Positions 1-64,000 of a stretch of 64,000 bases of DNA are shown piece after piece. The notes under the pieces are model-generated. The model searched no databases and was not told the origin of the DNA. It saw only the letters and a program-made list of their open reading frames with translations. Origin of the DNA: Prosthecobacter algae (lineage in GTDB: Bacteria; Verrucomicrobiota; Verrucomicrobiia; Verrucomicrobiales; Verrucomicrobiaceae). The DNA is taken from positions 124,001 to 188,000 of the forward strand of contig NZ_BAABIA010000003.1 of the NCBI RefSeq assembly GCF_039542385.1, read 5' to 3'. Position 1 is the stretch's first letter, and every line of letters starts with the position of its first letter. Position numbers and translations under genes: made by a program.

Positions 1-181
1 GATAGCTGCACGTCCCGGGGCTGGGACGGGCGAGCATAGGAGGCAGAGGCCAGAGGTCAAGGGGCGGACGGGCAAAACTCTCGCCTTTCCGTCATTCCTT
101 CCCCCTGCCAACACTTCGCCCGCTTCAATTTGGAGTGGCAGACCTTCGGCCGGGACACGGTGAAGTGAGCCCGCCCAGGAC
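1..181. other. Window edge, no gene seen
   Basis: No coding region is visible here. The stretch lies downstream of the PP2C gene. It contains a small inverted repeat, CGTCCC at 11-16 with GGGACG at 23-28, but without a T-run on either side, so it is not called a terminator. Confidence 0.5.
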
Positions 182-1003
182 TCAGGGAATCTTCACCACT
201 CCCACCGTCGTGTTGTCCTGACGATCATAGTTGATCCGCCGGATGGCAAAGATGATGGCATCCGCGATCTTGTCCGCCGTGGTATTTTGACCAAAGTGAA
301 GCAATTCCTCAAGAGCCTTGGAGGTAAGCGTAAAAATGCCATCGCTGGCCGCGATGACGATGTCATCCGGCAGCAGCTTGATCGGATCCGCCGCAAAATC
401 AATCAGCGCCATAGGCAGCCCCATCACTGCACTCTGCAGCGTGTGGCGGTCCGGGTGGTGTGCCGCCTCCTCCTCCGTCATCGTTCCGGCACGCACGCGC
501 TCTTCGAGGAGAGGTGTCAGCGAGTGATCCGCATTCAGTCGGGTCAAAAGTCCCCGACGGTAAAGAAACAAAGGCGAATCCCCCACACTGATCCATTGCA
601 CCTCCTGGTGGCTGACCAGAACGGAGAGCATCGTCGTGCCCATCGGCGGTGCCACGGAGGGCATGCGGTCCGTGATGTAGCCCAGCGTTTCATTGGCCGT
701 ATCCAGAGCCGTGCGCAGGCGCCAGCTCGCATCTCCCGGTTGTTCATGAAACGCCCGCACAAAAGCATTCACCGCCAGGTAGCTGGCCACGCTGCCGCCA
801 GCATGAGCCCCCAGACCGTCACCCACGACGAGCAGCAGCTTTTGCAACGGCTCCTCCGTCATTTCTGCCGCATCGGCAAAGGCATAGTAGTCCTCCTGGT
901 TATCCCGCCGCCCCTTGTACTGGCGCGCGGCAAAGTCCTGCTCCTGCACAAAAGCAGGCGCGGTAGGTGGCATGAAAATGGGCAGTGGGACAGGAGCGGT
1001 CAC
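182..1003 (-). CDS. PP2C-family protein serine/threonine phosphatase
   Basis: A 273-residue protein with the complete metal-dependent PP2C fold signature. It shows RRDNQEDYY at about 32-40, VVGDGLGAHAGG at 59-70, GTTM at 122-125, GDSPLF at 141-146, ASDGIF at 219-224 and DRQDNTTV at 260-267. The aspartates in these motifs are the usual Mg/Mn ligands. The family dephosphorylates Ser/Thr-phosphoproteins, usually opposing Hanks-type kinases; no kinase gene is in view. There is no signal peptide or membrane segment, so it is probably cytoplasmic. Its ATG overlaps the stop codon of the upstream aldose epimerase (ATGA at 1000-1003), which points to translational coupling. The substrate cannot be read from sequence. 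Confidence 0.93.
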   Translation of the reverse strand: MTAPVPLPIFMPPTAPAFVQEQDFAARQYKGRRDNQEDYYAFADAAEMTEEPLQKLLLVVGDGLGAHAGGSVASYLAVNAFVRAFHEQPGDASWRLRTALDTANETLGYITDRMPSVAPPMGTTMLSVLVSHQEVQWISVGDSPLFLYRRGLLTRLNADHSLTPLLEERVRAGTMTEEEAAHHPDRHTLQSAVMGLPMALIDFAADPIKLLPDDIVIAASDGIFTLTSKALEELLHFGQNTTADKIADAIIFAIRRINYDRQDNTTVGVVKIP

Positions 1004-2106
1004 TCAGCGTAAAACTTAAAGATCGTGGTGTGCAAATAGGGCTCGCCAGGGCGCACAACGGCACTGGGGAACTGCGGCTTGTTCGGGCTGTCCGGATACT
1101 TTTGGGTTTCCAGACAGAATCCATGGCGGGCCTCATACACATGTCCCGCCTTGCCCTTCACACCTTTCAGATGATTGCCGGTGTAAAGCTGCACCGCAGG
1201 GTCGCTCGTATGCACCTCCATCACGCGGCCGCTTTTCGGGTCCTTGGCCCGCGCCGCCAGCTTGATCCCAGAACCTGGCAGCACATAATTGTGGTCATAC
1301 CCCTTGCCCTGGATCAACGGTTTATAGTTTGTTCCGATGCGCTCGCCGATAAGATGCGGTGTCGTAAAATCCAGCGCCGTGTCCACAAGGCTCACGATCT
1401 CCCCGGTAGGAATCAGGGCGTCATCTGTCGCGGTAAAGGTTTCTGCCGGGATGGTTAGCTCATGCCCCAAAATATCCCCACTGCCTTCCCCTGCGAGATT
1501 GAAGTAACTGTGGTTCGTCAGGTTCACCACTGTCGCCTTGTCCGTCGTGGCCCGGTATTCGATCTTCAGTTCCTGTTCAGGCGTGACGGTGTAGGTTACC
1601 GTGCAGTCCAGCTTTCCAGGGAATCCCTCCTCGCCATCGGCACTCGTGTAGCTCAGCTCCACCGCCACCTCATCTTCCAACACCCGGGCCTTCCAGACTT
1701 TTTTGTCAAAGGCCTCCTTACCACCATGGATGTGATGCTTACCCGAGTTCGCCGTGACTTCATGCTGTACGCCATCAATCTGAAATGAGGCCCCGCCAAT
1801 CCGGTTCGCATAACGTCCTGTGATGCAGCCAAAGTGAGGATGTTTGCCCAGATAAGGCTCCAGCGTGTCAAATCCCAGCACCACATCCGCCACCACGCCT
1901 TTTTTGTCCGGCACCTTCACGGCGACGATGATGCCCCCGTAATTGGTCACCTGCACCTCCAGCCCAGCACCTCGGCTCAGGGTAAAAAGTTGCACCTCTT
2001 CACCTGCGGTTGTTTTTCCCCAGGACGTGGAGACGACGTGGGCAGCAACGGACGATGATGAGGTCATGAGGGCAAAAGCAGCAGCGAAAAGGACGCAGCG
2101 AAACAT
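1000..2106 (-). CDS. galM: Secreted aldose 1-epimerase (mutarotase)
   Basis: A 368-residue GalM-family protein that interconverts alpha and beta anomers of hexoses. A hydrophobic N-terminus ending near residue 22 (SSVAA) looks like a Sec signal peptide, so it probably acts in the periplasm or outside the cell. Visible family motifs are GRYANRIGGA (97-106), HHIHGG (124-129), NLTNHSYFNL (195-204, His199 likely the general acid) and CLETQ (331-335, Glu333 the likely catalytic base). Length is normal for exported GalM. It is the first gene of a two-gene unit with the PP2C phosphatase, whose start overlaps its stop by 4 bases. No sugar transporter or catabolic gene lies next to it, so the sugar is unknown. 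Confidence 0.95.
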   Translation of the reverse strand: MFRCVLFAAAFALMTSSSSVAAHVVSTSWGKTTAGEEVQLFTLSRGAGLEVQVTNYGGIIVAVKVPDKKGVVADVVLGFDTLEPYLGKHPHFGCITGRYANRIGGASFQIDGVQHEVTANSGKHHIHGGKEAFDKKVWKARVLEDEVAVELSYTSADGEEGFPGKLDCTVTYTVTPEQELKIEYRATTDKATVVNLTNHSYFNLAGEGSGDILGHELTIPAETFTATDDALIPTGEIVSLVDTALDFTTPHLIGERIGTNYKPLIQGKGYDHNYVLPGSGIKLAARAKDPKSGRVMEVHTSDPAVQLYTGNHLKGVKGKAGHVYEARHGFCLETQKYPDSPNKPQFPSAVVRPGEPYLHTTIFKFYAE

Positions 2107-2200
2107 GAGGCAGGATGGATTCTAACCATCCAATGTGGCTGCTACCGCCCGACTGCGCAAGACTCGAATTGCCCGCAGGCCAGGCCTAAAGACCTTACCT

Positions 2201-2923
2201 TCAACTCCATCGGCTGCGCCGACGCAGCAGCAGAGCCAGGCCCGACATGCCGATCAGCATCGCCCCACTGGGCTCGGGGATTGGTGCACAATCTCCTTTC
2301 AAAGTCACATTGTCCAGATACAGGGCACCACCCGTGCCACCCCACGCATACAATTCCACGTTAAAGGTTTCGCCGCTGAATTCGATGCCGAAAGGCAGTT
2401 CGGCACTGCCATTGGCAAAATCAAAGTCCAACGTCGTCCAGCCAGAAGCGCTCGCAATGCTGACCGGGCCAGAATTCCGCTGCTGGATTGTTCCCGTCGC
2501 ATCTTCCCAAAAAATAGAGGCCATGATCGAGTCTGGAGAATACGCGTAGGGCCGCTTAACATCCACCGACAGTCCGCTGATCGTGCCCAGGCTCGTCGCC
2601 GAGGCCTGCACCTCAAATGCCAGCGTCTTTGGCCATTGCCAGAGTCCGCTACGGTTCAAATACACTGCCGAATCATACTGGTTGCGGTCCCAGCCTGAAT
2701 AAGTGCGGAAGGCACTGCCATCCGGTCCACCTGAAGTGCGCAGCCCTTCATTCAGGCAGCAGGCATCCAAATCCGTCACATCAATGCACGGGGAAATGCA
2801 GCTCGCCTCATTTGCAGCATTCACGCCAGCCAGATGATTGAAGTCAAAACGCCCCAACACATTGGCCTGTGCAGAAGCGGCCAGCAGCATGGTGGTCGCA
2901 AAAGAGACGATTAAAGTTTTCAT
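2201..2923 (-). CDS. PEP-CTERM sorting-domain protein
   Basis: A 240-residue secreted protein starting at the ATG at 2923; the frame stays open upstream but the signal peptide begins here. Residues 1 to about 20 form a Sec signal peptide ending AQA. The last 27 residues (214-240) are a textbook PEP-CTERM tail: PEP at 216-218, a hydrophobic helix and a basic RRRSR end. Such tails are cut by an exosortase, which is not in this window. The middle is a beta-rich domain with a cluster of five cysteines near the N-terminus. No catalytic motif was recognised. Family knowledge places such proteins on the surface or in extracellular matrix. The upstream DNA is markedly AT-rich. Confidence 0.85.
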   Translation of the reverse strand: MKTLIVSFATTMLLAASAQANVLGRFDFNHLAGVNAANEASCISPCIDVTDLDACCLNEGLRTSGGPDGSAFRTYSGWDRNQYDSAVYLNRSGLWQWPKTLAFEVQASATSLGTISGLSVDVKRPYAYSPDSIMASIFWEDATGTIQQRNSGPVSIASASGWTTLDFDFANGSAELPFGIEFSGETFNVELYAWGGTGGALYLDNVTLKGDCAPIPEPSGAMLIGMSGLALLLRRRSRWS

Positions 2924-3190
2924 AGGGGCAGGCTTAGACGATGCACAAGATCGACACTCACTTTTGCGTTGATTATCAAATATGAGTGTTATGTCTGGAA
3001 ATAATAAGAGCACTCTCACATTCATCAATATCAAAAATGGAAATTTTACCACTTTTGTATTTCATTTCTGCTAATTATTAAAAAAGCTGAGCCACTAATC
3101 TGTTCCCCACGCTACCCACAGATCTGGCCTGCGGCTCTCCACCTGCCTTTTGCCCCGCAACACCCCGTGGTGCTCCACGTATCCTCCTGC
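2924..3190. promoter_or_regulatory. AT-rich divergent intergenic region
   Basis: This gap separates the divergent PEP-CTERM and DUF1460 genes. Positions about 2960-3090 are far richer in A and T than the surrounding coding DNA and include the palindrome TTGATTATCAA (about 2970-2980). It probably carries the promoter and leader of the PEP-CTERM gene, but no -35/-10 pair could be assigned with confidence. Confidence 0.4.
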
Positions 3191-4075
3191 ATGAATCGCC
3201 GCTCTCTTCTTCACGCCCTGGCCGCCGCCTCCCTTCCGGGCTTCCTGCCAGCTGCCGAGCATCTCCCGCAAAATCTAACCTTCATCGGCCAGGCGAAATT
3301 TGACCGCATTGTCACCCGTGCCCTCCAGGAAAAATGGCGCACCCTGCCCATCGGCGAGCGCATCACCCGCGCCGCGCGCGCCATGGCCGGCACGCCGTAT
3401 GTCGGCTACACCCTTGAGATCCACGACCACATCGAATCCCCCTCCGCCAACTTCGATGGTCAGGACTGCTGGACCTTCTTTGAGATCGCCCTCGGCCTTG
3501 CCCGCATGCTGGCCCTCCCTCAGGACCGCTTCACGCCCGCCGACCTCCTGCATCAGATCGAACTCACCCGCTACCGCAGCGGCATCTGCAATGGCAGCTA
3601 CCTGGACCGCATCCACTACCTCGACGAATGGTTCCAGGATAACCAAAAACGTGGCCACATTCGCAACATCACCCCCACGCTGGGGAAAACCGTTCCGCTC
3701 GAAGGCCGCCGCATTGATGAAATGACCGTGCTGTGGAAAAGCTACCGCTACCTGAAGCACAACCCCGACCTCCGTCCCGGCATGGCCCGGATCGAGGCCG
3801 AGCTGCAAACGCGCCCCTTCCGCTACCTGCCCAAGGACCAGGTGCGCGACATCGAACCCCGGCTGCAAAGCGGCGACATCATCGGCATCGTCACTCACAA
3901 GCCCCATGTCTATTGCAGCCACGTCGGGCTGGCCGTGCGCACCGCCGATGGCACCTGCCATTTCATGCACGCCTCCCAGACTCATAAACGGGTGCTGGTA
4001 GACAAAGCCCTGCATGCCTACCTGGCCGACTTTAAAAGTCACGCCGGAATCGTGGTGGCGCGCCCCCTGGATTGA
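3191..4075 (+). CDS. DUF1460 family (NlpC/P60-like) secreted hydrolase
   Basis: A 294-residue protein from the ATG at 3191; an upstream GTG would only add eight residues before the signal peptide. The N-terminus MNRRSLLHALAAASLPGFL carries a twin-arginine-like pair followed by a hydrophobic stretch. The body matches the DUF1460 family of cysteine-dependent cell-wall amidase-like enzymes: GTPYVGYTLE, then FDGQDCW with the probable catalytic cysteine at residue 93, and SHVGLAV with histidine at about 244. The family is thought to act on peptidoglycan or muropeptide-like amides in the envelope. It is followed 15 bases later by a proline-rich membrane protein and may share its transcript. The exact substrate is inference. 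Confidence 0.82.
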   Translation: MNRRSLLHALAAASLPGFLPAAEHLPQNLTFIGQAKFDRIVTRALQEKWRTLPIGERITRAARAMAGTPYVGYTLEIHDHIESPSANFDGQDCWTFFEIALGLARMLALPQDRFTPADLLHQIELTRYRSGICNGSYLDRIHYLDEWFQDNQKRGHIRNITPTLGKTVPLEGRRIDEMTVLWKSYRYLKHNPDLRPGMARIEAELQTRPFRYLPKDQVRDIEPRLQSGDIIGIVTHKPHVYCSHVGLAVRTADGTCHFMHASQTHKRVLVDKALHAYLADFKSHAGIVVARPLD

Positions 4076-4090
4076 TGCCACACTCCGCAC

Positions 4091-4759
4091 ATGTTGCTCG
4101 CCGAGATTGATCCCATCCAGATCATCATCATCGTCATCGCCATGGGCGCCGGCTTTGTGCAGTGGCTCTGGGGACTCATCAAACAGGGCAAAGACGAGGC
4201 CGAACGGCGCAACGCCGCGCCGCTGAGCGACGAAGATCGTGAAGCTCGCGAACAGGCCTGGCAGCAGCAGATGAAGTCCCCAGGCAGCCCCAACCGCCCA
4301 TCTCCCAAAACACCACCGCCCGTCCAGGATCCCTGGGCCACCGTCAAAGACGTGTTCGAGCAGATCAAAGAAGAATCCCGCAAAGCCCAGAACCCCGGCC
4401 TTCCTCCGCCCGTCCCCCAGCGCCCTGCCACTCCGCCCCCTAGCCGCCAGCGCACACAGCCCGGCACCGTTCGGGCCGATGTCCGCCCCGCTCCCACTCC
4501 GCCCCCCATCCCTGCGGATCCCTTCCCCGAAACGGCCAAGGCCAACACGCCAGCCACACCACCCGTCTTTTTCGCCTCGCCACCCACCCCACCGTTGCTC
4601 AAGCCCGCCCATGATTCGGCCTCCAGCCTGTCCACACCCGAGCTCAACGACCTCCGCAAACTCCTCCAAACACCAGCCAATCTTCGCCAGGCTGTTTTGC
4701 TTCGGGAAATACTTGGTCCGCCAAAAGCCTTGCAATCTTCCGGCGATTCGGCATTTTAG
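4091..4759 (+). CDS. Proline-rich single-pass membrane protein, function unknown
   Basis: A 222-residue protein that I do not recognise as a named family. An N-terminal hydrophobic helix (about residues 8-28) anchors it, followed by a charged linker (DEDREAREQAW) and a long proline-rich, low-complexity region. A short conserved-looking C-terminal block ends LREILGPPKAL. The architecture, a membrane anchor with an extended proline linker and a small terminal motif, suggests a scaffold or regulatory tether rather than an enzyme. The ILGPPKA ending recurs, to my recollection, in small membrane proteins of the Planctomycetes-Verrucomicrobia group. It lies directly before tRNA-Leu and 15 bases after the DUF1460 gene. 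Confidence 0.7.
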   Translation: MLLAEIDPIQIIIIVIAMGAGFVQWLWGLIKQGKDEAERRNAAPLSDEDREAREQAWQQQMKSPGSPNRPSPKTPPPVQDPWATVKDVFEQIKEESRKAQNPGLPPPVPQRPATPPPSRQRTQPGTVRADVRPAPTPPPIPADPFPETAKANTPATPPVFFASPPTPPLLKPAHDSASSLSTPELNDLRKLLQTPANLRQAVLLREILGPPKALQSSGDSAF

Positions 4760-4784
4760 CAGTCCCTTCGCAAGAACTGCACAT

Positions 4785-4868
4785 GCCGGTGTGGTGAAAT
4801 GGTAGACGCGCTAGACTCAAAATCTTGTTCCGAAAGGAGTGTCGGTTCGAGTCCGACCACCGGCACCA
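4785..4868 (+). tRNA. tRNA-Leu (CAA)
   Basis: The acceptor stem GCCGGTG (4785-4791) pairs with CACCGGC (4858-4864), followed by discriminator A and an encoded CCA. The anticodon loop CTCAAAA gives anticodon CAA, which reads UUG. A long variable arm typical of leucine tRNA precedes the T arm GTCGG-TTCGAGT-CCGAC. One T-T juxtaposition sits in the anticodon stem. A strong terminator follows about 30 bases downstream. Confidence 0.95.
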
Positions 4869-4900
4869 CCCCTTGAAAATCAAGGGTTTACACAAAAAAG

Positions 4901-4927
4901 GCCCGACTCACTGAGTCGGGCTTTTTT
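4901..4927 (+). terminator. Rho-independent terminator after tRNA-Leu
   Basis: GCCCGACTC pairs perfectly with GAGTCGGGC around a 3-base loop and is followed directly by TTTTTT. This is a classic intrinsic terminator for the tRNA transcript. Confidence 0.93.
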
Positions 4928-4929
4928 GC

Positions 4930-5312
4930 GGCCTGGAGCCAAAAAAGAGCCAAAAGTTATCACTGATTTCCAGGGAACTGAAGGCTCCACCAGCATTGCC
5001 ATCGCATCCGCCACTGAGCGCCATTCGCGTTTATCCCCCTCGGCAAGGGTCGATCTGTGGGGCTCAATCATTCTTGGATCTACGGATTCAAGGAGATTGA
5101 AATCATTCGCAGAAATTTTAATCAGCCTTTTTTAATTCCTACTAGACAAAGAGGAATAAAAGGCCACTTAATCTCATACTCATTCAGTATGGGTTTAGTT
5201 GTGAGGTCAAAAACCAGCAACGCTGCCGATCCGAAAAATGGAAGGCACCCGCTCAATCTCAAGGCTCCACGCCCATCCGACCTGCATTCAGGAAGAGGGC
5301 CTCCACACCGTT
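4930..5312. other. Intergenic leader of the giant PATR gene
   Basis: There is no convincing gene in this 380-base gap. Positions about 5090-5210 are AT-rich compared with the flanks and probably hold the promoter and 5' leader of the large gene starting at 5313. Short open frames here have no recognisable similarity and were not called. Confidence 0.4.
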
Positions 5313-8300
5313 ATGAAACTCCCCCATATCCTTCGCCCACTGCTGTTTCTCAGCCTGGGGCTGCCCCTCCTGTCTCCGGCCGTCGATGTCCTCAAAACCT
5401 GGGATGGCGATGCCAACAATGCACTCAACAACGCCAGCAACTGGAACAATGAGCAGCGGCCGACTTTCGGGGCCGCCGCCAATACCGATGCCCTGCTCTT
5501 CCCCGGCACAGGCACAGGCGTCGTGAATGTGAATTTGGATGCCACGTCGAAAAGCATCATCGTCAGCGGGGGCTTGGGCTACACATTCCAGGGCGCCTTT
5601 CCCCTGCGCCTGGGGGATACCAGCACGGGCACGGTGCAACCGAACTCCGGCTTCTTCATCAACAACAGCACTGCCAACCTGGCCCTGACCACCACGGGCG
5701 GCGTGTTTTTTTCCTTTGGCAAGCTGGATGCCGCAGGCAGCACCATCTCCGTCGGGGCCAACAGCTTCATCGACATCGGCAACGGCGCGGCCACCACCGG
5801 GCGCAACCTCATCATCACCGGCCCGAACAACGTAACCATCAGCGGCCTGATTTCTGGCCTGGGCAGCCAGACGAGCCAAGGCGGTCACCTGATCAAACAA
5901 GGTCCCGGCAGCCTCCTGCTCAATGGCAGCAGCGCCGCCTGGAATGGCCGCATCTTCCTGGAGGAAGGCAGCATCCGCATCAACCGCGCCACTTCGCTGG
6001 GCTCTGCCGCAGGCGATACCGTGCTGGGCGGCGGTCTCTCCACTGGCAGGCTAGAAATTTCCGGCAGCATCGCCCTGGATGAGCCCCTGGTCATCTCTGG
6101 CCGCAGCAGCGCAGATGCACCTCTGCTGGTCAATCTTTCTGGCAACAATCTCCTCACCAGCCCACTGCTCCTGAACACAGGCGCTACAGAGTATGCCCTG
6201 CGCTCGGACGCAGGCACAGTAACCGTGCAGGGGGCCATTGACTATGGTGACAGCGTGGGTGCCACGACCCTGCATTTGCAGGGCGCTGGTGCCGGCCAGA
6301 TCGCAGGCATCATCGGTGCCGGGGGCGATGCCTTGGGAATCACCAAAACCGGTCTGGGCACCTGGACCCTGAGCGGGGCCAATGCCTTCACCGGCCCGGT
6401 GCAGGTTAATGCGGGCCGTCTGGATCTTACCACGGCCCATGCCGCAGAAAACGCCATCACCGTGGCCGACGGCGCCACGCTGGGCCTGCAAGTAACCGTC
6501 CCCGGACAGAGCGTGGAAGCGACGTCCGTCAGTCTTTCCGGCACCTCCGATGCCGCGCTGGCCTTTGATTTGGGCAGCCTTGGAAACCCCTCTGTTCCGG
6601 TGCTCAAAACATCAGCTCTCAGCGTTACGGGTGTGGTTGGAGTGACGCTGAAAGGCGGTGGCTTGAGCATCGGGCAGATTCCTCTCCTGGACTATGAAGG
6701 CAGCATTGGCGGTGCCGGCTTTGCAGGCTTGCAACTCGCAGAAGTGCCTGCGCGTGTCACTGCCTCCCTCGTGGATGACAGCTTGAACGGTCTCGTTCTG
6801 CTGAATGTGACTGGCTTTGATCTGCCCCGCTGGACGGGCGAGATCAATGCCGTTTGGGACATCAATGATGGAACAGGCACAGGCACCACCAACTGGCGCG
6901 AGGTGAACAGCGGCGCACTCACACGTTACCTCCAAGGGACATCTGCCACAGATTCCGTGGTCTTTGACGACACCGCCAGCGGGCCGACCACCGTGACCCT
7001 CAGCGGGCCACTGACACCGGCCTCCGTCCTGGTCAGCAACTCGGACAAAACCTACACCTTTGACGGACCCGGCAATCTGGAGGGCCCTGGCAGCCTAACC
7101 AAGAATGGAACTGGCAGCCTGATCCTGCTTAACACCACCGCCAGCACCTACACAGGCACGACCACCATCAACGCAGGCACCGTCCAGGTAGGCGATGGCA
7201 TCACCGCGCTGGCAGGCAGCCTGGGCAATGGCCCCATCATCAACACAGGCACCTTGCTGCTGAACCGTCCGGATGCCTACACCCTCAGCGGGGCGATCAG
7301 CGGTGCGGGCAGCATCATCAAGCTGGGCGCAGGCACGACAACTCTCTCTGGCAACAGCAGCTTCACCAGCGAACTCCAAGTGAATGCGGGCACCCTGCGG
7401 CTCGCCAATGCCAACGCCCTCGGCGACACAGCAGGGGCCACCGTGGTGGCGGATGGCGCGGCGCTGGACTTGAACGGCCAGCTTCTCCCAGAGGATGAAA
7501 TCGTCCGCATCAGCGGTCAGGGTATCGCCCAGTCCGGCGCACTGATCAACACAGGCGCAGGCGGTGCGGGAGTGGGATTGAAAAAGCTCGTTTTGACTGG
7601 CCCCGCCACCCTCGGTGGTTCCGCACGCTGGGACATTCGCGAAAGCCCGGGCGGTGTGAATGCCAACGGCCATGATGTCACCAAGACAGGTTCCAATGTC
7701 ATCCAGTGGCACAACATCGGCGAAACTCATCTGGGCAACCTTTTCATCAACGGAGCAAGCAGCCGACTGACTCTGGCCGGAAACACCACCGCGGGTGATC
7801 GTCCAGGTGAAATCCGCATCGAATCTGGAGCCCAACTGGGGCTGGAAGATAGCACGGTGCCCGTCACCAAGCCGATCTTTGCAGATCTTGCCACGATCAA
7901 TGCCACAGGCGGCACAACCAATGTCATCAGCAGTACCATCAACATCACCAATGGGCTGACGGTCAATGCGGCCACATCAACGGAGATCGTCCTGGCTGGC
8001 AAAATCACCGGGAACGGCAGACTAACAAAAACCACGACAGGCATCGTCAAAATCACCAATGATGCTAATGACTACAGCGGCACCACCACCATCAGCCAAG
8101 GTGCTTTCTGGATCGGCAACGACGGCCCTACCGGCAACTTGCCGCCAGGTGAAATCATCAACAATGGCAACCTCATCTTCCGCCGCAGCGGAGCCCCGTT
8201 GGTCATCTCACAAAAAATCTCAGGAATCGGCCAGATCAGTCTGCCAGATGCCATTCCAAATTCCAATGACTACGTCGTCACCCTCAGCGGCGACAATACC

Positions 8301-11300
8301 TTTGAAGGCAATGTCACCATTCGTCGTGCCTTTTTGAAAATTACCAATAGCAACGCTCTGGGTAAAACCTTGCCACCCGCAGCAGAAGGCGAACCTGCCC
8401 CCACCAAGCTGGTGGATATCTCTACAGCGCGCAGACCCACGCTGATCTTGGATGGCAGCGCTGGAGACATCACCCTTGCTCCGACGATCCTTTTCACCAC
8501 CAGCAGCGACGGTCCGGCGGGGGCCATTCTCAATCAGGCTGGCAACAACGTCATCCAGGGCAGCATTGATCTGACCAATGGCGGTGGCGGCAACACCCGC
8601 ATCCTGGTCGCTGGCGACACTCTTACCTTGGCTGGCCCAGTGCGCTCTGCAGCCGCAGCCACAAGCACACGCGGTCTGTTGCTGGATGGTGTTGGCTCTG
8701 GCTTTGTGACGGGCATCCTCAGCAACGGCGGCCCATTTGCCCTCACCGTACAGAAACTCGGCACAGGCACCTGGGTGCTGGATGCCGCAAACACCTATAC
8801 AGGCAACACCACGGTGACGGCAGGCACGCTGAAAATCGGCGCAAACGGCAGCTTGGCCAACAGCCCTAACATTGATCTGGCCACGGAAGGCGTGCTGGAT
8901 GTCACCGATATTCCTGGAGGCTTAGCCCTCGCAGCCAACCAATCTTTGCGCGGAACCGGCACCCTCCAGGGCTCACTCACCTTGGGAAGCAATGCCTTCC
9001 TTAATCCAGGCTCTGGCGCAGTTGCGGGCTCAGTCCGCATCACCCAAAACCTGACCCTCCAGGGCGGCACCTTCCAGGTCGCCATCACGCCGCCGCCTGC
9101 CGAAGGGGCCCCCTTTAATGATGCAGTCTCCGTCGGTGGAGATCTCGTGATCGCCAGCCCGAGCAGCATCGAACTCGGCTCCACGGGTGTCCTGCTGAAC
9201 GGGAGCTACCGCCTAATCAATTACACAGGCAGCCTAACTGGAGATGCCGCAAATCTGACCCTCATCAATCCCACTCGCTACATCACTGCACTGGATTTCA
9301 GCACCCCAGGGGTTGTCCAATTGAATGTCGGCGGCACCGCAGGTAACCTTGTCTGGTCACGCAATGGCACGACCAATGTCTGGGACCGCACAACCCCCGG
9401 CATCTGGAATGCCGGAACGGAACTGTTTTACCAATCCGATGCCGTCACCTTTGATGACAGCAGCACCAATCCCAATGTCACCCTGACAGGCGTGCTCACC
9501 CCTTCCTCGGTCGTGGTCTCCGCGACGCAAAATTATGTCTTCGGCGGCACTGGATCCATCGGAGGCTTCACCGGCCTAACCAAAAGCGGCACCGGAAGCC
9601 TGACTCTGAACACCGCCCACAGCTTCACCGGCAAGGTGAAGATCACCGCAGGATCCATCATCCTGGGAACAGGAGGCCGACTGAACGGCACCCGCTGGAT
9701 TGAGGTGGATGAGGGAGCGCTGCTGGATGCGCAGGCCGTGGTGGCCGGCATCACCTTTGGTGGCACCGTAGAATCCCGCATCATCAGCGGCCGAGGAACA
9801 CTGAATGGCAGCTACATCATCAATGGCCTGGCTGGCATTCATCCCGGCACCTCCTCCCTGGAGGGCGATATCAGCACCGCTGGAGATGGAATCGGTATCC
9901 TGAACTTTGGTGGCAATCTCACCCTGGGAGCCGCAGCACTGCCAGGCTTCCCGCGCGTCACGCTGCGTCTGGCCGGGCCGACAGGTCAGGTGGCCAACCC
10001 GCTGGATACGCCTAGCTTGGCCACCTTTGGCAGCACAGTGCCCACCCAGCATGATCATCTGGCCATCGCCGGGATCCTCGCCCTGGATGCAGGCAGCACG
10101 ATCCGGATCGAACTGGCAGAAGGCTACACCCCGGCCCTGGGCGATGTGTTTAATCTCGCCAACTGGAGCAGCCTCAACACCGATGCGGATGCCAATGGCA
10201 CCGGCTTCAATCCCCTTCTCCTCACGGACCTAGAACTGCCAGCCCTGCCTGTGGGCCTGTATTGGAACCGCAGCCTCTTTGTGACCGACGGCCTGCTCTT
10301 CATCAGCCCCGAGCCCCCTGTGGTGGGAGACATCCAGTTCACCCCCGCAGCCACGGTGAACCCAGGCACGGAGATCACGGCAAGCGCGACGGTGACGGGT
10401 CTGGAGCCCTACACTTACCAGTGGAACTTCAACAACACACCCATCCCAAATGCGACAGGTGCCACGCGCACCTTCACCGCCAGCGAGGCAGCCCAGGGCA
10501 GCTATACCGTCACCGTCACCAACCCTGCAGGCTTCACCACCAGCGTTCCGGCGGTCCTGACAGTCAATGACCCGGTGACGTTCGCCGACACCCCTGACAA
10601 TGTCACCCTGAATCCAGGAGCCGATGCGGTCTTCACCGTTCAGGCCACCGGCACGGGGCCCTTCACCTATCAGTGGCGGAAAAACGGCACTCTGATTCCC
10701 GATGAAACAGAGGACACTCTCTCGGTGCTTTCGGTCACTGAAGAGAACCAGGGCGACTATCAGGTGGCCGTGACCAACGTCGTCGGCACACGCCTAAGTG
10801 ATCCCGCCACACTTTTGGTTAACGATCCCGTGACCTTCACCATTCCCCCAGCCCCGCAGGGTGCTCTGGTGGGCGGCAGCGCCACCTTCAGCGTGCAGGT
10901 AGCGGGCACAGGCCCCTTCAGCTACCGCTGGCGGAAAAACGGCACCGACCTCCCAGGTGAGGCCGCATCCCTGGCAACCTTCACATTGAGCAATCTCGCA
11001 CTCAGCGATGAAGGGGCCTACTCCGTGCGGGTGACCAACATCGTCGGCACCACCATCAGTGAACCTGCCGCCCTGGTGGTGGCCGGAGACACGCCGAAAA
11101 TCATCAGCCTCACGCCCCACCAACTGCGCAGCGTGGGGACAAACGTGGTTCTCCAGGTCCAGGCCGTCGGCCAGCCGCCGCTGACTTACCAGTGGTATCT
11201 TGGCTCGGCCAAGGTGGCCGGAGGCACCGCTGCCCAGCTCAGTCTGAACAACGCCCAGCTTAAAAACGCTGGCACCTACCGCGTGGATGTCAGCTCCGGC

Positions 11301-13064
11301 GGTGAAGCCCCCGTGAGCAGTGCAAATGTGGAAGTGGGCCTGGTGGATGCAGCCGAACGCACCCTCACCCTCGCCAGCGGCGGAGCCACCAAGCTTGAGG
11401 TAAAGACCGGCGGTGCAGGCCTGACCTATGCTTGGCAAAAGGATGAAACCGCCCTGGCCGCGACCGAACGCATCACAGGTGTAGACAAAAACATCCTCAG
11501 TCTGGCCAAGCCCCTGGGCGACGAAGACTCGGGCCTTTACCAACTTGTGGTTAGCGGCCCCGGCGGCACACTCACCACCCTGGGTCACCGGCTCAGCATC
11601 TTCACGGAAGCACCCGTCATCACGGAAAATCCTCCCCTCTTCCCGGCCGCCATCGTCGGGGGTGACTTCACGCCCTACACCATCCAGGTGGATCCTGCTC
11701 CCAAGAAGGCTCCTCTTTCCTACTCAGCTACAGGGCTGCCTCCAGGCCTGAAAATTGATGTCAAGACAGGCCGCATCACCGGCAGGCCAACAGCGGTTTC
11801 CAAAGATCCGCTCGGCTACCTAGTGAAGCTCACCGCCACCAACTCCAAAGGCAAAGCCACAGCCGAGGGACGGCTGATCGTCCAGGCCCTGCCAGAAAAC
11901 GTCATCGGCACCTTCGCAGCTCCGATTGGCCGGGAGGCCACGCTGAACGGCAACCTCGGCGGCCTGCTGGAACTGACAGTCACCAAAACAGGCGCCTACA
12001 CGGGCAAGCTGACCCTGGGTAGCACGGCCTTGGCCTTGAAGGGTGCCCTCATCGTGACGCCTGCCATCGGTGTGACGGCCAGCACGCAGACGATTCAGCA
12101 GACCGTCCTCCGCAAGGCCCTGCCTAGCCTGGACCTGACGCTCACCTTGGATGCCCCGAACAACCGCATCTCCAGCGGCCAGATCACGGATGGAACCGCC
12201 ACACTCAGCTTCACCGGCTGGCGCAATGTCTGGCTCGCCAAGACCCGTCCTGCCCCTACCGAACTGGGTGCCTACCACACCTTCACCCTGGAGATTCCCG
12301 AAGCATCCCTCGGCGTGGCCAGCATCCCTCAGGGAAGCAGCTACGGTTCCTTCACCGTGAAACCCGACGGCAAGCTGGCCATCGCCGGCAAACTCGCCGA
12401 CGGCGAAGCACTGACCTTCGCGGGCTTTGCAGGTCCGCAAGGAGAGATCGCCCTCTTCAAGACACTGTATAAAACCGTGGAGAAAGGCTCCGTCGCCGGA
12501 AGCCTGGACATCAACAAGCCCGACCTAGCGGGGACAGTCACCTGGAATCGTCCAGCCACACCCTCTGACAAACATCGCGTCTATCGCTCAGGCTTCCCTG
12601 GCATCCTCACACTGACGGCCATCGGAGGCGAATACACCGCCCCAATCTCGCCGCTGGTCTTCCTAGACCAAGCTGCCGGGAGCAACGTCACCCTGGGCTT
12701 CCAGGAAGGCGGCATCGAGGCCCTCGTGCCATCACCTGAGGTGCTGGACATCGTAGTGAGCATCGGCGCCAAGAGCAAAACCACCGTGCCCCTCAGCACC
12801 ACCAACCCCAGCAAGGTCACCCTGACCCTGACGGAGAAGACCGGTGTCATCAAAGGGAGCTTTAACCTCGAGAACCCCAACCCCCTGCCCACAGGCAAAC
12901 CGGCCATCATCAAACAAGCCATCAAGTTTGAAGGCATCGCCATCCGCACCGCCGAGGGGCCCAAAGCAGTAGGCTTCCAGCTCATCCAGCAGCTCCCCAG
13001 CGAAGCCTCACCCACCGCTACCCTCACCCCGGTCCTTTCCGGTCAGGTCACATTGGAACCCTGA
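5313..13064 (+). CDS. Giant secreted protein: PATR beta-strand repeats plus Ig-like domains
   Basis: A 2583-residue protein starting at the ATG at 5313, where a signal peptide (MKLPHILRPLLFLSLGLPLL) begins. Residues about 30-1650 hold at least seven autotransporter-associated beta-strand (PATR) units of the type KTGxGTWTLSGxNxFTGxxxVxAGTL, for example near 6340, 7090, 7310, 8020, 8750 and 9580. From about residue 1665 come five Ig-like domains (TYQWRKNGT and SYRWRKNGT motifs) and a putative-Ig (He_PIG) domain with GLPPGLKID. The last 390 residues form a beta-rich module also found in the protein at 27921. There is no C-terminal beta-barrel, no PEP-CTERM tail and no catalytic motif. It is probably a surface-exposed or released adhesin or filament; the role is inferred from architecture only. 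Confidence 0.88.
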   Translation: MKLPHILRPLLFLSLGLPLLSPAVDVLKTWDGDANNALNNASNWNNEQRPTFGAAANTDALLFPGTGTGVVNVNLDATSKSIIVSGGLGYTFQGAFPLRLGDTSTGTVQPNSGFFINNSTANLALTTTGGVFFSFGKLDAAGSTISVGANSFIDIGNGAATTGRNLIITGPNNVTISGLISGLGSQTSQGGHLIKQGPGSLLLNGSSAAWNGRIFLEEGSIRINRATSLGSAAGDTVLGGGLSTGRLEISGSIALDEPLVISGRSSADAPLLVNLSGNNLLTSPLLLNTGATEYALRSDAGTVTVQGAIDYGDSVGATTLHLQGAGAGQIAGIIGAGGDALGITKTGLGTWTLSGANAFTGPVQVNAGRLDLTTAHAAENAITVADGATLGLQVTVPGQSVEATSVSLSGTSDAALAFDLGSLGNPSVPVLKTSALSVTGVVGVTLKGGGLSIGQIPLLDYEGSIGGAGFAGLQLAEVPARVTASLVDDSLNGLVLLNVTGFDLPRWTGEINAVWDINDGTGTGTTNWREVNSGALTRYLQGTSATDSVVFDDTASGPTTVTLSGPLTPASVLVSNSDKTYTFDGPGNLEGPGSLTKNGTGSLILLNTTASTYTGTTTINAGTVQVGDGITALAGSLGNGPIINTGTLLLNRPDAYTLSGAISGAGSIIKLGAGTTTLSGNSSFTSELQVNAGTLRLANANALGDTAGATVVADGAALDLNGQLLPEDEIVRISGQGIAQSGALINTGAGGAGVGLKKLVLTGPATLGGSARWDIRESPGGVNANGHDVTKTGSNVIQWHNIGETHLGNLFINGASSRLTLAGNTTAGDRPGEIRIESGAQLGLEDSTVPVTKPIFADLATINATGGTTNVISSTINITNGLTVNAATSTEIVLAGKITGNGRLTKTTTGIVKITNDANDYSGTTTISQGAFWIGNDGPTGNLPPGEIINNGNLIFRRSGAPLVISQKISGIGQISLPDAIPNSNDYVVTLSGDNTFEGNVTIRRAFLKITNSNALGKTLPPAAEGEPAPTKLVDISTARRPTLILDGSAGDITLAPTILFTTSSDGPAGAILNQAGNNVIQGSIDLTNGGGGNTRILVAGDTLTLAGPVRSAAAATSTRGLLLDGVGSGFVTGILSNGGPFALTVQKLGTGTWVLDAANTYTGNTTVTAGTLKIGANGSLANSPNIDLATEGVLDVTDIPGGLALAANQSLRGTGTLQGSLTLGSNAFLNPGSGAVAGSVRITQNLTLQGGTFQVAITPPPAEGAPFNDAVSVGGDLVIASPSSIELGSTGVLLNGSYRLINYTGSLTGDAANLTLINPTRYITALDFSTPGVVQLNVGGTAGNLVWSRNGTTNVWDRTTPGIWNAGTELFYQSDAVTFDDSSTNPNVTLTGVLTPSSVVVSATQNYVFGGTGSIGGFTGLTKSGTGSLTLNTAHSFTGKVKITAGSIILGTGGRLNGTRWIEVDEGALLDAQAVVAGITFGGTVESRIISGRGTLNGSYIINGLAGIHPGTSSLEGDISTAGDGIGILNFGGNLTLGAAALPGFPRVTLRLAGPTGQVANPLDTPSLATFGSTVPTQHDHLAIAGILALDAGSTIRIELAEGYTPALGDVFNLANWSSLNTDADANGTGFNPLLLTDLELPALPVGLYWNRSLFVTDGLLFISPEPPVVGDIQFTPAATVNPGTEITASATVTGLEPYTYQWNFNNTPIPNATGATRTFTASEAAQGSYTVTVTNPAGFTTSVPAVLTVNDPVTFADTPDNVTLNPGADAVFTVQATGTGPFTYQWRKNGTLIPDETEDTLSVLSVTEENQGDYQVAVTNVVGTRLSDPATLLVNDPVTFTIPPAPQGALVGGSATFSVQVAGTGPFSYRWRKNGTDLPGEAASLATFTLSNLALSDEGAYSVRVTNIVGTTISEPAALVVAGDTPKIISLTPHQLRSVGTNVVLQVQAVGQPPLTYQWYLGSAKVAGGTAAQLSLNNAQLKNAGTYRVDVSSGGEAPVSSANVEVGLVDAAERTLTLASGGATKLEVKTGGAGLTYAWQKDETALAATERITGVDKNILSLAKPLGDEDSGLYQLVVSGPGGTLTTLGHRLSIFTEAPVITENPPLFPAAIVGGDFTPYTIQVDPAPKKAPLSYSATGLPPGLKIDVKTGRITGRPTAVSKDPLGYLVKLTATNSKGKATAEGRLIVQALPENVIGTFAAPIGREATLNGNLGGLLELTVTKTGAYTGKLTLGSTALALKGALIVTPAIGVTASTQTIQQTVLRKALPSLDLTLTLDAPNNRISSGQITDGTATLSFTGWRNVWLAKTRPAPTELGAYHTFTLEIPEASLGVASIPQGSSYGSFTVKPDGKLAIAGKLADGEALTFAGFAGPQGEIALFKTLYKTVEKGSVAGSLDINKPDLAGTVTWNRPATPSDKHRVYRSGFPGILTLTAIGGEYTAPISPLVFLDQAAGSNVTLGFQEGGIEALVPSPEVLDIVVSIGAKSKTTVPLSTTNPSKVTLTLTEKTGVIKGSFNLENPNPLPTGKPAIIKQAIKFEGIAIRTAEGPKAVGFQLIQQLPSEASPTATLTPVLSGQVTLEP

Positions 13065-13131
13065 CGGACTGCCCGGCAGAAACACACTCCCGCAGCTACC
13101 CACACAGGACGGCGGAAAAGAAATGAAATAG

Positions 13132-13172
13132 CCAGCCATTGGAACTTCACAGGCCAATGGCTGGTTCATTTT
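13132..13172 (+). terminator. Probable terminator hairpin after the giant gene
   Basis: CCAGCCATTGG (13132-13142) pairs with CCAATGGCTGG (13154-13164) over 11 bases with an 11-base loop, followed by the T-rich TTCATTTTC. It lies about 70 bases after the stop codon of the giant gene. The T-run is interrupted, so confidence is moderate. Confidence 0.6.
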
Positions 13173-13579
13173 CAAAAGGCATCAGCTCCAGTTCTTCCCG
13201 GATCCTTGATCACCACCCGCGCAATGGCGGACCTGTTGACTGATTAAGGCCCCCAGGGCTTGAGACGCATCGCGATGCATCTTTCCCCAGCCGCAGAGCG
13301 GCGGCCGTATCTTAGCCGCGCCTTTCAAGGCACCATTTTGGCCCGAGCACCGCCTTCACTCATCGCGTCGCAGCGCGACACCCGAACAGGCGCAATTTCA
13401 CCAATCCATCACGATAAATCGTATCATACGCAGGCCTTCCCGCCGCCACAGCCTAACTAATGATACAAAAAAACGAGAATCGCCTGAAGCCAGCTCCGCT
13501 CCGCCAGCCTCCCTCCATCCGCCCCCTCCGGCTGCAAAGATATGTTGCAATCATTTAGTTTGACCTGAACAATTCAGCC
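13173..13579. other. Intergenic region with an interspersed repeat copy
   Basis: No credible gene is seen in this stretch. It contains one copy of a short repeat (core 13290-13331) that recurs inverted at 31209-31250. The last 100 bases are the likely promoter region of the XRE regulator. Confidence 0.5.
13290..13331 (+). repeat. Interspersed intergenic repeat, copy A
   Basis: The 42-base core begins GCCGCAGAGCGGC and ends GCCTTTCAAGGC. By eye about 36 of 42 positions match the reverse complement of 31209-31250. Similarity fades but continues downstream (CGCGTCGCAGCGCGACA against GCATAGCGTCGCACGAA). Both ends of the core are themselves inverted repeats, as in REP or MITE-like elements. Both copies lie between genes. 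Confidence 0.72.
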
Positions 13580-13948
13580 ATGACCGCTGAACAAATTCGC
13601 ACCTACCGCGAGTCCAAAGGACTCACGCAGAGCCAGTTTGCCAGCATGCTTCGTGTCTCCCCCACCGCCGTCACCCAGTGGGAAAAAGGCCAGGCCCCCT
13701 CCGGTCCCGCCTCCCTCCTGCTCGAGCACCTCATTGAGGGCACCCCCCTCTTCAGTTCCGGCGGCGATGCCGACTGGGACATGCCCCTCACCCTCAAGGA
13801 GTGGGAGGAGCTGGAACGCCGCCGCGTCCTCGCCGGCTTCCTCTCCGTGCGCGACTACATGATCTTCCTCGTCCGCCAGGAAATGCGCAACAGCCCTGCC
13901 AAACTCGCGGAATCCACCGCCAAAAAGCGCGGCAGCAAAAAGGACTGA
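13580..13948 (+). CDS. XRE-family helix-turn-helix regulator
   Basis: A 122-residue protein with an N-terminal HTH_3 domain at about residues 4-50: the segment GLTQSQFASMLRVSPTAVTQWE carries the usual LTQxxFA recognition pattern. The rest is a charged helical tail (LKEWEELERRRVLAG) ending in a lysine-rich segment, which may mediate dimerisation. The layout resembles single-domain regulators and antitoxin-like proteins that recognise their own promoters, but no toxin gene is adjacent. A perfect LexA-type palindrome follows 82 bases after its stop and belongs to the next gene. The regulated genes are not evident. Confidence 0.85.
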   Translation: MTAEQIRTYRESKGLTQSQFASMLRVSPTAVTQWEKGQAPSGPASLLLEHLIEGTPLFSSGGDADWDMPLTLKEWEELERRRVLAGFLSVRDYMIFLVRQEMRNSPAKLAESTAKKRGSKKD

Positions 13949-14030
13949 CGAGGCCCGGCAATCCCAGCCGCCTCTCCCTTCCCATTCAGATTTCCCCAGG
14001 GGGGCTGAAAGCTTCATTTTCCTTAAATAA

Positions 14031-14044
14031 TGTTCAATAGAACA
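14031..14044. promoter_or_regulatory. LexA-type operator TGTTC-N4-GAACA
   Basis: TGTTCAATAGAACA is a perfect palindrome of the form described for verrucomicrobial LexA. It sits 70 bases upstream of the ribbon-helix-helix-like gene at 14115. The first T lies in an AT-rich setting (TTAAATAA immediately before), consistent with overlap of a promoter. It is one of three such sites in the window. Confidence 0.72.
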
Positions 14045-14114
14045 CATTGGACAAAGGGCATTTGCTCGCCATATTCACACATTCTCTCGGATACACCACC
14101 TGCATCGATTCCCT

Positions 14115-14399
14115 ATGGCCTCTAGCACCCGCTCCCTCAAGCTTCCTCCAGATCTTCTCGACGTCGCCGAAAAACGAGCCCGCCTTTTGGGTTATCCTTC
14201 CTGGTCCGCTTACGTCAAAGGACTCATCCGTTACGATGCCCTCTGCCAGGGCCCCCACAGCATCACCCTGCCCTGGGCAAACTTGCCCCTGGTCGAACAG
14301 GACCGAGTGGACGCCAAGCTCCTCAAGCTCACCGAAAGCGGCGTCGGTGTCCGCGGCCAGTTGCTCAAACGCATCCTTCAGGGCGAGGACAAACTGTGA
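14115..14399 (+). CDS. Small ribbon-helix-helix-like protein
   Basis: A 94-residue protein. The N-terminal half (SLKLPPDLLDVAEKRARLLG followed by a hydrophobic YVKGLIRYD helix) has the strand-helix-helix pattern of Arc/MetJ-type DNA-binding proteins. This assignment is by eye and not certain. The C-terminal half is charged and ends in LLKRILQGEDKL. It stands alone between the XRE gene and a convergent acetyltransferase. The perfect LexA-type operator 70 bases upstream makes it a candidate member of the SOS regulon. No toxin partner is present. The function is unknown. Confidence 0.65.
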   Translation: MASSTRSLKLPPDLLDVAEKRARLLGYPSWSAYVKGLIRYDALCQGPHSITLPWANLPLVEQDRVDAKLLKLTESGVGVRGQLLKRILQGEDKL

Positions 14400-14414
14400 T
14401 TTACCTCCCGCCCG

Positions 14415-15089
14415 CTACTCCAGCAGCATCGGCTTCTCCGGCGGCAGCTCACTCAGGTCGGGATACGGCACCTGGGCCAGCTTCAGGTAGTGTTTTACCC
14501 GCCGGATGCCTTCCGCATTCACCGCCATGAGCGCCAGCGGGTGTTTCCCTTTCTCTTCATCTTCCCAAAACGTCGGCTGCGGCTCAAAACCAAACTGTCG
14601 GTAGTATGGCAGCGCCGCCTTGACGGTGGCGATCTGAATTATCGTATCCGTGCGGATCAGCGGCATCTGCACGATCCGGGCAAAAAACAGCAGCCTCCCC
14701 ACCCCCATCTTCTGATAGGCCGGGTGCACCAGCCCAAAGACCAAGATCGCGTGATTGGGATGATTCAGCAGATAGCCGCCGCAGCCGATCACCTGCCCAT
14801 CCACCTCCGCCACCAGATTCCTCTCCGGCACCGTTTGCAGGTATTCGATCTGGGCCTCCGCCGTCCCACGCGGGAAGCGGCCCGGCGCATTCAGGTCACA
14901 CAGCATTCGGCACGCCTCAAAGTCACTTTCACGGTACTGCCTCAGCCGCACTCCCCGCAGGCGCGGGCTTTTCATCTGCACCTCCATCAGATAGCGGGGC
15001 AAAGGCAGCCGCAGGGCCAGCCACACATGATCCCAGGCATGCAGCAAAGTCTCTCGCCAATTACGCCGGGGCACAGGGAGAGCAGACAT
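14415..15089 (-). CDS. GNAT-family N-acetyltransferase
   Basis: A 224-residue protein from the ATG at 15089; a GTG at 15110 is the only longer alternative. The acetyl-CoA binding motif A is visible as VHPAYQKMGVGRLLF, with the Q/RxxGxG/A signature QKMGVG at 126-131. It is preceded by the strand VIGCGGYLL and followed by the PYYRQFGF motif B segment. The family transfers an acetyl group from acetyl-CoA to an amine. The N-terminal 45 residues, which include a hydrophobic LALRLPLPRYL stretch, are not part of the standard domain. The substrate cannot be read from the sequence. It lies upstream of neither a regulator nor a pathway gene. Confidence 0.85.
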   Translation of the reverse strand: MSALPVPRRNWRETLLHAWDHVWLALRLPLPRYLMEVQMKSPRLRGVRLRQYRESDFEACRMLCDLNAPGRFPRGTAEAQIEYLQTVPERNLVAEVDGQVIGCGGYLLNHPNHAILVFGLVHPAYQKMGVGRLLFFARIVQMPLIRTDTIIQIATVKAALPYYRQFGFEPQPTFWEDEEKGKHPLALMAVNAEGIRRVKHYLKLAQVPYPDLSELPPEKPMLLE

Positions 15090-15137
15090 GACGGGGAGAT
15101 TATTCAACACTTATTGTTAGGCTCTTCCAGCCCTCAG

Positions 15138-15788
15138 TCAGCCCAGCACACCTCGCACCGCCGCCGCCAGGGCCTGGCCCAGTTTCAGGTGCTCTCCGGC
15201 CTCCAGATGCACGCCATCTACCGGACTGGTTTCCACCACCTCCTGGCTGTTAAAGAACCCGCATTTCAATGAAGCCGCCAGCGCCTCGTAATAACGTGGA
15301 AACTGCGCACTCCGCGCTGCTCCATTCGGAATCTTGGCCTCCACATCCGGCATCCCCGAAAGGTCCCCCACCAAGGGCGGGCAGACCAGCAGCAGTTGCG
15401 GTGGGCGATTTCCCAGCCCCGCATCGCTCGCCAGGATCATCCGTGCCAGCACCCCTGCCCCGGCGGCGATTTCACCCGGCGGCACATGGAAGGTGCTCTT
15501 CAGATCATTCGTCCCCAGCATCAGGATCACAAGGTCTAGCGGCTTCTGGCTTTCCAGGCAGGCGGGCAGGTAGTCCTTGCCCTTCCGGCAGATGTTCAGC
15601 GGGTCTTCATGCACCGTCGTCCGGCCATTTTGCCCTTCCTCAATGACTTTAAAATCCGCCCCCAACTCCCGGGCCAGCACCCCCGTCCATCGCACCTCGG
15701 GCCCATGCCGCCTCGGATACGGGGCCGTCATGCTCGCCGGGTCATATCCCCAGGTATTCGAGTCGCCAAAGCAAAGGATCGTTTTCAT
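15138..15788 (-). CDS. SGNH/GDSL-family esterase (arylesterase-like)
   Basis: A 216-residue hydrolase with all four SGNH blocks: FGDSNTWG with nucleophile Ser10, glycine and asparagine oxyanion residues in GQNG (52-55) and GTND (92-95), and DGVHLE with Asp191 and His194. The pattern and length are closest to the TesA/arylesterase branch that hydrolyses short acyl or aryl esters. There is no signal peptide, so it acts in the cytoplasm. The gene is 48 bases upstream of the acetyltransferase start and may share its transcript. It is the first of three SGNH-fold proteins in this window. Confidence 0.9.
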   Translation of the reverse strand: MKTILCFGDSNTWGYDPASMTAPYPRRHGPEVRWTGVLARELGADFKVIEEGQNGRTTVHEDPLNICRKGKDYLPACLESQKPLDLVILMLGTNDLKSTFHVPPGEIAAGAGVLARMILASDAGLGNRPPQLLLVCPPLVGDLSGMPDVEAKIPNGAARSAQFPRYYEALAASLKCGFFNSQEVVETSPVDGVHLEAGEHLKLGQALAAAVRGVLG

Positions 15789-15837
15789 TCGTCCCCGACT
15801 TTCCCCTCATCTCCGCAGCGTGCAAGCGCCGCCCCCT

Positions 15838-17139
15838 TCACTCCTTGAATTCTTTCAGATCCGGGATGCGGGTAAAGGCGATCTTCGTCCCCGAAAACGT
15901 CTTCACCAAATCCGGCGCAAACCCCAGCGCGATGCTGTCGCGGCCGAAATCCTGATTGATGTCGTCCATGATCTTCGAAAGCCGGTTCCGCCTCTCCACA
16001 TCTCCTGAAACGCTGCCGCCCATCATGGAAAAAAGGTCCAGTTGCACCGGTTGCTCATTGGACTCCAGATCCATCAGCGTCACCCCGATCTTCTTGATCC
16101 GGTGTCCGGGAAGCTGGCCCAGCGCCCGCTCCCAAAGCACTTCCAGGCTCTTCGTCAGAGCATAGCTGTCTGATACGGGTGAAAACTTCATGTGCGCCTT
16201 GCCCTTCGCCCCGTTCTCCGTGCGCAGGCTCAGGTACAGCTCGCTCGCTCGGTGCTTGGCACGCCTCAGTCGGCTGGCTGTTTTTAAAAGCAGACGTTGC
16301 GCCACCACCGCCGCCTCCGGGGGATTCCTAAACTCCGGCGACAGCACATGGCTATGGCCGATGCTCTTCGGCGGCACATTCTCCATGTCATCGAAATCCC
16401 CATCCAGCTCGCCCCCATGCAGGTGCCGCCAAAAACGCTCTCCACCCACCCCACCCCAGGCCTGATGCAGCACCGCTGGGCTGGCGTTCCAAAGATCTAA
16501 AAAGGTTTCGATTTTGCACTCATGCAGGCGCGGTTCCATGCGGCGGCCAATACCAGGCAAGTCCGTCAATTTGAGGTGCGCCAGCCGTCCCGGCATGTCC
16601 TCCAGACGAATGATCTCCAGTCCATCGGGTTTGGTGAGATCGCTCGCCACTTTGGCTAAATAACGGTTCGGTGCGATGCCGATGGAGCACGTGATCACCT
16701 GCCCCACATTCTTTCGCAGCCCGGCCTTGATCCGGCGCGCAATGTCCAGCGCAGCGGCCTCATTCGCTCGCTTGTCATCCAGCAGCAATCCCACTTCATC
16801 AATCGATCCCACCACCTGGACAGGCCAGTGCAGTTCCACCTCATCCTTGATCTTTTCGTGGTATTCCACGTAGCGCTCATGGCTCGCCTCCACCAGGACC
16901 AAACTGGGGCACATCCGCTTCGCTTCTCCCACATTGGTCCCCGTCTTGATGCCAAACTTCTTCGCTTCCTGGCTCGCCGCGATAGCGCAGGTATGGTCAG
17001 ACATCAGCGGCACCACAATCACCGGTTTCCCCCGCAAATAGGGCCGCTCCTGCTGCTCCACACTCGCAAAGTAACTGTTCAAATCCACGAACAACCAGCG
17101 CGGACGCGTGGCAATGGGAGATGACGGGGAGGACGACAT
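15838..17139 (-). CDS. Y-family (UmuC/DinB-like) translesion DNA polymerase
   Basis: A 433-residue protein from the ATG at 17139; an upstream TTG would add six residues. It has the Y-family layout: an N-terminal active-site motif VDLNSYFASVEQ (Asp19), the YECA-like region AIAASQEAKKFGIKTG, catalytic SIDE at 112-115, the helix-hairpin-helix TDLPGIGRRME in the thumb, and a little-finger domain. QLDLF at 366-370 is a perfect beta-clamp binding motif. The residues after SIDE (VGLLL) differ from the usual AFLD or AYLD. The enzyme copies past DNA lesions. A perfect LexA-type operator lies 28 bases upstream of its start, as expected for a damage-induced polymerase. Confidence 0.93.
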   Translation of the reverse strand: MSSSPSSPIATRPRWLFVDLNSYFASVEQQERPYLRGKPVIVVPLMSDHTCAIAASQEAKKFGIKTGTNVGEAKRMCPSLVLVEASHERYVEYHEKIKDEVELHWPVQVVGSIDEVGLLLDDKRANEAAALDIARRIKAGLRKNVGQVITCSIGIAPNRYLAKVASDLTKPDGLEIIRLEDMPGRLAHLKLTDLPGIGRRMEPRLHECKIETFLDLWNASPAVLHQAWGGVGGERFWRHLHGGELDGDFDDMENVPPKSIGHSHVLSPEFRNPPEAAVVAQRLLLKTASRLRRAKHRASELYLSLRTENGAKGKAHMKFSPVSDSYALTKSLEVLWERALGQLPGHRIKKIGVTLMDLESNEQPVQLDLFSMMGGSVSGDVERRNRLSKIMDDINQDFGRDSIALGFAPDLVKTFSGTKIAFTRIPDLKEFKE

Positions 17140-17166
17140 AACCCGACCCTGACACAATCTTCAAAA

Positions 17167-17180
17167 TGTTCAAGAGAACA
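17167..17180. promoter_or_regulatory. LexA-type operator between polymerase and helicase
   Basis: TGTTCAAGAGAACA is a perfect TGTTC-N4-GAACA palindrome in the divergent gap between the Y-family polymerase and the helicase. It is 27 bases from the polymerase start, a position that would block its promoter. A damage-inducible polymerase as neighbour strongly supports a LexA role. Confidence 0.85.
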
Positions 17181-17272
17181 CTATTTCTGTGATGGCTAAA
17201 AACCACCAATTTCGTGCGCCAGCCACGATCCAGGATTGCCCAACCCTCCCCCCTGGGGAAACTAGGCCCTGA

Positions 17273-19819
17273 ATGTCCGATCACCCCCTGCTGCGTCTCC
17301 TGCCTGAATCTCCCGACTGCTCCAATGACGAGCTGCTGGGCCGTTTTCTGGAATACGTCGCCGAGAAAAATCTGGAGCTCTATCCCGCCCAGGAAGAGGC
17401 CATCCTGGAATTGTTTGAGGACAAAAACGTCATCCTCAATACCCCCACCGGCTCTGGCAAATCCCTCGTCGCCACCGCCCTGCATTTCCGCTCCCTAGCA
17501 AAAAGACGCCGCTCCGTTTACACCTGCCCCATCAAGGCCCTGGTGAATGAAAAGTTCCTCGCCCTTTGTCGCGACTTCGGCCCGGAAAACGTCGGCATGG
17601 CCACCGGCGATGCCACGGTCAACCGCCACGCCCCCATCCTCTGCTGCACGGCCGAGATCCTGGCCAACTACGCCCTGCGCGATGGCGAAATGGCCCCCTT
17701 CCATGAAGTCATCATGGATGAGTTCCACTACTACTCCGATCACGAACGCGGCGTGGCCTGGCAGGTGCCGCTGCTCACCATGGGCCGCTCCCGCTTCCTC
17801 CTCATTTCCGCCACCCTCGGCACCACCGATTTCTTCCAGCGCGAGCTCACCCGCCTCACCAAGGCAGAAAGCGTCATCGTTTCTTCCCAAAATCGGCCCG
17901 TGCCACTGGAATTCAGCTACGCACAGACCTCCGTGGATGTCACCCTCCAGGAACTCGTCGAGGCCAAAAAGACACCCGTTTACCTCGTCCATTTCACCCA
18001 AAACGATGCTGCCCAGGCCGCGCAAGATTTGATGAGCCTGAACTTCTGCTCCACCGCAGAAAAGACCTCCATCAAGGAATACCTCGTCGGCGAAAAATTC
18101 ACCAGCCCCTATGGCAAGGAGGTCAAAAAATACCTCCTCCACGGCGTCGGCATTCACCACGCTGGCCTGCTGCCCAAATACCGCATGCTGGTGGAGAAAC
18201 TGGCCCAGCGCGGCCTCCTGAAGGTCATCTGCGGGACCGATACCCTCGGCGTTGGCGTGAATGTCCCCATCCGCACCGTCCTCCTCACCCGCCTCAGCAA
18301 ATACGGCGGCCAAAAGGTCGCCACCCTTTCCGCACGCGACTTTCACCAGATCACCGGCCGCGCCGGGCGGCGGGGTTTTGACGACATCGGCTTCGTCGTC
18401 GCCCAGGCCCCGGAGCACATCATCGAAAACACCAAGATGGAGGCCAAGGCCGCCGGCGATGTGAAGAAGATGCGCAAGATGGTGAAAAAGAAGCCGCCTG
18501 AAGGCTTCGTCGGCTGGAATGAGGACACCTTCAAAAAGCTGCAAACCGCCGCGCCCGAGTCCCTCGTCTCCCGCTTTCAGGTCTCCCACGGCATGCTCCT
18601 CCAGGTGCTCAGCCGTGAGGACGACGGCTGCGCTGCCATGCAGCAGCTCATCGCAGACTCCCACGAATCCACCACGGCGAAAAAGCAGCATCGCCAGCGC
18701 GCCCGGCAGCTTTTCCGTGCCTTGGTCGAGCGCAAAATCATCACCATCATCCCGCCCAAAGACCGCCAGAAACCCGGGCAAAAACTCCGTCTCAATGTCG
18801 AGCTTCAGGATGATTTTTCCCTCAATCAAACGCTGTCCCTCTACCTCATTGATACCCTCGCTCTGATTGACCCGAACTCGCCCAACTACGCGGCAGATGT
18901 ACTGACGCTGTGCGAGTCCATTTTGGAAAATCCAGACCTTATCCTCCGCCGTCAGCTCAGCAAGGTGAAGGACGAAGCCATGGCCGCCATGAAGGAGGAA
19001 GGCCTGCCTTATGAAGAGCGCATCGCCAGGCTGGAGGAGCTGGAATACCCCAAACCCTGCCGCGACTTCATCTACAACACCTTCAATGAATTCGCCTCCC
19101 TGCACCCCTGGGTCGGCCAGGAAAACATCCGCCCCAAAAGCATCGTGCGCGAGATGTTCGAAAACTTCCGCAGCTTTACCGACTACATCCAGGATTACGA
19201 CCTCCACCGCACGGAAGGCGTCCTCCTCCGCCACCTCTCCAGCGTCCACAAGGTCCTCTCACAGACCGTCCCTGAGTCATTCAAAACCGAGCCCGTTCAG
19301 GAAATGGAAGCCTGGCTGGCCGGTGTTCTGCGCGGTACCGACTCCAGCCTGCTGGATGAATGGGAACGCCTGCGCGACCCCAACTGGAAACCCGACGAGG
19401 AAAAACCCGAGCACGAAGAAGCCCCCGACATCACCCGCAACAAGCGCGAATTCATCGCCCTCATTCGCACCGAGATCTTCCGTTTCTTCCGCGGCCTCGT
19501 CATTGAGGATTACCGCCTCGCCATCCATGCCCTCGGCCCTCATGCCGCCCCCTGGACGGCCGACCTCCTCGCCACCACCATGGCCCCCTATTACGACGAG
19601 CACGACCGCATCCTCCTCGACAACGAGGCCCGCAACGGTCGCTACACCTTCCCCGAGCCTGCCGAAGACGGCCAAACCTGGAAAGTCTCCCAGGTCCTCG
19701 TGGATCTCGAAGGCCTCAATGACTGGCAGGCCATCTTCACCGTGGACCTCGCCAAAGCCCGGGAGGACGGCAAACCCTCTCTCAACCTCATTTCCCTCGG
19801 GCCAGTGCATTTGGCCTGA
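17273..19819 (+). CDS. Ski2/Mtr4-like DEAD/DEAH-box helicase with extended C-terminus
   Basis: An 848-residue superfamily 2 helicase. Visible motifs are YPAQEEA (Q-motif-like), Walker A TPTGSGKS at 57-64, DEFH at 149-152, SAT at 179-181, [11 protein letters not shown] and motif [12 protein letters not shown] at about 359-368. The second half is an alpha-helical region like that of bacterial helicases carrying the DUF3516 domain; this match is by recollection of architecture and not certain. The family unwinds RNA or DNA from a 3' tail. The gene is divergent from the Y-family polymerase and shares the intergenic LexA-type site, so it may also respond to DNA damage. A 345-base gap precedes infC. 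Confidence 0.9.
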
Positions 19820-20153
19820 AGGCGCGAAACAGACCCGTTTCCGAGGGTGGATTAGCAGACTTTCTCGGAAAACATCTTGCCCAGCGCTAAGAAATTGAGT
19901 ATCTCTGACGTTGTGGGAACCAGATGCGGATTTATCCGCGAATATTGAGCAGCATTCGTCTGCTTTTTTCCCACAAGTTTTTCTTCGCATGATTTGTCTG
20001 AGCCTTTCCTTTGTTAGCCCGCATGACCGGGTTCAGGAAAACTCGTCCATGCTTCCCACCGCCCCCACGGCTCGTTATGTTTGATATGATCCGTGGAGCG
20101 ATATGCAATTTTCAAGGGCGCTCAATCCGTGCCCCCTTGATCCGAACACAACT
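19820..20153. other. Intergenic region upstream of infC
   Basis: No gene is seen. The stretch is less GC-rich than its flanks and probably holds the infC promoter and leader, for example around TTGATATGATCC near 20080-20095. No hairpin with a T-run was found after the helicase stop. Confidence 0.4.
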
Positions 20154-20167
20154 GGAGGTCAGCCATT
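20154..20167 (+). promoter_or_regulatory. infC Shine-Dalgarno and ATT start codon
   Basis: GGAGGT at 20154-20159 is a full Shine-Dalgarno sequence, and five bases later ATT (20165-20167) begins the open frame of IF-3. No ATG occurs in frame upstream of the conserved domain; the first GTG in frame lies inside it. An AUU start is the known autoregulatory device of infC. Confidence 0.85.
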
Positions 20168-21064
20168 AGCAATCCATTCAACAATCTGAGCACCGGCCAA
20201 TTCGGCGCTCGCCCCAATCCAAATCCGACTCCTGCGCAGCCTGCGGCAGGGGCTCCTGCACCTGCTGCCGGAGGCGCGACTGGCGCCCCTGTCAACCGCC
20301 CTGCCGCCCCAGGCGGCTATCAGCCGCGCACCGGCGGCAGCGGCCCTCCATTCAACCGCCCCGGCGGCCGTGGACCTCAGCGCAACAACAGCCGCTACGC
20401 CGACCAAACCCGCGTCAACGAGCGCATTCGTGCGCCCAAAGTCCGCGTCGTGGATGGCATCACCAACCAGCAGTATGGCGTGCTGCCGACCCAGCAGGCC
20501 CTGCGCATGGCCAAGGAACGTGGTCTCGACCTCGTCGAAGTCGCCTCGAATGCTGAACCTCCGGTGTGCAAAATTGTCGATTACGGCAAGTACAAGTACA
20601 TCCAGGAAAAGCACAAGAAGGAAGCCCACAAACACCAGAAGGGCGGCAAGCTGAAGGAACTCAAATTCCGCATCGGCATCGATCCCCACGATTACCTCAT
20701 CAAGATCGTCCACGCGGAAGACTTCCTCGCAGAAGGCAACAAGGTGCGCATCCAGCTCCAGTTCCGTGGTCGCCAGATGGCCCACCAGGAGCTCGGCCAT
20801 GCCCTGGCTGCCAAGATCAAGGCTGACCTGAGCACCATGGGCCATGCCGATCAGGAGCCCAAGATGGCTGGCCGTAACATCAACATGCAGATGAGCCCGC
20901 TGCCTGAACGCCAGCGCCATCGCAAGTTCAAGGTCCACCTCAAGGGTGTCACTGACGAAAAAGACATGCACCAGGGTGACCATGATCCACGTGAAGACAA
21001 ACACGATGAACATGATGAGCATCATGACGATCACGCCAATGGCGACACCCCGGCCCAGGCCTGA
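20165..21064 (+). CDS. infC: Translation initiation factor IF-3 (ATT start)
   Basis: A 299-residue IF-3 when read from the ATT at 20165. The conserved core begins at RVNERIRAPKVRVVDG and includes the LVEVASNAEPPVCKIVDYGKY segment, FRIGIDPHDYLIK and the C-terminal IF3_C block (LQFRGRQMAHQELG, MSPLPERQR). IF-3 keeps 30S subunits free and discriminates against non-AUG starts and wrong initiator tRNA. Two features are unusual: an 80-residue N-terminal extension rich in Pro, Ala and Gly, and a His/Asp-rich tail (DEHDEHHDDH) that could bind metal. Starting at ATT means the factor should repress its own translation. The rpmI-rplT genes that normally follow infC are absent here. Confidence 0.93.
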   Translation: MSNPFNNLSTGQFGARPNPNPTPAQPAAGAPAPAAGGATGAPVNRPAAPGGYQPRTGGSGPPFNRPGGRGPQRNNSRYADQTRVNERIRAPKVRVVDGITNQQYGVLPTQQALRMAKERGLDLVEVASNAEPPVCKIVDYGKYKYIQEKHKKEAHKHQKGGKLKELKFRIGIDPHDYLIKIVHAEDFLAEGNKVRIQLQFRGRQMAHQELGHALAAKIKADLSTMGHADQEPKMAGRNINMQMSPLPERQRHRKFKVHLKGVTDEKDMHQGDHDPREDKHDEHDEHHDDHANGDTPAQA

Positions 21065-21091
21065 TCCCACCTGCTAACCTCCTCCTTACAC

Positions 21092-21120
21092 TTGGCCGTG
21101 GTCTCACCAACCACGGCCAA
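21092..21120 (+). terminator. Hairpin after infC
   Basis: TTGGCCGTGGT (21092-21102) pairs perfectly with ACCACGGCCAA (21110-21120) around a 7-base loop. It is followed by TGTGTGT instead of a pure T-run, so it may be a weak terminator or a processing signal between infC and the HAD gene. Confidence 0.55.
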
Positions 21121-21154
21121 TGTGTGTCAGGACCTCATTCCCGTAAAATCCCCC

Positions 21155-21844
21155 ATGCCCCGACTTCTCCTGTTCGACATTGATGGCACCCTCATGGATA
21201 CCGGTGGCGCAGGCGGTGCTTCCCTTCTGGATGCTGTCGAGGACGTGCTCGGCGTCTCTCGCAGTCAGCTTGCTCCATTGGACCTCGCCGGCGCGACCGA
21301 TGCCGGCGTCGTTCGCAGCCTCTTTTCCCAGACGGGCCACGACCTGCAGGACACTCTTGTGAACCAGTATCTCGCCCGCTACCTCACTCGTCTCCGTGAA
21401 CGCCTGCATCATGACTCCTTCACGGGCCGTCTTCTCCCCGGCGTCGAATCCCTGCTGCTTCAGCTCAGGACGCTGGCCCAGGCCGACCTCGGACTCCTCA
21501 CAGGAAACGTCCGGGAAGGTGCCAACATCAAATTGCAACGCTTTCAGTTAGACTCCTTTTTCCTTGAAGGAGCCTTTGGGGACGACGCCGAGGACCGCAA
21601 TCTCCTCGGCCCCTTCGCCACCCGCCGCATTCAGGCCATCACAGGCCATGAATATGCGCCGGAGGACATTATCGTCATCGGGGACACCCCCAAGGACATC
21701 GCCTGCGCCCGGGCCATCGGCGCACGTTGCCTCGCCGTCGGCACCGGCACTTTTCAGGCTGCCGCACTTGCAGGCCATTCCCCCTGGCAATGCCTCGAAG
21801 ACCTGTCCGAAACCGACCGCATCTGCGATCTCCTCCTCAACTGA
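21155..21844 (+). CDS. HAD-family hydrolase (phosphoglycolate phosphatase-like)
   Basis: A 229-residue protein starting at the ATG at 21155, directly before the HAD motif I FDIDGTLMD (nucleophile Asp8, Asp10). Motif II is seen in LLTGN, and the acidic motif IV as VIGDTPKDIACARAIG near residues 174-190. The cap region between motifs I and II is helical, as in the class I HAD enzymes to which Gph belongs. The likely reaction is removal of phosphate from a small phosphorylated metabolite; phosphoglycolate is a guess. The gene lies 90 bases after infC behind a hairpin, and 17 bases before birA, so it probably forms an operon with birA. Confidence 0.88.
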   Translation: MPRLLLFDIDGTLMDTGGAGGASLLDAVEDVLGVSRSQLAPLDLAGATDAGVVRSLFSQTGHDLQDTLVNQYLARYLTRLRERLHHDSFTGRLLPGVESLLLQLRTLAQADLGLLTGNVREGANIKLQRFQLDSFFLEGAFGDDAEDRNLLGPFATRRIQAITGHEYAPEDIIVIGDTPKDIACARAIGARCLAVGTGTFQAAALAGHSPWQCLEDLSETDRICDLLLN

Positions 21845-21861
21845 TCCTCGTTTGTCCGGCC

Positions 21862-22665
21862 ATGAGTGATCTCGACCCCGACGGCCTGCGCCAGGAATGC
21901 GCTGCCCTTTCCCTACCCTGGCAGGTGCAGGTTGTGGAGGAAATCCCCTCCACCAGCGATGCCCTCCGCGCCGCAGCCCTGCGCGGCGAACCGGCTGACC
22001 TCGTCCTTTTTGCCGAATCCCAGACCGCTGGCCGCGGTCGCCGGGACAACCGCTGGGTCACCCCGCGCGGGCAGGATCTCATGTTTTCCCTGCTCCTGCG
22101 TCCCGAAGCTCCCATCTCCCTCTGGCCCCGCCTCACCACCCTCGCCGCCCTCGCCATCTGCCGCGCCATCGAGGAAGAGCTTCCCTTGCGGCCTCAGATC
22201 AAATGGCCTAACGACATTTACATCAATGGCCTCAAGGTCAGCGGACTCCTGGCCGAAGCCGTCACCGCCCCCGCTGGCATGAGCCTGGTACTCGGCATCG
22301 GCCTGAACGTGAACACCCGCGCGTTTCCCCCTGCCCTCGCAGGCACCGCCACGTCCTTGTTTCAGTCCCTGCCCGCCCACCTACAGATCCGCGAACTGGA
22401 CCGGCAGCCGATCGCCATCCGCCTGCTTCTGGAACTGGCAAACCAGTTCTCCCGCATCTCCACCGACTACGCCGAAGCCGTGGCCGAAGTGCGTGATCGC
22501 AGTTGGCTACTGGGCAAGCAGATCCGCGCCACCGTCGAGGGTCAGGAAATCTACGGCCGCGCCCTTGACCTCAATCAAGAAGGCCACCTCATCCTCGCCC
22601 TTGCCGATGGCAGCCTGCGCACCTTCGCCAGCGCTGAGGGTGTGCGGCAGGTCATCTCCGTTTAA
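21862..22665 (+). CDS. birA: Biotin--[acetyl-CoA-carboxylase] ligase
   Basis: A 267-residue biotin protein ligase from the ATG at 21862. Motifs are STSDAL (30-35), the biotinyl-AMP loop GRGRRDNRW at 57-65, KWPNDI (114-119), GLKVSGLLAEA with the catalytic lysine near 125, and GIGLNVN. The C-terminal beta domain follows. It activates biotin with ATP and attaches it to a lysine of biotin carboxyl carrier protein. It lacks the N-terminal DNA-binding domain of E. coli BirA, so it is a type I ligase that cannot repress biotin genes itself. It is 17 bases behind the HAD gene. Confidence 0.95.
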   Translation: MSDLDPDGLRQECAALSLPWQVQVVEEIPSTSDALRAAALRGEPADLVLFAESQTAGRGRRDNRWVTPRGQDLMFSLLLRPEAPISLWPRLTTLAALAICRAIEEELPLRPQIKWPNDIYINGLKVSGLLAEAVTAPAGMSLVLGIGLNVNTRAFPPALAGTATSLFQSLPAHLQIRELDRQPIAIRLLLELANQFSRISTDYAEAVAEVRDRSWLLGKQIRATVEGQEIYGRALDLNQEGHLILALADGSLRTFASAEGVRQVISV

Positions 22666-22761
22666 CCCCAGGCCCCCTGCTGAAACCAGCAAGAGTCAGC
22701 AGACCAAACGATTCCTGCTGGACACTTCAGGTCCCGCATCGGAGGCTTCGCCTCCATTCCC

Positions 22762-23106
22762 ATGAAGTTTGCCTTTCCGGCTGGCAGCACGGCCCTCCTC
22801 CTCTTTTTCATGGCCTTGGTCACATTGATCAAAGGCTGCTCCCACCAGCGTGAAGCCCTGAGCCACATCCGTTTTAAAGACCCCTCTGATACCGACGCTA
22901 ATATCCGCCAGATCGAAGCTTATTCCGAAGTGATGAGCCAGGGCAACCTCTGGTTCGGCGCTGCCACCTTTCTGCTGTTCCTCGGCTTTGGCTGCCTCTT
23001 GATGAGCCGAATCATGCGTCGGCGCGCCCGGCTGCTGCAGGCATCCAATGCCATCTCGCAGGCGAGTCCAAACCCTCGGCCAGTCAGGCGCAGGCGTCGG
23101 CGCTAG
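22762..23106 (+). CDS. Small two-helix membrane protein, unknown function
   Basis: A 114-residue protein with two predicted membrane helices (about residues 9-25 and 63-82), separated by a polar loop containing DPSDTDANIRQIEAY. The C-terminal tail is strongly basic (RRRARLL and a terminal run of arginines), which places the tail in the cytoplasm under the positive-inside rule. The sequence shows no motif I recognise. It sits between birA and a secreted SGNH hydrolase on the same strand with gaps of about 90 bases. It could be cotranscribed, but nothing ties it functionally to either neighbour. Confidence 0.62.
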   Translation: MKFAFPAGSTALLLFFMALVTLIKGCSHQREALSHIRFKDPSDTDANIRQIEAYSEVMSQGNLWFGAATFLLFLGFGCLLMSRIMRRRARLLQASNAISQASPNPRPVRRRRRR

Positions 23107-23197
23107 TCTCTTTCAATCCAAAGCGACCTGCCTTTATGAAGTTCGCCGCAGACTTTGTGATTGCCTCATGGAAAGACGGCTCTCAAAATCATCAGGC

Positions 23198-23962
23198 ATG
23201 AAATTAACCATCCTTGCCGCCCTCCTCCTCGCTTTCACCGCGCACGCGCAGACCGCCGCCCCAGCCGCCAAGCCCGCAGCACCGGCTGTCAAACTTCCTC
23301 CTCAGGCCCCCGATGTCGCTGCCCCGAAGATGGGGCCCGATGGCAAAGAAAACCCTGGTTTCATCGCCGCGCATGAGCGCTTCCTCAAAATCGCCCAGGA
23401 AGGCAACACCGATCTCCTCTTCCTTGGGGACTCTATCACCGCTGGCTGGGGCAGCCAGAAAGCCATCTGGGACAAGGCCTTCGGTGCCTACAAACCCGCC
23501 AACTTCGGCATCGGTGGCGACCGCACCCAGCACGTCCTTTGGCGCATCACCAATGGCGAGCTTGAGACCATCAAGCCCAAAGCTGTCGTCCTCATGATCG
23601 GCACCAACAACGTCGGTGCAGACAGCGCTGAAGGTATCGCCAAAGGCATCACCGTCATCGTCGAAACCATCCGTGCCAAGCAGCCTCAGGCCAAGATCCT
23701 TCTCCTCGCCGTCTTCCCCCGTGGTGATCGGCCTACCGGCAAACTGGGTGCCTCCAATGACAAGCTGAAGGAAGTGAACAAGATCATCGCCAAGCTCGAC
23801 GATGGCAAAAACATCCACTTCCTCGACATCGGTGACAAATTCCCCCAGCCCGATGGTGCCCTGACCAAGGACGTCATGCCCGACTTCCTTCACCTCTCCT
23901 CCGCCGGTTACCAGATCTGGGCCGATGCCATCACGCCCAAGCTGGCCGAGCTGATGAAGTAA
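23198..23962 (+). CDS. Secreted SGNH/GDSL hydrolase (PAF-acetylhydrolase-like)
   Basis: A 254-residue protein from the ATG at 23198, which opens a clear signal peptide (MKLTILAALLLAFTAHAQ). An alanine/proline-rich linker leads into a GDSL_2 domain: FLGDSITAGW with nucleophile Ser79, NFGIGGDRTQHV (glycine of the oxyanion hole), MIGTNN at 133-138 and DFLHLS with Asp229 and His232. This branch resembles the platelet-activating-factor acetylhydrolase subunit and carbohydrate esterases that deacetylate polysaccharides. In a saccharolytic verrucomicrobium a secreted sugar-ester hydrolase is plausible, but that is inference. A strong terminator follows 19 bases after the stop. Confidence 0.9.
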   Translation: MKLTILAALLLAFTAHAQTAAPAAKPAAPAVKLPPQAPDVAAPKMGPDGKENPGFIAAHERFLKIAQEGNTDLLFLGDSITAGWGSQKAIWDKAFGAYKPANFGIGGDRTQHVLWRITNGELETIKPKAVVLMIGTNNVGADSAEGIAKGITVIVETIRAKQPQAKILLLAVFPRGDRPTGKLGASNDKLKEVNKIIAKLDDGKNIHFLDIGDKFPQPDGALTKDVMPDFLHLSSAGYQIWADAITPKLAELMK

Positions 23963-23980
23963 CAGACTCTGTCTTTCCAA

Positions 23981-24012
23981 AGAGCGCGGAAGCCATTCCG
24001 CGCTCTTTTTGT
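23981..24012 (+). terminator. Rho-independent terminator after SGNH hydrolase
   Basis: AGAGCGCGGA (23981-23990) pairs with TCCGCGCTCT (23997-24006), followed by TTTTTG. The stem is 10 bases and perfect. It separates this unit from the convergent ileS. Confidence 0.92.
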
Positions 24013-24053
24013 TTATGCTGCGGATCACTAGCAGCCTCAATGTTCGAAAGCAA

Positions 24054-26792
24054 TCACCCCACTGCTTCGGCGCAGCGGCCGCAGAGGGTTGGGTGGGCGG
24101 GGTGGGTGCCGACGTCGGGGAGGAGTTTCCAGCAGCGGGCGCATTTGGGGTTGGAGCAGACTTCCACACTTGCGGTTAGGTCGGTGCCTTGGGAGATCTT
24201 CAGGTCGCTGAGGATGAAGAATTCCTGGAGGGTGGCGAGGTCACCGAAGACGGAGTGGTCGAAGCCTTTTTCGGGGAGGGTCAGGGAGACGGTGGCTTCG
24301 AGGTTGGAGCCGATCTTCTTCTCCTGGCGGGCCTTTTCGATGGCCTGCTGGATCACCGCACGGGCCTGCAGGAGCTGGTCCACGGCGGTGGCGGCATCGC
24401 TGGGGGCGAAGGCCGGGTTGGGCTGCGGGAAGACTTCCATGTGCAGGCTGTCTGCGTGGCCCAGATACTCCCAGGCTTCATCGGCGGTGAAGGCCAGGAT
24501 GGGGGCCAGGAGACGGCAGAGGGTCTCGGTGATCTCACGGATGGTGGCCTGGGTGGCACGGCGGCGCGGGCTGTTGGCCGCATCGCAGTACATCCGGTCC
24601 TTGGTGATATCAATGTAGAGGGAGCTGAGGTCGCCCGTGATGAACTGGTTCACCAGGGTGAAGACCTTGCGGAAGTCATAGGCCGCATAGGCATCCACAC
24701 AGTCTTTGGTGAGAGTGTGGAGGCGTTCGAGGATCCAGCGGTCAATGAGGGTGAAATCGGCGGCGGTCGGCGCGAAGTCCTTGGGCTCATCGTGAAGGTT
24801 GCCTAACAAGACGCGTAATGTGTTGCGGATGCGGCGGTAGTTTTCGCTATTCTGCTTGAAGAGGTCTTCGGAGAAAGGCACTTCGTTCTGGTAGTCCACG
24901 CTGGCGACCCAGAGACGCACCATGTCGGCACCGTAGGTGTTGTAGTAGTGGTCGGCCGTCATGGGCTTGGCGCTCTTGCCCGCAGCGCCCTGGTCGCTCT
25001 TGCTGATCTTCTTACCGCTGGTGTCCACGACGAAACCGTGGGTGATGACGCTCTTATAAGGAGCCGCATTGCGGGCGACGATGCTCATCATGAGGCTGCT
25101 CTGGAACCAGCCGCGATGCTGGTCGGTGGCCTCGATGTACATGTCGGCAGGAGCGTGGAGTTCGGGGTGCTGGTCCAGCACGGAGACGTGGCTGCAGCCG
25201 GAGTCAATCCAGACGTCCAGAGTGTCGTTGCCACGCTTCGTATCCGCAGGCAGGCCGACGGCCTCCGCCCACCAGGCGTCATCTTTTTCAAACCAAAGGT
25301 TGGTGCCTTGTTTGGCCACGATGTCGGCCACCTTGCCGATGATGGCGGTGTCCATGATGATGGTGCCATCGGCCTGATAAAAGACAGGCAGCGGCACGCC
25401 CCAGGTACGCTGGCGGCTGATGCACCAGTCTGGGCGGCTTTCCACGGTTCCGTAGATGCGGTTGCGGCCCCAGGCAGGCAGCCAGGCGACCTTGTCAATC
25501 TCCGCCAAAGCGCGGACGCGGATGTCATCGATCTTGATGAAGAACTGCTCAACGGCACGGAAGATGATCGGCGTCTTGGAGCGCCAGCAGTGCGGGTACT
25601 GGTGAACATACTTCTCGTTACCCAGCAGCGCGCCTTTCTCTTCCAGGATGGCGATGATGCCTTCATTGCTCTGGAAGACGTGCTTGCCGACGAACTCAGG
25701 CAGACCGCACTCGGCGGTGTATTTGCCATCGCCATCCACGGGGGAAAGGATTTCCAGGCCATGCTCGCGCCCGGCCTGATAGTCATCCGCACCGTGGCCG
25801 GGGGCGATGTGAACCGCGCCAGTACCGGTGTCATCCGTCACGAAGAGGGTATTGATGACCTTCGACGTGCGAGGCAGGAAGGGATGCTGGGCTTCCGAGC
25901 CGGTGAGGTCCTTACCCTTCAATTTTGTGACTGGCTGGGAGGCATCCAGCTTGAAACCAGTGCTGGCCGAAAAGGCTTCGATGCGAGAGGTGGCGATGGT
26001 GAGGCGCTCGGTACGACCGCTCTCATGAACAAAGGTCCCGTCGGTGTATTCGAACTCTGGATGAAGCGCGATGGCAAGGTTGGCCGGGAGGGTCCAGGGC
26101 GTTGTGGTCCAGATGACCAAGGCCGAGCCATTGGCCAGGGCAAACTTCACGAACACCGCCGGGCTGACTTTCTCCTTGTACTCCACCTCAGCCTCCGCGA
26201 GCGCGGTCTGGGCGCCGTAGCTCCAGAGGACGGGGCGCTTCATGCGATAGACGAGGTTTTGCTCCACGGCCTTGCCAAAGGTGCGCAGGATGCCGGATTC
26301 GTAAACGGGATCGAGGGTGAGGTAAGGGTTCTCCCAGTCGCCAAAGACGCCCAGGCGCTTGAAGCTGTTGCGTTGGATGTCGATGTATTTGCGGGCTTCG
26401 GCCTCGGAACGCTGGCGCACTTCCACCGGGGTCAGGCCAGCGGCCTGTTTGACGACCTTGAACTCGATGGGCAGACCGTGGCAATCCCAGCCAGGAACGA
26501 AGGGGGCGTGGAAACCGGCCATCGTCTTGGACTTCACGATGAGGTCCTTGAGGATCTTGTTCAGCGCGGTGCCCATGTGCACGTCGCCATTGGCGAAGGG
26601 AGGGCCGTCATGCAGGATGAAGGTGGGCTTCCCTTTGCTCTGGGCCTGGATACGCTGGTAGAGCTTGCCTTCCTGCCACTTGGCCAGGCGCTGCGGTTCC
26701 CGGGCGACGAGATCCGCCTTCATCGGGAAGTCGGTCTTCGGCAGGAGGACGGTGTCTTTGTAGTTCTTAGCAGGGGCAGGCTCGGCGCTCAT
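24054..26792 (-). CDS. ileS: Isoleucyl-tRNA synthetase
   Basis: A 912-residue class I synthetase of normal bacterial length. The HIGH motif appears as HMGT at 72-75 within GDVHMGTALNKIL. The editing (CP1) domain carries the WTTTPWTLP segment, and the KMSKS loop is present as KISKS at 595-599. The C-terminal zinc finger has cysteines at 879, 884, 887, 904 and 907. It charges tRNA-Ile with isoleucine and edits misactivated valine. A 400-base G/C-rich leader with hairpin potential precedes it. The stop is about 40 bases from the convergent terminator of the SGNH gene. Zinc-finger type suggests the common bacterial IleRS1. Confidence 0.98.
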   Translation of the reverse strand: MSAEPAPAKNYKDTVLLPKTDFPMKADLVAREPQRLAKWQEGKLYQRIQAQSKGKPTFILHDGPPFANGDVHMGTALNKILKDLIVKSKTMAGFHAPFVPGWDCHGLPIEFKVVKQAAGLTPVEVRQRSEAEARKYIDIQRNSFKRLGVFGDWENPYLTLDPVYESGILRTFGKAVEQNLVYRMKRPVLWSYGAQTALAEAEVEYKEKVSPAVFVKFALANGSALVIWTTTPWTLPANLAIALHPEFEYTDGTFVHESGRTERLTIATSRIEAFSASTGFKLDASQPVTKLKGKDLTGSEAQHPFLPRTSKVINTLFVTDDTGTGAVHIAPGHGADDYQAGREHGLEILSPVDGDGKYTAECGLPEFVGKHVFQSNEGIIAILEEKGALLGNEKYVHQYPHCWRSKTPIIFRAVEQFFIKIDDIRVRALAEIDKVAWLPAWGRNRIYGTVESRPDWCISRQRTWGVPLPVFYQADGTIIMDTAIIGKVADIVAKQGTNLWFEKDDAWWAEAVGLPADTKRGNDTLDVWIDSGCSHVSVLDQHPELHAPADMYIEATDQHRGWFQSSLMMSIVARNAAPYKSVITHGFVVDTSGKKISKSDQGAAGKSAKPMTADHYYNTYGADMVRLWVASVDYQNEVPFSEDLFKQNSENYRRIRNTLRVLLGNLHDEPKDFAPTAADFTLIDRWILERLHTLTKDCVDAYAAYDFRKVFTLVNQFITGDLSSLYIDITKDRMYCDAANSPRRRATQATIREITETLCRLLAPILAFTADEAWEYLGHADSLHMEVFPQPNPAFAPSDAATAVDQLLQARAVIQQAIEKARQEKKIGSNLEATVSLTLPEKGFDHSVFGDLATLQEFFILSDLKISQGTDLTASVEVCSNPKCARCWKLLPDVGTHPAHPTLCGRCAEAVG

Positions 26793-27205
26793 GGATTCGG
26801 GAAAAGGGCGCGGAGCCTAGACCAAGGGGACGCGCAGGGCAAGAGAGGGATGCAAGGGGCCGCATCGGTAAACCCGAGACATGGGGACAAATGCAAAAAA
26901 TCCCCATTGGGGGATTTCAACCTCCAAAACGTTGTTGTTCAACGCATTGCGATGGGGATTTGATGGGGATACAGTTCCCCATACGGGGAAATTCCGGGGA
27001 GGCGTGGGGAATCCTGGGGATCCCTGAGGAATGGCCAACCCAAAGCCCGAGACGGAAGACGGCAGAAACACTGACCAATGTCCGTCATGGGAACCTGGGG
27101 TGCAAGCCGAGAGGAGGCCCGTGGGGCTAAGTGGGGAATTTTGTTGCTGACAGATCCCACAGGCAGGCGACACCTGCACCGTGGGAAAGGAAAGGGACGC
27201 GCAGC
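26793..27205 (-). promoter_or_regulatory. ileS leader region with repeated GGGGA/TCCCC motifs
   Basis: This 413-base gap separates ileS from the HMA gene transcribed toward it. It holds many copies of GGGGA or TCCCC, for example AAATCCCC/GGGGATTT at 26898-26917. Two mutually exclusive hairpins share one arm: 26963-26969 with 26976-26982, and 26975-26980 with 26985-26990. No gene is evident. A role as ileS 5' leader is inference; no T-box, specifier loop or known riboswitch was recognised. Confidence 0.4.
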
Positions 27206-27715
27206 CTACTTCGCCACGGTGCCGTGGAAACCGGCCTTGTTCATGGAAGCGAGGAGGTCGGACTCGGAGAATTCACCTTTGACGGTGAAGGTCTTCTCCT
27301 TGTTAACGATGTTGTATTCGGTCACGCCGGGGACGGATTTCACCGCTTCAGTCATGGCGTTGACACATTTTTGGCAGCAGAGGTGGGCCCCTGTGACGGT
27401 GGCGGCGGTGAGCTTTTTCTCGGTTTTCGGCAGGGAAGAGGAAGCGGTGGTTTCAGCCTCTGAAGACTTCCCGTAGTAACCTGCCTCCATGATGGCTTCG
27501 ACGGCCTTCTTGGCATTGGATTTGGACTTGGAGACGATGGTCACGGTTTCGCCCTCGGCGGTCACGGTGACGTCCTTTAGTCCAGAGGCTGCTTTGACGA
27601 TGCCATTGGTGCAGCCTTTGCAGCAATTGTGAACCCCTTCAAGGGTGACGGTGGTTTCAGCCCGGGCAACGCCAGCGAACAATAGACAGAGAGAGATAAA
27701 CAGTGGTTTTTTCAT
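27206..27715 (-). CDS. Secreted protein with two heavy-metal-associated-like domains
   Basis: A 169-residue protein from the ATG at 27715. A signal peptide (MKKPLFISLCLLFAGVARA) is followed by two copies of a ferredoxin-like HMA-type domain, at about 20-80 and 100-169. Each carries a CCxxC motif where classical HMA domains have CxxC: CCKGC at 31-35 and CCQKC at 113-117, each preceded by H-N or H-L. A serine/threonine linker joins them. HMA domains bind Cu(I) or other soft metals; the extra cysteine and the export signal suggest a periplasmic metal-binding or mercury/copper buffer role. No transporter is adjacent. Confidence 0.8.
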   Translation of the reverse strand: MKKPLFISLCLLFAGVARAETTVTLEGVHNCCKGCTNGIVKAASGLKDVTVTAEGETVTIVSKSKSNAKKAVEAIMEAGYYGKSSEAETTASSSLPKTEKKLTAATVTGAHLCCQKCVNAMTEAVKSVPGVTEYNIVNKEKTFTVKGEFSESDLLASMNKAGFHGTVAK

Positions 27716-27920
27716 GCGCAATTTAGAAGACGCGTAGCCACATCATTTCTTTATTTTAAATGCAGAAAAAAGTTTCCCTTTAACTGACACCTCGAGTGAA
27801 TAATCGCGTATAAACCCGTGATCGCTTGGCTTAGACGGCCGATAACTCCGTTCGGGTCCGAGAGGTCACTTGATAAGGATTTCTTCCAATCACTATTATC
27901 CAATGCTGCTCCCATTCTCC
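27716..27920. other. Divergent intergenic gap, no gene
   Basis: This gap lies between the HMA gene and the secreted protein gene that starts at 27921. It contains an AT-rich stretch near 27745-27800 likely to hold promoters. No feature could be assigned. Confidence 0.35.
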
Positions 27921-29735
27921 ATGAAATTCATTCAAACCAGCCTCACGATGGCCTTACTCGGCACTGCGAGTGCCTGGGCCGCCCCCCTCCCTACTACAAC
28001 TTTCCCTGAGACACTGGCAGGGAGCTATCAAGCCCTGCTTTATTCCGAAGATGGAGATGCAGGTTCCCCAGTAGGTCTGGTCACCTTGGCCGTGACCACC
28101 AAAGGTGCCCTGACCGGCAAACTGACCACGGTGGAAAACAAGACCTACCCTCTCAAGGCGGCCCTGAGTTACTCAACGACTGAAAATCCGGCTCCCGGTG
28201 CCCCAGTAGGCAGCGCCACAGCACCCACCATCCAGATCGTTCGAGGGAAAACCACTCCCAATCTGAGCGTCAATCTCAGCATTAAGGACTTCGAAGAGAA
28301 CGACACGGTGGATATCTTCGTCAATGAAGAGGCCACTACCCTCGGCAGCACTGAAAATGGTTTCAAGCTAATCACCTTCGCCAAAGGGGCCCTGCCTTAT
28401 GCCGCAGCGGGTGCTTACACCATGGCATTGACTCCAGCGGATGTTCCTGGCCCAAATGATCCATCTGGTTCCGGTTATGCTGCGGTAACGATTGACGCCA
28501 AAGGCCTGCTCAAAATGACAGGTAAAACTGCCGATGGAACAGCCTTCACGGCATCCATCCCAGCAGGACCAGACTACCGTTATGTGGCTTTCATCAACCC
28601 ATACAAGCGCGTGGACAGCTTCCTGGCAGGCAAGATCCAACTCACCGAAGACGAAGGCAATGGCTATCATATGATCGCAGCAGAAAGCGGCTATGACTTC
28701 CAATGGAAAAAAGCCAGCCTGCTGCCCAAAACCACTGACAAAAGCTATCGTGCTGGGTTTGGCCCGCTGGACCTTTTCGTTTCTATTGAAAAATGGACAC
28801 TGCCAGGCAAAGGCGAGACACTGGCTCAAGTTCTTGGCACCGAAAATTTCCAGTTTGATCTCGACCTCTTTGGTGCAGATCTCGATCTGGTGAACAAGTA
28901 TCTGGGCATGATCCCGAAAAAGCTCACGGTGGATGCTAAAGGCAATCTGGTGCCCGTTTATGGCGACGCCTTTGCCCCCACAGATTTGAAAGAATGGGCA
29001 AAAATTTGGACGGGTAAAGTGGACCCGAAAACTGGTATTTACACTGGCACTCTTACCTTGTCTGACCTCGTTGATCTGGATGGTGTAGAAAACAAAGTGC
29101 CGATCAAGTTCATCAAGCGCAAGCTCGCCATTGCAGGCATCTTGTTCAATGTGGATAACCCAGAAATCCCTCGGGCCTTTGGCTTTTTCACCCTGCCCCC
29201 GATTGACCCAAAAACAGAATTGATCAAAGCCGGTGGTTTTGAATTTGGTCGCACATTAGAAGACCTGGGTCTGGGAGCCCCAGATGGTGGCGACATTCCT
29301 CCCGGCACCGCAGGCAACTACACCAGCCTTCTCACCCAGGCAGTCACTTTTGACTTCAGCGGTTTTCCTGGTGCAGGCGGAGTGGGCATCAATGTGACGG
29401 GAACCATGAAAGGCATCCCTGCGAATAACTCGACAGTCAAGTTCTTCATCGCACCGGACTTGTCCTACATCATCTTCAACGGTCGCAAGGTGCCTCTCAT
29501 GGGCAATTCACTGCCGGTCGCCCTGCTCTTCTCAGACGCTACGGCTTCCAACGTGAAGAACAACCTGACTGTCACGGTGTATCTGAATACCACCACTGGT
29601 CTGGTCACGGGCTACTCAGCAAGCTATTTCCAGCTTCTGAGCGCCCGCTACTCGCTTTATAACCGCACTGTCTCAGCATTCGTCCCGGGGGTGGCCGTTT
29701 GCACCAACGTAGGAACACCAGCGAAGGTGCCTTAA
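27921..29735 (+). CDS. Secreted beta-rich protein related to the giant protein's C-terminus
   Basis: A 604-residue protein from the ATG at 27921, with a signal peptide ending ASAWA near residue 20. It consists of repeated beta-rich units. The first begins LAGSYQALLY, continues GLVTLAVTTKGALTGKLT, and is followed by a unit with GYAAVTIDAKGLLKMTGKTADG. The same unit pattern (SGLLELTVTKTGAYTGKLT and GSFTVKPDGKLAIAGKLADG-like) makes up the last 390 residues of the giant protein at 5313. No Ig or PATR repeats, enzyme motif or sorting tail occurs. It is probably a surface or periplasmic structural protein of an unnamed family. A strong terminator follows. Confidence 0.8.
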   Translation: MKFIQTSLTMALLGTASAWAAPLPTTTFPETLAGSYQALLYSEDGDAGSPVGLVTLAVTTKGALTGKLTTVENKTYPLKAALSYSTTENPAPGAPVGSATAPTIQIVRGKTTPNLSVNLSIKDFEENDTVDIFVNEEATTLGSTENGFKLITFAKGALPYAAAGAYTMALTPADVPGPNDPSGSGYAAVTIDAKGLLKMTGKTADGTAFTASIPAGPDYRYVAFINPYKRVDSFLAGKIQLTEDEGNGYHMIAAESGYDFQWKKASLLPKTTDKSYRAGFGPLDLFVSIEKWTLPGKGETLAQVLGTENFQFDLDLFGADLDLVNKYLGMIPKKLTVDAKGNLVPVYGDAFAPTDLKEWAKIWTGKVDPKTGIYTGTLTLSDLVDLDGVENKVPIKFIKRKLAIAGILFNVDNPEIPRAFGFFTLPPIDPKTELIKAGGFEFGRTLEDLGLGAPDGGDIPPGTAGNYTSLLTQAVTFDFSGFPGAGGVGINVTGTMKGIPANNSTVKFFIAPDLSYIIFNGRKVPLMGNSLPVALLFSDATASNVKNNLTVTVYLNTTTGLVTGYSASYFQLLSARYSLYNRTVSAFVPGVAVCTNVGTPAKVP

Positions 29736-29764
29736 TTCAGCATTTAGATCGCTTTTTTAGCCTC

Positions 29765-29799
29765 AGTGGCCGCTGTGAAAACAGCGGCCACTTTTTTTG
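29765..29799 (+). terminator. Rho-independent terminator
   Basis: AGTGGCCGCTGT pairs perfectly with ACAGCGGCCACT around a GAAA tetraloop and is followed by seven T. It ends the transcript of the secreted beta-rich protein. Confidence 0.95.
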
Positions 29800-29808
29800 G
29801 GGGTGAAA

Positions 29809-30831
29809 CTATGAGCGAATTGCCACCATGAACCCGCGGCCCACCACGGTGTCCTGGTAATCGCCCGGAGTGAAGCCAGCTTGGGTCAGCAGTTCCGCAT
29901 ACTCGCCGGTGCTGTAGCATTTGCCCTGGGTGGAGTGCATGAGGAGGCAGGAGTATTCCGCCACGTGTTGGGGGCCGGTTTTGTCGGCATTGATGAAGGC
30001 ATCGTGAATGATGAGGAGGCCACCAGGAGGCAGGGCGGCGTGGGAGATGGCGAGCAACTGGCGCACCTCTTTCACATCCCAGTCATGAAGGACATTGGAG
30101 TAAAGATGCACATCGCAATCCTGAGGCAGGCCCTCGAACATGTTTCCGGTGGTGACGAAGACCCGATCTGCACAACCGCGCTCGGCGATGAGTTTGCCCG
30201 CGATGCGGTCCACCGGGGCCTGATCAAAAACAGTCGCCTGAAGGTGGGTGTGCTGGGCGGCGATGGAGCAGGCGTAGATGCCGGAACCTGCGCCGATATC
30301 GAGCAGCTTGGCACGGCCTGTGAGGTCCAGACTCTTTGCGAGGGACTGGGCCAGATATCGTCCCCGGCAGTCCATGGCGGCGGTGAAGCTGCGGGCGAAG
30401 TCTTCCTGCTCCATGGCCTTGTGCCAATCGAATGCGGCCTTGTCGCCGGACCAGCCTGCGGGCTTGCCCGTGCGCAGGACTTCGAGGTAGTCGCGGGCGA
30501 TGGGGCGATCATGCAGGGAGGCGTAATAGGGGCCGAGGAACCATTCGGACCCGGAATGCAGGTGCTCGTGCCCAGTGGCGGAAAGGTGGAAGACGCCGTC
30601 TTTTTGCGTGACCCAACCCTGGGTGACGAAGAGGGTCATCATCACATCCACAGGCCGGGGGCTGAAGCCATGATGGGTGCAGATTTGATCGAGGGTGGAG
30701 GGCTGAGAAGCCAGCCAAGTGAAGAAATCCATCTGGAGGGCCGCCGTGATGAGATCCACCGCGTAGAGGCCATCGCGGTAACGGTAGAGGCTGAGGGGAT
30801 CGGTGGCGGGAGAGGCGGTGAGGTCGGTCAT
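29809..30831 (-). CDS. SAM-dependent O-methyltransferase-like protein
   Basis: A 340-residue protein from the ATG at 30831; a GTG at 30858 would add nine residues. The N-terminal half is a winged-helix dimerisation domain (ALQMDFFTWLASQP, then a GFSPRPVDVMMTLF helix) as in plant-type and polyketide O-methyltransferases. The C-terminal half is a class I Rossmann methyltransferase with KLLDIGAGSGIYA (SAM-binding glycine loop 178-184), acidic FDQAP, and YSNVLHDWD with the usual catalytic HDW region. The family methylates small aromatic or other hydroxyl groups; the substrate is unknown. It is convergent with the preceding gene and divergent from a glutaredoxin. Confidence 0.87.
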   Translation of the reverse strand: MTDLTASPATDPLSLYRYRDGLYAVDLITAALQMDFFTWLASQPSTLDQICTHHGFSPRPVDVMMTLFVTQGWVTQKDGVFHLSATGHEHLHSGSEWFLGPYYASLHDRPIARDYLEVLRTGKPAGWSGDKAAFDWHKAMEQEDFARSFTAAMDCRGRYLAQSLAKSLDLTGRAKLLDIGAGSGIYACSIAAQHTHLQATVFDQAPVDRIAGKLIAERGCADRVFVTTGNMFEGLPQDCDVHLYSNVLHDWDVKEVRQLLAISHAALPPGGLLIIHDAFINADKTGPQHVAEYSCLLMHSTQGKCYSTGEYAELLTQAGFTPGDYQDTVVGRGFMVAIRS

Positions 30832-30900
30832 AAAAGGATCGTGGAAGGAGTGGCACACGTATGCTACTGACGAAACAACGTCTTAACCTATCCTTTTCTC

Positions 30901-31143
30901 ATGACCCCGATTCTCTACGTTAAAACTGGCTGTCCCTGGTGCGATGAAGTCCTGGACTATATGGACGAAAAAAAGCTGCCCTACCAAAAGGTGGTGGTGT
31001 CTGGCAACGCGGCTGCGATGAAGGAGATGGTGGATCTCTCCGGGCAGAGCAAGGCCCCGACGATGGACTGGGACGGCGAGGTGCTGGCTGACTTTGGGGT
31101 GGATGAGTTGATCCCTTTTCTGAAAGCGCGACAGGCGGTTTGA
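30901..31143 (+). CDS. Glutaredoxin-like protein
   Basis: An 80-residue thioredoxin-fold protein with the dithiol active site CPWC at residues 11-14, followed by a helix and the cis-proline segment SKAPTMDWDG. It is the right length for a small glutaredoxin or NrdH-like protein. It would reduce disulfides or mixed glutathione disulfides in the cytoplasm; the electron donor is not evident. It starts 70 bases from the divergent methyltransferase. The downstream DNA is a 600-base repeat-rich gap. Confidence 0.9.
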   Translation: MTPILYVKTGCPWCDEVLDYMDEKKLPYQKVVVSGNAAAMKEMVDLSGQSKAPTMDWDGEVLADFGVDELIPFLKARQAV

Positions 31144-31208
31144 ACTGGGCTGGCGACAGGTTCGTGCGACGCTATGCGGCGGGGGCTTGAAAGGTGCGGG
31201 TTTTCCCG

Positions 31209-31250
31209 GCCTTGAAAGGCCGGGCTACGATACGATTGCCGCTCTGCGGC
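31209..31250 (-). repeat. Interspersed intergenic repeat, copy B (inverted)
   Basis: The reverse complement of these 42 bases matches 13290-13331 at about 36 positions, with identical ends GCCGCAGAGCGGC and GCCTTTCAAGGC. The related tail ends near 31161. The two copies lie 18 kb apart in opposite orientation. Confidence 0.72.
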
Positions 31251-31359
31251 AGGGATAAACCGTTACTTGCGGGTGAAATGCCGAGCTGAATCTGAACCTA
31301 AAAACGGGAATGAGAAGTGTCTTTTCCTAGTGGCGCAGCCGCCTGAGGGGAGCGCGGAG

Positions 31360-31537
31360 ATTCGCTTCGCGGCTTCGCACCTCTCCGCAAGCCGAAACAA
31401 GATGCGGCGCAGCCGCCACCCTATTCAATGAAGGTGATGAACTCGCGCATCTGCTTCCATTCAAGACGCTTTGTTAGTCAGGCGACTTCGTCGCATTATT
31501 TTAGGATTGCGGTCAGGTGCGAAGCCGCGAAGCGAAT
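31360..31537. repeat. Perfect 23-base inverted repeat
   Basis: The arms are 31360-31382 and 31515-31537, exact reverse complements of each other, 132 bases apart. The core is TTCGCTTCGCGGCTTCGCAC. The arms lie in non-coding DNA with other short repeats. Whether this is a mobile-element remnant or a structured RNA is not known. Confidence 0.8.
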
Positions 31538-31764
31538 GACCACGCTCCTCTCAATGCCCTCTGACTCGCAAGGTGAGCTGTCAAAGTCAACGTTTGCCCA
31601 CCCTCAGCCCATTCCGCCGAAACCCGGGATCGGTGACAACTTTCCCATCCCAGTTTTTAGGCTGAAGCGGGATTTGCGCGAGCTAAAGCTCTGGAGTACT
31701 TTGGTCAGTCTGTTTCGAGGTCTTTTGTGAAGAGGCAACGAACAGGCCGCCAGGCTTTGCTGGC

Positions 31765-32721
31765 TCAGTGCTGGGGTGCGATGGGCAGGATGCCGGGGCT
31801 TTGGGCGATTTTTTCGAGGAGCTGACGGGTGTATTCCACGGCTCCATCGGGGCCGAGGTGGTAATCATCGGGGAAATGGGCGGGATTTTGGTGCAGGGTT
31901 TCCCCCGCGACCAGGATGGGCACCTGGGCGGCCCTGGCACTGGCCTGAACGCAGGCCGGGAGAGTGTAGGGCTGGGGCATGGGTACGGCCAGGATGAGGG
32001 TGCGAACCTGGTCTGCGCGGAGCATGGCCAGAAAGGCGGAGAGCAGGTCGCAAGATTCACCCGGCAGCTCGGAGGTAGGCTGATCTGAAACTGGGGCTGC
32101 ATCCCGCACCACGCCGATGGTCTGGGAAGTCTCGGTGTAGCCGGGGACGAGATTGTAAAAGACGAGGGGCTGGACCCGGCCCCGGTGGGCAAAGAGCATG
32201 GAGGAACGGGCGAGGAGAGCCTTGGAAATGGCCTCCACATCGCCCTGCTGCTGGGAGAGCAACTGGGGCATGTCGGCGACGCTGGTGTAGAAGGCAGCGA
32301 GGCGGTCGGACTCGGAACGACCGTCGAGAAGATGCGGGCGGGCGGTGCCCAGGAGCACGAGGTCTGGCAGGGACCCGGTCTGCTGGAAGTAGCGCCGGTA
32401 GCCATAGTACCACTGGTGGATGTTGCTGCCGTCTGGATACATGGCGGCGAGCTCCACCTGGCGACCTGTGAGGCGGGCGAGGCCGGCGGTGAGGGTGGCT
32501 TTGTCGAGGCCTTCGCGGGAAAGGGAGTTGCCAACGATGAGGACCTTGAGCCGTTCTTTGGGGGCCTGCCGGAGGGTGGCGGCCACGGCAGGCAGGGAGC
32601 GGATGTGCTTCACATCCTTGGAGAGCCGGACCTCAAAGCAGCGAGACAGCCCCTCCAGCCCGACGAGGGCGAGGAGGAGGAAGAGGATGACTTTGACCTC
32701 AGGCAGGCGGAGCAAGGGCAT
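31765..32721 (-). CDS. Membrane-anchored SGNH-like protein, MBOAT partner
   Basis: A 318-residue protein with an N-terminal membrane helix (about residues 10-24) and an SGNH-type domain. LIVGNSLSREG places a serine at 66 in block I, and DDYHLGPDG near the C-terminus supplies Asp285 and His288 of block V. It begins 10 bases after the MBOAT gene stop, so both are almost certainly one operon. In alginate, Psl-type and other O-acylation systems an MBOAT protein moves the acyl group across the membrane and a periplasmic SGNH protein (AlgX/AlgJ-like) places it on a polysaccharide. That role is inferred from the pairing. Confidence 0.78.
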   Translation of the reverse strand: MPLLRLPEVKVILFLLLALVGLEGLSRCFEVRLSKDVKHIRSLPAVAATLRQAPKERLKVLIVGNSLSREGLDKATLTAGLARLTGRQVELAAMYPDGSNIHQWYYGYRRYFQQTGSLPDLVLLGTARPHLLDGRSESDRLAAFYTSVADMPQLLSQQQGDVEAISKALLARSSMLFAHRGRVQPLVFYNLVPGYTETSQTIGVVRDAAPVSDQPTSELPGESCDLLSAFLAMLRADQVRTLILAVPMPQPYTLPACVQASARAAQVPILVAGETLHQNPAHFPDDYHLGPDGAVEYTRQLLEKIAQSPGILPIAPQH

Positions 32722-32731
32722 ACCGTTGTTT

Positions 32732-34150
32732 TCAAAAGTGGAAGTAGATGAACTCTGCCGGGATGGGCGGCGGGAAAAAGAGCATCATGAGGACGAGGTA
32801 AAGGTAAAGCAGGGCACGCCAGAACCAGGCAACCTTTAGCAGGGCGAGGTCATCGCGGCGGCGCTCCAGCCAGGCCTCGAAAAGCAGCCAGGGGAGGATG
32901 AAGAAGGCAATGAGAGAGAGGGTGGTCTGCGCATAGGCCGTGAGCTGCCAGTCGGCCCCGAGGCGGAGGAGGAGCGCCCAGGCCTGGGAGAAGGACTCGG
33001 CACGGAAGACGAGCCAGGTGAGGCAGATGAGGTGGAAAGTGACGGCCATTTTCACCCCGGTGAGCCAGAGGGGCGCAGGACGGGATGGGGGCGGGCCGCC
33101 CGGACTGAAAGCGCGATGAAGGGCGAGCCAGAGGCCATGAATGCCGCCCCAGACGAGGAAAGTCCAAGCGGCGCCGTGCCAGAGGCCGCCGAGGAGCATG
33201 GTGATGAGGAGATTCCGATAGGTGGCCCATTTCCCACCGCGGTTCCCGCCAAGCGGGATGTAGAGATAATCCCGCAGCCAGGTGGAGAGGCTGATGTGCC
33301 AGCGCTGCCAGAAGTCCTGGGGGCTGGTGGCGAAGTAGGGGCGGCGAAAATTCCCCATGAGATCAAACCCCAGCCAGCAGGCGGTACCGCAGGCGATGGA
33401 GCTGTAACCGGCGAAGTCCCCGTAAATCTGAAAGGCAAAGGCGTAAACGCCCAGCAGGACCTCCGACCCGGCGAGGGACTGGGGATCTGAAGTGAAGACG
33501 TGGCTGGCGAGCCAGGCCATGTTATCCGCAAGGACGATCTTCAGGAAGAGGCCGGTGAGGATGGCGTAGAGCCCTTCCCGAAAGCGCTGTGCATCGCAGG
33601 GCGGGCGCGGTTTACCCATTTGCGGAAGCAGGAGGGTGGAGCGGTTGATAGGCCCGGCGACGAGCTGAGGGAAGAAGGAGATGAAGAGGGCAAACTCGAC
33701 AAAATTCCGGGAGACGGTGGTGTGCCCGCGATACACATCGATGGTGTAGCTGAGGGCATGGAAGGTGAAGAAGGAGATGCCTGCCGGGAGGAGGATGTGA
33801 AGGATCCAAGGGGTCTCCAACACACCAAAATTCAGGAGGAGGGCGGAGATCTCGCGCGTGAAGAAGCCGAGGTATTTAAACACCCCGAGGACAAAGAGGC
33901 TGATGAGGAGGCTCCAGCCGAGCCAAAATTTACGCTGCCGCAAATCCTGGGAGGCGGCGATCTTTAACCCGGCATGGTAATTCAGCGCGGTGCAAAAGAT
34001 AATGAGGGAAAGAAAGCGCCAGTCGAAGCAGGCGTAGAAGAAGTAGCTAGCGGCTAGGAGCCACCGGTTCTGACCAGCGAGGCGCAGGCGACTGTAAACC
34101 AGCGCCACGAGTGCGAAAAAAAGCCAGAAACCGAAGCTGTTGAACCACAT
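32732..34150 (-). CDS. MBOAT-family O-acyltransferase (AlgI-like)
   Basis: A 472-residue integral membrane protein with ten or more hydrophobic segments. It carries the MBOAT signatures SFFTFHALSYTIDVYRG, QLVAGPI, RWHISLSTWLRDYLYIPLGG (near residue 282) and the catalytic-histidine motif GGLWHGAAW (near 321). Proteins of the AlgI/DltB/PatA group move acyl groups across the inner membrane for O-acetylation of exported polysaccharides or peptidoglycan. It is the first gene of a pair with an SGNH protein 10 bases downstream. No polymer synthesis cluster is nearby, so the acceptor is unknown. Confidence 0.94.
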   Translation of the reverse strand: MWFNSFGFWLFFALVALVYSRLRLAGQNRWLLAASYFFYACFDWRFLSLIIFCTALNYHAGLKIAASQDLRQRKFWLGWSLLISLFVLGVFKYLGFFTREISALLLNFGVLETPWILHILLPAGISFFTFHALSYTIDVYRGHTTVSRNFVEFALFISFFPQLVAGPINRSTLLLPQMGKPRPPCDAQRFREGLYAILTGLFLKIVLADNMAWLASHVFTSDPQSLAGSEVLLGVYAFAFQIYGDFAGYSSIACGTACWLGFDLMGNFRRPYFATSPQDFWQRWHISLSTWLRDYLYIPLGGNRGGKWATYRNLLITMLLGGLWHGAAWTFLVWGGIHGLWLALHRAFSPGGPPPSRPAPLWLTGVKMAVTFHLICLTWLVFRAESFSQAWALLLRLGADWQLTAYAQTTLSLIAFFILPWLLFEAWLERRRDDLALLKVAWFWRALLYLYLVLMMLFFPPPIPAEFIYFHF

Positions 34151-34408
34151 GGTGAATCGGGAAAGGCCAAATAGCCCCCGCCCTTTTGCACCCTGATGAA
34201 GAATGAATCAATGCCGTCTTCTGCGGTCTTTGCAGTGAAGGCTGTGGGAGGGGAGATGGCGGGCGGTTTGCCCCCTAAGGAGGGTGGTGCCGGGGCAGCC
34301 CCAAAGCTGGCGAGGGCTGCGTGAAGTTTGCCAGGAACCCAAGGGAGCACGGAGGTGATCGGTTTCCCTGGTTGCCTCCGGCGTGTGGCGCGCTATGCAT
34401 CCCGCCCC
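34151..34408. other. Divergent intergenic gap before purD
   Basis: This 258-base gap separates the divergent MBOAT and purD genes and should hold both promoters. No -10/-35 pair, PurR-like site or purine riboswitch was recognised. Confidence 0.35.
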
Positions 34409-35659
34409 ATGAAGATCCTGGTTACTGGCAAAGGCGGGCGTGAACACGCCCTCATCACGGCACTGAGCGAATCCCCGCAGCAGCATGAGCTGTATGCGTA
34501 TCCCGGCAGTGATGCCATCGCCACGCTGGCGACGCGGGTGGAGGTGGCCGGGCTGCCGGAGCTGATCCAGTGGATGAAGGACCAGGGCATCGATCTCTGC
34601 GTGGCGGGTGAAGAGGCCTGGCTGGTGAAGGATCGCGGTCTGGCCAATCTGTGTGCCGAGGCTGGCATCCCCTGCTGGGGCCCGTACAAGGAGGCGGCAC
34701 AACTGGAAGCCTCGAAGATTTTCGCGAAACGTTTCCTGCAACGGCACGGCATCCCGACGGCGGATTTCAGCATCGCGACGACGGCTGCGGAAGCGAAGGC
34801 GGCACTGACGACTTTTCCCATCGTGCTGAAGTTCGACGGCCTGGCCGCAGGCAAAGGCGTGGCGGTGTGCCCGGACCGGGCGGAGGCGGAGGCCTTCATT
34901 GATGATGTGCTGGAGAAGCGCCTCTTTGGCGCGGGTGATCTGCTGATCGAGCAATGCCTGTCGGGACCGGAGATCAGCATTTTTGTCTCGGTCTGCGATG
35001 ACCAGTACCAGATCCTGATGCCTGCGCGCGACTACAAGCGGATCGGCGACAATGACCAGGGGCCCAACACGGGCGGCATGGGCGCGGTGGCGAGCCGGCA
35101 ACTGGCCACGCCTGAACTGATGACCCAGATCGAAAATGAGATGGTGAAGGTTACGGTGAAGGGCCTGCAGAAGGATGGGCTGAAGTACCGGGGCTTTCTC
35201 TACTTTGGCATCATGCTGACGCCGACGGGACCGCAGATGCTGGAGTTTAACTGCCGGTTTGGCGATCCTGAGGCTGAGGCGGTGATGCCGATGGTGCGCG
35301 GCGACTTTGCCAACTATGTCTTTGAAGCGGCCAAGGGCTCGCTGAAGCCGGAGTTGATCCAGTTTGCGGAAGGCTGGAGCATCTGCCTGATCTCGGCCTC
35401 GACGGGATATCCGGTGACGTCACGCAATGGCGATGTGATCTCCGGCCTGGAAGCGGTGGAAGGTGCGCGAGTGTACCACTGCGGCACGCGGAAGAATGCA
35501 GCGGGCGACTTTGAAACCAACGGTGGCCGGGTGCTGGCGGTGGTGGCGCAGGGCACGACGCGCGAGGAGGCACGCGACAAGGCGTATGCCGAATCCCGCA
35601 AGGTGACCTTCGATGGCCTACAGCGCCGCACGGACATCGCGACGATGCACTTTGACTGA
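34409..35659 (+). CDS. purD: Phosphoribosylamine--glycine ligase
   Basis: A 416-residue ATP-grasp enzyme from the ATG at 34409, opening with the family signature MKILVTGKGGREHAL. Further motifs are VLKFDGLAAGKGVAVC (ATP-binding lysines), GPNTGGMGA and LEFNCRFGDPEAE (metal ligands). It joins glycine to phosphoribosylamine with ATP, the second step of purine synthesis. The length is typical. It stands alone, without other pur genes, although the C1-folate enzyme PurU is elsewhere in the window. The convergent neighbour rnd ends 62 bases beyond its stop. Confidence 0.97.
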   Translation: MKILVTGKGGREHALITALSESPQQHELYAYPGSDAIATLATRVEVAGLPELIQWMKDQGIDLCVAGEEAWLVKDRGLANLCAEAGIPCWGPYKEAAQLEASKIFAKRFLQRHGIPTADFSIATTAAEAKAALTTFPIVLKFDGLAAGKGVAVCPDRAEAEAFIDDVLEKRLFGAGDLLIEQCLSGPEISIFVSVCDDQYQILMPARDYKRIGDNDQGPNTGGMGAVASRQLATPELMTQIENEMVKVTVKGLQKDGLKYRGFLYFGIMLTPTGPQMLEFNCRFGDPEAEAVMPMVRGDFANYVFEAAKGSLKPELIQFAEGWSICLISASTGYPVTSRNGDVISGLEAVEGARVYHCGTRKNAAGDFETNGGRVLAVVAQGTTREEARDKAYAESRKVTFDGLQRRTDIATMHFD

Positions 35660-35721
35660 GCCTAACGACAAGGGTGAGAAGCACGAGGGCGTGCTTCCCT
35701 GCCCTTTCGATAAACGACCAA

Positions 35722-36885
35722 TCAGGCCGCTTCGGCCTGGGGCTGAACAAGGCCCTCAAGCGGCTCCTTCAAGAGCTCGCGCTGCCAGCTCATGAGAGCC
35801 TCGAGGCCGGTGCTTTCGGCGACGACTTCTTCCAGGGTGCTGCGTGAACCGAGGAGGCTGCTTTCGATGTCGAGGCTTTCGGCGACTTTGTCACGCAGGC
35901 TGCACAGGCGATCGATCTGATCCCGCTGGGCATCGCTGAGGCGTGCTTTGGCTTTCTTCACCCGTTGTGGCCAGGAAGCCTGGCCGGCACGGAAGACATC
36001 GGCGATGAGATCGTGAAATTCCTTTTTCCAACGGGGACGCCAGCCGCCAGGAGGATTCATGACTCCGCCGGACTCGAAGGTTTCGGCGTAGATGACCATC
36101 TGCTTATTCGACATGACCCGGTAGCAGGGGATGTCCCGCTCCATGGCGATGCCTTCGCGCCATTCCCACATGCTTTTGAGGATGGCGAGGCCTTTGGGGT
36201 GGAGGCGGCCACTGCCCTGGACGCGCCAAGGGTCTTCCTTTGGGGCCATGCTACGGGCGGCGACATCCACCTGGAGATCGCGGCAGCTTTCCTCGAACCA
36301 AGCCTCGCGGCCTTTTTCGCGGAGAAGCTTCATCAGGTAGTCGGCCAGAGGGATGAGGTAACGGACATCATCCACGGCGTAAGAAAGCATGTGCTCCGGG
36401 AGCGGGCGGCGGCTCCAATCAGCCTTTTGGGAGGCTTTGGAAAGCTGAAGGCCGAACATGGAATGAATAAGCGCAGCGAGGCCGAACTGGCGGAAACCGA
36501 CGAGGCGGGCAGCGATTTGGGTATCGCGGACGACGCGAGGTGCCCAGCCATAGGTGCGGCGGAGCATGGTGAGATCGTAATCGGAGCCGTGGAACCAGAG
36601 TTCATGCCGGTCCAGCAGGGCGAGAAGGCCAGAGACATCCTCAATGGCGAGGGGATCCACCAGAGCAAAGCGGCCAGCGCAGGCGACCTGGAGGAGGCAG
36701 AGCTTTTCGTGATAATGGTGGAGGGAATCCGCCTCTGTATCCAGGCAGCAGCGGTTTTCACCGGTGGCCTGCATGTGAGCTTCGGTTTCCTGAAGCCATT
36801 GCTGCAAATGCTCCGGCGTATCAATGAAGACATAGTCACCCGGGACGATCGCCGGGGGGATCAGGGGTGGAACGACGTCACTCAT
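35722..36885 (-). CDS. rnd: Ribonuclease D
   Basis: A 387-residue 3'-5' exoribonuclease of the DEDDy type. The catalytic residues are visible in CLDTEADS (Asp49, Glu51), FHGSDYDL (Asp102) and SYAVDDVRYL (Tyr169, Asp173). C-terminal HRDC-like helices follow (about 215-380). It trims the 3' ends of tRNA precursors and other small RNAs. Its ATG overlaps the rho stop by 4 bases (36882-36885), forming the end of a coaE-rho-rnd operon that mixes termination and RNA processing. Confidence 0.95.
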   Translation of the reverse strand: MSDVVPPLIPPAIVPGDYVFIDTPEHLQQWLQETEAHMQATGENRCCLDTEADSLHHYHEKLCLLQVACAGRFALVDPLAIEDVSGLLALLDRHELWFHGSDYDLTMLRRTYGWAPRVVRDTQIAARLVGFRQFGLAALIHSMFGLQLSKASQKADWSRRPLPEHMLSYAVDDVRYLIPLADYLMKLLREKGREAWFEESCRDLQVDVAARSMAPKEDPWRVQGSGRLHPKGLAILKSMWEWREGIAMERDIPCYRVMSNKQMVIYAETFESGGVMNPPGGWRPRWKKEFHDLIADVFRAGQASWPQRVKKAKARLSDAQRDQIDRLCSLRDKVAESLDIESSLLGSRSTLEEVVAESTGLEALMSWQRELLKEPLEGLVQPQAEAA

Positions 36886-38366
36886 TTCAATCCCGTGAGC
36901 AGAATTTCAGCATTGTTGCTGGTGCGGTTGATGTTGCGGATCAACATTTCCAGAGCTTCCACCGCAGGCACCTGAGCTAGCTGCTTGCGGATGGCGGAGA
37001 CACGTTTGAATTCATCCGGGTGGTAGAGGAGGTCATCCCGACGGGTGCCTGACTTCAGCACGTGCAGGGCGGGGAAGATGCGGCGCTCGGAGATTTCGCG
37101 GTCCAGGGTGGCCTCCATGTTGCCGGTGCCTTTGAACTCCTCAAAGATGAGGTCATCCATGCGGTTCTCGGTCTCGATGAGGGCCGTGGCGATGATGGTG
37201 AGGCTGCCGCCTTCTTCGACATTGCGGGCTGCGCCAAAGAATTTCTTCGGCTTGATCATGGCCTTCGAATCCATACCTCCAGACATGGTGCGAGCACCTT
37301 TGCCACCGCCGCTCTGGCTGTTGTAGCCACGGGCCAGACGGGTGAGGGAATCTAGCAGAATGACGACATCTTTGCCAGCTTCCACGAGACGGCAGGCGCG
37401 TTCGCGAACGAGCTCGGCGAGCTGGCTGTGGCGCTTGGGGCTTTCATCAAAGGTGGAGCTATAGATTTCGCAGCCGCTGACGGACTCTTCGAAATCGGTC
37501 ACTTCCTCCGGACGCTCATCCAGAAGAAGGATGATCAGGGAGATTTCCTTGTGATTGTGGACGATGGATTTGGCAATGTCCTTCAGCAGGACGGTCTTGC
37601 CGGAACGGGGTGAGGCATTGATGAGGCCGCGCTGGCCTTTGCCAAGGGGGGCCACCAGATCCATGATGCGGACGGATGCCGGGCAGGGCTTGGCCATCTC
37701 CAGGATGATCCGCTGGTTGGGGAACATGGCGGTCAGCTTGTCGAAATGCACGGGTGGCTGCCAGGTATCAATGGAGACGCCATCCACTTCGGTGATGCGA
37801 TCAATCGCGAGGTATTTGTCCCGGTCCTTGGGTGCGCGGGCAAAACCGGTGATGCGATTGCCTGGGCGGAGATTGAACTTACGAACCAGGAAGAGGGGGA
37901 TAAAGACATCCTCTGGCAGCGGGGCGAAGCTGTACTTGGGATAGCGGATGAGGCCGAAGTTATCAGCACCGATCTCCAGAATGCCGTCTACTTTGACGCG
38001 GGTGCGATGATCAGCCATCCAGGCTAGCAGATCGTAAATGAGCTGGTGCTTGGACCGGCTGGCATTCATCCGGAAGTTGACGCTTTCGGCGAGGGTCTGG
38101 ATTTCGGCGAGGGAAGACTCCTGAAGATCGTTCAGGGAAATCTCTACCGGGAAAGGAGCTTCGGCGGTAGGGCCAAAAGATTTGTCCTGGGCGGGCTCCT
38201 CTGGAGTCCGGCCTTCAGCTCCCCTGGCAGCAGCCGGGGATTCAGCAGCCTCCGTGACAGCCGGGGGTGTCTGGGCAGCAGGTGTTTCGGGGACTTCCGC
38301 AGATGGCGCGTCAGTGGCGGGGGATAGGACCTCGGTGGAAGTCTCGGGGGAGTCGGTTGGATTCAT
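36882..38366 (-). CDS. rho: Transcription termination factor Rho
   Basis: A 494-residue Rho from the ATG at 38366. The Rho N-terminal and cold-shock RNA-binding domains run from about 80 to 190 ([20 protein letters not shown]). The ATPase core has a Walker A ASPRSGKT at 251-258, [11 protein letters not shown] and the Q-loop region [13 protein letters not shown]. The usual Walker A of Rho is PPKAGKT, so PRSGKT is a mild variant. Residues 1-75 are an extra Pro/Ala/Glu/Ser-rich extension, as in other Rho proteins of high-GC bacteria. It terminates untranslated transcripts. It overlaps coaE and rnd by 4 bases each, so all three are translationally coupled. Confidence 0.97.
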
Positions 38367-38977
38367 GCTTGCCAATGCTGTCTTGCCAGTGTCAGCACTT
38401 GAGCCTCGAGAGCACTGCGGTCACCATCATTCCAGATGACCACATTCGCTCTCTCAACTTTGGCTTCGATGGGCCACTGAGCCCTCAACATCTTGTCGAT
38501 TATTGATTCGTCGAGACCTCGACGTTCCATCAACCGCCTTTTCTGAACTTCCGGGCTAGCAGCCACGACGATGATCAGATCCGCTGATACTGTGCCTCCA
38601 ATCTCATAGTGCAGGGGCACCTCCGCAAGGAAAAGATTTGCCCCGGCTGCCGACTGGGCGGCCCGGGCCGATTCCAGCTCCGCCAGAACACCGGGGTGCA
38701 GCATCTTCTCAAGAACCTGCCTGCGAGCCTCATTGGCAAAGACCTCGGTGCGCAGCCACTCGCGATCCGCGACTTCCCTGCCCTCTCTGTTCACGACGGA
38801 GGCTTCTCCGAGCTGAGTTTTGAGTTTTACCAGGATTTCAGGCTGATCCAGAAGGGCCTGGGCGCTGCGATCAGCCGAAAAAATCAGAGCTTTATCTTTC
38901 AGAAGGTGGCCCGCGAGCAAGTCGGTGACCGAACTTTTGCCGCAGCCGATGCCACCCGTCACAATCCAGGAATTCAT
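38363..38977 (-). CDS. coaE: Dephospho-CoA kinase
   Basis: A 204-residue P-loop kinase from the ATG at 38977. Walker A GGIGCGKS lies at 8-15 and FSADRSAQALL provides the aspartate equivalent of the CoaE DADK motif. The FLAEVPLHYE segment is the conserved FLDIPLLYE region, and the RRGLDE...RAQWPIEAKVERA lid closes the active site. It phosphorylates the 3' hydroxyl of dephospho-CoA, the last step of CoA synthesis. The stop overlaps the rho ATG by 4 bases. The upstream gap holds the terminator of the pilus operon. Confidence 0.95.
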   Translation of the reverse strand: MNSWIVTGGIGCGKSSVTDLLAGHLLKDKALIFSADRSAQALLDQPEILVKLKTQLGEASVVNREGREVADREWLRTEVFANEARRQVLEKMLHPGVLAELESARAAQSAAGANLFLAEVPLHYEIGGTVSADLIIVVAASPEVQKRRLMERRGLDESIIDKMLRAQWPIEAKVERANVVIWNDGDRSALEAQVLTLARQHWQA

Positions 38978-39001
38978 AGTCGCAGTGCCTATAAAAGCAG
39001 A

Positions 39002-39030
39002 CAGGCAGGCGGTCAATGACCACCTGCCTG
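39002..39030 (-). terminator. Terminator of the secretin operon
   Basis: CAGGCAGG (39002-39009) pairs with CCTGCCTG (39023-39030), and an inner GGT/ACC extends the stem past one mismatch. Read on the minus strand it follows the secretin stop and is followed by TGTCTGCTTTTA. The T-run starts several bases late, so confidence is moderate. Confidence 0.65.
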
Positions 39031-39057
39031 CCGCAGAATGAGTTTAGAAGCTCAGAA

Positions 39058-41574
39058 TTAGTTTCCGCTCACCGCAGGAAGCAGACCACTGGAAGGACCT
39101 GCATCCGTCGAAGCCTGGGAGCCCTGCATGTTTGGATTGATGGCCTGGCCAGCAGGGTCAATCAGCTTGGCCGTCACGAAGATCATGAGGTTACGCTTGA
39201 AGTGGTCTTCCACTTGGGACTTGAAGAGACGGCCCACGAAAGGCAGGTCACCCAGCACAGGGATCTTGTCTTCGACGTCCTGGACGTCTTCACGGATCAG
39301 GCCGCCGAGAACCACCGTCTGGCCATCCCAGATCGTGACTGCGGTCTGCACCTTACGGATGGAGAACACAGGCTGATTGATGATGTTCGGGGTAAGTTCC
39401 ACACGGGTCGAAGGCAGGAAGCCGATGATGTTGCCGAAGACGTCAAGGATGGGGTTGCCACCAGCGACGCTGTAGATCGGGCTGCCGTAGTTCACGAAGC
39501 CATCGAATTCAGTCACTTCAGGAGCCAAGTTGAGGTCAATGGTGTAACCATCGGCACCAACGGTCGGATCCACTTCCATGCGCACACCCACAGGCTTCAT
39601 TTCGAAGGCGGTTGGCGTGGTTGGAGTCACCGGGATGGCGCTGGAACCACCGCCATTGCCACCGTTGGTTGCACCGACGTTGGTCGGGATCTGCGGTGGA
39701 TCGAACTCCGTCGGATAGATGAATTCGCGAATCACTTCGATGGTAGCACGCTGGCCAGCTTTGGTGGTCACGCTCGGGGCGCTCATGAGGTCAACGCCTT
39801 TGCGCTGGGACATGGCACGAATGACGAGAGCGAACTGAGGGTCAGTAAGGACACCTGCGACGCTGAACACGCCAGGAGCTTCAGGCACAGCGGAAAGACC
39901 GTTGATCTGGGCGTCGATGGCATTGCCGCTGATGGCGTTGCTGCCAGTGCGGAGGCTGCGAGTGACTGGGGAGATGGAACCCGTGGCGATCATGTTGGCG
40001 ATGTTGCCAGGATAACCGATGGTTGAGGAATCGAGGCCGGAGTTGCCGTCGGAACCACCGCCGCCCTGAACGGCATTGCCTTCACCAATGGCACCCAGGA
40101 GCCAGTCGAAGCCGAGTTCATCGGTGTTCTTCTGGGAGACTTCGACAAACTTCGAAGTGATGTAGATCTGCTTCGGTCCCTGGGAACGGTTGGCGTCCAC
40201 AAAGGCTTCGACGAGATCCAAGTTAGGCTGGGTGTTCTTGACGATGAGCTGGGAAGTCACCGGGTTGAAGACAGCGGAAGCGCCTTCTGGGAACTGAATG
40301 CCCTGGGACTTCAGGATGTCGATGGCGGTTGCACGCTGGATGAGGTTGGAAGCCGGAGCTGCACCACCACCACCTGCTGCGAATGGATCGGCAGATGCAG
40401 CAGGTGCTGCGGCTGCACCACCACTGCCACCGAGGCTGAGGAAGTCTGGATTCACCCGGTAGATGCGAGTGTATTGCTCAGCGGTGGTTTCAGAAACAGG
40501 AACGATGAGAACCGCGAAAGGCTCCACCTTGTATTTCATGCCAGCGAGTTCGGTGACATAACGAAGGGCTTCGACCATCGGCACGTCCTTGAGGTCAAGG
40601 CTGATGGAGGCGGTGACAGGAGCGTCGCCAGCCTTGAGGATGATGTTCACACCCTTCTTGGCTGGATCGGACTCATTGACGTCCAAGTCACGGCTCTTCA
40701 CGCGAAGGAACTCCACGGCTTCTTCAATGCTAGCACCAGAGAACTGGACCTGCGGGAAGACGATTTCCTGCATCTTGCGAGTCAGGTAAACGGTGGGCTC
40801 GATGCCGCCAGTAGCGACAGGGTCGATGACCAGGCCACGAACCGGGGGTTTATATTCCCAGGCTTCGTTGACCATGTTCAGCATGCGGGCACGCTGATGA
40901 TCGCGGGCGGTGTCGAAGTATTCGCCGCGCTTTTGTTCGACCTTCTCCATGCCACGACGGGCAGCGGAGTTGTAAGGATCGATACGAACAACGTCTTCGA
41001 ACTGGAGAAGAGCCTTATCGTAGTCACCGATTTCAAGGGAGCTGTTGGCAAGCAGGAGACCTTTTTCCACCTTGCTGACGTTTTCGACGTGCTGAGGCGT
41101 GAGGGCTGGCGGCCAGCGGTCTGGATCAGACAAATGCTTGGCGAAGACTTTGGCACCTTTATGACCAGGAACCGCGAGCTGGGCTTCGTCGATCAACTTC
41201 TGGGCTGCGACATAGTCACCGATTTTGGCCTTTTCACGGGCGACGACGATGGCGCAATCAGCAAACTTGAGGTTGGCGAGGTCGCGCCAATCCTGAATGA
41301 AAGGAGCGTTTGGAAGCTGATCAAGGATGTCTTTGGCCGAGCGATACTGGGCAAGGGCCGCCTCATATTCTCCTTTGGCAAAAAGCTCATCACCCTTCTC
41401 CATGGCCTGACGTGCATCTTCGATTCTGGCCGCACGACGGGCGATTTCCCGTTCAGCGATACCAGGGACATTTGCACCACCCTCACCTGCGAAGGCGGGC
41501 ATGGCTACCATGGGTGCTGCGAGAGCGACCATCAGGGCGATTTGTTTTTTCTTCATTCGGGAGGGATGCATCAT
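39058..41574 (-). CDS. Secretin, PilQ/Amuc_1098-like outer-membrane protein
   Basis: An 838-residue secretin from the ATG at 41574; ATGs at 41571 and 41556 are alternatives. A signal peptide ends near AFAGEGG (about 30). Residues about 35-270 form TPR-like helical repeats (MEKGDELFAKGEYEAALAQY). N0/N1-type secretin domains follow, and then the conserved C-terminal ring region with VLGGLIREDVQ and VPVLGDLPFVGRLF-type motifs (about residues 745-775). A glycine/alanine-rich linker separates N domains. It should form the outer-membrane channel of a type IV pilus-like machine. It is the last gene of a five-gene unit ordered as Amuc_1102 to Amuc_1098 in Akkermansia. Confidence 0.94.
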   Translation of the reverse strand: MMHPSRMKKKQIALMVALAAPMVAMPAFAGEGGANVPGIAEREIARRAARIEDARQAMEKGDELFAKGEYEAALAQYRSAKDILDQLPNAPFIQDWRDLANLKFADCAIVVAREKAKIGDYVAAQKLIDEAQLAVPGHKGAKVFAKHLSDPDRWPPALTPQHVENVSKVEKGLLLANSSLEIGDYDKALLQFEDVVRIDPYNSAARRGMEKVEQKRGEYFDTARDHQRARMLNMVNEAWEYKPPVRGLVIDPVATGGIEPTVYLTRKMQEIVFPQVQFSGASIEEAVEFLRVKSRDLDVNESDPAKKGVNIILKAGDAPVTASISLDLKDVPMVEALRYVTELAGMKYKVEPFAVLIVPVSETTAEQYTRIYRVNPDFLSLGGSGGAAAAPAASADPFAAGGGGAAPASNLIQRATAIDILKSQGIQFPEGASAVFNPVTSQLIVKNTQPNLDLVEAFVDANRSQGPKQIYITSKFVEVSQKNTDELGFDWLLGAIGEGNAVQGGGGSDGNSGLDSSTIGYPGNIANMIATGSISPVTRSLRTGSNAISGNAIDAQINGLSAVPEAPGVFSVAGVLTDPQFALVIRAMSQRKGVDLMSAPSVTTKAGQRATIEVIREFIYPTEFDPPQIPTNVGATNGGNGGGSSAIPVTPTTPTAFEMKPVGVRMEVDPTVGADGYTIDLNLAPEVTEFDGFVNYGSPIYSVAGGNPILDVFGNIIGFLPSTRVELTPNIINQPVFSIRKVQTAVTIWDGQTVVLGGLIREDVQDVEDKIPVLGDLPFVGRLFKSQVEDHFKRNLMIFVTAKLIDPAGQAINPNMQGSQASTDAGPSSGLLPAVSGN

Positions 41575-41671
41575 AGAAGGGTGCGGTTTGTCAAAATTAA
41601 CAATGAGCCGAGGTGTTTAGCAGGAATTGCTTCTGTCTGGCGAGATGTTTTTTGGTTGGGTTGAAAAAAAG

Positions 41672-42625
41672 TTAAGGTTTGGTCACAGTGATGGATTCGC
41701 CGCCGTCAACAGGCTGGATCACCGCGCTGGTCTCTTCGATTTCGAGCAAGCGGTAGGTGCTGCCAATGCCTGGAATCTGGAAGGTGTCGCCCTTTTTCAC
41801 CGTCCGTGTCGGACGTTCACCGAGGATGAATTCGAATTCGGCCTCGTATTCGGCAAGGTTGGTTTCGCTGCCACGGACCAGGGTGAATTCCTTGTTAGAA
41901 GATTTGTCGAGCATGACCAGCTCTGACACATCTTTTTCGCCCACGGCAGGATCCGCCACCTTTTTGGGAGTGAAAGCTTTGACCTGGAAACGGACCACAC
42001 CTTTATCGAAACCAAACTCTTCACCCGGGGAAACGAACTTGCTCACTTTCGGCTCAGGCGTCAGACGCTGAACCTGGAAGGGTGGCGAGCTACTGTTGAG
42101 CTTGATGACGTAATCAAAGGTGATGCGGCGCTTGAGGACCAGCTTGTCCGTGAAAGGAGGGTGGCTTTTGTCGTCGCGAGGATTGGTCTTTTTGTTGAAC
42201 TCTTCCAGGTTGGAGAAGCCATCCGAGTCAGCATCCAAGTCACCCACGTTAGGGGAGAGGATGTTGGGCAGATCGTTAGAGACGAGGTAGGAGTTCGTCA
42301 TCGGCGGGCGAAGCTGCGGATCTTCAAGCTGAAGATCGTAAAGCTGGTCGCCCTTTTTCACCAGAAGCACTGATTTGTTCAGCGGGACGGGCTTGCCTTT
42401 GATGACGGGAGAGATCCAAGTGGTCTTTTCCGTCAGAAGCTTGAGCGTCTGATTGATCAATGCCGTGGGTGGCTGGCCGGGGTCGTTTTTAGAACTGCCG
42501 GGGCGGCGCACCAAGCGCTCGCTGAAGCTCTGACTGGACCAGACAAGGTAACCCGCAACGCCCAGGGCGATCACCGCAGTGATGCCCAAGAGGACTTTTT
42601 CATAATTCCCATTCCTGTTCTGCAT
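41672..42625 (-). CDS. Amuc_1099-like membrane-anchored periplasmic protein
   Basis: A 317-residue protein with one N-terminal membrane helix (about 12-30) and a large periplasmic part. A thrombospondin-type-3-like calcium loop, DLDADSDGFSNLEE, lies at 129-142. The C-terminal half is beta-rich. Its position between the Amuc_1100-like and secretin genes is exactly that of Amuc_1099 in Akkermansia; the assignment rests on synteny and topology, as no enzyme motif is present. It is likely to link the inner-membrane platform with the secretin, comparable to PilP, which is inference. A 97-base gap precedes the secretin gene. Confidence 0.75.
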   Translation of the reverse strand: MQNRNGNYEKVLLGITAVIALGVAGYLVWSSQSFSERLVRRPGSSKNDPGQPPTALINQTLKLLTEKTTWISPVIKGKPVPLNKSVLLVKKGDQLYDLQLEDPQLRPPMTNSYLVSNDLPNILSPNVGDLDADSDGFSNLEEFNKKTNPRDDKSHPPFTDKLVLKRRITFDYVIKLNSSSPPFQVQRLTPEPKVSKFVSPGEEFGFDKGVVRFQVKAFTPKKVADPAVGEKDVSELVMLDKSSNKEFTLVRGSETNLAEYEAEFEFILGERPTRTVKKGDTFQIPGIGSTYRLLEIEETSAVIQPVDGGESITVTKP

Positions 42626-42666
42626 ATGGCTAATTCAAAGTTGTGTCGTGATGACGGTTGATGTCT

Positions 42667-43668
42667 TCACCGGGTGCCAGTGCTGGCAGTTTGAGTATTC
42701 AAGAAATACACCAGATCGATTTCCATGAAGACCCGCAGCTTCTCATTACCGAGAACAGCGATGGCGTCTTCCACGGCTGGAACAGCGGCGGCAGGAGGAG
42801 CTTCCTTGCCATCACCTGCTGGCGGTGCCAGAGGAGCCGGAGCATCTGGATTGATCGTTGGCGGAGGCAGGATGTTAGTTTCAGCACGGAGAGGCCCGAC
42901 CTGGCGTTCATTTTCGATGCGAAGAAGACGCACGACAGTGAAGTAAGGCATCTCCGAAGGGCTGGCGAGCTTGCTCATCAACATCTGAAGAGCCGCCTGG
43001 TCCAGCGTGAGCATGGCCCGTACCTGACGGCGCTCGGACAGCTTGGGGGCAGCGGCCGTACCAGGACGGGCCTGAGGGCCTTTTTTGGCGGCACCTGTGG
43101 CGGGTTTGGCAGCCTCAGCTTTTTCAGCATCCAACTCCGAACGCTCAATCATCTCCACCTGCTTGACGCCGACAGAGGCGAAGGCAGCGACGATCTGATC
43201 CACCGCATCCAAGTAACCGGAGAGGTCGGTCGCGATCTCGTTGGATTTCGGCAGTTCGCTTGTATAGCGATCGAAAGCCAAATTGTACACAGCAGGGAGG
43301 CCCATGCCGCGCTCAGCAGCCAGCTTGCGAGAATCCGCAATCTTGGTCTTCAGCTTGGCCTGAAACTCGGTGTCCGTGGTCGGCTTGGCCTGGGTCTCCG
43401 CCTGCATGGTGTTGAGCACCAGGGTAAGCTTGCTGGAGATATCGGTGAACTCCTTCACCTTGGCTTGCTTGATCTCCAGATTTTCGGGAGTAGGAGCCAA
43501 GACGGCGCTTTTCAGCGAGGCGAGGCTGTTATTGACCGTGTCAAACTGCTCCAGGGTGGTGCTGTAGCTTGAGTATGCGGAGAAGAGCATGTAGCCCAGA
43601 CCTGCCGCGCCGGCTGCCGTGATGCCAAGAATGGCAGCAGGCAATTTGTTTTGTTGGATCCAACTCAT
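42667..43668 (-). CDS. Amuc_1100-like pilus-associated protein
   Basis: A 333-residue protein opening MSWIQQNKLPAAILG, then one membrane helix (about 9-30) and a coiled-coil region (LEQFDTVNNSLASLKSAV), followed by a globular periplasmic domain. Topology, length and N-terminal sequence resemble Amuc_1100 of Akkermansia muciniphila, a protein known for immune and metabolic effects on the host. A PilO-like role in an alignment complex fits its place after the PilM-PilN-like gene. A low-complexity Pro/Ala insertion lies near residues 275-300. Its start overlaps the upstream stop by one base (TGATG). No host effect can be inferred here. Confidence 0.82.
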   Translation of the reverse strand: MSWIQQNKLPAAILGITAAGAAGLGYMLFSAYSSYSTTLEQFDTVNNSLASLKSAVLAPTPENLEIKQAKVKEFTDISSKLTLVLNTMQAETQAKPTTDTEFQAKLKTKIADSRKLAAERGMGLPAVYNLAFDRYTSELPKSNEIATDLSGYLDAVDQIVAAFASVGVKQVEMIERSELDAEKAEAAKPATGAAKKGPQARPGTAAAPKLSERRQVRAMLTLDQAALQMLMSKLASPSEMPYFTVVRLLRIENERQVGPLRAETNILPPPTINPDAPAPLAPPAGDGKEAPPAAAVPAVEDAIAVLGNEKLRVFMEIDLVYFLNTQTASTGTR

Positions 43669-45398
43669 CAGTTTGTGAATTTGATGGGCTGCTGAAGGGG
43701 CAGCTTGATGTTAAATTTGTAGGCGTAGCGGTCTTCTTCGACACCACTTTCGGCGCTCACGTAATTGGCGCGTTTTTCTTCGAACTTCTCTGCGGAGAAG
43801 TAGCTCATCTTGGCCAGGGCACTGGCGAAGCGATAGACAACCTGCTCACCCTCGTCGTTTTTACGATACAGGCCCTGGAGGCGGAGTTCGTAAACGGGCT
43901 TGCCAGGGACAGGCTTGATGTTGGAATCCACCGCGCTCTCTTCCTGCCCAAAGAGGGCCGGGGTGATGGGCTTGCCATCTTTCAGAGGCTCCACGACGGT
44001 GAGCCAGATGAGGTCGTTGTCGAAGGCGTTGTTGATGGCGTTGAGCATGCGCACCCAGTAGGCGCGGTCGCCAACAGCCTCGGCCAAGGGGGTGACCAGG
44101 GAGATGGACTGGGCGAGCAGGGCGTCCTGCTGCTTGATCTGATTGGTCAGCGCCATGAGCCGATTATTTTCCTGCTGCATGGTGGAGAGCTGCTCCTGGG
44201 TGACGCGCTCGGCATTCTGGAAATAAAGCATGCCAGCACCGAGGGCGGACCAGAGGCAGACGCCGGCGATGACGAGGGCAGGAGCGCGACGCTTGGCATC
44301 GCGGGCATTGGCCACGACTTCCGGCACCAGTTCAATTTCCGATGGGCAGCCACCAGCAGAGCGAAGGCCGAGGCCGACGAGCTCTGAAAGGAAAGGGGCG
44401 TCTGCGGCAGCCGCTTCGGCATTGACGCCGCGGTCCACCTGCACACCGCGCAGAGGATTGAAAATTTCCACCGGCAGCTTGAGCTTTTCCTCAAGGAACA
44501 GGGTCATGTTGCCTAGGAGAGCACCACCCCCGCAGACGAAGATGCGCTTCGGCTGGGAACCGCCCTGCTGGGTGCGGTAGTAATTGATGGTGCGCATGAT
44601 CTCACCGTGGAGACGGGTGGCGGCATTGCGGATGACCTTGGAAAGGGCGGCAATAGCAGGATCGGAATGTTCCTCGACCGCGCCGCCCTGGGCGACGAAA
44701 CCAACGGCGACTTTCTGCTGTTCGGCCTCGCCGAAGCTGATGCTGAATTCCTTGGCAATCGCGTTGGTGATGGCAGCGCCACCGACGAGAACGTTGCGGG
44801 TGAAGAAGCGGCCGTCTTCGACAAAAACAAGGTTGGTGGAGCGGGCACCGAGATCAATGATCACGGCAGGCTCATCCACATCCGGGTAGCTGTAGCGGAA
44901 GGCATTGAAGAGGGCAAGCGGCGCAAGGTCAACGCAGTTGGTCTTCAAACCAGCCTCAGCAACGGTGTCATTGGTCTCATTGAGGGAATCCGATTTGATG
45001 GCGACGATGATCACCTCGGTTTCACCCAATTCGGAGACGACTTCGTAGTCCCAGATGACCTCATTGATCGGGAAAGGTACGTTTTGGCGGGCCTCAAACT
45101 CGACGATCTGGTCCATGCGGTCGCCCTGGACAGGCGGCAGCTTGACGAAGCGCGAGAAGACAGTGTGGCCTGCGACGGCGTAGTTGACGGGGTTGCCTTT
45201 AAGCTTGAGACGGGAGGCAATTTCTTGCACGCCCACCTTGAGCTGGGGGATTCTCGAGGCGTCCACAGTTGGATCACCGCTCATGTCGAGAAACTCGTAC
45301 TTTTTCAGCACAAGATCGCCCCCGGATTTGCTAAAAATGGCACCTGACAATCTCTGAGAGCCGAGATTCAGGACCGCTATGCTTTTGCTGTCTGCCAT
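43668..45398 (-). CDS. pilM: PilM-like ATPase fused to a PilN-like domain (Amuc_1101-like)
   Basis: A 576-residue protein from the ATG at 45398. Residues 1 to about 350 are an actin-like PilM domain: SIAVLNLGSQRLSGAIF phosphate loop, PPVQGDRMDQIVEFEARQ, VIIDLGARSTNLVFVEDG and FVCGGGALLGNM near 285-295. A membrane helix (about 371-391) and a coiled-coil with a ferredoxin-like domain then follow, the layout of PilN. In classical pilus loci PilM and PilN are separate and bind through the PilN N-terminus; here they appear fused. The gene overlaps its downstream neighbour by one base and its homologue in Akkermansia is Amuc_1101. Confidence 0.9.
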   Translation of the reverse strand: MADSKSIAVLNLGSQRLSGAIFSKSGGDLVLKKYEFLDMSGDPTVDASRIPQLKVGVQEIASRLKLKGNPVNYAVAGHTVFSRFVKLPPVQGDRMDQIVEFEARQNVPFPINEVIWDYEVVSELGETEVIIVAIKSDSLNETNDTVAEAGLKTNCVDLAPLALFNAFRYSYPDVDEPAVIIDLGARSTNLVFVEDGRFFTRNVLVGGAAITNAIAKEFSISFGEAEQQKVAVGFVAQGGAVEEHSDPAIAALSKVIRNAATRLHGEIMRTINYYRTQQGGSQPKRIFVCGGGALLGNMTLFLEEKLKLPVEIFNPLRGVQVDRGVNAEAAAADAPFLSELVGLGLRSAGGCPSEIELVPEVVANARDAKRRAPALVIAGVCLWSALGAGMLYFQNAERVTQEQLSTMQQENNRLMALTNQIKQQDALLAQSISLVTPLAEAVGDRAYWVRMLNAINNAFDNDLIWLTVVEPLKDGKPITPALFGQEESAVDSNIKPVPGKPVYELRLQGLYRKNDEGEQVVYRFASALAKMSYFSAEKFEEKRANYVSAESGVEEDRYAYKFNIKLPLQQPIKFTN

Positions 45399-45450
45399 GC
45401 TGTTTGTTTCTAAAACGTGCCGTATGAGTGAGGAAAATGGCCGAGGCAGA

Positions 45451-46059
45451 TTACTGCTTCTTGGCACTCACATCGTAGTCGCCCCAGAGGATGCCAAAGG
45501 GCGTTTCCGTCTTGGAGAGCATCACACCATCATTGATGGAAAGGTTGTCGGTTTTTTCCCACCAAGCAGTGCCGGTGACGCTGGAGTCTCCACCGACGCG
45601 CTGACCGGAGACGAGGATTTCATATCCCCAAGCCCGGATATCGGCGGAGGTAAAGCCGTCTTTCTGAAGCAGACGGCGCAGCGTGGCTGGCGTGACATAA
45701 GCCAAGGCATGGCAATCTTGCCCTTCAGGAATGTCCACATAGTTGAAGGTGCCTTTCACCACTTCATTTTTTCCATCTTTGGTCTGGGCATTGAGACCGA
45801 TGTAAAAACTCACGGTCATGGACTCCAGGCTGGCATTGCGACCCGCCGAGGAAGGCAACTTGATCTTAAAAGGCATGTCCACTTCCAGCCAATCCTTTGG
45901 ACGCCAGCGCTTTTCACCCACATTGCCCGCAGAGAACTGGGGTGTCTGGATGGGATTGATCGCAAGCTTGCCGCCATCCACTTTGACGGCTGGAGCCTGA
46001 GCGCTGGCTGCGCTGATACCGAACGCGAGGGTGGCGAGAGCAATGTAGATTTTCATCAT
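45451..46059 (-). CDS. Amuc_1102-like secreted protein
   Basis: A 202-residue protein from the ATG at 46059 (a second ATG follows directly). A signal peptide (MMKIYIALATLAFGISAASA) is followed by a beta-rich domain with IQTPQFSAGN, WLEVDMPFKI and GYEILVSGQRVGG. No catalytic motif is visible. It heads the five-gene operon, 52 bases before the PilM-like gene, and takes the place of Amuc_1102 in Akkermansia; the homologue call rests mainly on that synteny. Its exact role in the pilus complex is not known. Confidence 0.75.
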   Translation of the reverse strand: MMKIYIALATLAFGISAASAQAPAVKVDGGKLAINPIQTPQFSAGNVGEKRWRPKDWLEVDMPFKIKLPSSAGRNASLESMTVSFYIGLNAQTKDGKNEVVKGTFNYVDIPEGQDCHALAYVTPATLRRLLQKDGFTSADIRAWGYEILVSGQRVGGDSSVTGTAWWEKTDNLSINDGVMLSKTETPFGILWGDYDVSAKKQ

Positions 46060-46302
46060 GAGGGGGGAGGAAGGTGGCCCTTGGAGGCCCGCCGGAGAGG
46101 CGGTGTCACAATCGGGATTTTTTATTTTTATCCGCAAAGGGCCTCAGGCAGCAAGACACGATTTTCGGAAACGACGAAAAATTAGATCAAAAGGCACAAA
46201 ATCTCGTCTCAAGCGTCTCAGAGATGACAAAGCCGGGGCTTTTGCATTGATGGAAAAGGCCTTGTGACGGGATTTCGGCCCCTACGATGTCCGTTTTTGA
46301 CC

Positions 46303-47730
46303 TTATTTAGCGGCATTTTTGCCCGCCTGACGACTGCCCGTGCCCTTTGGCTGCTTTTTCAGGCTGTCGCCCAACTCTTCACGGACGGTCGCGGCATAGG
46401 CTTCCAGACGGGCGATCTGGTCTGGGTGGGCTGTGGCGACGTTTTTTGACTCGCCCAGGTCTGCATAGAGGTCATAGAGCTCCGGTGCCTGGACCTTTTC
46501 GGGGCGATATTTGACAGGCTTGCCCCCGGTGGCGGGGGCCTGATCTCCCAGGCTGCGGTAGGTGTGAGGAAAAATGATTTTCCACTGGCCGTCGCCGCTG
46601 GTGAGAGCCTGGAGCTCGTTTTGATGATAATAGAAGGCGTAGAAGTCGTGGGGGTTCTTCGCGCCGGAATCGCCAGTGATGAGGGGGAGGACGTTTTTGC
46701 CATCAATGGGGTGCGGTGGCAGTGCAGCCCCGAGCACGGAGGCCAGGGTGGGCAGGATGTCGAGGGTCATCATCATGGCATCGCTGGTGCTGCCTGCGGG
46801 GATGCGGGCGGGCCAGCGCATGATGCTGGTGACCCGGGTGCCGCCCTCCCAGACGGTGCCTTTGCCCTCACGGAGCAGGCCAGCGGAGCCTGCATGGTCG
46901 CCATAGCTGAGCCATGGGCCATTGTCCGAGGTGAAGATGATCCAGGTATTGTCCTTCAGGCCGTTTTTCTCCAGGGTTTCCATGATCTGGCCCATGGACC
47001 AGTCCACCTCCATCATCACATCGGCATAGAGGCCTTTGCCAGACTTGCCGTTAAACTTTTCACTCACGTAGAGGGGGACGTGGACCATGCTGTGAGCGAG
47101 GTAGAGAAAGAAGGGCTTGGCCTTATGACGCTCAATGAAGCTAACGGCACGCGTGGTGTAATCTGTGGTTAGGCGCGTCTGGTCCTCCGGTGTCACATCG
47201 GCATCCACGATGCGGTCATTTTCATACAGGGGCAGCTTGGGGTAGCTGCCGGGCTTGGCCTCGGGATGAAAGGGCCACATGTCATTGGAGTACGGCAGGC
47301 CGTAGTATTCATCGAAGCCATGACGAGTGGGCAGGAAGGGCGGCAGATGGCCCAGGTGCCATTTGCCGACGGCGGCGGTGGCATAGCCTTTTTGTTTGGC
47401 GACTTCGGCTAGGGTCATTTCCTGGGCAGCCAGGCCGTGGGTGGCCTTGGGCGAGAGGGCGCCGTGGATGCCGATGCGGTTTGGATAACAGCCGGTGAGC
47501 AGGCCTGCGCGGGAGGCGCTGCAGACGGGTTGGGGGACGTGAAAGTTGGTAAACTTACGCCCTTCCTGAGCTAGGCGGTCAATGTTAGGCGTGGGGTAGC
47601 CCTTGGCCCCGAAACAGCCGACATCGGCGTAGCCCATGTCATCCATGAAAATGACCACAACATTGGGCGAGTCTGCCGCCAGCAGCAGGGGGGTGAAACC
47701 GAGGACAAGGGAGACAATAAGGCGAAACAT
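46303..47730 (-). CDS. Secreted sulfatase
   Basis: A 475-residue family S1 sulfatase with a signal peptide of about 18 residues. The metal ligands begin with IFMDDMGYADVG (Asp30, Asp31). The formylglycine site is CSASR at 70-74, a Cys-type motif with alanine in place of the common proline, then AGLLTG. VGKWHLGH and SDNGPWLSYG give the remaining active-site residues. It removes sulfate from sulfated glycans or other esters outside the cytoplasm and needs an anaerobic sulfatase-maturating or FGE enzyme, not seen here. Such enzymes are numerous in Verrucomicrobia and Akkermansia, where they act on mucin or algal sulfates. Confidence 0.95.
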   Translation of the reverse strand: MFRLIVSLVLGFTPLLLAADSPNVVVIFMDDMGYADVGCFGAKGYPTPNIDRLAQEGRKFTNFHVPQPVCSASRAGLLTGCYPNRIGIHGALSPKATHGLAAQEMTLAEVAKQKGYATAAVGKWHLGHLPPFLPTRHGFDEYYGLPYSNDMWPFHPEAKPGSYPKLPLYENDRIVDADVTPEDQTRLTTDYTTRAVSFIERHKAKPFFLYLAHSMVHVPLYVSEKFNGKSGKGLYADVMMEVDWSMGQIMETLEKNGLKDNTWIIFTSDNGPWLSYGDHAGSAGLLREGKGTVWEGGTRVTSIMRWPARIPAGSTSDAMMMTLDILPTLASVLGAALPPHPIDGKNVLPLITGDSGAKNPHDFYAFYYHQNELQALTSGDGQWKIIFPHTYRSLGDQAPATGGKPVKYRPEKVQAPELYDLYADLGESKNVATAHPDQIARLEAYAATVREELGDSLKKQPKGTGSRQAGKNAAK

Positions 47731-47781
47731 GGCCTGTGGGAACGTCGCCAGGAGGGAGACCTTGTCCTAAAAAAACTAAAA

Positions 47782-47803
47782 AGCCCGGCATTGCTGCCGG
47801 GCT
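47782..47803 (-). terminator. Rho-independent terminator (minus strand)
   Basis: AGCCCGGCA pairs with TGCCGGGCT around a TTGC loop. On the minus strand it lies just after the small secreted protein's stop and is followed by a T-run (AAAAAG and AAAAAA on the plus strand). Confidence 0.9.
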
Positions 47804-47827
47804 TCACAAAGGAGTCAGAACCAGGGC

Positions 47828-48097
47828 TTAGGCCTTGGCGATGCTGGTGATCTTGCCGTGCTCGCTGTCCACCTTGACGTCTTTGCCGACGAGCTTCTCA
47901 GCGTCAGAAGCGCCTTTGGCGGAGGGGGTGAGGGTCAGCTTGGCTTCTTTGCCGTCTTTGCCTTCCACGACGACAGCCTTGGTGGCGGCGTCAAAGGACT
48001 TCAGCTTGCCTTCGTTGGTGACGACCTTGCCACAGCCTGCGTAGGCGGAGCCGAGTGCCAGGGAAACGATGGCGAGGGTAGCGAATGCTTTTTTCAT
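47828..48097 (-). CDS. Small secreted protein, unknown function
   Basis: An 89-residue protein from the ATG at 48097, where a clear signal peptide begins (MKKAFATLAIVSLALGSAYA). The mature part of about 68 residues is rich in lysine and contains KVVTNEGKLKSFDAATKAVV and KDVKVDSEHGKITSIAKA, a small beta-rich pattern reminiscent of DUF5666 or similar short exported domains. One cysteine remains after the signal. No function can be assigned. It is divergent from the PhoD-like phosphatase gene and is closed by a strong terminator. Confidence 0.75.
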   Translation of the reverse strand: MKKAFATLAIVSLALGSAYAGCGKVVTNEGKLKSFDAATKAVVVEGKDGKEAKLTLTPSAKGASDAEKLVGKDVKVDSEHGKITSIAKA

Positions 48098-48197
48098 GTT
48101 AGTTTCAGGATGCTTGTTGGATGTGAGCAACCGATTGCGTTGCTGTTCAGTAAACGATTGTTCATAAACTTCGTTTGCACACAAGCCTGATTTTTTC

Positions 48198-49706
48198 ATG
48201 AAAACCCGCCTGACCGCCCTTGCCGCCTTCTTTTCCTGCCTGTCCGCCTGGGCGCATCCGGTGCCGGACATCCCGGTGCGGGCCTATTTCACCCAGGAAG
48301 GCAAGTGCACGCTGACGGTGGAGGTGGACCCGCGCTGCTTTACCGCAGACCCGAATGCCGCCCCATCCCTGATGCAGCCCATCCTACCAACCCTGAGCGA
48401 GGAGCGGGTGAAGGAACTGAAGACGAAGGCGCGAGATCTGGTGAAAAAGTACGTGGAGTTTCTTTTTGAGCCTACTGGGCCGGTGCAGCCGGACTTTCAG
48501 TTTGAGTTCACCGGCCATGACCGCGCCCCACTGGACAGTGAAGATGACATCGTGGTGCTGACCGGAACGTGGGACACGCAGGTGCCTGCTGGCAGCAAAG
48601 GGTGGCGCATCCGTGCCACCCAGGACACGCCGCTGGCGGTGGTCTTCCGCAATTACATCGCCGGGGTGGAGCACCCGAAGTTCTCCGTGCTGTTTCCTGG
48701 AGAGACCAGTTTCCCGTTTGATCTGAACGCGCCTGCCCAGCCGCTGCAGCACATCGTCTTTGGCTCCTGCTTGGACCTGACGGAACACCCGATGCTGGAT
48801 CGCACGCTGACGCTGCCGATGGATCTTTTCCTGTTCATGGGCGACAACATCTATGCCGACACTGAGGATATGGCCAAGATGCGGGCCAAGTATGTGGCGC
48901 TGGGCCAGAGCCCCTTTTTCCAGGGGCTGCGGGCCAAGACCCCGGTGCTGGCCACCTGGGATGACCATGACTTTGGGGCCAATGACGGCGGGGCCGACTA
49001 CCCGATGAGGAAGGAATCGCAGAAGGAATTTCTCGACTGGCTGAATGAACCCAGCGGCTCCCCATTGCGGAAGCAGGAAGGCATCTATCAGGCACGCACC
49101 TTTGGCCCAGAAGGCAAGCGCACGCAGGTGATCCTGCTGGACACACGCTACTTTCGCAGCCCGCTGAAGCGTGTGCCGAAGGACCAGGCCACGAACGGTG
49201 GCAGTGCGGTGCCCACGGATGACCTCAGCACCACCGTGCTGGGAGAGGCCCAGTGGGCTTGGCTGAAAGGGGTGCTGGAACAACCGGCGGAACTGCGACT
49301 GATCGTCTCCAGCATCCAATTTGCTGCGGCGGCGAGCGGCAGCGAAAGCTGGGCGAACTTTCCCCATGAACAGCGGCGGCTGGTGAAGCTGATCGCAGAC
49401 AGCAAGGCCCGCGGGGTGCTCTTCCTCAGCGGGGACCGCCACTGGTGCGAGATGTCGGCCCTCACCCAGGCCGTCCCCTACCCTCTCTATGATTTTACGG
49501 CGAGTTCCATGACGCAGGTTCATAAGCGCGGCACCCCCACGCCCAATGCCAACCGCGTGCTGCCCAAGACTTTCCACCAGCCGAATGTGGGCACGCTGGA
49601 CATTGACTGGGCGGTGAGCGACCCCACTCTGAAACTGCGCATTCTGGATGCCGAGGGAGCGACGCAGATCGAGAAAACCTTGCACTTGGGCGAGTTGCAG
49701 CCGTAA
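48198..49706 (+). CDS. Secreted PhoD-like metallophosphatase
   Basis: A 502-residue protein with a signal peptide (MKTRLTALAAFFSCLSAWA). The N-terminal 170 residues are an extra domain. The PhoD-like metallophosphatase domain has FMGDNIYAD (215-217 GDN), TWDDHDFGANDGG (about 254) and SGDRHWCE near 411-415. These supply the Fe/Ca ligands of PhoD-type alkaline phosphatases and phosphodiesterases. It should release phosphate from organic esters in the periplasm or medium. It stands 50 bases upstream of a dehydrogenase on the same strand, which may be cotranscribed by chance. No Pho box was recognised. Confidence 0.92.
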   Translation: MKTRLTALAAFFSCLSAWAHPVPDIPVRAYFTQEGKCTLTVEVDPRCFTADPNAAPSLMQPILPTLSEERVKELKTKARDLVKKYVEFLFEPTGPVQPDFQFEFTGHDRAPLDSEDDIVVLTGTWDTQVPAGSKGWRIRATQDTPLAVVFRNYIAGVEHPKFSVLFPGETSFPFDLNAPAQPLQHIVFGSCLDLTEHPMLDRTLTLPMDLFLFMGDNIYADTEDMAKMRAKYVALGQSPFFQGLRAKTPVLATWDDHDFGANDGGADYPMRKESQKEFLDWLNEPSGSPLRKQEGIYQARTFGPEGKRTQVILLDTRYFRSPLKRVPKDQATNGGSAVPTDDLSTTVLGEAQWAWLKGVLEQPAELRLIVSSIQFAAAASGSESWANFPHEQRRLVKLIADSKARGVLFLSGDRHWCEMSALTQAVPYPLYDFTASSMTQVHKRGTPTPNANRVLPKTFHQPNVGTLDIDWAVSDPTLKLRILDAEGATQIEKTLHLGELQP

Positions 49707-49759
49707 TCCCACCCGCGCCCGCAGCCGTGCGCCAACAGCCTTTTTAATCATCCCAATCT

Positions 49760-50644
49760 ATGAGCAAAACCATTGCCTTTGTCGGAGTCGGACGCATGGG
49801 AGCCAACATGGCCCGTCGTCTGAAAGAATGCGGTTACAGCGTGACCGCCGTGTATGACAGCCATCGTCCCATCGCGGTTGCCCTGGCCGAAGAGCTGGGC
49901 TGCGCCGCACCCGAAAAACTGGCGGAGGTGACGGCCGCAGCGGAAGTGATCTTCACGGTGGTGACAAATGACGAATCCATGCGCGGCATCTTTTTCGCCC
50001 CCGGCGACAACCTGCTGAATGACGCGGCTAACAAGGTATTCATCAACTGCGCCACCGTCTCCCCGGGCATTCACCGCCAGGTGTATGAAGCAGCCAAGGC
50101 CATCGGCGCGCACAGCCTGGAAGCCAGCATGGCCTCCAGCATCAGCCATGCGCGTGAGGGCAAGCTGTACCTCATGCTGGCAGGTGATGAAGCCACCTAC
50201 AATGAGGTGCTGCCCATCCTGGAACAGATGAGTGTGAACCGCCGTTTCATCGGCGGACCCGGCCGGGCTGCGGAAGTGAAGGCGCTGGTGAACATGGTGA
50301 TGAACATCAACACCGCCGGCCTGGCTGAGGGCCTGGGCCTCGCTGCGGCCTTGGGGCATGATCTCGACATGATCCGCGAAGTCTTCAGCCAGACCGGGGC
50401 CAACAGCCGCGTGCTGGAGACGGACAGCGGTGACATGGTGGCCCGTGAGCACGACTGCTGGTTCTCCGCCGAGCATGCAGCCAAGGACAGCGGCATCGCT
50501 GGCAGCATGGCCGAAAGCGTCGGCCTCAATCTGCCACTGAATCTGGCCACCATCTCCCAGTATCAGAAGATGGTCAGCCTGGGCCTGGGCGGACTGGACA
50601 AATCTGGCATCGCGGAACTGACCTTCAAAGGACGGCACGCCTAA
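49760..50644 (+). CDS. Beta-hydroxyacid dehydrogenase family NAD(P)-dependent oxidoreductase
   Basis: A 294-residue two-domain enzyme of the 3-hydroxyisobutyrate dehydrogenase/tartronate semialdehyde reductase family. The Rossmann glycine motif is GVGRMG at 9-14. The catalytic lysine is Lys174 in GGPGRAAEVKALVNM, with Asn178 in the family's KxxxN pattern. The substrate-binding serine-glycine-glycine segment of typical members is replaced by EASMASSISHAREGKL, so the substrate may differ. A convergent class III aminotransferase lies next door; the pairing hints at amino-acid or semialdehyde metabolism but the two are not in one operon. Confidence 0.92.
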   Translation: MSKTIAFVGVGRMGANMARRLKECGYSVTAVYDSHRPIAVALAEELGCAAPEKLAEVTAAAEVIFTVVTNDESMRGIFFAPGDNLLNDAANKVFINCATVSPGIHRQVYEAAKAIGAHSLEASMASSISHAREGKLYLMLAGDEATYNEVLPILEQMSVNRRFIGGPGRAAEVKALVNMVMNINTAGLAEGLGLAAALGHDLDMIREVFSQTGANSRVLETDSGDMVAREHDCWFSAEHAAKDSGIAGSMAESVGLNLPLNLATISQYQKMVSLGLGGLDKSGIAELTFKGRHA

Positions 50645-50655
50645 CAGATAATCAC

Positions 50656-50697
50656 ACAAAAAAATCCCATGGCCTTGCGGTCATGGGATTTTTTTGG
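50656..50697. terminator. Bidirectional rho-independent terminator
   Basis: AAAAAATCCCATG pairs with CATGGGATTTTTT across a short GCCTTGCGGT loop. Both flanks carry runs of A or T, so it can end transcripts from the dehydrogenase (plus) and the aminotransferase (minus). Confidence 0.93.
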
Positions 50698-50710
50698 TTA
50701 GGCCTTGGGC

Positions 50711-52087
50711 TCAACCGAGTTCAGCGACCGCTTCATCAAAGGCTTCGGCCAGGACGGCGAGGCCTTCTTCCAGAGCTTCCTGAGGAATGGTGAGCGGCGG
50801 GCAGATTTTGACAGTCTGGCCCCAGGCACCCACAGGGGCGAAGAACAGCAGGCCTTTCTGGTAGCAGAGTTCGATGACACGGTGGGCCAGATCGTGGTCC
50901 GGCTGCTTGGTGCCGCGCTTCACGGTCTGGAGACCGGCGACGAGGCCAGCACCAGTGACGTTACCGATGACTTCGGGATGCTTGGCCTGGATGGCCAGGC
51001 AGCCTGCCAGCAGCACAGTGCCCATGCGGGCCGCATTGCCAGTTAGGTCTTCATCCAGCAGCTTGCGGATGTTGGCGAGGGCGGCGGCGCAGCAAACAGG
51101 GTTGCCCGAGTGAGTGCTGGTCATGGAACCTGGAGGGAACTGGTCCATGATGTCCGGGCGACCAATGACGGCGGCCAGCGGCAGGGAGGAAGAGATGCCC
51201 TTACCGCAGCAAATGAGATCCGGAACCACACCGTAATGCTCGAAGGCCCAGAACTTGCCCGTGCGGCCAAAGCCAGACTGCACTTCGTCGAAGGTCAGGA
51301 CGACTTCGTGCTCGGTGCACCAGGCGCGGAGCTTCTCAATGTATTCCACAGGAGCAAAGTCGGGACCGACGCCCTGATAGCTTTCCATGATGACCCCGGC
51401 GATCTGGGAGGGCTTCATGCCGCTCTTTTCGACCGCCTGCAAGAAGCCGTCGAAGCTGCTGTCGCCTTCCCAATAACCATCCGGGAACGGCACATTGATG
51501 ATGGCGGGGTCCATGTTGACGATCCAGGTCTTCTGGCCCGACATGCCGCCTGCCTGCTGGGAGGCCAGCGTGCGGCCATGGTAGCCACGATCAAAACCGA
51601 TGATGCCGATCTTCTCACGACCGCCGACCGAAATGCCATGGGCGCGGCTGAGCTTGATGGCGCACTCCGTAGCCTCGCTGCCGGTGCTGAGCAGGAAAAC
51701 TTTTTTCAGCGGATCCGGAGAAACACTGGCAATGAGCTCGCACAGTTCAGGGCGCTCCTCGCTCGGGAAAACGTAGTTGTGGATGAGACCGCTATTGACC
51801 TGATCAATGATGGCCTGACGGACTTCCGGCACGCCGTGGCCACAATTCGTCACCAGCACGCCACTGCTCCAGTCGAGCCAGCGATTGCCATACTTGTCGA
51901 AAACGAAGATGTCTTCAGCACGGTCCCAAACGATGGGCGGCATGCCGCGCATGGACAGGGGTTCATACTTGCGACTCCGCTCGATGTGCTGAATGGATTC
52001 TGGATGAGGGACCGGGGTGCAGATCGTGCGGAACTTCGTCGCGACATGCGGAACGGTCTTTGGAGTGGTGTCGTATTCTTTGCCCAT
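50711..52087 (-). CDS. Class III PLP-dependent aminotransferase
   Basis: A 458-residue protein from the ATG at 52087; an ATG at 52129 is a longer alternative. The family motifs are LDWSSGVLVTNCGH, STGSEATECAIK (phosphate-binding), FDRGYHGRT, FDEVQSGFGRTG with the acidic PLP partner, and DLICCGKGISSSLP with the Schiff-base lysine near 296. GabT, PuuE, beta-alanine and acetylornithine transaminases belong here; the sequence alone does not settle which. It transfers an omega-amino group to 2-oxoglutarate or pyruvate. It is the only gene of a short minus-strand unit. Confidence 0.93.
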   Translation of the reverse strand: MGKEYDTTPKTVPHVATKFRTICTPVPHPESIQHIERSRKYEPLSMRGMPPIVWDRAEDIFVFDKYGNRWLDWSSGVLVTNCGHGVPEVRQAIIDQVNSGLIHNYVFPSEERPELCELIASVSPDPLKKVFLLSTGSEATECAIKLSRAHGISVGGREKIGIIGFDRGYHGRTLASQQAGGMSGQKTWIVNMDPAIINVPFPDGYWEGDSSFDGFLQAVEKSGMKPSQIAGVIMESYQGVGPDFAPVEYIEKLRAWCTEHEVVLTFDEVQSGFGRTGKFWAFEHYGVVPDLICCGKGISSSLPLAAVIGRPDIMDQFPPGSMTSTHSGNPVCCAAALANIRKLLDEDLTGNAARMGTVLLAGCLAIQAKHPEVIGNVTGAGLVAGLQTVKRGTKQPDHDLAHRVIELCYQKGLLFFAPVGAWGQTVKICPPLTIPQEALEEGLAVLAEAFDEAVAELG

Positions 52088-52259
52088 GTGAAATCGGTTG
52101 GTGAGGACAACGTTGACATTGTCGAGCATCCTACAGGGGGCTACGCGCAAACTCGCGCATGTGGGTATTTTTGTGACAGCCCCCTCAAAATGCCGTCTTA
52201 ATAGACCCACGTCATAAAGGTATCAGTGCGTGCCAAGTGCTCCTGAATCCCTTGTAGAA

Positions 52260-52706
52260 TCAAGGATTTTCGATGTTGTATCGCGGCTGGAGAAAGCCAT
52301 CCGGATTGTCTGGCCAGTGCGCACCGTCCTCAATCCATTCATGCAGCGCGCCGATATCATCATCGGTTAGGGTGATGTCCAGACGCGGCATGATGAGCGG
52401 GTGCGTGCCCTCGCGCATGACCGCTGCCAGCAGCAGGCTGGCTTCGGGATCTCCGGGGACAATGAAGGCACGGTCACGCTTGCGCGGGGCATAGGCGGCG
52501 CTGCGCTGGACCAGGGAGAGGCCTGCCGGAGGATGCGCCCCCTGATGGCAACGCAAGCACTGCGTCTCCAGGATCGGCTTGACGTAAGTGACGAAATAAT
52601 CGCGGCCTGCCAGGGCCTCCACCGGATCTTCGGGGGCCACCGAAGGTTTGCTGGCGCAAGCAGCGAGCAACAGGGCAAGGGCGCAAACGGGAGCGAGGTA
52701 TTTCAT
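52260..52706 (-). CDS. Lipoprotein c-type cytochrome-like protein
   Basis: A 148-residue protein from the ATG at 52706. The N-terminus MKYLAPVCALALLLAAC is a lipoprotein signal with lipobox LAAC and Cys17. One heme-attachment site CLRCH lies at 50-54 and a likely distal methionine in LIMPRLD near 106. The YVKPILETQCLRCH start is the pattern of the planctomycete-type cytochrome c (PSCyt1) common in Verrucomicrobia. It should carry electrons at the periplasmic face of a membrane. It is 20 bases behind a methyltransferase on the same strand. Confidence 0.9.
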   Translation of the reverse strand: MKYLAPVCALALLLAACASKPSVAPEDPVEALAGRDYFVTYVKPILETQCLRCHQGAHPPAGLSLVQRSAAYAPRKRDRAFIVPGDPEASLLLAAVMREGTHPLIMPRLDITLTDDDIGALHEWIEDGAHWPDNPDGFLQPRYNIENP

Positions 52707-52725
52707 CGGGACGATAGATAGCCGG

Positions 52726-53604
52726 TTAGGCGGTAGGTGTGACATGCGGCTTTTGCCACAGGAGGGCGAGGAAAAGCGGGAACTCTTTTCTAGCCCGGTT
52801 TTCCGCCCGTGCTCTCGGCCCCGGCTGGCTTTCTTTGTGCGAATACCATTCGCCGAGGCCGGACATCGTCAGCCCAGCTTTGAAGCCCGAAGAAGTGAGC
52901 GTTTCAAAGCTGCGGTGAAAACTCACGGTGCTTTCGCTGTCGGCCTTGCCTGGATGCATGAGGATGGGGATGCCCAGGGTGCTGCTGTAGGCATCTACCC
53001 GGCGGTATTGGATCTTGCGCTCCTCCTCATTGCCCCAGGAAGACTGGCGCGGAATGCGGAAGGCGGGATGGTTCAGAACCCAGAGCATGCGCCCGCCCGG
53101 CTTCAAGACAGTGGCGGTCGCAGCAATGACGGTGTCCAGATGCTCCATGTTCTGCAGGCAGAGGATGGCGGAGGCGGCATCGAATTCACCGAGGCCCGCC
53201 AGCTGGGCGGCATCCCGGTCATAATAACGGATGGGGGTGCGGCTGGGGTAAGTGCGGGCTTTGACGATGAGGGTGGGTGCGGCATCCACGCCGGTGACCT
53301 GAGCCCCTTTGTCCGCCATCGCCCGTGAAAAGACGCCCTGGCCGCAGCCGAGATCGAGGATGCGCTCTCCTTTTTGCGGCTTCAGCAGCGCGAGGGACTG
53401 CGGGATGACCACGGCCTGATAAAGTTCCGAACCGCGTTCGCCGAGGATGCGGTCATACCAGTCGGCGGATTTTTCCCAGGAGGTGCCGCCCTGGCTGCGG
53501 TCTGGGCGCGGGCCTGCCGCCGGCCCCTGGCCCTGAGTCGGGCGAGGACCTGGACGAGGCGGAGTGCGGGAGCCGGTGGGCTTGCGATGAAAGTCGGAGC
53601 GCAT
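52726..53604 (-). CDS. Class I SAM-dependent methyltransferase
   Basis: A 292-residue protein. Residues 1-40 are a proline/glycine/arginine-rich disordered tail. A Methyltransf_11-type Rossmann domain follows: RILDLGCGQGVFS with the SAM loop DLGCGQG at 84-90, GVDAAP (acidic ribose contact), and LKPGGRMLWVLNHP at the fourth strand. The substrate is unknown; ubiquinone, tRNA and small-molecule methylases share this fold. It lies 20 bases upstream of the cytochrome-like lipoprotein and may share its mRNA. The last 30 residues are again basic and proline-rich. Confidence 0.88.
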   Translation of the reverse strand: MRSDFHRKPTGSRTPPRPGPRPTQGQGPAAGPRPDRSQGGTSWEKSADWYDRILGERGSELYQAVVIPQSLALLKPQKGERILDLGCGQGVFSRAMADKGAQVTGVDAAPTLIVKARTYPSRTPIRYYDRDAAQLAGLGEFDAASAILCLQNMEHLDTVIAATATVLKPGGRMLWVLNHPAFRIPRQSSWGNEEERKIQYRRVDAYSSTLGIPILMHPGKADSESTVSFHRSFETLTSSGFKAGLTMSGLGEWYSHKESQPGPRARAENRARKEFPLFLALLWQKPHVTPTA

Positions 53605-53669
53605 GCCCCTTTATCGCTTGAAGACAGCCGCTGCGCCATCGGGAAAAACAGCCCTGCCTCCCTGCCGGG

Positions 53670-54719
53670 TCACTCTTTGACGATCTTCAGGACGCGGTTG
53701 TTGTAGCTATCCGTGATGTAAATCTCACCCGTTTGCGGATGGACAGTGACCCCATGTGGGCGGGCGAGCTGGCACTGGCGGGGATCGCCCCCCACTCCGG
53801 CGCTGCCTTTCACACCGGTGCCAGCAATGCGCTCGATCTTGCCTGTGGCGGGGACATAACGGCGGATGAGGTGGCTTTCCGCATCGGCGATGAGGACGGA
53901 GTCATCCTTGTCTATGCAGAGGTGTTTAGGGCCGTTCATCGTGGCCTCCAGGGCGGGACCGCCATCGCCTTCACCGCCTTTTTTGCCGCTGGCATTCACG
54001 ACGGTACGGATGCGGCCTTCTTTGTCCACGACACGCAGTGCGTTGCCATTGCGCTCCAAAATATACACGTTGCCCTGACGGTCGGCGGCAACAGCGCGGG
54101 GATCCACCAGCGGGGATTCGGTGGCCAGTGCGCCGTTTTCAGGTACGCCTTTTTGGCCGTTGCCCGCGATGACCTGGGATTTGCCCGTGGCCAAGTCCAG
54201 ACGATGCACCTGACGAAGGTCCGCGATGTAGAGCTGGGTGCCGGAAAAATCGAGGGTGATGCAGTAGGGGCCGTTGCCGCGCTCCTTGCCAGCGGGGGCC
54301 TGCCAGCCCTCCAGCGTTTTGACGGTGCCCGCCTTCACATCCACCACGCGCACGCGGCCATTCCACGTGTCTCCCACCAGCACTTTGCCATCGGGCTGGA
54401 TGGCGAGGTTGTGAGGGCCATTGAACTGGGCGCGCAATGCCGGACCGCCATCGCCGCTGTAGCCAGGTTTCAACTGCCCGGCGACGTGGGTGACGAGGCC
54501 GCCACCATCCACCTGCAGCAGGCGGTTTCCGGAAACCATCTCCACGATCCACATGTGGCCACCTGCATCAAACTCCGCCCCGAAAGGTTCCTTTAAAACA
54601 GCTTCCGTGGCCGCGATGCCCACGGCATCCTGAGTCCCCCCGGCAACCAGATGAATGCGTTCTGCCAAGGAGTATCCAGGCAGCAGCGAGAGAAGAAGAA
54701 AGGAACGAAGAAGCTTCAT
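53670..54719 (-). CDS. Secreted NHL-repeat protein
   Basis: A 349-residue protein from the ATG at 54719 with a signal peptide of about 19 residues (LLLSLLPGYSLA). It contains about five or six NHL-type beta-propeller blades with recurring patterns: GPHNLAIQPDGKVLVGDTWNGRVRVVD, VAGxGxKG and GDGGPAL. NHL propellers bind proteins or ligands and often sit next to peroxidase or dioxygenase domains, which are absent here. It follows 29 bases after a close paralogue, so the two are a tandem duplicate and probably one operon. Ends with ITDSYNNRVLKIVK, the last blade. Confidence 0.88.
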   Translation of the reverse strand: MKLLRSFLLLSLLPGYSLAERIHLVAGGTQDAVGIAATEAVLKEPFGAEFDAGGHMWIVEMVSGNRLLQVDGGGLVTHVAGQLKPGYSGDGGPALRAQFNGPHNLAIQPDGKVLVGDTWNGRVRVVDVKAGTVKTLEGWQAPAGKERGNGPYCITLDFSGTQLYIADLRQVHRLDLATGKSQVIAGNGQKGVPENGALATESPLVDPRAVAADRQGNVYILERNGNALRVVDKEGRIRTVVNASGKKGGEGDGGPALEATMNGPKHLCIDKDDSVLIADAESHLIRRYVPATGKIERIAGTGVKGSAGVGGDPRQCQLARPHGVTVHPQTGEIYITDSYNNRVLKIVKE

Positions 54720-54748
54720 GGAAGGTGGGGAGGGTAGAAAACAGGAGA

Positions 54749-55828
54749 TCACTTTTTGCGCAGCACGCGGACCTTGTGGGCTTCGCTGTCGCCGATGTAC
54801 ACAGCACCGTCACTGTCCACATAGATGCCGTGCAGGCGTGCCATTTCACATTTCAGGGGATCGCCGTCCGCGCCATCGCCTTTCAGGCCGGTGCCCGCGA
54901 TGAGGTCCAGCGTTCCCGTTTTGGCATTCACCATCCGCACGCTGTGGCTTTCGGTATCGGCCAGCCAGGCGTTGCCTTCGGCATCGAGGGCGATGCCCTT
55001 GGGACCGCTGAGGGTGGCCCCCTTGGCCGGGCCACCATGGCCAGTGAAACCCTTTTTCCCTGTGCCTGCCACGTGGTGAATCTTGCCCGCCTTGAGGTCG
55101 AACTTAAAGACCTGATTGCCCTCACGCGTGCAGAGCCAGAGATTGCCGTCTTTGTCAAAATCGAGCGAGCGCGGGCCTTTGAGCGGGGTGCCGCTGATGG
55201 GGGAACCATCGGGGGTGTCGCCCGGTTTGCCCGTGCCAGCAAAGGTGCTGATGACATTCGTCTTCATGTCCACCTTGCGGATGGTGTTGTTGCCGATGTC
55301 ACAAATGTACAAGTCGCCTTCGGGACCGAACTGGATGCTATGAGGCTGCTTGAGATGGGCCTGGGAGGCGGGGCCGCCGTCGCCACTGTTGCCCGCCACC
55401 CCATTGCCCGCGAAGGTGCTGATGAGGCCAGTCTTCAGGTCCACCTTGCGTACCGCGTGGTTTTTCATGTCCACAATGTAGAGGTTTCCGGCCGAATCGA
55501 AGCGGATCTCATGAGGCAGATTGAAGGTGGCCTTCAGGGCGGGGCCGCCATCGCCGGTGTAGCCTGTTTCCCCCGTGCCAGCGATGGTGTGGATGACTCC
55601 GTCGGGCGTGACTTTGCGCACTTTCTGGCCGGTGTATTCGCAGTACCAGAGGGCACCATCGGGGCCACGGGTGACGCCGAAGGGATTGTCCATCTTCGCC
55701 TTCACCGCTGGGCCGCCATCGCCGCTGAAACCCTTTTCCCCAGTGCCCGCGAATGTGGAGATCGTCCATTCAGCGGCGGTAGCCAGTGGGGCGAGTAACA
55801 AGGAAAGACCGAGAGCGAGATGTTTCAT
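54749..55828 (-). CDS. Secreted NHL-repeat protein (paralogue)
   Basis: A 359-residue protein from the ATG at 55828 with a signal peptide (MKHLALGLSLLLAPLATA). Six or so NHL blades are clear, each with FAGTGxxGxxGDGGPA followed by GxLYIVDMKNHAVRKVD-like strands. The spacing of about 57 residues per unit is regular, as in a six-bladed propeller. The next gene downstream is a paralogue of similar length and arrangement. The usual role is a protein or ligand binding platform in the periplasm or on the surface; no enzyme domain is fused. Confidence 0.9.
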   Translation of the reverse strand: MKHLALGLSLLLAPLATAAEWTISTFAGTGEKGFSGDGGPAVKAKMDNPFGVTRGPDGALWYCEYTGQKVRKVTPDGVIHTIAGTGETGYTGDGGPALKATFNLPHEIRFDSAGNLYIVDMKNHAVRKVDLKTGLISTFAGNGVAGNSGDGGPASQAHLKQPHSIQFGPEGDLYICDIGNNTIRKVDMKTNVISTFAGTGKPGDTPDGSPISGTPLKGPRSLDFDKDGNLWLCTREGNQVFKFDLKAGKIHHVAGTGKKGFTGHGGPAKGATLSGPKGIALDAEGNAWLADTESHSVRMVNAKTGTLDLIAGTGLKGDGADGDPLKCEMARLHGIYVDSDGAVYIGDSEAHKVRVLRKK

Positions 55829-56049
55829 GGAGTCGGAAAGCGATGAAGGTGACACTGAGGAAGGTCTAAAAACGTGAATTTGGACAGCTTTTTCTGACAC
55901 AAGGATGAAATGCCAGTCCATTCAACAGCAGGCAGGCAACCTGACGAAACTTTGTAACCCTCGAAGGAATTTGCAGTAGTTTCTTCCGAGACATACGATA
56001 CACCCAATGGCAGGCCGAGGATTTCTGTGGCTGATTCATTTGCACAATC

Positions 56050-57009
56050 ATGGCCCCGCTAACGACCTACACCAAACCGCTCACGGAGCCCCAGGCAGCC
56101 AAGCTACGGGCGCTGCTGGCTGAGCAAGGATGGGACTTTGAAACCAAACCGCACTGCCTGTATGCCGCCAGCCGGGGCAAGGTGAATGTGCTGGTGTATC
56201 AAAAAGGGCCCAAGGTGCTGGTGCAGGGCAAGGAGACGGCCGACTTTGTGACCCACCTGCTGGAACCGCAGATCCTGGGCCAGGCGGAACTGGGCTACGA
56301 GGAGGTCCACCATCCTGAAATGTACCAGCCCCACATCGGCGTGGATGAAAGCGGCAAGGGGGACTTCTTTGGCCCGCTTGTCATCGCGGGGGTCTATGTG
56401 GATGCGGATGTGGCCCGGCAACTGCGGGAGGTGGGGGCCGTGGACAGCAAACGGATCACCAGTGACCAGAAGATCGAACAGGTGGCCCAGGCCATCCGCA
56501 GCATTCCTGGGCTGCGCTGGGAAATCGTCCAGATCAATCCGGAGCGTTACAACGCCCTCTACGAGAAATTTGGCAACCTGAACCGCCTCTTGGCCTGGGG
56601 ACATGCTAAGGTCATCGAACTGCTGCTGGAACGGGTGCCAGACTGTCCGCGAGCGATTTCAGACCAGTTTGCCAACCCGGCGGTGCTGAAAAAAGCCCTC
56701 CAGGAGAAAGGGCGGCAGATTGACCTGGTGCAGCGCACCAAGGCCGAATCCGATCCCGCCGTGGCCGCCGCCTCCATCCTCGCCCGCGAGAAATTTGTTC
56801 TTTGGCTGCGTGAGACAGGCCACAAGCTGGGCCAGCCACTGCCCAAAGGCGTGTCACAGATGGTGAAGGACAGCGCGCGAACATTGTTCCAAAATCAGGG
56901 AGAAAATATCCTGGCCCAGGTGGCGAAGCTGCATTTCAAGACGACTGAAGAAATCCGGAGCAGTGCGCGGCCTGACGACTCTTCCTCAAGAGCCCCCTTA
57001 TCAGCCTAA
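56050..57009 (+). CDS. rnhC: Ribonuclease HIII
   Basis: A 319-residue protein. An N-terminal TBP-like substrate-binding domain (about 1-90) precedes an RNase HII/HIII catalytic domain with VDESGKGD (Asp99, Glu100), AVDSKRI and ISDQFANP. The DESGKGD form, in place of the DEAGRG of RNase HII, marks HIII. It cuts the RNA strand of RNA-DNA hybrids, for instance R-loops and primers. It lies 54 bases before an HU gene and upstream of a RodZ-like gene, all on the plus strand. The C-terminal tail is serine-rich. Confidence 0.95.
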   Translation: MAPLTTYTKPLTEPQAAKLRALLAEQGWDFETKPHCLYAASRGKVNVLVYQKGPKVLVQGKETADFVTHLLEPQILGQAELGYEEVHHPEMYQPHIGVDESGKGDFFGPLVIAGVYVDADVARQLREVGAVDSKRITSDQKIEQVAQAIRSIPGLRWEIVQINPERYNALYEKFGNLNRLLAWGHAKVIELLLERVPDCPRAISDQFANPAVLKKALQEKGRQIDLVQRTKAESDPAVAAASILAREKFVLWLRETGHKLGQPLPKGVSQMVKDSARTLFQNQGENILAQVAKLHFKTTEEIRSSARPDDSSSRAPLSA

Positions 57010-57062
57010 GGAATAACTTGCATTCACCTACCTATCAGGCATCTAAATCACCCATTAAAGCT

Positions 57063-57380
57063 ATGCCCACTGCCACCAAACGCGATATGATCACTGAGTT
57101 GAGCGACCTGACCGGGCTCAAACATCACCAAGTGGCCGAAGTTATTGATGGGCTGGTGGAGCTCATTGGCAAGAAAATGGAGCAAGGACATGACGTGACA
57201 TTCCGGAAATTCGGCACCTTTGAAGTGCGGGTGGCCAAGTCGAAAATCGGGCGCAACCCCAACAAACCCAAGGACGAAGTACTGATCCCCGACCGCTGTG
57301 TGGTCCGCTTCAAGCCAGGCCGTGAGCTGAAGGAGCGAGTGGCCAAACTGCCGCCAGAAAGCATTGAGCCTAAAGAGTAA
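57063..57380 (+). CDS. HU/IHF-family DNA-binding protein
   Basis: A 105-residue protein from the ATG at 57063, slightly longer than the usual 90. The helical dimerisation part (TKRDMITELSDLTGLKHHQV) is followed by the beta-arm with the signature GTFEVRVAKSKIGRNPNKP, matching the HU RxGRNPxTG pattern with a lysine and aspartate after the proline. It is a nucleoid-associated DNA-bending protein. It follows rnhC by 54 bases, and a LexA-type box separates it from the next gene. Confidence 0.93.
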   Translation: MPTATKRDMITELSDLTGLKHHQVAEVIDGLVELIGKKMEQGHDVTFRKFGTFEVRVAKSKIGRNPNKPKDEVLIPDRCVVRFKPGRELKERVAKLPPESIEPKE

Positions 57381-57466
57381 ATTCGCTTAAAAGGCGGAGA
57401 GTTTATTTCGGGCCATGGTGTCAGACGAGGCCAAGCTTGGGTCAGCGACACCCAACAAAACACCTC

Positions 57467-57480
57467 TGTTCTAAAGAACA
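57467..57480. promoter_or_regulatory. LexA-type operator upstream of the RodZ-like gene
   Basis: TGTTCTAAAGAACA is a perfect TGTTC-N4-GAACA palindrome located 70 bases upstream of the start of the RodZ-like gene at 57551. The distance equals that at the ribbon-helix-helix gene (70 bases from 14044 to 14115). Confidence 0.72.
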
Positions 57481-57550
57481 CACATCGAGAAAATTCGGCT
57501 TCATTTTCAGACGTCCGTGTGCCAATCTGAGCACGAAATTCCTTGTGGCC

Positions 57551-58156
57551 ATGTTACCCGGCATCCAATTACGCACTGCACGCGAAGAACGCGGGCTGAC
57601 TGTGCTGGATGCTGCCCATGAAACGCGTATCCCGCCTCAGCGCCTGCTCTGGCTGGAGCAGGACAACTTTGCGGCCTTTGGCAGTCTGACTTACGCGCGC
57701 TCTTTTCTGAAGATCTACAGCCAGTATTTAGGAGTGGATGTGGCTGAACTGCTGGCCGAACTGCCGACTTCCCGTCTAGGCGGCCCTTCGGACTACCGTT
57801 ACCTGACGGACAATCATGGCCCCTGGGTGGTGAAGGATCGTCGGCTGGATCGGCTGCTGAATGCCATGCGCAAGAAAAGCACCTCACGCTCACCCGTTTC
57901 TGCCGGATTGGCGATGTTCGTCGTGGTGCTGATTGGCACGTGCTTCTGGGGTTACCACGTTGCCCAAGAAGCTTCACAGGCGACCCGAGGAAATCCCCCA
58001 GCCCCGCTTCATGAAGCAGCCCCTGGTGCGCAGCCCGATACTCTCTCCATGCAGGTGCAGCCTGGGCCTGTGATCAGTGCCGAGGAACTGGGAACCCACC
58101 CGGTGACCCATCCCAGGCCCGCATTCGATGCTGGATTGCCCGCCAGATTGCAGTAA
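57551..58156 (+). CDS. RodZ-like HTH membrane protein
   Basis: A 201-residue protein from the ATG at 57551. An HTH_25 domain (about 5-68: LRTAREERGLTVLDAAHETR, IYSQYLGVDV) is followed by a basic linker, one membrane helix (about 117-136) and a short proline-rich periplasmic tail. This is the RodZ layout, with a shorter periplasmic part than E. coli RodZ. RodZ links MreB to the membrane and sets rod shape; whether this shortened homologue does the same is inference. A perfect LexA-type palindrome upstream suggests damage-responsive control. It is nine bases upstream of the next gene. Confidence 0.85.
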   Translation: MLPGIQLRTAREERGLTVLDAAHETRIPPQRLLWLEQDNFAAFGSLTYARSFLKIYSQYLGVDVAELLAELPTSRLGGPSDYRYLTDNHGPWVVKDRRLDRLLNAMRKKSTSRSPVSAGLAMFVVVLIGTCFWGYHVAQEASQATRGNPPAPLHEAAPGAQPDTLSMQVQPGPVISAEELGTHPVTHPRPAFDAGLPARLQ

Positions 58157-58164
58157 TCTGCGGC

Positions 58165-58671
58165 ATGTCCGAAGTTTACTTTCCCAAGCGCTGGTGGCTT
58201 TCCCCTCTGCTCTTCACCCTGGCCCTGGTTACAGGGGTGGTGATCGTGTGCAAGGTCAGTGATACAGCCCGCGAAGTGCTGGCCAAGGCGGTGATGATGG
58301 TGGCTGGTGCCCTGGCAACTCCATTCATTTTGGAGAGCTCCATCGCGATTGTGGGGCTGGTCGTGGTACTGGTCATCAACCAATGGCGACTCCAGAAAGA
58401 AGGCGATGGCTGGGTGTACCTGGCCAAGACCGAACCAGATGCCGCCAGTGTGACTGCCGGGGCGGATACACCCCCACAGCGGCTCGATTCCGTCGTGATG
58501 CCCTCCGCACCAGACGCGAATTTGGACTTCGGTGCCCGCCTCGCGGTGGTGGAAGGATATGTGGAACTGGGGCTGGCCCAGGAGGCCATGGACCACCTGA
58601 AGATGCTGAGCCCCGAAGAACAGCGGGACCCAAGAGCGATGGCCCTGCGCACCCGTGTGGAAAGCCTGTAA
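58165..58671 (+). CDS. Two-helix membrane protein with TPR-like tail
   Basis: A 168-residue protein. Two membrane helices (about 10-30 and 50-72) are followed by a soluble tail with the pattern ARLAVVEGYVELGLAQEAMDHLKML, which looks like one or two TPR-type helices. It does not resemble a named family. It starts 9 bases after the RodZ-like gene and is therefore probably co-transcribed and possibly functionally linked. Its role is unknown. Confidence 0.7.
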   Translation: MSEVYFPKRWWLSPLLFTLALVTGVVIVCKVSDTAREVLAKAVMMVAGALATPFILESSIAIVGLVVVLVINQWRLQKEGDGWVYLAKTEPDAASVTAGADTPPQRLDSVVMPSAPDANLDFGARLAVVEGYVELGLAQEAMDHLKMLSPEEQRDPRAMALRTRVESL

Positions 58672-58698
58672 AGCGCTCTCAAAGGCTGCCTTTTTACG

Positions 58699-59559
58699 TC
58701 ACTCAAATACGACGGTCTTGTTCTGGTAAACCAGCACCTGATCCCGCACGTGCCACCACAGGGCCTTGGCGAGGACGGTTTTCTCCAGATCCCGGCCCAG
58801 GCGCACGAGGTCCTGGACGCTGTCTTCATGGCTCACGCGCATGACGTCCTGATGGACGATGGGGCCTTCATCCAAATCGGCGGTCACGTAGTGGCTGGTG
58901 GCACCGATGATTTTGACACCGCGTGCATGAGCTTGGTGGTAGGGCTTGGCCCCCACAAAGGCAGGCAGGAAGCTGTGATGAATGTTGAGAATCTGATTCG
59001 GGAAGGCGGCAATCATCGCCGGGCTGATGATCTGCATGTAGCGGGCGAGCACGACCGTATCCACCCGTTCCTTCTTCAGCAGCTCGATCTGGGCAGCCTC
59101 CTGTTCCTGTTTGTTGTCCTTGGTGATGGGGAAGTGATAGAAGGGAATGCCGAATCGTTCGGCCGCAGGCCTGAGGGTGTCGTGATTGGCAACGATGAGC
59201 GGGATTTCCACGGGCAGGTCACCGGCTTCATGGCGTGCCAGGAGATCGTAGAGGCAGTGGTTTTCCTTGGTGACGAAAAGGGCCACGCGCTTTTTCTGGC
59301 TGGCGAAGTGCAGGCGCAACTGCATGTCATGACGACGGGCCAGGGGCTGCAGGCGGGAGGCGATCTCATCCTTCTCCAGAGTGAAGTTTTCCAGACTCCA
59401 CTCCAGCCGCATGAAAAAGGCATCAAGTGTGGGATCAATGTGCTGCTGGAGGTCAATGATGTTTCCCCGATGGGCAAAGATGAAGCCGGTGACATCATGC
59501 ACGAGTCCGGGGCGGTCTGGGCAATGAATGAGAAGGGTGGCGGTGTCTGGGGATGACAT
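58699..59559 (-). CDS. purU: Formyltetrahydrofolate deformylase
   Basis: A 286-residue protein from the ATG at 59559. An N-terminal ACT domain (LLIHCPDRPGLVHDVTGFIF) is followed by a formyltransferase-like domain with NIHHSFLPAFVGAKPYHQA, in which the His and the downstream Asp (TADLDEGPI) are the catalytic pair. PurU hydrolyses 10-formyltetrahydrofolate to formate and tetrahydrofolate, supplying formate for purine synthesis by PurT and balancing the folate pool. The length is normal. It is convergent with the small membrane protein gene and divergent from gluconokinase. Confidence 0.96.
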   Translation of the reverse strand: MSSPDTATLLIHCPDRPGLVHDVTGFIFAHRGNIIDLQQHIDPTLDAFFMRLEWSLENFTLEKDEIASRLQPLARRHDMQLRLHFASQKKRVALFVTKENHCLYDLLARHEAGDLPVEIPLIVANHDTLRPAAERFGIPFYHFPITKDNKQEQEAAQIELLKKERVDTVVLARYMQIISPAMIAAFPNQILNIHHSFLPAFVGAKPYHQAHARGVKIIGATSHYVTADLDEGPIVHQDVMRVSHEDSVQDLVRLGRDLEKTVLAKALWWHVRDQVLVYQNKTVVFE

Positions 59560-59669
59560 GAGGAGTGGAAACTCACTCAGGGGCACCGTGTCCGCAAAGA
59601 TTTATGCGTGGTTTTCCTGTATGGGCTTTGCGTCGGCGCTGGTTTGCATGAAAATCAGGCTTTTCCCTC

Positions 59670-60197
59670 ATGCAGCCAGCCCCTAATCCCAATCCCCTGC
59701 CCCGTACCCTCATTGTCATGGGAGTGAGCGGCTGTGGCAAAACCCTCATCGGCACTCTGCTGGCAGAACGGCTAGGCGGTGTGTGTGAAGATGCCGACGA
59801 TTTTCACTCCGCCGCGAACAAGGACAAAATGCGCGCCGGCACCCCGCTGACCGATGAAGACCGCTGGCCATGGTATGCGAGCCTGCGGGCACGCATCGAA
59901 GAAATGCGGGGGCAAACGCCCGTGTATGTTCTGGCCTGTTCCGCGCTGAAGGTGATCTATCGGGAAAAACTGCGAGCCGATGATGCCGAGAGTGAACTGA
60001 TCTTTGTGCATCTCAAGGGACCGAAGGAGGTAATCTTTGCGAGGATGGCGAAACGAAAAGGCCACTACATGCCCGTGAGCCTGCTGGACAGCCAATTTGC
60101 GATCCTGGAGGAATCCCCGGACCTGTGGACGGTCTCGCTGGAGCAGGAACCGGAGGCCATCGTGGCTGAAGTCCTGCATCGCCTCGGCCACCCCTGA
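59670..60197 (+). CDS. gntK: Gluconokinase
   Basis: A 175-residue P-loop sugar kinase of the GntK family. Walker A is GVSGCGKT at 18-25, DADDFH at about 42-47 gives the catalytic acidic residue, and ACSALK plus the LKGPKEVIFARMAKRKGHYMP segment are family-typical. It phosphorylates gluconate at C6, feeding the pentose phosphate or Entner-Doudoroff routes. No gluconate permease or other pathway gene is adjacent. It ends 11 bases before the histidine kinase and might be in the same transcript. Length and motifs are standard. Confidence 0.93.
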   Translation: MQPAPNPNPLPRTLIVMGVSGCGKTLIGTLLAERLGGVCEDADDFHSAANKDKMRAGTPLTDEDRWPWYASLRARIEEMRGQTPVYVLACSALKVIYREKLRADDAESELIFVHLKGPKEVIFARMAKRKGHYMPVSLLDSQFAILEESPDLWTVSLEQEPEAIVAEVLHRLGHP

Positions 60198-60208
60198 TTA
60201 ATTCTACG

Positions 60209-61558
60209 ATGAATTCCCCCCGGCGCTGGCATCAGAGTCTCGCAGCGCGCTACGGCGTGGTGATGGTGATTTTTGTGGCGATGGGGTCGCTGCTTTTGCT
60301 GGCCTGGCTGCGCTACCAGCAGCAGGAGGAAACGCAGCGGCTGTTTGTGACGGTGGCGCAAAATGACGTGGACTTTGTGAAGCGGTTGAATCTACCGCGC
60401 AGCCCGAAACTGGCGGAAGACCTGAGCCTGCTGCTGCGCATCGACATCCATTTCCGCAATCGCTTTGACCAGGCAGGCCCAGGCCTGAGACGGGAAGAGG
60501 CGCGGACGCTGATGGATGCGCCGACAACCCAAGAAGTGCTGCAACTGCCCACGGGACGGCAGGCCCTGGTGCTGGCGCTTGATGAGCAGCATGACATGAT
60601 CTTCATCCGCGAGACCCCCGCGCTGACCTTAAGCCTCTGGCACCCGGCCACGCGCTATTCCTTGGTCGCCTTTTGGCTGTTCTCAGCGCTTTTTGCCTGG
60701 GTGATCGGCCGGCAGGTGGTGGAACCCGTGGGCAGGCTGACGCGGCGGCTCAGCGGCTTTTTTGGCCCTCAGGAGCGCGCATTGCCGGAGACCCAGCGGG
60801 CAGACGAGATCGGTGAATTGGCCCGTGCTCTGACCCAGGCGAGGGAAGATCTGATGAGTGAGCGCGAGCGCCGGGCGCAATCGGAGCGGCTGGCCCTCCT
60901 GGGGCGGGTGGCCACAGGCTTGGCCCATGAGATCAAAAACCCGTTGGCCTCCATCCAACTTCACGCGCAGCTCATCGAAAGCGTGGACTTGGATGATGAG
61001 TCGCAGACCTCCCTGCGACACTTGCTGGCCGAAGTGAGGGTGATTGAGGGCCTGGTGAACCAGTGGCTCTATCTGGCAAGACCTGCCTCCCCCAAAAAGC
61101 AGCCCTTGGCCGTGCTACCGCTGCTGGAAGAAACCGTGCAGATGCTGCAGCCCCAGGCCCAGCACACGGGGACCGTGATACAGGTGCAGACGGCGGAGTC
61201 GATGGCCTCAAGTAATGGGCCGGACATCCTGGGTGACCGCCAGCGGCTGCAGCAGGTGTTTCGCAATGTGATCCTCAATGCGATGCAGGCCATGCCCGGC
61301 GGCGGTGGACTGGAGATTGGTGTTAAGGCGGAGGATGGCCACGTCACCCTGACCTTTGATGACCAGGGGCCGGGCTTTTCGGCATCTGCCCTGGATCATG
61401 GGGTGGAACTGTTCTTTTCCGAAAAAGAGGGAGGCATGGGCGTGGGGCTGAACGTGGCCCGCGAGATCATTTCTGCCCACAATGGCCAAATGTCGCTCAA
61501 AAATCATCCGAAAGGCGGCGCACGGGTAGAGATCGCTTTGCCGATGATCAATTCTTAA
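60209..61558 (+). CDS. Sensor histidine kinase
   Basis: A 449-residue membrane kinase. Two membrane helices (about 14-34 and 150-172) flank a periplasmic domain of about 110 residues without a known sensor motif. A HAMP-like linker (VVEPVGRLTRRLSGFF) is followed by the H-box GLAHEIKNPLASIQ with the phosphorylated His240. N-box VILNAMQAM and G-boxes DDQGPGF and GMGVGLNVA complete the ATPase domain. The H-box is NtrB/HPK4-like. It starts 11 bases after gntK and ends 15 bases before a response regulator, its probable partner. The signal is unknown. Confidence 0.94.
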   Translation: MNSPRRWHQSLAARYGVVMVIFVAMGSLLLLAWLRYQQQEETQRLFVTVAQNDVDFVKRLNLPRSPKLAEDLSLLLRIDIHFRNRFDQAGPGLRREEARTLMDAPTTQEVLQLPTGRQALVLALDEQHDMIFIRETPALTLSLWHPATRYSLVAFWLFSALFAWVIGRQVVEPVGRLTRRLSGFFGPQERALPETQRADEIGELARALTQAREDLMSERERRAQSERLALLGRVATGLAHEIKNPLASIQLHAQLIESVDLDDESQTSLRHLLAEVRVIEGLVNQWLYLARPASPKKQPLAVLPLLEETVQMLQPQAQHTGTVIQVQTAESMASSNGPDILGDRQRLQQVFRNVILNAMQAMPGGGGLEIGVKAEDGHVTLTFDDQGPGFSASALDHGVELFFSEKEGGMGVGLNVAREIISAHNGQMSLKNHPKGGARVEIALPMINS

Positions 61559-61573
61559 CCGTCCTTTATCCTT

Positions 61574-62872
61574 ATGCCACGTGTCCTGATCATCGAAGAC
61601 GAATATGCCCTGGCGGCAGCCCTTTCCACCGTGGTGCGCCGACTGGGGGCTGAGCCCGTGGTGGCCGCCTCCGGCCAAGGAGGTCTGGAAAAGGCCCAGC
61701 GGCAGAGCTTTGATGCGGTGCTGCTGGACATCGGGCTGCCGGACATGAGCGGGCTAAAGGTGCTGGCAACGCTGCGAGCCGGCAGCATGCCCCCGCCGGT
61801 GATGATCATCACGGCGCACGGCACTCTGGACAATGCGCTGGAAGCACGCCGCCTGGGGGCCCATGACTACTTCCTCAAACCGCTGAATCTCGCTGAAATC
61901 CAGCCGCAGTTGCGTGCCCTGCTGGAACTGCCGCGTAGCGAGGTGCCACAGACGGCCAGCTCTCCCGATCCTTCCATCATGATCGGTGATGCACCGGACA
62001 TGCAAAAGGCCTTTGCGGTGATCGCCCAGGCCTGTGCCACCCCCGTTCCAGTGCTGCTGACTGGGCAGCCGGGCACGGGAAAAACGCTGGCCGCCGAGGT
62101 CATCGCAGCCCAGAGCGGCCCTCGGACCCTGGTGATCTTCCGCAGCGATGAATGGCCCGCGGAGCAGGCCGGAGCCATGCTGAGCCAGTGTCTGGAAAAA
62201 TCGAAAGGTGGCACCTTGCTGATTGAGGAAGTCGGTGCTCTCTCACTGCCGCTCCAGGCCACGCTCTGCCGCGCCATGAGCATGGGAGAGCAAAGGGTGC
62301 TGGCCACGAGTTCCCTGCCTTTGTTGGAATTCATCCATCAAGGGCGATTCCGGGAAGATCTGTATTATTTGCTCAGTGTCCTGCATGTAGCGATCCCGCC
62401 CCTGGCCGGTCGCACAGGCGATCTGCCTGCATTGGCGGCAGCCCTGCTGAAGCGGGCGGCTCCAGACCGGGATCTGCCGCTGTCGCAGGAGGCCATGGCG
62501 GCCCTGAAAGGATACGAGTGGCCAGGAAACGTGCGGGAGTTGGTGACTGCGATGCAGCATGTCGTGGCGGTTTGTGCCACCTCGCCCGTGTTACCGCGTC
62601 ATCTGCCCGAGGCCATTGTCAACACGGCCCAGGAAAGCAGCCATCTGGACCAGGCGCTGAACCGTGCACTGGTGGCATGGCTGGATCAAAAACTGACCTG
62701 CGCGGAGGCCCTGATCCCGGATTACGACACCCTGCTGGCCCAGATTGAAAAACCACTGCTGGCCGAGCTGCTGGCACGGTTTGAAGACAAACCAACTCGC
62801 CTGGCTGCCGCGCTGAACATGAACCGTGCGACTCTGCGCCGGAAGCTGCGTGAACTGCTGGGCAAAGAATAA
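61574..62872 (+). CDS. NtrC-family response regulator lacking the GAFTGA motif
   Basis: A 432-residue three-domain regulator. The receiver has acidic IIEDE (9-10), phosphorylation site Asp52 in LLDIGLPD, Thr80 and Lys102. The AAA+ domain has Walker A GQPGTGKT (164-171) and the arginine finger region GRFREDLYYLLSVL (258-260). The Walker B is GTLLIEEVG where a DE pair is usual. The GAFTGA loop that contacts sigma-54 is not present; the region reads FRSDEWPAEQAGAMLSQCLE. A Fis-type HTH ends the protein (about 396-432). It probably binds DNA on phosphorylation but may not activate sigma-54. Confidence 0.9.
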   Translation: MPRVLIIEDEYALAAALSTVVRRLGAEPVVAASGQGGLEKAQRQSFDAVLLDIGLPDMSGLKVLATLRAGSMPPPVMIITAHGTLDNALEARRLGAHDYFLKPLNLAEIQPQLRALLELPRSEVPQTASSPDPSIMIGDAPDMQKAFAVIAQACATPVPVLLTGQPGTGKTLAAEVIAAQSGPRTLVIFRSDEWPAEQAGAMLSQCLEKSKGGTLLIEEVGALSLPLQATLCRAMSMGEQRVLATSSLPLLEFIHQGRFREDLYYLLSVLHVAIPPLAGRTGDLPALAAALLKRAAPDRDLPLSQEAMAALKGYEWPGNVRELVTAMQHVVAVCATSPVLPRHLPEAIVNTAQESSHLDQALNRALVAWLDQKLTCAEALIPDYDTLLAQIEKPLLAELLARFEDKPTRLAAALNMNRATLRRKLRELLGKE

Positions 62873-62876
62873 AGAA

Positions 62877-62907
62877 GCCTCCCGCTTCCACCAAGGAAAC
62901 GGGAGGC
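62877..62907 (-). terminator. Terminator hairpin after glgC
   Basis: GCCTCCCG (62877-62884) pairs with CGGGAGGC (62900-62907), extended by a few more weak pairs. On the minus strand it is followed by TTCTTTATTCTT. It sits between the convergent response regulator and glgC genes. Confidence 0.7.
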
Positions 62908-62926
62908 CAGAGGAAATATTCGGACG

Positions 62927-64000
62927 TCAGATCCAGGTCCCGGCAGGGATGACGGTATCTTTTGGAATCACCACGATGCCATCGCGGATGTAGAACAGGT
63001 CGCTGTCCATGTTGTCCGGCTTGCCTTCGGGAGTGATGACCACGTTGTCTCCAACGTGGACGTTTTTGTCGAGGATGACTTTCTCGATGCGGCAGTTCCG
63101 GCCGATGCCAGGTGCGGGCTTGCTTTGATCCGTGCCCGCAGCGCCAGCATAGTAGTCGGCTCCCATGATGATGGTGTCACGGATGGTGGTGCCCGTTTCG
63201 ATGATGGAACGAAGGCCGATGACAGCCGTTTCGACGTGAGCATCCGTGATGATGCAGCCATCGGAAATGAGGGCTTCGCGAATGACGGCACCATTAATTT
63301 TGGTGGCAGGCAGGAACCGGGCGTGGGTGAAGATGGGCGCCGAGGAATCAAAGAAATCGTACTGGGGCACCAGCTTGCAGAGGTCCAGGTTCGCGTGGAA
63401 GAAGCTGCGGATCGTACCGATGTCCTCCCAGTAGCCCTGGAAGTTAAAGGAGTGAACCTTGTACTTCTTCAGCGCGGCTGGGATGATGTGCTTGCCGAAA
63501 TCCATGCAATCATTGTCCAAGCTCTCAATGAGAGCCTTGCGATTGAAGACATAGATGCCCATGGAAGCCTGGTAACGAGCCTCATCCGACGGCAAGCCGA
63601 GTTCCTTGAGCGTTTCGTCGGGCATGCGCAGGGCCTCCAGCACCGCAGGGTCTTTGGGCTTTTCAACGAACTCATGGATGCGACCGGAAGTATCCGCCTT
63701 CATGATGCCAAAGCCCGTAGCGTCCTGAGCATTCACGGGGAGGGTGGCGATGGTCAATTCAGCCCCGCTCATGAGGTGCTGATCCATCACTTTGCGGAAG
63801 TCCATGCGATAGAGCTGGTCGCCGCTGAGAATGAGGAAGTATTCATGGTCCCCTTCCAGGAAGTAGCGCAAGTTTTGACGCACCGCATCGGCCGTGCCCT
63901 GATACCAGCGTTCGCCCTGCGGGGTCTGCTGAGCAGCAAGCACTTCAATGAACCCACGGCTGAACTGGTCGAACTTGTAGGTGCGAGCGATGTGGCGGTT
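62927..64000 (-). CDS. glgC: Glucose-1-phosphate adenylyltransferase, 5' end beyond window
   Basis: The C-terminal 357 codons of an ADP-glucose pyrophosphorylase; the frame stays open to the window edge (NRHIARTYKFDQFSRGFIEV), so the N-terminal part with the nucleotide-binding start is missing. GTADAVRQNLRYF, LILSGDQLYRMD (product-binding loop) and FVEKPKD (sugar-phosphate binding) are typical. The C-terminal half is a left-handed beta-helix (GCIITDAHVE, IRDTIIMGADYY). It makes ADP-glucose for glycogen synthesis. The end sequence TVIPAGTWI is standard for bacterial GlgC. A terminator hairpin follows the stop. Confidence 0.95.
   Translation of the reverse strand, partial: NRHIARTYKFDQFSRGFIEVLAAQQTPQGERWYQGTADAVRQNLRYFLEGDHEYFLILSGDQLYRMDFRKVMDQHLMSGAELTIATLPVNAQDATGFGIMKADTSGRIHEFVEKPKDPAVLEALRMPDETLKELGLPSDEARYQASMGIYVFNRKALIESLDNDCMDFGKHIIPAALKKYKVHSFNFQGYWEDIGTIRSFFHANLDLCKLVPQYDFFDSSAPIFTHARFLPATKINGAVIREALISDGCIITDAHVETAVIGLRSIIETGTTIRDTIIMGADYYAGAAGTDQSKPAPGIGRNCRIEKVILDKNVHVGDNVVITPEGKPDNMDSDLFYIRDGIVVIPKDTVIPAGTWI

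Follow-up and report, generated by a model that had tools for sequence, protein, structure and literature searches.

The closest described relative of the genes analysed here is the Amuc_1098-1102 locus of Akkermansia muciniphila, also termed MUL2. The MUL2 locus, with its secretin, coaE, and rho, is syntenic in aquatic Akkermansiaceae and often kept in other families of Verrucomicrobiales (PMC13174399, ISME J 2026). The same study proposes pilus-mediated glycan attachment for MUL2, regards 1099 and 1100 as uncharacterised proteins, and describes a weaker conservation of the locus beyond Verrucomicrobiales. A 2016 paper noted PilQ-like homologues elsewhere in the Verrucomicrobia (PMC4960237), a 2026 review likens the structure of Amuc_1100 to proteins of type IV pili and type II secretion (PMC13119276), and the host effects of Amuc_1100 are known (PMC5332112, PMC10688800). 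The locus considered here, located in a 64,000-nucleotide stretch of the Prosthecobacter algae genome (the window), constitutes a further example of MUL2 from a sister family. The first-pass annotation of this DNA had placed the locus in a non-gut relative and suggested an ancestral role in a pilus or secretion alignment complex; the first is correct, the second is well supported, and both are already published, so that the finding is largely ordinary because the locus has been described as widespread in non-gut relatives. For the pairing with a motor operon, the calcium-loop motif of 1099, the wider distribution, and a second secretin, no earlier report was found in the literature outside most subscription journals.

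Five consecutive ORFs lie on the minus strand of the window (39058-46059), exactly where the first-pass annotation had put a complete Amuc_1098-1102-like locus. Family assignment was based on NCBIfam profiles with curated equivalog cut-offs, all five of which are passed: by the Amuc_1102-like protein (45451-46059; NF042424, 185.5 bits vs a cut-off of 55), the Amuc_1101-like protein (43668-45398; NF045709, 781.5 vs 650), the Amuc_1100-like protein (42667-43668; NF038287, 327.1 vs 180), the Amuc_1099-like protein (41672-42625; NF042425, 293.8 vs 50), and the Amuc_1098-like secretin (39058-41574; NF042912, 1037 vs 750). The gene order is that of A. muciniphila, whose genome (G113) encodes a protein recognisable as the crystallised Amuc_1100; its locus (L038) runs rho-coaE-1098-1099-1100-1101-1102, as does that of the window. 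Best matches to unrelated proteins, the outcome named beforehand as refuting, are excluded because the five cut-offs are passed and sequence alone finds the solved structures of Amuc_1100 (E ~1e-5) and Amuc_1102 (PDB 7dsz, E 2e-13). The five genes are thus confirmed as a genuine and complete copy of the Akkermansia machine.

The two loci are alike in their five families, order, strand, coaE-rho neighbours, and the fold of the 1100 protein, and unlike in that sequence identity is low and the host of the window is presumably not gut-associated. BLASTP identity between the window proteins and those of A. muciniphila amounts to 37% for 1098, 23% for 1099, 37% for 1101, 25% for 1102, and, over approximately half of the protein, 24% for 1100. 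Such values (23-25% for 1099, 1100, and 1102) might be taken to mean that the resemblance is that of generic PilM and PilQ proteins, with nothing specific to Amuc_1099-1102. This reading retains practically no probability and is already refuted: the family-specific cut-offs are passed, fold and gene order match the Amuc locus, and the Amuc_1100 and Amuc_1101 families have one member each both in the window genome (labelled G000 in the comparisons) and in A. muciniphila.

Downstream of the secretin gene, coaE (dephospho-CoA kinase, 38363-39016) and rho (36882-38375), both on the minus strand and taken from the ORF list, are conserved neighbours. Among 80 named loci, found by alignment to the secretin (1098), the five-gene order is intact in 67, while contig ends cut 11 and the remaining two are lone secretin paralogues; coaE adjoins 1098 in most of the named loci, and the order with rho is kept in these as well as in A. 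muciniphila. The expectation that rho, coaE, and ileS all flank the genes holds for the first two only, as the candidate ileS (a 912-aa ORF, 24054-26792) lies ~12 kb from the locus. The description of the host as free-living agrees with the habitats of its relatives (ponds, lakes), and it is on these relatives, rather than on the window genome itself, that it is based. The records that match best are pond and lake MAGs of Verrucomicrobiaceae and Prosthecobacter, together with isolates such as Brevifollis, and point to a genome that is probably akin to Prosthecobacter.

Sequence and family alignments indicate likely starts at 46059 (1102-like, ATG), 45398 (1101-like, the ATG at residue 24 of the longest ORF), 43668 (1100-like, overlapping the 1101-like stop), 42625 (1099-like), and 41574 (1098-like). 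A consensus scan found a terminator-like hairpin on the minus strand 3' of the 1098-like gene (39000-39032; 15 pairs followed by a T-rich tail), which is suggestive of a plausible operon end; terminator-like sites across the scan are fewer than in shuffles. No sigma-70-like promoter was found at the locus with a consensus that is uninformative for Verrucomicrobiota. Upstream of the locus, a sulfatase-like ORF (46303-47730) and a PhoD-like phosphatase-like ORF (48198-49706) were recognized by eye from their translations, and a 2608-aa ORF occupies the plus strand of the window at 5238-13064.

The 1100-like protein comprises an N-terminal transmembrane helix, a coiled coil, and a PilO-type ferredoxin-like periplasmic domain. 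A family profile search retrieves PDB 6kny and 6lad (Amuc_1100) at 1e-40. An AlphaFold model built from 45 relatives (mean pLDDT 84) was compared with known structures in a VIA fold search: Amuc_1100 is matched with Z 22.1-22.7 and an rmsd of 1.9-2.5 A over ~170 residues, followed by Pseudomonas PilO (PDB 2rjz, Z 10.3, rmsd 2.0 A over 91 residues; PDB 5uvr, Z 8.0), while crystal structures of unrelated proteins all score below Z 7. The modelled protein shares the PilO-type fold of the Amuc_1100 crystal structure, and the close match (Z ~22) bears out its earlier designation as an Amuc_1100 homologue. Histone matches to the same protein were discarded, since they fall on a low-complexity stretch rich in Lys, Arg, Ala, and Pro (approximately residues 176-237).

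The 1101-like protein combines a PilM domain of the FtsA/actin fold (TIGR01175 pilM, 163.7 bits vs a cut-off of 133; PF11104 PilM_2, 126 bits; PDB 3jc8, 1.5e-40) with one transmembrane helix (residues 398-416 in the numbering of the longer ORF) and a periplasmic segment in the position of PilN or GspL. The helix and segment are fused to PilM, and the PilN segment gives weak matches to PF05137 in two of ten members. The 1098-like protein, an outer-membrane secretin in the PilQ position, has a signal-peptide-like N-terminus and an N-terminal TPR region; it matches PF00263 Secretin with 113 bits (cut-off 27.5) and TIGR02515 PilQ with 114 bits, under the cut-off of 284. The 1102-like protein (MUL2A family) is probably secreted, judging by its hydrophobic N-terminal signal peptide.

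The N-terminus of the 1099-like protein, MQNRNGNYEKVLLGITAVIALGVAGYLVWSS, has a transmembrane helix and offers no Cys for a lipobox; the protein also has a beta-rich periplasmic region. The alignment of its family reveals a 12-residue loop, DADSDGFSNLEE, of the form DxDxDGxxNxxE (residues 131-142, window 42200-42235), whose acidic positions (D131, D133, D135, and E142) are invariant in 46 of 46 relatives. The bacterial TSP3 repeat is a calcium-binding motif, and TSP3_bac is matched by 33 of the 46 relatives; by sequence, the Amuc_1099 family appears to carry an invariant calcium-loop motif of the EF-hand/TSP3 type. With a transmembrane anchor and no lipobox, the protein corresponds to PilP in position only. 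No PilP match was found by sequence or fold: a search with the predicted model (pLDDT 86) returned no convincing match, as the hits, chiefly small beta-barrel domains, did not exceed Z 5.8, so PilP identity is not claimed. Equivalence of the 1101 segment to PilN and of 1099 to PilP is therefore positional.

Taken as a whole, the locus can be regarded with good confidence as the envelope-spanning part of a machine resembling type IV pili and type II secretion systems, inherited vertically in Verrucomicrobiota. The role in a pilus or secretion alignment complex suggested earlier is supported by the PilM and secretin domains, the PilO fold, and an orphan operon for PilB, PilC, and a prepilin that A. 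muciniphila also has. In such a machine, 1101 (PilM with a PilN/GspL-like segment), 1100 (PilO/GspM-like), and 1099 (membrane-anchored, in the PilP/GspC position) would form an inner-membrane and periplasmic platform docking beneath the 1098 secretin ring, and 1102 might be an exported accessory or filament-associated protein. The PilMNOPQ set of type IVa pili is similar in its PilM domain, PilO fold, secretin, and order M(N)-O-x-Q; it differs in that the window locus has PilM fused to the following segment, an additional 1102, a secretin with a TPR N-terminus, motor genes located elsewhere, and a membrane-anchored 1099 with a calcium-loop motif, no PilP match, and no lipobox Cys.

The GspL-GspM-GspC-GspD set of type II secretion likewise shares features with the locus, and the five proteins might instead serve as platform and pore in a type II secretion-like exporter or a piston uptake device, with a GspM-like 1100, a GspD-like 1098, a short pseudopilus, and no extended pilus. 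A GspL-like 1101, in which a cytoplasmic actin-like domain is fused to a transmembrane and a periplasmic segment, points in this direction, as do the GspC-like membrane anchor of 1099 (PilP is a lipoprotein) and the prepilin of the motor operon, which matches GspG best. The nearest folds, however, are those of pilus proteins (PilO for 1100 and PilM for 1101), both the window genome and A. muciniphila have pairs of the PilT retraction ATPase whereas secretion systems are without PilT, and pili-like structures have been reported in A. muciniphila (PMC4960237, PMC5332112). The exporter or uptake reading is thus possible, though rather unlikely.

For the preferred pilus-like machine, a likely motor is encoded elsewhere in the genome. 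A PilB-PilB-PilC-prepilin operon (G000:C2 ~248-253 kb; L186:3928-9343) is syntenic with that of A. muciniphila and has no adjoining secretin; a PilT pair passing the family cut-off lies at G000:C6 ~436-438 kb, and the genome also holds a prepilin peptidase. A. muciniphila contains only the tandem PilB pair, a PilT pair, one PilC, and two secretins, and neither PilB nor PilC was found there outside the tandem operon. As A. muciniphila lacks any other PilB or PilC, the operon likely drives the 1098-1102 complex, by elimination in that organism and by orthology in the window genome. Here the pairing is drawn from A. muciniphila because the motor genes lie apart from the locus and the genome encodes further sets, with seven secretins and several PilB/GspE-like and PilT ATPases. 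The sampled families f4 and f7, which are without 1100 and 1101, are also without PilC. The operon and the PilT pair would supply assembly and retraction, respectively.

Both genomes also encode a second secretin of the Amuc_1098 family, above the curated cut-off and solitary, without 1099-1102 (L210:6326-8824, G000:C1 ~361 kb; in A. muciniphila L209:4147-6669, G113:C1 ~1.98 Mb). A secretin of this type stands alone in L108 and L109 as well, and is located on the opposite strand beside the main locus in L120 and L128.

Among 388 sampled genomes of the phylum, matches to the Amuc_1101 family (E <= 1e-20) occur in 345 and to the Amuc_1100 family (E <= 1e-3) in 302, so that both reach most of the sampled phylum, in contrast to the narrower conservation described in PMC13174399. 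Far fewer genomes, 36 for Amuc_1101 and 37 for Amuc_1100, reach the curated cut-offs, and almost all of them belong to the same order as the window; membership beyond that order therefore means homology rather than the strict family definition. Gene order is kept in several distant genomes (L044, L045, L046, L048, and L049), with coaE-rho adjoining in one. Genes upstream of the locus in the distant lineage L044, considered as pilus motors, were rejected as unrelated housekeeping genes. Three complete genomes, G042 and G072 (family f4) and G036 (family f7), contain neither 1100 and 1101 nor PilC; those of family f4 are without secretins as well, as would be expected had the entire machine been lost.

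Across 56 genomes, protein distances of 1098, 1099, 1100, and 1101 are correlated with the rho distances (Mantel r 0.93-0.95, p 0.001), which is consistent with vertical descent in Verrucomicrobiota, although rho adjoins the locus and transfer of the whole block would correlate too. The role would predate gut life because the locus is present across the phylum and its divergence tracks rho, in keeping with the ancestral role proposed by the first-pass annotation. Considering the host effects of Amuc_1100 cited above, the locus could alternatively be a host-interaction island, acquired horizontally by or from gut lineages. Its phylum-wide presence, constant chromosomal neighbours, divergence following rho, and the mainly environmental origin of relatives (ponds, lakes, and elsewhere) already disfavour such an island, which is highly improbable.

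The ancestral job of the vertically inherited machine is likely to attach to complex glycans or capture them by means of a filament, which has been proposed for MUL2 of A. muciniphila and its aquatic relatives (PMC13174399). The PilO-type fold, inner-membrane anchor, and conservation of the 1100 protein argue that its first job would be mechanical and not host signalling; judging by distribution and topology, the host effects of Amuc_1100 may be secondary, and its TLR2 effects may arise as a by-product when a PilO-like protein of the periplasm encounters host cells. On a reading of slightly less than even probability, Amuc_1100 would be an internal machine part whose TLR2 activity is incidental. 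This matters because Amuc_1100 is under study as a probiotic effector, whereas across Verrucomicrobiota its homologues belong to the conserved equipment of an envelope machine. The environmental orthologues, at 20-25% identity, provide natural controls for the features behind TLR2 activation by Amuc_1100.
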